Part shown: in pieces, positions 1-27,341 of the stretch
Position numbering within the stretch: position 1 is the first letter of the stretch
Layout of the letters: every line of letters begins with the position of its first letter
NCBI GenBank assembly: GCA_003024175.1
Contig: MDYQ01000451.1
Location: 1 to 27,341 of the forward strand
Direction: 5' to 3'
From: Planoprotostelium fungivorum
Lineage: Eukaryota > Evosea > Variosea > Cavosteliida > Cavosteliaceae
DNA length: 27,341 bases
Notes under the pieces: generated by a model
Told to the model about the DNA's origin: nothing
Database searches by the model: none
Seen by the model: the letters and a program-made list of their open reading frames with translations, nothing else
Position numbers and translations under genes: made by a program

Positions 1-1901
1 TTCTGTCAGTGATGATGAGGTGCCCACCGCACCAGAGGTGTTCAAAGCGTCAGGTGCACCGTCACTCTTTGTATTCTCCCTCACCAGAGCAGAATTTCTC
101 TCATTGTGCAAGGAGGACAGAAGATCAGCGTGTATGACATCAATTGGACAAGCATCTCTCAGAATAAGGCATTTCTCACCATCGATCAAGCTCTGGAGGT
201 GGAATTCTTTGGCTGTGCATTTGATCAAGCACCCCATGTGATGTCATCAGCGGAGATGGCTACGTCAAGAGCAAATCTATTCCTGGAGGTGAGGGCATGG
301 ACTTGTAGAACTATCATGGGGCCAAGTCAGGTGACCGCTCTCACATCTCATCATCAATGACAGAGTACAGACGCTGAATGGCCAACGAGCCAGATTACTT
401 GTTCCCCTGTCGCGGAAAACCTTGGCGCATCTGAAAGCGTAGGGCCCCACATTTGTGCGATATTCCTGTGTGACAGTCAAAATCTCATCTTCTTCAAACA
501 TCACCTGCCAAGCTCCAACCATGCAGCCTTGCAGATCGCCTCTCAGTGGAGCTGATTCTTTGAAGTTTTGAAATAAATGGACGATAACATGCTCTCACCT
601 TCAAGTCTGCTGAATGGATGCAGTTCGAATTTCCATCAGATGATGTGATTCAAATCAGATGTTGTCCCACGCCACAGCGATCTTTCATTCCGCCTCTGTG
701 AGTGGGAGAGTATTCAACGTGAGATTGATCAGAAACCAGATAATCATCTAGCACATCGGTGTATCGTTGAAGACCACCTCATGTCTCCAGTCATATTTGG
801 CGTCCGTCTGGATGATGGTCTACCGGGAGAAAATCCTCTGCATCGGAGGTAGAAAAATGAATCTCCGAGCGCCATCGATGCTTCATCACAGAGGCCACCG
901 TCATTGCGGCTTATCTCGATCTGTCTATTCTCATTCACAATCCTTCTGTATTCACTCAACGTGAGATGTCTTGCTTACATCCATCGATGCTTCACTCAAA
1001 TACTCATAACAGTAGTCATGGCACGTGCGATGAGACGGCGTCCCACCTGAGAGAGGAAGATGCATCCAAGCAGGATTCCAACAACAAAAAGAAGGATACA
1101 GCATCGATGAAGGTAGGTCACACGATGTGATTTGTGATGTGATGCGATAGGTGAACGTAACGCATCATATCTAGAATGAGTATTGGTGAGTGAGTATCAT
1201 CCTAAATGAGTGAGTATTCCATATATCTATCTCGGTCTTCGTTCTTGACCTTTGAGATCACCTGCATTGCAGGACTGATTGTGTCTGTTGCTCATTTACG
1301 GGCTCAATTATTTGTATGGGCTCAATAGTGGCTAGGATAGGATGTTTAAGTGAGTGAGCGACCTCCCTGAAGAAGAACTCGTGAGTCGTTCTCTCGTAGA
1401 TGCAGTGTTTTGGCTCACCATTTACAGTTGTAGAATGTCAGTACGGTAATGTTGTTTCTTACCGCCACTGCCGCACCGTTAGGTTTTTGGAAAACAATGC
1501 GCCGGAATGAACGAATAAAATGCAGTGTAGAGTGGCCACAGAAGATTATCGTTCATCTCTGCTGTACGTTGAGTGCTTGTTGTCAACTTTTTTACAGGGG
1601 CTGATTCAGATAGTCTGCTATGCGCTATCGATGCACACTATAGACAAAAACGTCTGACATGTAGTGAATAATGGGTGTTGATTTTCATTGTATCTTTCAT
1701 CTTGCCTCAACACTCGATGAGTCGTCAACATTGGCATCTATAGTATGCAATTGATGAGGATGTATCACTTGATCACACAGGATGGCACAGTCATTCGACG
1801 TTCCATAGCAGAGCATCATCATCAGTTTTTATGGCTCAGTTTCAGTCTCTTCTGGCTTTTCCATATACCCAATGGTTTCTATCTTCATCAGTCTCCTATA
1901 T
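1..1901. other. Unassigned region, no supported gene
   Basis: I could not build a convincing gene here. A plus-strand stretch at about 106-292 and a minus-strand stretch at about 400-522 (starting MVGAWQVMFEEDEI) each look mildly protein-like, but they overlap or abut on opposite strands and neither extends into a recognisable domain. From about 1130 to 1900 both strands are rich in stops and I see no exon, repeat or RNA gene. There are several GTGAG...GTAG pairs only about 20 nt apart (for example 293-312), which resemble the short intron inferred in the gene next door. Confidence 0.4.
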
Positions 1902-2151
1902 CTATCTTCCTCTGCTTGTCACTGTAGATACCACGTTATTCTGTGAACGAATGATAACGAGATAGTTCTTGCACGTGGCCAAGATCCACTCTCCGTCTTC
2001 CGTCGTTTCGATGGATAGAATGGGATCTATCTCCGTCAGTCCATCTACAACGAACCACTCTCACCTCCGAATACAGGAAGATCCGTCTTGGCTCTGGGAG
2101 TACCAGCGGAAAAGTTGAATGTGTTTGCCGAGTACATTCGGATCGCTCCCT
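1902..2151 (-). CDS. VID27-like protein, two partial exons
   Basis: Read on the minus strand, exon A (2151-2065) encodes a stretch ending AKTDLPVFG. Exon B (2044 down to a stop at 1902-1904) encodes LTEIDPILSIETTEDGEWIL followed by ATCKNYLVII. The pattern AKT-x-(L/F)P...G-D...I-x-(V/E)T-x-DG-x-WILATCK-x-YL is the hallmark of the C-terminal beta-propeller of VID27 family proteins (established knowledge of the family, recalled rather than searched). VID27 is linked to vacuole import and degradation in yeast. Joining A to B needs an intron of only 20 nt (2045-2064, GTGAGA...GTTGTAG), which restores the conserved Gly-Asp. The expected C-terminal part of the domain does not follow in the next 300 bases, and the upstream domains are not visible, so this is a partial or broken copy. 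Exon A's acceptor is my guess. Confidence 0.6.
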
Positions 2152-2162
2152 TCATTCATTTA

Positions 2163-2360
2163 TCATGTGTTCAGAAGGGTCAGAAGGGTCTCAATAGACT
2201 TCATCGAGAGAGGATTTCCTTCAACCGAAAATGGATGACGGACGTTGAACGCCTCAGCGAGTTCTTGTTTCAATCTCTCGTTCTTCCCTTCGATCCGATG
2301 GTTCTTCTGATGTTCGAGTTGGTCCATGGACAGCTGACGAGGAAAAAGATCCCATGCCTG
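2163..2360 (-). CDS. Charged coding fragment, unrecognised
   Basis: An open minus-strand frame begins after a CTTGTTGTAG acceptor-like sequence and reads LSMDQLEHQKNHRIEGKNER, then LKQELAEAF, ending at two consecutive stops. Composition (many Gln, Glu, Lys, Arg, Leu) suggests a short alpha-helical or coiled-coil segment. It lies on the same strand and just upstream of the VID27-like exons and could be an earlier exon of that gene or a separate gene. I do not recognise a family. Confidence 0.35.
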   Translation of the reverse strand, partial: QAWDLFPRQLSMDQLEHQKNHRIEGKNERLKQELAEAFNVRHPFSVEGNPLSMKSIETLLTLLNT

Positions 2361-2471
2361 CTACAACAAGTACAAGTACCTGAAATCTTCGCCTGCTGAC
2401 CTGCTATCTAACATCCACATCCGATCACCTTTCATCATTCCTCGAGCCAATTAGTCTGATCATCCGGCTCA

Positions 2472-2657
2472 TCACGGTACGGTCTCTGGTTCGTCTCTCG
2501 ACGAAGTCTCTCGTTCGCTTGGCCTGGTCACCTCTGAATGTCTTGTGGACCCTGCTCCAGGCGTAACATCTGTGATGTCTGCGACAGATCGTGCCCCGAC
2601 GGGTGAGGTCAACTGAGGTATAGTACCATTCGACTGGAACAGGTCAGTCAATACCAC
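2472..2657 (-). CDS. Ser/Thr/Pro-rich exon candidate, unrecognised
   Basis: The minus-strand frame contains SNGTIPQLTSPVGARS and then a Ser/Thr/Glu/Arg-rich run ending ...RDEPETVP and a stop. Such low-complexity polar sequence is typical of disordered regions but can also occur by chance. A CTGTTCCAG acceptor-like sequence sits just before SNGT. It is collinear with the two minus-strand fragments below it and may belong to one gene. No family is recognised. Confidence 0.25.
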   Translation of the reverse strand: MVLTDLFQSNGTIPQLTSPVGARSVADITDVTPGAGSTRHSEVTRPSERETSSRDEPETVP

Positions 2658-2659
2658 GA

Positions 2660-3383
2660 CAGCAAGGAGGAAGACTCACGTTGGTGTTCTTCTCAGATGG
2701 AACGTTCCATCTCATCTCTGAGAAGGAGACAGATGCATAGTTGTCCAGTTGATAACCGCTAGCCAAACGGTCCGAGAGTGGAGAGGCTCCAGAACCGAGT
2801 AATATCTAACCGTTCGAGGGTTCTCTTCCAAAGGGAGGAACGCTTTTTAAGCGTATGCTGGTTCGATTTGTCTTTACCCCAGGATTCTATTCAAGCATCA
2901 ACGAATATCGTCAGTTGATTATGATACATACATCTCGTGTTCGTCTGTGTGTGTGGACTGAACCACATTCTCCTTTGATGTATGAGGTTTCTGCAAAAAG
3001 AGCGAAGGCGTTGCCATGCAGGCAGGGGCGATTTGCAGTTTGAAATTGTAATCAATCCAAATCGTTGTAGACCCATCTAACCGAGTGGCGCGAAAAAAGA
3101 CGTTCGAAAATAAGATTTCAGGCCCGTCGCAACGCGCTTCATCTTCTACGAGTAGAGTTAGAATAGTATGCTATTATTATTGATCAGTGAGTCTTATCTT
3201 TACATCTATCTTTTTTTTAACATTTTAGAATAGTTGAGTGAACATCGAGACCCCGCCTGCATTGACTCTCTCTTTTGAGATGAATTTGGATTTTACCTGA
3301 GAGGCCACTACCAACAGCGCTTAATATGCTTCAGCATGGTGAGACCTTCCACTCTCTTCATCTAAATATTTTCAGACGTCCCC
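2660..3383. other. Intergenic stretch without visible gene
   Basis: Frames are short on both strands. Open frames near 2855-3076 overlap on opposite strands, have no splice-consistent extension and no recognisable motif. A T-run and AT-rich patch lie at about 3205-3235. I see nothing else. Confidence 0.4.
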
Positions 3384-3900
3384 GTGGCTCACGTGTCCCC
3401 CGTGGCTGAGACCACACGTGTCCCTGTGGCTGAGACCACAACATATACGCCTCTCTAGGCTCGTATGAACAGCACATATCTTCATCTCTGAAGGAAAGCA
3501 CATATGCCCAGACTGGCGTGCTTGATTCCATGACGTGGAATTACCTGAGGTTACGAAGACTTGTTTGCCTTTCTAGCTAGAGACTACATGTCCCTGTGGC
3601 TGAGACCACACCTATCCCCTGTGGCTGAGACCACACGTGTCCCCGTGGCTGAGACCACACGTGTCCCCGTGGCTGAGACCACAACATATACACCTCTAGG
3701 CTCGTATGAACAGCACATATCTTCATCTCTGAGGGAAAGCACATATGCCCAGACTGGCGTGCTTGATTCCATGACGTGGAATTACCTGAGGTTACGAAGA
3801 CTTGTTGTCTTTCTAGCTAGAGACCACGTGTCCCTGTGGCTGAGACCACACGTGTCCCTGTGGCTGAGACCACACGTGTCCCCGTGGCTGAGACCACATT
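3384..3900. repeat. Nested minisatellite: 24-bp units in a ~240-bp higher-order repeat
   Basis: The unit CGTGTCCCCGTGGCTGAGACCACA (given here only by its 24-bp period) starts its GTGGCT core at 3384, 3402, 3426, then 3596, 3621, 3645, 3669, then 3836, 3860 and 3884. Inside the last two clusters the spacing is 24 bp (once 25). The three clusters are separated by two near-identical spacers of about 145 bp, so a block recurs with a 243-bp period (the ACAACATATAC that follows a cluster is at 3438 and again at 3681). Each unit junction makes a CACGTG E-box, and GTGG...CCAC lets each unit fold into a small hairpin. Because 24 is a multiple of three the array is open in several frames (repeating V-P-V-A-E-T-T-R), but no coding context supports translation. 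Confidence 0.9.
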
Positions 3901-3967
3901 ATCTACCCTTCTCTAGGTGTGGAATACACCTCGTGGAACACGTCGGACATATCACTACTGTGCCTAG

Positions 3968-4500
3968 CTAGCTCACGATCATCAGGACGATCATGGTCAG
4001 TGTGACGATATACATTGATTCTTTCGAGTCTTCAGCATATGGGAGGCTGTCCGACAAAACGCGTGCAATGACGATCAGGTGAACGATACACTGTCCTCCA
4101 TAGATGGTCAGACATACAACTTTAGAGTCCTTGGACGTTGTGGACAGCTTTGCGAGAGTTAACTCTTCCAGATGCAAAGTTCTCGAGAAGAATCAGGGAA
4201 ACAAGATCAGCAACAAGAGATACTACGAGACATCCACCGAGGTAACTGACGGACACGCTCAACGAGTTCACCTTTATCGGGCTGCTGGCTCTCTTTCCCC
4301 GATGATGAAAGGAAAATTGGTTCCACCTTGCTGCAAGTCTCATCGCATGAGCAACATCAGCGTCCTCTAAGGGACCCGATTATCCAACAGCGACGATACA
4401 AAGCAAGCAACGTTTGGTGGTACTCTACACGTGATTCAATCATGATTCTTCCCCTCACTCACTCCCACAGTTTGATGCATCAAGAACACGCACGCAAAGA
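3968..4500. other. Unassigned; short Cys-containing open stretch
   Basis: On the plus strand a frame at about 4040-4160 reads NDDQVNDTLSSIDGQTYNFR and then LGRCGQLCES before a stop, which has the look of a secreted Cys-containing segment, but it is isolated. Other open frames on both strands overlap it. I cannot decide which, if any, is translated. Confidence 0.2.
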
Positions 4501-4509
4501 AGGGACACG

Positions 4510-4690
4510 TTGGATCTCCTCTCTACATCCTCCAGCACAGCAAGGACAAGGGAAATTACGTTCAAATGTACAAAAGACTGCACTATGTTTATTGACGGTC
4601 AACTGCCGAAGGACTGTGACAGGAGGGCCATCGGTATGTCCATGGTCGAGTGGGAGGACATCGAGCTCAGGCTATCTGTGGAAGATATCG
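4510..4690 (+). CDS. Unrecognised exon candidate upstream of the coiled coil
   Basis: The frame contains FKCTKDCTMFIDGQLPKD and then MVEWEDIELRLSVEDI before a GTAAAG/GTGAGA donor-like sequence. The mixed hydrophobic and acidic pattern looks like a folded domain rather than noise. It is on the same strand as, and about 120 bp before, the myosin-like rod, but none of the myosin motor landmarks (P-loop, switch I, switch II) is present. It may be an unrelated gene end. Family not recognised. Confidence 0.3.
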
Positions 4691-4769
4691 TAAAGTGAGA
4701 GGTTTCTCTTCGAGTTGTAGTTGAACGATCGCAGATGCCGCGTGGCAGCCCACGAGGAGTTGAGGGAAG

Positions 4770-6890
4770 AAGGATTCTACAATGAAGTCGAACAGAGGGA
4801 GCAGAATCCTTCTTGGTGGTCAGCTGGAATCGCAGATCGCAGGTTTGAGCAACCAATTGGAGCAAGTCGATGCCATTGGAGAGTCCACCGAAGCCTAGCT
4901 GAACGAGATCGCTGAGAAGCTGGAAGTCAGCTTGACCAGAGAGCAGGAGCTGAAGAACAAGCTGAAGGAGCACCAGAAGCTTGTTGAGGCTGAGAAGCTG
5001 AACATCGCCAAAGTTGCAGCCGACAACGACCGCAACGGACACGTACTCCAGCAGCGTGAGGAGGAGATCACCAAGCTCCAAGCCAAGGTAAGGCTATTCT
5101 TAGAAGATCTGAACACCACTGACTCGTTGTAGATCGACGAACTCGTCGACACCGTGGACCAACTTACGTCGGAGGAGACTTCCATGGAGAATTTACTCCG
5201 TGACAGCGAGGCTGAACTCCACGCCACCGAGCAAGAGAGCGAGCAGATGACCGACGCCCTCAGAGGCAAAGTCCACCCAGGCTCAGCAACTCGACAAGGC
5301 AGAGTCCACCAGACGCATCGAGATCCTCCAAGCCGAGTTGGAGATCATCAGCGCCAACTTGGAAGAGAAGACACAGTGCTCCGAGTTGAAGGAGCAGGTG
5401 GAAGAGAGAAACGAAAAGACGAGAGACCTGGAGGAGCAAGTGAGACAGAGATAGATGGATTATTACACTGCCATCCGGAGAGAGATGGAGCAAGTTGTAG
5501 ACGCCAAGTCCGTTCTTGAGAACCAAGTCGAAGAGTCAAAGAGACAGGTGAAAAGTCTAAGAAGTTTTGCAGTAGCATCTCTGACGTGTGACCAGATCGA
5601 AAAGTATACCGAAGAGGTGGAGGATCTCAAATCTGCGATCACATCCCGCGATACCGCCGTCGGAGAATCCGAACTCGAAAGATGCCGCGAAGCAGACGCA
5701 CTCCGATCTGAGATCCGCAAATCGCAGGACCGCGCTCACCACTCAGCTCGCTCGCAGAGAAGAGCAGATCGAGGAGCTATCGGCAACCGTCCAAAGATAC
5801 GAGGCCTCGTCTGTCACCCTCCGTGGAGAATGCATGGAGCTGAAAGCCCAGCTGGAGGGTGAGCATCAGATTTCCGAGGACCTCCGCCGAGAGCCGTCAA
5901 AAATCCGAGGAGCTCGCTCGCCACTTGGAGGAGCAGGGAGAGGATAACAACTTGGGTCTGACCAAAGAGAGGAAGATCACCGCCAAGGCCCAGGAGAAGA
6001 TTGCAGATCTGGAATTGCAGGTCTCAGATCGGGAGGACCGCCTGACTGAACAGAAGGATAGACTGTACTCCATGGAGAACCAGCTCCAAGATCTGACTGT
6101 GGAGAGAACTCGCCTGTCGCAATCTCTCTCGGACGAATCTGCCACCCACGCCAAGGCCCAATGAGAGATCTCCGAAACGAGAGATCTCCGAGAGACTCCA
6201 AGCCAGTGGAGAGAGAGCAGATGCACTGGAGAGACAGATCGTCGATCTACAACAGCAGCAGCCAGGAGGGATACGACCACCGAGCCGAATTGGAGCAGCA
6301 GAAGGTTCTGCACTCTACTCTGGAGGCTCAGCTGACCGAGGAGAGAGAGAGGAGAGAAGCTTTAGAGATCAAATTGGAGACAGAGAACAGAGAGAAGAGC
6401 TGGCTCATCAGCTGAACGAGAACAAGCAGTGGAAAGTACAGCTCGAAACCGAGAAGGAAGCTGTCACCATCATCACGACACAATTGGAGGAGAATCTGAA
6501 GGTGAAGCGATCGTCTACAACGGTGTAGATTGACGGTGACAGGTGGTCGAAGAGCTGCAAGAAGAGATCGACCTCCTCCAGAAGGACCTGTCCTCGGCGC
6601 ATTCGCAGATCTGCGACTCCACGATCGAACTGGAATCCGCCGGCTGAGAATCCACCGACACCTCCGCCCGCCTCACCGAGCTGGCGCAGAAAACTCTGTC
6701 ACCATTGACGAACTGAAGGAGAAGCTTGACTTTGTTGAATCGGAGCTCGATGCCAGAAGGAGAACAACCGCAGACAATGTGAAGAGATGAGCTTCTTACC
6801 TGCGCAAGTGGCCATGGACGACATCACGTACGAAGACATGGAGGACAATGAGGAGAAGGTGGTACCCAACAAAAAGAGACACCTCCACCT
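4770..6890 (+). pseudogene. Myosin II-type heavy-chain rod (coiled coil), frameshifted
   Basis: For about 2 kb the plus strand encodes almost pure heptad-repeat coiled coil rich in Glu, Lys, Gln, Leu, for example LNEIAEKLEVSLTREQELKN, IDELVDTVDQLTSEETSMEN, EILQAELEIISANLEEKTQ and DLELQVSDREDRLTEQKDRL. This is the texture of a myosin II tail; no motor domain is present, so another long coiled-coil protein is possible. Introns are evident at 5088-5132 (ends GTTGTAG), 5440-5484 and 5548-5595, and probably at 4866-4898. The coil nevertheless jumps frame about 5265, 5733, 5893, 6170-6230 and 6370, and stops interrupt it near 6162 and 6646. The first three jumps look like one extra base each. A duplicated GAGATCTCCGA marks the 6162 break. 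Genes in the transposon of this same window splice cleanly, so decay is likelier than general sequencing error, though local assembly error is not excluded. Confidence 0.6.
5088..5132 (+). other. Intron (45 nt) in the coiled-coil gene
   Basis: GTAAGG donor, CACTGAC branch-like site and CGTTGTAG acceptor. Removing it joins ...EITKLQAK to IDELVDTV... in phase 0 and keeps the heptad pattern. It is the best example of the GTTGTAG-type acceptor that recurs in the left part of the window (also about 2045, 7463, 8558). Confidence 0.7.
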
Positions 6891-6894
6891 CGCA

Positions 6895-7160
6895 ATGTGA
6901 GCCCCATCATAATCATCATCATCGTCAACGTCTCAACTCGTCTTCAACTCAACATCTCATCATCAACATCTCATCATCAACATCTCATCAACATCTCATC
7001 AACATCTCATCAACATCTCATCAACATCTCATCAACATCTCATCAACATCTCATCATCAACATATCATCATCATCATATCATCATCTCATCATCATCATC
7101 TCATCATCATCTCATCTTCAACATCTCATCTTCAACATCTCATCTTCATCAGGAACTCCA
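6895..7160. repeat. CATC/CAACATCT simple-sequence repeat
   Basis: Irregular array of CATC-rich units. The core from about 6955 to 7060 is a run of an 11-bp unit (AACATCTCATC), then shorter CATCAT/CTCATC units to about 7150. It is open in two plus frames as His/Ile/Ser-rich peptides, which is an artefact of the repeat. It separates the coiled-coil gene from the RNF213-like fragment. Confidence 0.9.
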
Positions 7161-7227
7161 ACGTGGATGTGAGATGATTGTTGATGTCACGTGTTGTATC
7201 TTTGATGTGACTGACGCATGAAAGGTA

Positions 7228-7730
7228 TTGGTTCAAATGATAGGTTTCAGATTGTCCAATCATTATACTCCCAACTCTCAATTTCCGAGGTTGATGGAGA
7301 CCATCGATGACGGAGACGATACAAACTGGTCCTTGGAATTGTTCTTCCAACCGAAGCCGTTAGACAAGCCCGGTGTGGACTATTACCTCAAGGCGAAAGA
7401 CACTGCGTTCCACTTCATCGTTTCTGGGTCGGAAAGATGAGTGAGTGAAACGGATCGTTGTAGACGCTGACAAAGGCAGTGTCTTTCTCAAGTTACAGCG
7501 TCAGTTTGAGAGATCTCGTAAGGTGCAAGGTAGTCATTCAGTGGTATCGCTCTCAACACGGCCCTGCTGGAGAATGTCTTCCCCCTCCTCGTCTGCATCT
7601 TGAATCGCATTCCCATCTTCCTGGTGGGAAAACCCGGATGCTCCAAGAGTCTCTCCATGCAGTTGATCAATGCCAATCTCAGGGGATCGGACTCTACATC
7701 GAAGCTCTTCAAGAAACTGTTTCTCCACAA
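7228..7730 (+). pseudogene. RNF213-like AAA+ ATPase/E3 ligase fragment, internally deleted
   Basis: The first exon (to about 7419) reads ...NWSLELFFQPKPL...; a probable 44-nt intron (7420-7463, ends CGTTGTAG) leads to VSLRDLVRCKVVIQWY, which resembles the 'VSLRD' linker segment that precedes the AAA+ core in RNF213/mysterin-type proteins. About 20 bases later the frame changes and reads NTALLENVFPLLVCILNRIP followed by the Walker A-like GKPGCSKSLSMQLI and NLRGSDS, also characteristic of this family (recalled, not searched). The 60-100 residues that normally lie between VSLRD and NTALLEN are missing without any gap symbol. After SKLFKKL (about 7725) the family resemblance stops; no Walker B or RING domain follows. 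I therefore read it as a truncated, rearranged copy. RNF213 proteins are giant cytosolic ATPases with ubiquitin-ligase activity; this piece could not provide that. Confidence 0.6.
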
Positions 7731-8653
7731 CCGATGTGGCCGATCTGCACGTCAAGTTCTGGATCCATTCGAAACAGATTCGAGCCGCCTATCACCTCGT
7801 CAAGACATTCATCGCAGCCTATCCACACTTCTCTCTCGAAAGAGGAAAAGACCTGACGTCAGCTCTGACTGCCTCCCTCTCTTCTCTCATGCCTTCAGAC
7901 ATTCTGAGGGAGGAGAAGGGTGTGTCGAGGTCTGGTCCTGCAGAACGGATCTCGTGGAGCGACGCTCCATCGATTGGCAGCCATGGGAACGGAAGATATG
8001 GTCATCGATCAACTGCTCGGAGGATATGCTGGATGTAGTCACGGGGACATCTAAAGAATTGGAGAGAGAGGTGGTGCAGTTCATATCTGATGCATTCTAT
8101 CGACTCTTCAATGCCAAATCCGACGTCAGCCCCACCATATTGCGATACATACTTGAGTACAGGGTGAGGAAGATGACATAGGATGACGTAAGATGACGTA
8201 TCAAAGGGACCACACGTCGACGTATTTGGATCCATTCTGAGACGCATCTTTGAAGAACAAGAGGATGACAATGGAGCGTTACAGTTGGGCCCAAACACGG
8301 TTCTCCACGAGGTAGAGGAGCTCCTTCCCACCGCTGCAGAGATCACACCCTGCATCGGACTTCTCTGTGACGTCATGGAGAACCAAGAATTCTCCGGTGA
8401 ATTCGATCCCACGGAATTGCAATCGTACAAGGGAGGCCAGCTCACTTGAAAACTCTTGTACAACATTGTATTGGCTCGCAGAACTGTACGAGACATCCAC
8501 AAACTTCTTTCCAATGGTGAATCGATATCGATTATCAAACGGCACTGACTCGTTGTAGATGATGACAACGCATTGACACAGGCTTCTGATGAAATCTCTC
8601 GGCTCGATCGTAAATCTCCCATCTTCCGATCACTCCAGCTCCTCCTCATCTAA
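7731..8653 (+). CDS. Unrecognised plus-strand gene with an in-frame TGA
   Basis: Several protein-like exons follow directly on the RNF213-like piece: ADLHVKFWIHSKQIRAAYHL and then LVKTF... in one frame (7739-7915), ATLHRLAAMGTEDMVIDQLL after a possible GTGTGT...CTGCAG intron, then LEREVVQFISDAFYRLF, and VDVFGSILRRIFEEQEDDNG...CDVMENQEFSGEF (8215-8446). At 8447-8449 a TGA lies in frame, after which the same frame continues KLLYNIVLARRTVRDIHKLL, and an intron at 8517-8558 (CGTTGTAG acceptor) joins to DDDNALTQASDEISRLDRK and a TAA at 8651-8653. The clean continuation on both sides of the TGA suggests a nonsense mutation or base error. I do not recognise the family; helical, soluble character. 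The 5' end is uncertain. Confidence 0.4.
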
Positions 8654-9390
8654 CACTTGCGCCGTAACGTTCCCTTGCAACAAGCCAAGGAGCTCATCAA
8701 TCGACCCCTGTGGTTCCAGGATGGAGCTTCCAAGTCAGATATTGGATTGGGTTACGAGCCCTTCAATTCCTTTCCACGGGTCTCTCGCTTGGAAGAAGCC
8801 CTGGATCTTGCAGTCGTCCAGGGTGACGTGGGCCCTCTCAGGGACCGTCGTCGAATGAAGAGGTGTGTTTACGTTCGCGACATGCATCATGAGATGATGA
8901 TCACGAACATGTTCGATGATGCTGATGATGCTGATGATGTGATGTAGACATTGGAGAGGGCAACCAAATTGGGAGAGAAAATTGCCGCCAGCTGCGGCCA
9001 GACGAGAAAACTCGACATAAAGCCTCTGACTGTGGAAGAATGGAACACCCTTCGTACCGCTTTGGGTGAGTCTCTCTACATCGTTAGAACCTTGTGATGC
9101 TGCCGATCATAGGAAGAGAAAGATCCTAGATGGAGAAGAGAGTGACATTCCTCCTCAAACAAGAAAGTGGCCACGCTTTCGAATCATTCGAGACCCACAA
9201 ATGACACGCCCGTTAACTTTGTGAGAGATCTCATTGTCATGTCATCTCATCGTACATCATCATCTCAATCATGAGATGATGATCGAGTATCATGCTGTCT
9301 TCCTTCTAGGCGGAAGACAAGATCACCATGGATGATTCAGAATACTCCAGATTGATCTTGTTTGAGCCTATCTTAGAAAAAGAGGCCTAA
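8654..9390 (+). CDS. Unrecognised gene, 2-4 exons
   Basis: Exon reading LINRPLWFQDGASKSDIGLG, then FPRVSRLEEALDLAVVQGDV, to about 8870; an intron of roughly 80 nt rich in GATGATGCT repeats ending GATGTAG at 8946; then TLERATKLGEKIAASCGQTR and LTVEEWNTLRTALG to about 9065 before a GTGAGT donor. Further short exons (a KQESGHAFESFETHK stretch about 9160-9200 and ITMDDSEYSRLILFEPILEK ending at TAA 9388-9390) may complete it. Helical and mildly charged, no motif recognised. It may belong to the gene before it if the TAA at 8651 lies in an intron. Confidence 0.4.
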
Positions 9391-9530
9391 GGATGCTATC
9401 CAGAGATAAGGAGATCGGTGCGAACATGACGAGGAGTAGGATAGCCTCTCATCATCAACATTGAGATGATCGATCACGTGAGTCACTCTCGTCCCATTCA
9501 TCGTGTGAACTAGATATACAGACATCCCCC

Positions 9531-10190
9531 ATGTACGATGGAGAAGAGACACTCATCTCAGTCACTCTCAACGAACTCTACCGCACGTTCAACCGAGAGG
9601 CCATCGTAGAGATCGGACAGCTTGCCCTCAATTGCATTCCTTCTGAGATTTGTAAAGTCGGTGAAGAAGAGACGATCCTTTTCAGCTACAAGACGTACGA
9701 TAAGAATGGTGTCTTGTACCTTGGCTACGATTCAGACATCGGTGTATAGGTGATGTGTCTCATATCGATGTGGGAGGGCTCACAGTGACAGGTCGGTTCA
9801 GTCAAAGTGACCTACTCTCACAAGATTGTCAATGTGATGATGAAGTACGATGAAGATGATGGACATGAAATGAATTTTGGAGACGAAGAAGATCAAAGAA
9901 GGAAAAGCACCGGGAGAGCCAGCACCGCCAGCCTTGGTGAAGGCTTTCGTCAACAAACCGAAGCTCCTCTTACCTTTCAATCGCAGCGTGACGGCTATCT
10001 CATCATCGATCTGGGAATCATCTTTGTGCAATCACTTTGATCACGTTAAGACGAACGAGGTACTGTCACCTGATTTGAGCAGGATATCGAAGATTTGGAA
10101 AGACAATCACCCAAAATGCGTCGCACGACGATCCGAATTCATAACGAAGACTTCTACAAGAGATCTTATCCACCTTTGATGTGACATGGN
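9531..10190 (+). CDS. Unrecognised gene fragment ending at a gap
   Basis: Open frame from ATG 9531: MYDGEETLISVTLNELYRTF, then EIGQLALNCIPSEIC...LFSYKTYDKNGVLYLGYDS. After a probable intron (about 9749-9793, GTGATG...GTGACAG) a new frame continues, including KKIKEGKAPGEPAPPALVKA and KPKLLLPFNRSVTAISSSIW, then LSPDLSRISKIWKDNHPKC, a sentence that recurs twice more in this window (see repeats). The sequence stops at the 'n' at 10190. A partial, unidentified protein; the first part has a beta-rich look. Exon limits are approximate. Confidence 0.35.
10066..10189 (+). repeat. Copy 1 of the 'SRISKIWKDNHPKC' repeat
   Basis: This segment matches, inverted, 11149-11455, but lacks about 190 bases found there between two AGAGA copies: here CTACAAGAG runs straight into ATCTTATCC. 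It ends at the 'n' at 10190. The missing piece has no GT-AG ends, so it looks like a deletion between short direct repeats, or an assembly joint, rather than a spliced-out intron. Confidence 0.7.
10190..10190. other. Scaffold gap
   Basis: Single 'n' cutting copy 1 of the repeat. No duplicated overlap is visible on the right side, unlike at four other gaps, so real sequence is probably missing. Confidence 0.8.
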
Positions 10191-10349
10191 TTTGAAAGAA
10201 ATGAGATCCAACGGTTGTTTGCCGGTGATCTACACCTCGCGTCAAGCCAATCGCTGATCTGATGGAAAAGGAACAACGAACACAACAAGTACGTTCTGCG
10301 GCGCGTGTAATGTTGAATGCCACCGCATCGTGCGATCAGATTTGATGAT

Positions 10350-10675
10350 GATGAAGGTCTGTTATACTAGTCGGACAGAGAAGAAGAGAAGGGAGACAGA
10401 GTGGAGGCTGGCACTTCTTCTTTGAGGAGATCAATCAAAGATACTCTTTTCACAGAGCTGTTTGTAGACTGTCACCTGATTTGAGCAGGATATCGAAGAT
10501 TTGGAAAGACAATCACCCAAAATGCATCGCATATATATCATTGATTGTGGCTCTAGGATTTCTTCAGAAGGCTCCTTCGGCTTTTCTTTACATGATGAAT
10601 GACGGAGACAGCACCGAAGAAGTGTTAGAGAGTCAGTCAGATCTACCTTACCCGCTGATCAGAAAGCCACTCTAG
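10350..10675 (+). repeat. Copy 2 of the repeat, open frame with hydrophobic segment
   Basis: 10370-10535 is similar to the reverse complement of 11395-11600 (shared GAGAAGGGAGACAGAGTGGAG, then the TTTGTAGACTGTCACCTG stretch and the SRISKIWKDNHPKC coding part). Past the shared part it diverges into IAYISLIVALGFLQKAPSAF (a probable membrane-spanning segment) and ends at TAG about 10673. I do not recognise the protein. Shared and unique portions make this look like a family of dispersed copies rather than one gene. Confidence 0.5.
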
Positions 10676-11147
10676 AACCTCACCAAGATCTTGAAGGGTA
10701 TGTCGCTTCACCAACTCAACGAGGAAGAGGGGAGACTTTGGAGAGAGTCGACTCGATGAAAGGATATATATATATATCAGAAGATACTGGAGGTCAGGGT
10801 GGTGGGAAAGAGAAGACCGGTGAAGGAGCTCACGAGGAGGAAGAGGAAACTGTCGTGCTTGGCTGCAAAAACATGGAGGGGGCCGTACAGTCAGGGTCAA
10901 CGGAAGTGGATTACCAATCCAGCCAAGGCCTTTAGAAGATCACGGTAGGAGAGGGGTAGAGAGGGTGTCAAAGACAAGGAAGACCTGGTTGTCTCCAGGG
11001 CCGAACAAACTACCATATATGGTGTACAAGAGGATGTCAGGGATGGCAATAGCCAATTGGTAAGATCTACGGAGCGGCACTGGCAAAGAGACACCTTGTC
11101 AGGAGTCGTTGGTGCTGAACGAGTCTCTGAGGCCTCCATGAAGGATT
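10676..11147. other. Unassigned, with a short (TA)n tract
   Basis: Overlapping open frames on both strands, none convincing. A plus-frame stretch (RPVKELTRRKRKLSCLAAKT) is Lys/Arg-rich. A (TA)n tract sits at about 10762-10777. No repeat copy or RNA gene is seen. Confidence 0.3.
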
Positions 11148-11148
11148 C

Positions 11149-11667
11149 CATGTCACATCAAAGGTGGATAAGATCTCTGGTCTGTCTGCCAAACCAAAGA
11201 AGATCATCCAGTCGTGAGTGAAAGATGACATGTACGGGCTTGTGTAGAAGGCAGAATGTATCTTTTGAACCTCCAGAAAGATCGTACAGAGGCTTATATG
11301 ATGAGGGCAGAGCAGCTATGTACGGTGAATGTATATAAAGCCACATTTTGTCTCTTGTAGAAGTCTTCGTTATGAATTCGGATCGTCGTGCGACGCATTT
11401 TGGGTGATTGTCTTTCCAAATCTTCGATATCCTGCTCAAATCAGGTGACAGTCTACAAACAGCTCTGTGAAAGAGTACCTTTGATTGATCTCCTCTCCTT
11501 CTGTCTATCTCTCCTCTTTCTCTCTCCACTCTGTCTCCCTTCTCTTCTTCTCTGTCTGACTCCAAGGAGGCTGGCACTTTTTCTTTCTCGTCTTCTCTGG
11601 TCTTTCCTTCGGTACAGGAGATGTCTCTGAGAAGTGTCTGGCCTCTACCAAAATTATTGCGTCTCAT
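11149..11667 (-). repeat. Copy 3 of the repeat, inverted, longest version
   Basis: On the minus strand this carries the same order as copies 1 and 2 (GAGAAGGGAGACAGAGTGGAG part, TTTGTAGACTGTCACC, SRISKIWKDNHPKC, KTSTRD) and is open for 169 codons. It alone contains the 190-base insert coding MWLYIHSPYIAALPSSYKPL. Its outer end (GGAATCCTTCATGG) extends beyond where copy 1 is cut by the gap. With copy 1 it forms a broken palindrome around about 10.2-11.1 kb, so one or both arms may be a scaffolding product. Confidence 0.6.
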
Positions 11668-12000
11668 TGACAGTCATCAACGCCAAGAGGGCCAACTTCA
11701 AGGCACCTCCTTTTGATCCAAAAGATCAAGAGGACGAGAAAGATCCTTACCAAGGAGCTCGTATCAAACTGAGTCTATACATGAGTGGGGTAGTCGGTGG
11801 TCATCTTCTTCTTCTTAGGATTGGCTCACCTATTAACGATAGTACTGTTGAGAGAGTATAGAAGAGTTCTAGACCTGGTTGCTGTTTGTGTTGCAAAACG
11901 GCTAAGAACACTGATTTATTCGATAGAGAGCTATTCTACAATGCGCCGTTTCCTCGATATTCCAAATGCCATTATTCTCTGTATGTCTGCGGTCGAATCC
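11634..12000 (+). CDS. Possible membrane protein tail, unrecognised
   Basis: Plus frame: INAKRANFKAPPFDPKDQED...DPYQGARIKLSLYMSG up to about 11790; after a one-frame shift or small intron a hydrophobic run VIFFFLGLAHLLTIVLL precedes REYRRVLDLVAVCVAKRLR. This looks like a cytosolic loop, one membrane segment and a basic stretch. The last part overlaps what should be the LTR of the neighbouring retroelement, so the terminal frame is likely accidental. No family recognised. Confidence 0.3.
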
Positions 12001-12020
12001 TGACATTGTCCCCTTGATTC
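12001..12020 (-). other. Polypurine tract and LTR start of the Ty3/gypsy element
   Basis: On the minus strand, 24 bases after the pol region, the sequence ATCAAGGGGACAA (12006-12018) is followed at once by TGTCAGGATTCGACC (from 12005 downward). A purine run next to TGT is the usual 3' layout of LTR retrotransposons: the tract primes plus-strand DNA synthesis and TG begins the LTR. No second LTR is in the window, so the LTR length cannot be measured; it would extend below 12005. Confidence 0.5.
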
Positions 12021-12028
12021 TGGTAGAA

Positions 12029-15000
12029 TCACTTCTTACGCCTCTTTGTCTGGGTGGGATCGCCCTTCTGATTGAAAGCTTGTAACTGATCAGGACTGTT
12101 CTCGAGATTATCTGCTGGGATCCACAGGTCATGTTCTGGGCCGTAACCTTTCCACCTGACCAGGTACTGCTTCTGACAATAGCAGGTACGGGCGTCCAAT
12201 ATGGTCTCTACCTCGTATTCTACCTCACTGCCAATTACAACGGGTGGAGGTGGTTTACGCTTTTGACCTTCCATTGTGTTCTCCACATATGGGATGAGAA
12301 GGGACGAATGAAATACGGGAAAGACTTTGATCTGAGGTGGCAGGTCAAGGACGTACGAACTGGAGGAGTGGGCTGCCTTTATGATGGTGTAAGGGCCCAT
12401 CCATTTGTCTGCCCATTTTGGTTTAGGGCGTGACGTGGTAAAATTCTTTGTTGATAATAGAACTTTGTCCCCTGGCTTGTAATCTGGTTCTGCCGAACGA
12501 TGCCTGTCAGCAAACCGCTTCATATCTTGACGTGCACGTTCGAGATTTGAATGTAAGAAGTCGGAATACTCGCGAAGTTTCACTGCAAGGATATTGGGAT
12601 CATCCGATATCGATCGACTACCACTGCCTGCGTTGGGGTGTAACCCTTGGTTCGCAAAGAAGGGGGTTGTGCCCGTGGCAGTGTGGATCGAATTATTATA
12701 AGAGAACTCTGCAGTGGCAAGGAGAGGGACCCAGTCGTCTTGCATATATGAGCAGAATATGCGTAGATACTGGTTCAGCACTGAGTTTACTCTTTCCGTC
12801 TGACCGTCAGTTTCAGGGTGGTAAGCCGTCGAAAGTAATGGCTCAGTACCAATAGCGTTCCAGAATGATTTCCAGAAGCCAGAACTGAATTGAGGTCCAC
12901 GATCAGAGATGATGTGTTCTGGGATGCCGTGGTGGCGGAACACCCTGTCGATGTATAGTGTTGCTGTCTCTTCGCTTGTAATTGTATTCTTACAAGGGAT
13001 GAAGTGAGACATTTTCGTGAATCGATCTACAACGACCATTATAGCGTTGAAGCCTTGGCACTCTGGAAGTTCGACCATGAAGTCAATGGTCACAGATTTC
13101 CATCGGTTTGAGGGAACTGACAAGGGCTGCAGTAGTCCTGATTGCTTACAATGGGAGTGTTTGGCTCGTTGGCAGACATCACACGATTTTACGTAGGATT
13201 CGATGTCATGAGTCATCTTGGGCCACCAGTAATCACGAGAGACTAGCTCCTTGGTCTTTCTTATACCATAGTGTCCGGCTATTGGAGAATCGTGTTTGAC
13301 AATGAGGATCGTTGTACGTTCCGACTTTGGGACATACATCATGCCGTTATATAACAGCAAACCATCCTTGAGTTCGAAACCTTGGTGGGTTGAATCTGCA
13401 TCATCAACTCCTTCTTCGTAACGTTTCATTTTGCCAGAATCGTAAGGGAATCTGGGGCGAGCTTTGCTATGAACGTTATCCATCCATTTGATGACAGAAT
13501 GGTAGTTTTCGTCGCTCTGATAGGCCTCAATGATACGTTTGTCGATTTGGGAATGAGAGATCGAATCATCTTTTGTGACTTTCAAAAGTGCTGCAAACAA
13601 ATGCGGGGGAAGTAGACATGCCTGTTGAGCAGTTTTGTCCCCTATGTCTAATTCATCTTGTTCTCTTCGGGACAAGGCGTCAGCCACGACATTTGTTTTG
13701 CCGGGTCGATGTTCGAGCGTGAAATTGAAATTGGACAGGAATTGCCACCATCGCACTTGATGTCGATTGAGTGATTTGGACGTCATGAAGTACTTCAGAT
13801 TGTTGTGATCTGTAAGGATATGGAATGGTGTAGATGTCTCCATCGTATAGTGACGCCATCCTTTAAGCGACTCGATAATTGCCAATAGCTCTTTATCGTG
13901 TGTGTCGTAATTGAGCTCGGCAGGTTGTAACTTTCTTGAAAGAAATCCCACAGGATGAATACCATCGCTGTGTACTTGGGAAAGTACTCCTGATATGGCA
14001 AAATCGGACGCATCGGTCTCAAGGATGATGGGGAGATCGGGATTGAAATGACGACATANTCCGACTTTGGGACATACATCATGCCGTTATATAACAGCAA
14101 ACCATCCTTGAGTTCGAAACCTTGGTCGGTTGAATCTGCATCATCAACTCCTTCTTCGTAACGTTTCATTTTGCCAGAATCGTAAGGGAATCTGGGGCGA
14201 GCTTTGCTATGAACGTTATCCATCCATTTGATGACAGAATGGTAGTATTCGTCGCTCTGATAGGCCTCAATGATACGTTTGTCGATTTGGGAATGAGAGA
14301 TCGAATCATCTTTTGTGACTTTCAAAAGTGCTGCAAACAAATGCGGGGGAAGTAGACATGCCTGTTGAGCAGTTTTGTCCCCTATGTCTAATTCATCTTG
14401 TTCTCTTCGGGACAAGGCGTCAGCCACAACATTTGTTTTGCCGGGTCGATGTTCAAGCGTGAAATTGAAATCGGACAGGAATTGCCACCATTGCACTTGA
14501 TGTCGATTGAGTGATTTGGACGTCATGAAGTACTTCAGATTGTTGTGATCTGTAAGGATATGGAATGGTGTAGATGTCTCCATCGTATAGTGACGCCATC
14601 CTTTAAGCGACTCGATAATTGCCAATAGCTCTTTATCGTGTGTGTCGTAATTGAGCTCGGCAGGTTGTAACTTTCTTGAAAGAAATCCCACAGGATGAAT
14701 ACCATCGCTGTGTACTTGGGAAAGTACTCCTGATATGGCAAAATAGGACGCATCGGTCTCAAGGATGATGGGGAGATCGGGATTGAAATGACGACATACG
14801 TCGGCTGAAATGAACGCCTCTTTTGTTGCATCAAATGCAGACTGTAACGAAGTATCCCAACGCCATGGTGTATTTTTCCTCGTCATATCTGTCAACAGGG
14901 TGACAATAGAGGAGTACCCTCTTATGAAACTGCGATAGAAGCTGCAGAAACCCAAAAAGGATTGGAGAGCCTTTAGGTTTGTGGGTGGTTCCCAATTACG

Positions 15001-15559
15001 GATAGCTTCCAATCGATCTGGACACATGTGTACACCATCTGGTGTTACTTCGTAACCAAGGAATTGTACTTTAGTCGTGTGGAACGTACATTTCTTGAGA
15101 TTAACGGAAAGTTTTTCGTCAATGACACGCTGCAGCACTTGACGTACGTGCGTCACGTGTTCAGTGTAAGATAGCGAATAGATGAGGAAATCGTCCAAAT
15201 ATATCTGTACAAATATATCGAGCATGTCCGCAAAGGTGCGGTTCACTTTGGATTGGAAATTTCCGGGACAATTTGAGAGTCCAAAAGGCATGACTAAGTA
15301 TTCAAACAGACCGTACCGGGTCCTAAAAGCAGTCTTCCACTCGTTGCCTTTCTTGATTCTAACCAACCAATACGCATCCTTAAGATCTAACGCGGTGAAG
15401 ATCTTAGCGGACCGTATCCAATCAAGCATTTCGTCGATAAGCGGCAGTGGATAGGTGCTTTTGACCGTTACATCGTTCAAACGACGATAGTCAACACATA
15501 GGCGAAGGGTGCCGTCTTTTTTCTTGGCAAAAAGGATGGGAGCTCCACAGGGTGACTTT
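12029..15559 (-). pseudogene. Gypsy Pol polyprotein: RT, RNase H, integrase, chromodomain
   Basis: Enzyme of a retrotransposon that copies its RNA into DNA and inserts it. Visible in order on the minus strand: RT starting SPCGAPILFAKKKDGTLRLC with the catalytic YLDDFLIYS; RNase H with ETDASYFAISGVLS and HILTDHNNLKYF; an HHCC zinc finger (HDSPIAGHYGIRKTKELVSR ... CDVCQRAK); the integrase DDE core (VTIDFMVELP, SDRGPQFSSGFW, HPETDGQTERVNS); a GPY/F-like segment (KWMGPYTIIKA); and a C-terminal chromodomain (EVETILDARTCYCQKQYLVR then WKGYGPEHDLWIP), ending in basic TQTKRRKK. The two halves each read open, with no internal stop apart from the scaffold joint at 14059. The chromodomain would direct integration to marked chromatin (known for chromoviruses). 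It lacks gag, protease and the start of RT, so this copy cannot act alone. Confidence 0.93.
13320..14798. repeat. Assembly duplication: 739 bp repeated around the 'n' at 14059
   Basis: 13320-14058 equals 14060-14798 without indels and with about seven substitutions. The left copy ends and the right copy begins exactly at the 'n'. That is what an unmerged overlap between two contig ends looks like. Confidence 0.93.
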
Positions 15560-15561
15560 GG

Positions 15562-15626
15562 GGGTGGTGGCTAAGGGGCAGGGTTTATACGCAACATTCA
15601 GCTAAATTGCAGTGCTAAATCGCATT
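15562..15626 (+). repeat. Left terminal inverted repeat
   Basis: Begins GGGTGGTGGCTAAG, abutting the interrupted gypsy pol frame. The best-matching outer 37 bases end GCAACATT (mismatches to the right end at positions 15, 22 and 29). The inner part contains GCTAAATTGC and GCTAAATCGC, the first members of the subterminal motif family. Confidence 0.9.
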
Positions 15627-15777
15627 GTACTTCAAAACTTTTATTATACATCAATCGATGTAAATGGACAGTCGGTGGTTGTGTCGATGGTGCGGAGCTG
15701 TCCAGACAGTGGTGCTGTTAACTACGCGATTTCGCTGATAGTTTCTGCGATATTGCTGACATATTCAGCGATTTAGC
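15601..15777 (+). promoter_or_regulatory. Left subterminal motif array (GCGATWTWGC family)
   Basis: Ten-base motifs at 15601 (GCTAAATTGC), 15614 (GCTAAATCGC), 15726 (GCGATTTCGC), 15747 (GCGATATTGC) and 15768 (GCGATTTAGC), in both orientations. Repeated short motifs just inside the ends are where many eukaryotic transposases bind (known for CACTA, Mutator and hAT elements). Binding here is inferred from position and repetition only. A start of transcription could also use the region. Confidence 0.65.
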
Positions 15778-15959
15778 GGGACATTTGTTAACAGCATATT
15801 TCACCTGATTGACCTGATCATCTAGCTGTGCAGGGAGTACTCACTCTCATCACGCTGGTCACTAGAATATTGTCTAACGTCAGACATCAAATCGTCAAAT
15901 GAGGGCAGTCAACACCCACCTATCATCTTGAAGGGTTTCTTCTGGATTTTGACAACACA

Positions 15960-17350
15960 GACGTTGGCAAGAGCAGACACTAAAAGTATTGCACTGCACG
16001 ACGTCAGTGCTGACGGAAGACGATTTTGCTCACCTGGTGTCTCTTTGAGAGCATACTTGCAGGCAGTCAATCACAGGCATGAAAGAGACTCATCTTGCAC
16101 CTTGTAAGAGAATCGGCACTTGGTGGACACCGTGTCACCCATAGGTCAATGCCATCTTGACATAAAGCGACTAGAGCTCGTTCAACCACGCGCCAATGCA
16201 CTCCTAGATATCGTCAATTCGTTCGACGCCAATGCCAACGAATTGGATAGACAAGCCACGTGAGCCAAATGAGGAAATTGAAACACTCACCACTGCACAC
16301 AGCCAATAGCGCCACATTCACTGGAGGAGGAATTTCCCCTGTGGATCACCTGGTAGAGAATATTAACCATTCTCAATGAAATTTGGCCTCACTCAGCAAA
16401 CAGTTGATTTCAAGAATCACCACTCACCTCGTCACAATCAGATGTACACATTCACCCTCCTCAATGACTAGCTCAGAGGAGGCTGTGGCATACACACTCC
16501 TAGACAGTGGCCTGCAATCTGCAGGAGATTCTTGTGATGCACCTTGAGCTGACAATTGACCCAATCAACCTACAAATCAATGAGTAAAAATCGAAGAGAT
16601 TCATCATCTTGACACCACTCACCAATACAAGCAGATCGATACAGTACAAGACCAAGAGCTCCGAAGGAACTTTGTAAGCAGGTGTGGCAAGAGGATCAAC
16701 AACAGACCAACCCAGTCATCCACCTTACCGTTTGTGCGATTTAGCTGACCTTCATCTGCGATATAGCTCAGCGATATAGCACATTTGTATCGCCTCACAT
16801 ATTTGCAGTGCCAATCTCTGACGCTGTTCCTCTCAATCGCTCTCGCCTCAACCTACAAACTATGTCAGTTTTTTACCCGCAAAGATCAGCAAGGCTGTGA
16901 CAACACTGAGGAGATGTTGTCGAGAGATTACGCCAACAATACTGATCTGCACAATGTCAGTGCTGATTCGAGACGATCTCACTCACCTCACTACCCTTTG
17001 AGCACACTAGCAGACATTCAGCCACGGACATCAAAGCGACTCACCTCTCACCTTGCAAGAGAACAAAGACTTGGTAGAGACTCCGGCCACCCAAAGGGAC
17101 GAAGAAATTGCCATACCTAGCAACTCCAGCTCGTTTGACCACACAGCCAATGCACTCCTGGATGACATCAATTCGTTTGACACCAAAGCCAACGCATCAG
17201 ATAGACGAGCCACGTCTACCAAACAAAGAGATTGCATTGACTCACCTCCAATAGCCCCACATCCACCGGAGGAGGACTCTCTGCTCTAAATTACCTGGTA
17301 GAGATTATGAACAATTCTCAACAACCATTGACCTCACCTCGACTCCCCAA
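15960..17350. repeat. Diverged tandem duplication, about 0.95-kb offset
   Basis: About 15985-16400 and 16930-17350 are recognisably the same sequence: both hold a CAATGCACTCCT-GAT-TCAATTCGTT-GAC core (16193 and 17150), the CTTGCA/CTTGTAAGAGAA stretch and a GGAGGAGGA...CACCTGGTAGAGA stretch. The second copy is open in plus frames (TANALLDDINSFDTKANASD), while the first has stops and shifts, though NSATFTGGGISPVDHLVENI still parallels NSPTSTGGGLSALNYLVEIM. One copy seems to be decaying. In between, 15780-15960 and 16420-16730 show nothing I can name. Confidence 0.6.
16737..16780 (+). promoter_or_regulatory. Internal motif cluster
   Basis: Three direct copies: GCGATTTAGC at 16737, GCGATATAGC at 16758 and again at 16771. 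They are in the same orientation, about 1.2 kb from the left end, next to the duplicated segment below, and could mark an older, nested element end. Confidence 0.55.
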
Positions 17351-17586
17351 CAACAAAGGTCCAATCTGCTCGCCCACCAACATCCACCCCTTGGACCAGA
17401 TTGATGAACAAAGCATCCCAGACTCTCCTACAAAGAGTTAACAACAGACTCACCCCACTTGAACGTTGGATTGAGGAGCACGGTGGCACTACGCATCTAC
17501 TCAGAGTTAGCCTTCAACACCAACGCAACAAAATCGTTCTCCTCATACTCGTACATCAGACTACACTCAAATCTGTGTTGAATTAG
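17050..17586 (+). CDS. Putative fourth element gene, disordered polar protein
   Basis: Three overlapping plus-frame stretches look coding: ENKDLVETPATQRDEEIAIP...TANALLDDINSFDTKANASD (17059-17225), TSTGGGLSALNYLVEIMNNS...PLDQIDEQSIPDSPTK (17262-17440) and VNNRLTPLERWIEEHGGTTH...TTLKSVLN ending TAG 17584-17586. They are in different frames and I could not place convincing introns between them, so the model is incomplete. The encoded sequence is polar and acidic with a helical end. Support comes from partial conservation of frame with the decayed upstream copy. Its 3' end overlaps the end of the convergent small basic gene by about 30 bases. Function unknown. Confidence 0.35.
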
Positions 17587-18135
17587 CTTGATGCGATTTC
17601 GAGATTGCTCACCTTGATGTTGGACACCAAGCAATTTTTGACTCACAATCAAAAAATCGAATCAGCATTACAAGATCCACAGCAGCTTACTTCTTGGTTT
17701 TGGCAGTGCGTTTCTGGGTGCTAACCAATTTCGCGCTGCCAGTTGTTTTGACGGCTACAATCCTCTCAGTTTACTTCAACATGTATGTATGTCTCACCTG
17801 GCTTTGCTCCTATGGCCTTCTTGGAAGGTTCTGACTTCTTGTTGACTGTATGGATCAGCTGCTGTATACGTATCTATCCCACCTTCTTGAGCGTTCTTTC
17901 TACGCTTTGGTGCTGCCTTCTCCTCCACTTTGTCATCTGCAGTCGATTGAGCTTTCCTACTACGCTTTGGTGCTGGCTTCTCTTCTTCTTTATCATCTGC
18001 AGTTGATCAGCTTATGAAGAATGATTACACTCACTTGATGCAGGCCTCTTGTGTGCACCTCTCACGAAATCGACCATCATGTTAAGGAATGTAGGGTCTT
18101 TAAACANTCAGCGGTGTGTTGTTTGTCATGGTCAT
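17556..18135 (-). CDS. Small Lys/Ala/Pro-rich basic protein, histone H1-tail-like
   Basis: From ATG 18080 six exons (18080-18035, 17996-17883, 17845-17798, 17754-17691, 17641-17613, 17572-17556) join with GT-AG introns of 31-49 nt to exactly 106 codons. The product is MMVDFVRGAHKRPAS, then two copies of a DDK-EEK-APKR-RK-AQ unit, then VNKKSEPSKKAIGAKPAVKT and STQKRTAKTKK: the composition of a histone H1 tail or other DNA-coating protein. No globular domain is visible. Upstream of the ATG the frame stays open (FKDPTFLN) to the 'n' at 18107, and on the other side MTMTNNTPL starts at 18135, 75 bases after the stop of the next gene, so the true start may be there. It could compact the element's DNA or help the transposase bind; that is inference. 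Confidence 0.65.
18107..18107. other. Scaffold gap inside the small basic gene
   Basis: Single 'n' between MTMTNNTPL and FKDPTFLN on the minus strand. No duplicated overlap is seen. The gap's true length decides whether those two pieces belong to one exon. Confidence 0.8.
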
Positions 18136-18210
18136 CTAAGGACAGGTTGATGTAGGTTCGGCTTTGAGTATAACCTACGTGATGTGAGTCTTATATAATG
18201 ACATTGAGAT

Positions 18211-21200
18211 TCAAACAAGTCCAAACGAGCGTAAGGCTAAATAGCATTTCGCGAGACGCGAAATAGCACACAATGCAAAATCGTCTCATCTCACCTGGAG
18301 GTACACTCAAGTTATAGCTCACACATGTCTTCTTGAGCACATCTGATGGCTTTTCGATGGGGTTTCCTTCAGCGTCCCAGTGCTGTGCCCAGATGAGTCC
18401 ACGAGAGATCAGATTGTTGATGTGTTTCTTGGACTGGCCAGATGTACCAAAGTAGTGTACTAGCCACCCTGTGGGGGTACCCTTGTGCTGCTCCTCTCGC
18501 TCAACGTTATGGGGGATGGCTGGACTGAACGGCTTTATGGTTGCAAAGCTCTGGAAAGCCTTGTCAATGTTTGCAGTCCACCACTTCATGTCGGTGTGCT
18601 CGAAGTCGTCAGCCTCCTGAGTTGAGAGGCACCCAATGACTGCATTGATGTACAGCTTGAGGGAAGCCGAAGGTAGATCCTTTGCCTCCTGTGCAACTGT
18701 ACTGACAAACTTACCGAGTATCATATTAAACACATTCAGAGGCACTACCATCCATCATCATATGATCTCAATTGTGAAGCGTTCGCTCACCTCTATTGGT
18801 CGACAATATGTGCACCTTGCACGCCTCTTTCAGAGCTAAAGCGATTTAGTCGTCATACACGCTATTGTCATACCTCTATCCTGGTCTAGCGGTATGTATT
18901 TCTTCTCTGCCTTCACTACCTGTATCACCTTGGGTGGTGGGCCCTGCCATTCTGACTTCTTGACCCGAGCTCTTACTCTGGATGATCCAGTATCGGAATC
19001 GCTTTCTGCTTCTGCCTTTCCTGACCCCTATCTCCTTTTCAGAATCTACATCATATATCAATCCCACCTCTTTATTGGGACGGAGGAGCTTCTTCAGATG
19101 GTCATCTCGATCCTCATCTGTCATTGCAGATAAACTAGCAATGTCAGTATACGATACTGCACCATGACTTACCGAGCAATTTCATCACCTCTCAGTTTCA
19201 GATTTACAACCTCAGGCCTCCTTTCCCAGCCCCCATCTGTATCCTGCACAGTAGATGAGTTGGGACTGATGTCACGATTTACCTTCGTTGTTTTCTTGGC
19301 AGCTCTGCTCAGAAATTGCCTCTGAATTGTATATCAGTACATCAATCGATATATCACAGCTCACCTTTGGAGGAGACTCTTTAGCTGAATGCGTGGCCTT
19401 CTGATGCAACTTAGCTTTTCAGTTGATGACTCAATGTATCACCTCCTTCCTTGTTGTACGTTTCTGCCCCTCTCCTTCCACTTTGTCTGTCTCTATGTTA
19501 GATCGATCCATCATCGCTACGCATCATACCTTTCTTATCTCCATCTTTGGGGTCTTCTGCAACATCGTCGTTGATTTCCTCACTAGAAGGTAGCTCATCT
19601 GTCTCGGACTCGTAATGCATCTTCTGTGTACTTGACTGCTAAATCGATTTAGCTTACAAATGTTTGCAGCACCCATCACTCACCTTACTGTTCTTGTTGG
19701 TCTTTGTGATCGCTTTGCGGCCTTGGTTCCTTTCCTTCCCCTTGGCCTCCTTGTCACTCTCCTCTTCGCTTTCGCTCTCATTCTCCTTCTTCTTCTTCTG
19801 CACCTCCCTCTTTTCCTTCTCTATGCTCTTCTCTGCATCGCTTTCCTCCTCCTTACCATTTCTCTTCTGCTCCTTCTTTCCCTTCTTTCCATCCTTCCTC
19901 TTCTTCTTCTCCTCTGCATCGCTTTCCTCCTCCTTACCATTTCTCTTCTCCTCCCCTTTCTTCTCATCCTTCCCCTTCTTCTCTGTCTTGTTCTTCTCCT
20001 CCTCTTTCCCCTTGCCCTTCTTCTGCTCGTTCAGCCTCTTCTCCTTCTGCACCTTGTCCTCCTCCTTATTCCTCTCTTTCCTCTTCTCCTCTCTCTTCTC
20101 CTCGTTCTCCTCCTCATCCTCCTCCTCATCCTCTTCTCTCTTCCTCTTATCATTCTTCTTCTTCCCATTCTCCTCTCTCTTCTTCTCCTTGTTCTCCTCT
20201 CTCTCCTTCTCCTCGTTCTCCTCTCTCTTCTTCTTCTTCTCGTCCTCCTCTCTCTTCTTCTTCTTCTCGTCCTCCTCTCTCTTCTTCTCCTCGTTCTCCT
20301 CTCTCTTCTTCTTCTCGTTCTCCTCTCTCTTCTTCTCCTCGTTCTCCTCTCTCTTCGTCTTCTCGTTCTCCTCTCTCTTCTTCTCCTCGTTCTCCTTCTC
20401 CTCGTTCTCCTTCCTCTTCTGCTTCATATCCTCTTCTTCTGGAAGGTCTTCTGCTCCACCTGATGTATCATCTGACAAGAGGTTTAGACATATGATACAT
20501 CTTCAGTAATTTATCTCACTTTGCGTAGATACAAGGTGATCACCTTCACCTCCCTCGATTGCATCAAGAGTGCTGTTGTTCTTCTATTCCTTGTGTCAGA
20601 GCGATTTTACAATTGGGCTTACCTTCATCCACTCGATATCATCCTGGTCATACGTGATTCCATTCACACTGACCACTGAATCCAACTGTCCATTGCTCTC
20701 GCTGTCGGACAGAACATCAGAGCTGACCAGAGACATCCTTCGACCACTCTGATTATGTGTTAGAATTCGTTTGCTGCAACAAGATCACCTTTTGAGACGA
20801 AGTTTTGTCCTTCGTGTTCTTTTCAAACTTCTCTAAGGGGTTGGGGTTGTGGAATGACTGGTCCTGTCCATCGCCCGTGGTTAACTTGACTATATGTGGA
20901 TCAGATGGTTCGATATGGATCGATCTCTCACATGACTTCTTCAATTCCTCCAATCTTGTGTTCACTGGACAGTCTTCAAATTTCCACATAGCCTTTCTTT
21001 TCTGTACGAATCAATTGACGAACAGAACAAGTCGACTCACGTCTGCTCCAGAACCCACATGTTCCATGACAACAGGTCCCACCACAGACTCCGGAACCAA
21101 TGGAAACTTCTCCTCTTCGTCACAGACCATCCATATTCCTTCGAGAGTCTCTTCCATCCATTTGAATGTCCACCTAAATCGATTTAGTCGATTGACTGAA

Positions 21201-21691
21201 GTGTTACAGTAATACTCACTTGTTGCTTCTCTTCTTCTTTCCCGTGATAACACAGGGAAAGAACTCTAATCTGGCCACAAGCTTGCCTCTCGATTTTGTC
21301 TGTTGAAGATAGGCGAGGAGAAAGGTCTGGCCAACTGCAGTTGGAAGACAATCGACAAGTTCATCGCTTCCCAATAATTCCAGAACACCTGAGACGATTA
21401 GATCGATCATCCATCATACATCACAACTCTCACCATAAAACTTATTCAGTTCCCTCAACGTTCCTTCTAAAATGGGCTTCCTTACTCTGTCTACCGTTGT
21501 TAGCTGTCGATGATACAACATATCATATCAGATCTGATGTGAGAATATTATCTGATTATCGTCTCACCTTGCAATGCCTTCCTTGGAGAATGGCTTGGTC
21601 TACTTTGGCTCATCGTCTGCTTCAGTAACTCCTCTCTGTGCCGCTGTTCGGTTGGAATGGCGCAAAGTGAGAAAAAAATATGTTCCGACAT
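18211..21691 (-). CDS. Accessory protein of the transposon, 18 exons, Glu/Lys-rich centre
   Basis: Hand-spliced model of 18 GT-AG exons from ATG 21691 (MSEHIFFSLCAIP) to TGA 18211-18213; the exon lengths sum to 2,691 nt, 897 codons. An in-frame ATG at 21751 is an alternative start. N-terminal part (residues 1 to about 230): folded-looking, with LNKFYGVLELLGSDELVDCL and WTFKWMEETLEGIWMVCDEE. Middle (about residues 288-550, exon 20471-19684): nearly pure Glu/Lys/Arg in KKREEN/KKREED units, then RNQGRKAITKTNK. C-terminal part: RLSAMTDEDRDDHLKKLLRP, then a compact region INAVIGCLSTQEADDFEHTD...WLVHYFGTSGQ...LISRGLIWAQHWD, ending ALRSFGLV. One exon (18874-18885) is only 12 nt. Four of its introns end in the TAAATCG-TTTAG motif. 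I recognise no known family. Large transposons of several superfamilies carry a second gene, and this one sits head to head with the transposase. Confidence 0.75.
18237..18294 (-). promoter_or_regulatory. Last intron, motif variant plus GCGAAAT inverted pair
   Basis: Minus-strand intron GTGAGATG...GCTATTTCGCG-TCT-CGCGAAAT-GCTATTTAG. GCTATTTCGCG and CGCGAAATGC form an inverted repeat, and the acceptor CTATTTAG is a variant of the element's motif. Confidence 0.55.
18836..18873 (-). promoter_or_regulatory. Intron whose 3' end is the palindromic motif
   Basis: Minus-strand intron GTATGAC...GACTAAATCGCTTTAG. The last 14 bases are a near-perfect copy of the element's doubled motif CTAAATCG-TTTAG: CTAAAT lies where a branch point should be and TTTAG is the acceptor. 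Confidence 0.6.
18874..18885 (-). other. 12-nt microexon
   Basis: Flanked by introns 18886-18928 (GTGATA...CCGCTAG) and 18836-18873 (GTATGA...CTTTAG). It contributes Asp-Gln-Asp-Arg and keeps phase 1 on both sides. Without it the last three exons are out of frame, and with it the whole gene closes to 897 codons. Confidence 0.6.
19636..19683 (-). promoter_or_regulatory. Intron ending in a 16-bp perfect palindrome
   Basis: Minus-strand intron GTGAGTG...GCTAAATCGATTTAGCAG. GCTAAATCGATTTAGC (19638-19653) is a perfect palindrome made of two GCTAAATCG half sites. It overlaps the branch-point and acceptor region. Confidence 0.65.
19780..20440. repeat. Purine/pyrimidine strand-biased tract coding Glu/Lys repeats
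   Basis: The minus strand is almost all purine (GAGGAGAA/AAGAGAGAGG units of about 21-24 bases) for some 650 bases, coding tandem KKREEN units inside the accessory gene. The plus strand is CTTCTCCTC-like. Such tracts can form triplex (H-DNA) structures and are prone to slippage; long Leu/Ser-rich frames on the plus strand are a by-product. Confidence 0.85.
21174..21219 (-). promoter_or_regulatory. Intron ending in CTAAATCGATTTAG
   Basis: Minus-strand intron GTGAGTATTAC...CGACTAAATCGATTTAG; the last 14 bases (21174-21187) are the perfect palindrome. Splicing joins ...KKRSNK to WTFKWM... in frame. Confidence 0.65.
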
Positions 21692-21839
21692 CTGACAGCG
21701 GCCACGCGCAATCGCTTGAACAACGGCACAAAGGATTGATATGCTCTGCAAAGACGATTCACTGCACTACGCTCAAGTTTATCCATATACATAATAGATT
21801 CATACAGTCAGCCCCAGAGAAACTTCTCCCGAGGCCACC
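21692..21839. promoter_or_regulatory. Divergent promoter between accessory gene and transposase
   Basis: Only 148 bases separate ATG 21691 (minus) from ATG 21840 (plus, context GAGGCCACCATGA, a good Kozak-like start). The interval has an AT-rich patch (TCCATATACATAATAGATTC, 21780-21799) that could hold a core promoter. Shared control of the two genes is inferred. Confidence 0.5.
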
Positions 21840-24800
21840 ATGACAGCTGTTCCGCATATCGTGCCTCAGTCCGAGGTGAATCGTCTGTGGAACAAGTATA
21901 ACATCTCGGGATATGACAGCTGTTCCGCACTGGATCTGCGCAAAGAGCTATCTATTTGCCTATACTGTTTCGCAACGAGAAATCTGCAACCAGGTCTCTA
22001 GCTATGGTCTAATAGATGTATCGCCTCGTATATATGAATGCATTCCAGCGCTTCAGATCGTTTTAATGCATGTGATCTTCGACGTGGGCAACACCCGCTG
22101 TCATACGAAGCGTCTTTGATTGTGAAATCTTATATGTTTCTGTTCTCCTTACAGCCAGATCGCTTTGCCGCCTCAATATCAATTCAAAACTTCGACTANG
22201 ATATGACAGCTGTTCCGCACTGGATCTGCGCAAAGAGCTATCTATTTGCCTATACTGTTTCGCAACGAGAAATCTGCAACCAGGTCTCTAGCTATGGTCT
22301 AATAGATGTATCGCCTCGTATATATGAATGCATTCCAGCGCTTCAGATCGTTTTAATGCATGTGATCCTTGACGTGGGCAACACCCGCTGTCATACAAAG
22401 CGTCTTTGATTGTGAAATCTTATATGTTTCTGTTCTCCTTACAGCCAGATCGCTTTGCCGCCTCAATATCAATTCAAAACTTCGACTATTGACCATACCT
22501 GTGCCCGACCATCTCACAACGCCACATACGCTTTTTCTCTCACAATGAGCCAACGCTCTAAAGAGGATGCATGGATCCTCATCCAAGATCATCCCGAGTT
22601 TAACACCAAGAATCATACAAGACAGAACCCACTCGTTGAATGGACAGAGACAGACCACATGTGGGAGGCACGCTTGATCTACGATAGGAGGAACTTGAAC
22701 AGAACGTGTCGAGTATGTAGATTGCAGGTACGACGATAAAACAACAACAGACTAACGATATGCAGAAGAAAGACTGTTTGAATTGGTGCAATCTCGTTTT
22801 CACCAGAAGATCTATCGCCGAACGCCATTTCGCATCGGCTTCACATAACTCGATCGTGCCCAACGATCGCTGTGAGCGATACAGCTGCATCGTCAACCTG
22901 ATACTTCTCCAGACGATGTTAACAAACAGATGCAGGGACTTGATGAAGAAGATGGTTTGTCACAAAGTGCAAGAAACAAGTCTGTCCGGAAATCGTCAAG
23001 GAGAATCGCTGCTCATTCTGATTTCGATGTGTTCGACTCGAAGCAAAATCGCAGCAGTGAAGNAAGAATCATACAAGACAGAACCCACTCGTCGAATGGA
23101 CAGAGACAGACCACATGTGGGAGGCACGCTTGATCTACGATAGGAGGAACTTGAACAGAACGTATCGAGTATGTAGATTGCAGGTACGACGATAAAAAAA
23201 CAACAGACTAACGATATGCAGAAGAAAGACTGTTTGAATTGGTGCAATCTCGTTTTCACCAGAAGATCTATCGCCGAACGCCATTTCGCATCGGCTTCAC
23301 ATAACTCGATCGTGCCCAACGATCGCTGTGAGCGATACAGCTGCATCGTCAACCTGATACTTCTCCAGACGATGTTAACAAACAGATGCAGGGACTTGAT
23401 GAAGAAGATGGTTTGTCACAAAGTGCAAGAAACAAGTCTGTCCGGAAATCGTCAAGGAGAATCGCTGCTCATTCTGATTTCGATGTGTTCGACTCGAAGC
23501 AAAATCGCAGCAGTGAAGAGGATGACGAGTGCTCCTTCTTACAACGACTGAATTCGATGAAGAATGAGGCGGCAGGTGGATGTAGCTTATCGTTGATCGA
23601 GTCTTGACATACTACAGAGTCACCAGAGTCTATCTTTGCACAGATCATTGATCTGATCTTTGACGAATCACAACCAGGTGTGCAAACGATCGATCGACTC
23701 TTCTGANTACGATAAGAGGAACTTGAACAGAACGTATCGAGTATGTAGATTGCAGGTACGACGATAAAACAACAACAGACTAACGATATGCAGAAGAAAG
23801 ACTGTTTGAATTGGTGCAATCTCGTTTTCACCAGAAGATCTATCGCCGAACGCCATTTCGCATCGGCTTCACATAACTCGATCGTGCCCAACGATCGCTG
23901 TGAGCGATACAGCTGCATCGTCAACCTGATACTTCTCCAGACGATGTTAACAAACAGATGCAGGGACTTGATGAAGAAGATGGTTTGTCACAAAGTGCAA
24001 GAAACAAGTCTGTCCGGAAATCGTCAAGGAGAATCGCTGCTCATTCTGATTTCGATGTGTTTGACTCGAAGCAAAATCGCAGCAGTGAAGAAGATGACGA
24101 GTGCTCCTTCTTACAACGACTGAATTCGATGAAGAATGAGGCAACAGGTGGATGTAGCTTATCGTTGATCGAGTCTTGACATACTACAGAGTCACCAGAG
24201 TCTATCTTTGCACAGATCATTGATCTGATCTTTGACGAATCACAACCAGGTGTGCAAACGATCGATCGACTCTTCTGATGTCCAGACAGAGACCAAACCG
24301 AAATCGATTTCGCCATGGTCACTGTCCTATGGGAACGAATCCTCATTAAGTACGTTGATCATCTCTGCACTAGTCTAAACCGTATATAGATACAGAATTC
24401 GATTCATCTTATAACGAGAAGGAGGACGAAGAATTCATCATTGCAGAGAAACTCTCAAGTATGTCGCTGAATGTCACAAAGGTGAGGAAGCAATCCATCT
24501 GTCATTCTCAACATCGTAGCAACCTGGTCATCTTCCATTCTCTAAAAAGATATCTCAACTTGTTCCCGTCAATCTTATGGCACCACCTCCTCTATTTGGA
24601 ATTGTACATGTCCTACGATATGTGGTCAATCACAACGATATTTGGGCCGACTGGATGCCTGATGTCTGCCATGTGAGTTGCAAATATGCTTGATACGTAC
24701 TGAACGAGCTACAGATGAACGATTCCAAAGATAAATGTGTGGTGACATATGGCGAATCTCGAGTGCGAGACAGAGCGTACGGTATGACAGGCCCAATGAC

Positions 24801-26656
24801 CATCAAGATGTTTCGATACTTCTGCAAGAGTCATTCCCATCAATTCACATTCAAAGACGCTAATCCTCCTTCTGAAGTGATCGCCATGCTGTCAGATACA
24901 CCCACACCAATTGTTATCTTTGATCGAACTATCATCACTCGTCAACTGTGGGACCATATCGTATCCACCTATTTTGAAGTCAGGAATTTTCACGAGGTAT
25001 CACGAAACATCACATTGATGTGGTTTCGCAATTTGCAAGACTACGAGTATAAGGTGAAGCGAATTGCGCATGTATGCTAACTCTAACCAGTGCATGATCG
25101 TTGGTGCATCTTTCTCCAAGATTGAACGAGATGAATACGAAAGATCGCTTTCGTTGACCCACACTCTGGTCACACAATTCGTTCACTCCTGGTATGATCT
25201 GTATGGTGTGCATGATCATCCTATGTTCGTCGTATTAATCTCAATAGGTAAACAGATAATCGATGATTACCAACAGAAGCTGTGTTGCAATACAGGTCGA
25301 GCATTGAGGATCGATCATACCTTCAAGTTTTCTAAATCGCTAGGAGTCTATCACAAAGGAAAGAAGATACAGCTATCGTCCTACGTCCTTGTGGTGATGA
25401 ATGAGGATACAAAGGTATTACGAGCAGAGATTGTGCCATCAGTTGGACACAAGGATACCATACCAGTACTGAAGAGTATCATCAAGACACCTGGGAAGAA
25501 GATGGCCACACAGGCGAGGTTTTTATTCACAGACAACGTTGCAAACGACGGCCCGGCTGTAGAGAATCTCTTTCGCTTCTTGCTCAAGTATGACATCAAA
25601 GTGTGCCAGGTGACATCAGCTTTTATGTGAATATACCCAAGTTACAATATTGCATACATATACGAGCGATTCAGCACGGCAATCGTGCATTACATCTTAT
25701 ATGATACCTCCATCATAAATGCATGCCAACGCACAAGCAGGACACATTCCACATCATTCAACGCATCTGCAAGTTCATGCCAAAGGCCCATCCCGACTTC
25801 TATGCAGCTCGTCGTCACATGTCTCGAATTCTCAAGAAGATCAACAAGGGACGATATAGGACTGAAGAAGAAATACAGAATGCGTTTCAGCGGTGGATAG
25901 ACGAATGGTCCGATGATTCTTTAGCATCACCCATGAGCGAGGTCGACATGATCTTAACCACAGGTGATACCACGATATCGCAATGACTAAATCGATTTAG
26001 CTGACCTAGAAGCCGGAGTGGAGCCTCGCAGTGTGAAGCGATTGAGTGCAGTTGCAACACCTTCAGCTGTACACTGCGTCAACATACAGATGGAAGACCC
26101 TGTCCTAACAGGACTGATGAATCTGATCGACTGCGAGTATACACAAGGTGATATTGATGCTGTAAGTGTTATTGAACATGAGCAGGTACTTCACCTATCG
26201 AGAATTTCAACAATGTACTGGCGTCATTCCAACCAAGATCACAAGGCTACATTTCTTTACCATCATTGAAGATGTTGCTACAGATGGCAGTCTTCCAGTT
26301 CAATTTGACGTAAGTTTTCAGATATGTATTGTACTTCCATCATTCATGAAGACTTCACGCACTCATTGACGTAGGAAAGACACAAAGATCGACAAGCAAG
26401 CTGGCAAAAACGCAAGCGATTTTGCATGATGCAATATCTGACTGATATTCACCATCCGCATGTCATCTTTGCTACAGCTAATGTGGACAATTGGACATTA
26501 GAGAAGGCAGTAGACATGGGATACAGAACAAAGGGCGATTCGACCAAGTGGTATCATGAACACGAGAAGGTACCATCGATGGGCATTGAAGATCATTGTG
26601 GAGACAAAAACATTGTAGGTGAAGAAATCATACATGTTTCTGACGACAGCAGCTGA
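21840..26656 (+). CDS. DDE transposase with C2H2 zinc finger, 16 exons
   Basis: Exons: 21840-21993, 22057-22121, 22449-22712, 22766-22871, 23941-24147, 24190-24249, 24290-24349, 24390-24481, 24520-24672, 24715-25053, 25091-25609, 25738-25963, 26001-26147, 26186-26309, 26380-26579, 26619-26656, skipping the scaffold-duplicated copies. They sum to 2,754 nt (917 residues plus stop). Near residues 165-188 is a C-X3-C-X12-H-X5-H zinc finger (CLNWCNLVFTRRSIAERH...H), likely for DNA binding. An acidic Ser-rich linker follows, then a region APPPLFGIVHVLRYVVNHND...YGESRVRDRAYGMTG. The catalytic RNase H-like core shows D575 (ALRIDHTFKFSK), D648 (RFLFTDNVAND), a D(2)H motif (QDTFHIIQR, D675/H678) and E803 in GTSPIENFNNVLASF. 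DDE plus D(2)H is known from cut-and-paste superfamilies such as hAT, CACTA, Mutator, P and Kolobok. The tail is acidic (GEEIIHVSDDSS). Role: cutting and joining the element's ends in the nucleus. The intron before exon 12 (about 128 nt) is the least certain. Confidence 0.8.
21910..22488. repeat. Assembly duplication: 289 bp repeated around the 'n' at 22199
   Basis: 21910-22198 equals 22200-22488 with three differences and no indel. It duplicates most of transposase exons 1-3. The copies meet exactly at the 'n'. Confidence 0.93.
22608..23518. repeat. Assembly duplication: 455 bp repeated around the 'n' at 23063
   Basis: 22608-23062 equals 23064-23518 with only a few substitutions (for example ACGTGTCG / ACGTATCG and an A-run change). 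It covers transposase exons 3-5. Confidence 0.93.
23136..24278. repeat. Assembly duplication: 571 bp repeated around the 'n' at 23707
   Basis: 23136-23706 equals 23708-24278 with a few substitutions (GAGGCGGCAGG / GAGGCAACAGG among them). With the previous duplication it leaves three copies of the zinc-finger exon in the window where one is expected. Confidence 0.93.
25964..26000 (+). promoter_or_regulatory. Transposase intron ending in CTAAATCGATTTAG
   Basis: Plus-strand intron GTGATACC...GACTAAATCGATTTAG (37 nt). The same 14-base palindrome that ends the minus-strand introns is used here on the opposite strand and in a different gene, which argues that it is placed there for more than the coding of one gene. 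Confidence 0.65.
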
Positions 26657-26833
26657 ATCAATCGATGAGATGAAAGACATCAACGAGAGTGATTCTGACG
26701 ATGATGACAAATAGGCCAATGAGACACACGAGGCAATCGCTGATAGACCTGATATAGCTCATCAGAATCAATGAGGAAAAAAACAGAAATGTGTAATAGA
26801 TATGTATGTTTTTTTGAATTAAATGGTTAGTCA

Positions 26834-26882
26834 GCAATATAGTGCGACAATATCGCTCTGCAATATAGCTCTGCGATTTAGC
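26834..26882 (-). promoter_or_regulatory. Right subterminal motif array
   Basis: GCAATATAGT at 26834, an AATATCGC half copy near 26849, GCAATATAGC at 26860 and GCGATTTAGC at 26873, mirroring the array at the left end. A looser GATATAGC is at 26751. Candidate transposase-binding sites. Confidence 0.65.
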
Positions 26883-26920
26883 CAATGTTGCATATAAATC
26901 CTGCCTCTTAGCCACCACCC
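26856..26920 (-). repeat. Right terminal inverted repeat
   Basis: Reverse complement of the left end: reads GGGTGGTGGCTAAG inward from 26920, then AGGCAGG and GCAACATT, followed by GCTAAATCGC and GCTATATTGC. It follows the transposase stop by about 200 bases. The flanking gene's open frame happens to read through it. Confidence 0.9.
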
Positions 26921-27341
26921 TTATGATGAAATGGGCGTCGTGCTTCAGGTCTTTGGACACAAATGTGAATACGTCCTTTCCAATCTTGTCTCCTTTCTTG
27001 TAGAACAGTATGACTCCAAAGACTGTCCTCTGTGATCGCTTGAAGAAGTCGTTCCCCATCTCGTTCTGACCTGAGAGGTGTCATGCATCACGTCACGTTG
27101 TACACCACATCTCATCGCACACCTTTCATCAGAGAGATGTTCTTTGAAGTCAGACAAAAGTACGATCTCTCCGTCGCTTAGATCTTGTATGTGCAGATAT
27201 TGATTAATATCATCTCGCAGATGATCGATCATCACCCTCTCGTTCATGTGCCTCTGACGATCCGTCTTGTGTTGACAATGCTCCTCGTACGTCTGAACAC
27301 AATCCTTCAAGCGCTTTGTCTCAGCAGCTGAAAGTCTGTTC
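26921..27341 (-). CDS. Gene fragment flanking the element, runs off the window
   Basis: Minus strand, open from the window edge: AAETKRLKDCVQTYEEHCQH, then HMNERVMIDHLRDDINQYLH...GEIVLLSDFKEHLSDE, an intron of about 50 nt (27070-27125, ending CTCTCAG), then NEMGNDFFKRSQRTVFGVIL, FYKKGDKIGKDVFTFVSKDL and KHDAHFII, where the transposon end begins. The frame stays open through the inverted repeat by chance. 'DFKEHL...VFGVILFYKK...SKDLKHDAHF' gives the feel of a conserved domain seen in repeat-associated protist and fungal proteins, but I cannot name it. It is probably interrupted by the insertion or by the scaffold. Confidence 0.5.

Follow-up and report, generated by a model that had tools for sequence, protein, structure and literature searches.

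The Dada DNA transposons are a known system (PMC3706591, PMC8869645) whose members insert into multicopy small-RNA genes and lack inverted ends (PMC3706591). In Dada-U6_DR, the first two catalytic aspartates (D1 and D2) are separated by 68 residues (PMC3706591), and the same report discusses an apparent 8-bp target-site duplication (TSD) for Dada-U1 while preferring 6 bp. Other superfamilies with a C/DxxH motif named in PMC9587614 are hAT, P, MuDR and Kolobok. TSDs of about 8 bp are given for hAT and P in PMC3706591, and of 8 bp for Zisupton (KDZ) in PMC12730594.

A large two-gene transposon with inverted ends

The window, which is the entire stretch of 27,341 nucleotides analysed here, derives from the fungus-eating amoebozoan Planoprotostelium fungivorum. 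Judged by its predicted genes and its ends, the unit described below is a large two-gene cut-and-paste DNA transposon. Its lineage probably either branches deep within the Dada superfamily or is the sister group of that superfamily. Its main features are as follows.

15560..26922, no strand assigned: whole transposon, delimited by terminal inverted repeats (TIRs) and by the termini of miniature copies with 8-bp TSDs
15560..15598, plus: left TIR including terminal GG (TIR comparison, miniature copies, contig matches)
26884..26922, minus: right TIR including terminal TT, or 5'-AA on the other strand (same evidence)
17543..18097, minus: Lys-rich 'H1-like' stretch (inferred from gene models and a splice donor in both loci)
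18293..21490, minus: conserved part of the partner gene, comprising an N-terminal domain, a Glu/Lys-rich middle and a C-terminal domain; start uncertain, model from 21786
19654-20478, minus: Glu/Lys-rich middle of the partner
18293-18745, minus: C-terminal domain of the partner
22545..26714, plus: transposase gene, 15 exons and 809 aa in an independent gene model
22545-22679 joined to 23708-23755 (one exon), 23794-23899, 23941-24147, 24190-24249, 24290-24349, plus: transposase exons 1-5
24396-24481, 24520-24672, 24715-25071, 25121-25205, 25248-25609, plus: transposase exons 6-10
25741-25963, 26010-26147, 26186-26309, 26380-26569, 26619-26714, plus: transposase exons 11-15
25248..25609, plus: exon with catalytic D1 (RIDHTFK) and D2 (LFTDN), 73 residues apart
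25741..25963, plus: exon opening with DTFH, the D(2)H motif
26186..26309, plus: exon with the presumed catalytic E (GTSPIENFN), placed by motif, the profile match there being not significant

The inverted ends of the original prediction were reproduced at 15562-15598 and 26884-26920, where 34 of 37 nucleotides (92%) are complementary. The miniature copies extend the element by 2 nt at either end, placing the true termini at 15560 and 26922, such that the element reads from a left end of GG to a right end of AA on the 3' side of the transposase gene. Left-end sequence recurs on three other contigs (15560-15881 at 89.8% on C116, 15561-15834 at 80.3% on C110, and 15560-15768 at 95.7% on C397), and the right end, 26822-26922, is matched at 89.2% on C116. 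When up to three mismatches were allowed, a 21-nt end motif had 48 and 55 matches in the 36.9-Mb host genome, compared to 0 and 1 for the same pattern read backwards, which places the TIRs beyond chance and confirms that other copies share these ends. The element spans 11.4 kb of the window, and the anticipated size of about 10 kb holds once duplicated assembly overlaps are left out.

Transposase and partner genes

The transposase gene, annotated by others as PROFUN_14879 (P0001), has 15 exons in our model rather than the 16 originally counted. Its first exon lies in two pieces because a duplicated assembly overlap falls between them. The spliced product of 809 aa contains no internal stop and carries candidate catalytic residues D455, D528, D554-x-x-H557 and E679, the last two assigned by motif, in agreement with the proposed DDE transposase and its D(2)H motif. 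Six intron positions, read by eye, are common to the transposase genes of the window and of a second locus, C305. A Cys/His cluster ahead of D1 (C-x8-C then C-x2-H, or CCCH) is also conserved in both, and we infer a protein with an N-terminal C2H2-like finger, this second Cys/His cluster and an RNase-H-type core.

Database searches with the transposase protein recovered relatives in P. fungivorum only. A Pfam search of the spliced protein, suggested earlier as a check, placed it in no family at cut-off and gave nothing at E<=10 except two spurious sub-cut-off matches, under HMMER filters that drop most weak matches; a Pfam scan of the exons likewise gave no family above cut-off. Sequence comparison with solved structures returned chance-level matches only, and a scan of viral contigs yielded 53 pattern matches and no confirmed relatives. 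Structure prediction for P0001 with six sequences (mean pLDDT 30.3, pTM 0.24) did not confirm the fold. A resemblance of the E motif to those of MuDR, ISL3 and IS256 was considered by eye and rejected.

The divergent Glu/Lys-rich partner stands as a conserved gene, and our model down to 18323 has the 18 exons originally proposed. Its N- and C-terminal parts match between both loci around the Glu/Lys-rich middle. At E<=1, the partner gave matches at C424 and C305 only, in company with the transposase, and a Pfam search of its domains gave no relative above cut-off. At each of the two loci, the conserved LS(V/I)PPG end is succeeded by a GTGAG splice donor, with a Lys-rich tail further downstream, and we therefore rejected a separate H1-like gene. 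The small H1-like protein previously given its own gene probably belongs to the partner as its C-terminal tail, continued across the gap at 18107. A fourth gene in the region 15.6-17.5 kb was also rejected, since gene-finder models arise there on both strands (minus, 88.7, including the H1-like exons; plus, 72.9). Two genes are supported rather than three or four.

Miniature copies and target-site duplications

Among the adjacent end pairs in the host genome, 23 of 31 are miniatures of 368-369 bp. Full-length and miniature copies have both distinct ends in common, with the same motif order there. Mean identity among 19 full-size miniatures is 96.6%, which suggests fairly recent movement. The TSD length, which the original prediction proposed to determine from other copies, is 8 bp in these miniatures: the duplication is exact in 12 of 32 pairings and has one mismatch in two more, whereas shuffled pairings gave a mean of 0.35 exact and a maximum of three. 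No duplication within one mismatch was seen in the remaining 18 pairings. In the same register, there were two duplications at 4 bp, two at 7 bp, and none at 5, 6 or 9-12 bp. The 8-bp sequences vary between insertions.

None of the 14 TSD-bearing insertions lies at a detected RNA gene. These insertions account for 13 of 20 loci examined by Rfam, which gave two matches, both more than 400 bp from the miniature, in a search that a split non-tRNA gene could escape. ARAGORN found no tRNAs in 13 rejoined empty sites. The miniatures indicate that these ends have moved, and they do not thereby identify the transposase of the window as the mover.

Integrity of the window copy

The copy in the window contains four single-N gaps (18107, 22199, 23063 and 23707), with duplicated assembly overlaps around the last three, and shows no TSD, the adjoining 8 bp being GTGACTTT on the left and ATGATGAA on the right. 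A Ty3 polyprotein gene flanks it on the left and is not resumed on the right. The absence of a TSD together with the gaps means that this copy is not proven intact. Thus, of the 'one autonomous element' originally described, the coherent transposon stands, while its autonomy is unproven given the missing TSD, the gaps and the dissimilar flanks. The outcomes named beforehand as refuting the original prediction mostly did not occur, in that other copies have the same ends and the two genes are paired again elsewhere.

These same observations, along with further transposase pieces on short contigs (P0003-P0006), would fit an assembly chimera in which the scaffolder joined ends and genes of different copies. 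We consider this unlikely. The sequence from 23708 to 27341, which includes the right end and the bulk of the transposase gene, is unbroken by N, and only the gap at 18107 separates the partner from the left end. Moreover, Ty3 homology extends only to 15561, no more than 2 bases from the element start, and the transposase and partner recur as a pair in the same layout at C305. Element-type ends were not seen at that second locus, where telomere repeats adjoin the transposase side, and the host genome yielded no other full-length copy bearing both ends.

Relation to Dada and other superfamilies

Comparison with Dada relied on 17 mushroom proteins (P0007-P0023), called Dada by architecture rather than by comparison to a named Dada sequence; precomputed Pfam annotation lists DUF6729 in 12 of 17 and a 3'-5' exonuclease in 11 of 17. 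A DUF6729 search gave no match in the host genome, and none in control genomes either. With an hhalign profile built from 12 of the 17, the D1-D2 core of the element transposase gave 69.5, compared to a mean of 15.2 for 60 shuffles (SD 3.0, maximum 23.6) and 14.8 for the reversed sequence. In an hmmsearch of 1005 sequences, the mushroom profile detected the transposase with E 1.1e-9, compared to 0.41 for the best among 1000 shuffles, and hhalign of tool alignments gave E 6.7e-8 and 1.6e-5. The D1-D2 spacing of 73 is close to that in the mushroom proteins, 12 of which carry both motifs (70 in ten, otherwise 71 and 74). On this sequence evidence, the D1-D2 core is homologous to that of mushroom proteins with the fungal Dada architecture, and the original view that the superfamily could not be placed is not borne out in that form, though several published Dada features are unmet.

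Outside D1-D2, homology of the DxxH-E part was not significant (hhalign 16.4, compared to 13.8±2.7 and a maximum of 23.3 for shuffles; reversed, 17.2). The matches listed in an HMM search with this part included shuffles and no real protein. Against controls in which the DxxH-E part alone was shuffled, the real sequence scored 63.5 versus 59.7±1.0 (maximum 64.9) and, globally, 45.0 versus 34.2±6.2 (maximum 48.6).

The element could be a plain Dada member that keeps TIRs and makes 8-bp duplications, a reading we regard as credible but improbable. The core homology and similar spacing, for which the mushroom proteins stand in for Dada, speak for it, as may the CCCH cluster ahead of D1, at a place comparable to the N-terminal CCCC zinc finger of Dada. 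DxxH and then E, both by motif, follow the second D, the multi-kilobase element is intron-rich, and an 8-bp TSD was weighed for Dada-U1 itself. However, its TIRs are 37-39 bp, where PMC3706591 found none and Dada has short subterminal repeats; its TSD is 8 bp instead of 6-7 bp; and the RNA-gene target was not seen at the TSD-bearing insertions. The shorter protein has no exonuclease insert or C-terminal CCHC finger and ends 130 aa after E, and the Glu/Lys-rich partner forms a second gene. Membership in another C/DxxH superfamily (hAT, MuDR or P) or in the Zisupton/KDZ group is very unlikely, despite a D(2)H motif and a TSD length that hAT, P and Zisupton approach or equal. Pfam holds hAT models and a KDZ/Zisupton model, and other Pfam models cover MuDR and P. 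No hAT-type domain, and no MuDR, P or KDZ transposase domain, matched at E<=10, with the filter effect noted above, whereas the mushroom Dada-type profile did match. Kolobok duplicates TTAA, unlike the varied 8-bp sequences found here. To our knowledge, the TIR sequence and partner are unlike those of hAT, P, MuDR or Kolobok.

We therefore favour a relative of Dada that combines a predicted DDE-type frame and Dada-like D1-D2 core with long TIRs common to the miniatures and, at miniatures, 8-bp TSDs. It looks like an undescribed lineage because its ends, duplication length and target choice differ from those published for Dada. Searches of the accessible literature, a scope outside which Repbase and most subscription papers fall, returned nothing that names the element, and an unpublished or Repbase entry may exist. 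Tentatively, and at somewhat below even odds, it may be a superfamily-level sister lineage with ordinary TIRs, an 8-bp TSD, no RNA-gene targeting and a dedicated partner protein. If so, it would be the untargeted relative from which RNA-gene-targeting Dada diverged, and would link Dada to the hAT/P/MuDR group. A Dada relative whose ends are ordinary and whose targets are not restricted would also allow one to ask which protein parts confer targeting. In addition, a branch of Amoebozoa that has been little sampled gains an element with a large miniature family, and the partner is defined as a conserved, probably accessory protein.

Proposed mechanism and a repeated motif

Presumably, the transposase binds the inverted ends and adjoining repeated CGATTTAG-type motifs, cuts out the element together with the terminal dinucleotides AA and GG, and integrates it via an 8-bp staggered cut. 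The copies of about 369 bp would be moved in trans by the same machinery. The Glu/Lys-rich partner probably plays an accessory role, in binding DNA, in nuclear import or in assembly of a complex.

15615..26881, no strand assigned: element-specific motif CTAAATCG/CGATTTAG, putative transposase-binding site, at 15615, 15769, 16737, 18842, 19639, 19645, 21174, 21180, 25332, 25987, 25993 and 26874

These sites lie near both ends and inside introns. The motif is absent from the remaining 15.5 kb of the window, and its 12 occurrences in the element compare to 0.24 expected.

Ends and miniature copies

The DNA transposon carries the inverted ends reported in the original prediction, with 37-nt arms at 15562-15598 and 26884-26920 that are 92% complementary. 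Throughout the host genome, the end motif (≤3 mismatches) yields 48+55 matches compared to 0+1 for the reversed pattern, and these are the ends of a mobile family. Among ends in the retrieved stretches there are 31 inward-facing adjacent pairs ≤2 kb apart, 23 of which measure 368-369 bp. Mean identity among these miniatures is 96.6% (19 full-size copies). Contigs C116, C110 and C397 also carry the left end together with up to 320 bp of internal sequence, and C116 carries the right end with 100 bp of internal sequence.

Target-site duplications (TSDs) were sought in 32 end pairings 150-700 bp apart by reading 30 bp of flank on each side. One pairing shares an end with another, and unpaired and contig-edge ends were left out. 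These other copies, from which the original prediction proposed that the TSD length be read, indicate 8 bp: given two extra terminal bases per end (one end AA, the opposite end GG, read as CC on the complementary strand), an exact 8-bp TSD is found in 12/32 pairings, and two more have one mismatch. In the same register, lengths of 4 bp and 7 bp each match twice and lengths of 5, 6 or 9-12 bp never, while shuffled pairings give a mean of 0.35 8-bp matches (maximum 3). Twelve matches are also counted at offset 3 (6 bp) and at offset 4 (4 bp), and these represent the interior of the same 8-bp matches. One of the 14 TSD-bearing insertions lies inside a CCTACCTAT repeat (locus L053), where the match is uninformative. 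The other 18 pairings have ≥2 mismatches, some resembling TSDs that are shifted a few bases or rearranged.

The window element shares CAACATT and CTAAAT with the miniatures, a few bases inside each end, and exhibits the same asymmetry, AA marking the transposase end and GG the partner end. Because of these asymmetric ends, the element is bounded at 15560-26922 rather than at the originally proposed 15562 and 26920.

State of the window copy

The window is a complete contig (27,341 bases) of the 36.9-Mb, 471-contig assembly of Planoprotostelium fungivorum, an amoebozoan (Evosea, Variosea). The left insertion point splits a gene for a Ty3 polyprotein. Contig C46 carries a Ty3 relative, homology to which ends at 15561, two bases inside the element. 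By eye, the Ty3 gene does not resume in the right flank. This copy lacks a TSD (left 8 bases GTGACTTT versus right 8 bases ATGATGAA), and single-N gaps occur at 18107, 22199, 23063 and 23707, the last three flanked by duplicated sequence. The anatomy of the element is sound, but given the missing TSD, the unlike flanks and these gaps, this particular copy may not be intact. The surroundings are as follows:

4600-6800 and 7500-8650, host genes as judged by eye: a coiled coil like that of a myosin tail, and an AAA stretch resembling RNF213 (FLVGKPGCSKSL), with no match in Pfam for two ORFs of the latter region
12029-15559, minus strand, ORFs of a Ty3-type polyprotein with, by eye, reverse transcriptase, integrase and a chromodomain-like end, broken by the transposon at 15559/15560
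26923-27341, minus strand, pieces of another protein (FTFVSKDLKHDAHFII...) without a Pfam match, resembling part of a different mobile element

The transposase and its relatives

The transposase model was built from codon usage and splice-site scores, followed by hand correction and comparison with contig C305, which carries a second transposase and partner locus (L034). The predicted DDE transposase is present with its catalytic motifs, RIDHTFK (D455), LFTDN (D528), CQDTFH (D554xxH557) and GTSPIENFN (E679). However, its 809 amino acids are encoded by 15 exons rather than 16, and the model has 16 pieces since a duplicated overlap splits the first exon. An N-terminal C-x(9,10)-C-x12-H-x5-H, a C2H2-like finger, is found in this protein and in the C305 relative (annotated P0002), which is 55% identical over the core. 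By eye, the two genes have common splice positions at VCR(L/M)Q, CH/CT before ND, LYG, between VCQ and DTFH, at the DLEAG site, and between TQ and GTSP. Contig C305 begins with CCCTAAA telomere-type repeats (L034 1-75) directly at the 3′ end of its transposase gene, and because these repeats adjoin the gene, this copy appears to lie at a chromosome end. A decayed third fragment resides on C46. Near-identical or partly decayed transposase pieces (P0003-P0006) derive from short contigs (2-6 kb) not found in the 471-contig assembly, and in P0004 the first catalytic D is replaced by N.

The best protein match to the window transposase is PROFUN_14879 (P0001) of the same species. A search of the core against 5.77 billion proteins, which relies on shared 5-residue words and may therefore miss distant relatives, scored 2587 candidates and returned two proteins at E≤0.001, both from this species. 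A two-sequence profile returned five at E≤10 (3501 candidates), all from P. fungivorum.

A mushroom family was selected for its likeness, and a search with a fragment retrieved 17 of its proteins (64 candidates). The precomputed domain column lists DUF6729 in 12 and a 3′-5′ exonuclease in 11 of them. Proteins with the whole region have the order D1, D2, exonuclease, DxxH, E, which matches that described for Laccaria Dada, where the exonuclease sits between the second D and DxxH (PMC3706591). The D1-D2 spacing is 70 in 10/12 mushroom proteins and 73 in the window transposase, and is given as 68 for Dada-U6_DR (PMC3706591). All E-values in the comparison with this family are subject to its selection for likeness. 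Against a profile built from 12 of these 17 proteins, the Planoprotostelium core reaches an hhalign score of 69.5 (E 2.2e-9), compared to a mean of 15.2 for 60 column shuffles (SD 3.0, maximum 23.6) and 14.8 for the reversed control. Among 1005 sequences including 1000 shuffles, the mushroom profile recovers the window protein at E 1.1e-9 (best shuffle 0.41). It also matches P0001, P0003 and P0004. P0002, in whose public annotation the D1 stretch is missing, is not matched (E 2). From DxxH to E (9 proteins), the match is not significant (16.4 versus 13.8±2.7 for shuffles, maximum 23.3, reversed 17.2). With D1-D2 kept and the remainder shuffled (5 proteins), the real score of 63.5 compares to 59.7±1.0 (maximum 64.9). 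The E motifs of the window and mushroom proteins fall close together in a permissive alignment, which is suggestive only.

The partner gene

A partner gene is located upstream of the transposase, in divergent orientation, at both the window and C305 loci. Its conserved N-terminal (CLPTA..QTFL..YL, VVGPVV.E) and C-terminal (end LS(V/I)PPG) parts are separated by a Glu/Lys-rich middle, and a Pfam scan found no family above cut-off. The C-terminal domain is 30% identical between the loci and was found in the host genome only on these two contigs at E≤1, a count that is a lower bound. The splice donor ahead of the 'H1-like' stretch is kept in both loci. Given this conservation, the stretch that had been proposed as a small H1-like protein gene would most simply be the Lys-rich tail of the partner, across the assembly gap at 18107.

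Comparison with Dada transposons

Published descriptions of Dada (PMC3706591, PMC8869645) give TSDs of 6-7 bp, no terminal inverted repeats, snRNA and tRNA genes as targets, a CCCC finger before D1 and a CCHC finger near the C-terminus. In contrast, the present element combines an 8-bp TSD and inverted repeats of 37-39 bp with a partner gene, and its transposase has a CCCH-like cluster ahead of D1 and lacks a C-terminal finger. No RNA gene was detected at any of the 14 TSD-bearing insertions by Rfam or ARAGORN on the loci or by a tRNA test on rejoined sites. Rfam on 20 loci revealed two RNA genes, both >400 bp from a miniature and away from insertion points, and ARAGORN on 26 loci found only the same tRNA gene:

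L051 13-132, 5S rRNA gene
L004 656-727, tRNA-Cys gene

The 13 rejoined empty sites, searched for tRNAs only, contain none, and have no common sequence except between two sites within L053.

Because of these differences from published Dada, the element is not itself assigned to Dada, but is placed closest to it. What the original prediction described is real, and its interpretation was for the most part good. The lineage is not wholly unplaceable, as its core groups with Dada, and there is a fair chance that it constitutes a separate superfamily.

A repeated motif and possible mechanism

The element contains 12 copies of the family-specific motif CTAAATCG/CGATTTAG versus 0.24 expected (300 Markov resamplings gave at most 2), and the remaining 15.5 kb of the window contains none. 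Miniatures hold up to four motifs at recurrent distances from the ends, and 125/129 matches lie ≤600 bp from an end motif (52 loci, 116 kb). These sequence patterns suggest a putative binding site for the transposase or the partner. The ends, the TSDs of the miniature family, the similarity of the miniatures and an open transposase frame with catalytic motifs are established here. Presumably, the element would move by a cut-and-paste process, wherein the transposase might act on miniatures in trans and the partner might serve an accessory role.

Within the element, the motif is located close to each end, and three introns of its genes contain it as the palindrome CTAAATCGATTTAG, according to motif positions and exon lists:

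19639-19652, palindrome CTAAATCGATTTAG
21174-21187, palindrome CTAAATCGATTTAG
25987-26000, palindrome CTAAATCGATTTAG

These intron palindromes possibly reflect self-regulation or a link to splicing. The same 8-mer is present in the intron of the C305 partner after LSIPPG (L034:7071).
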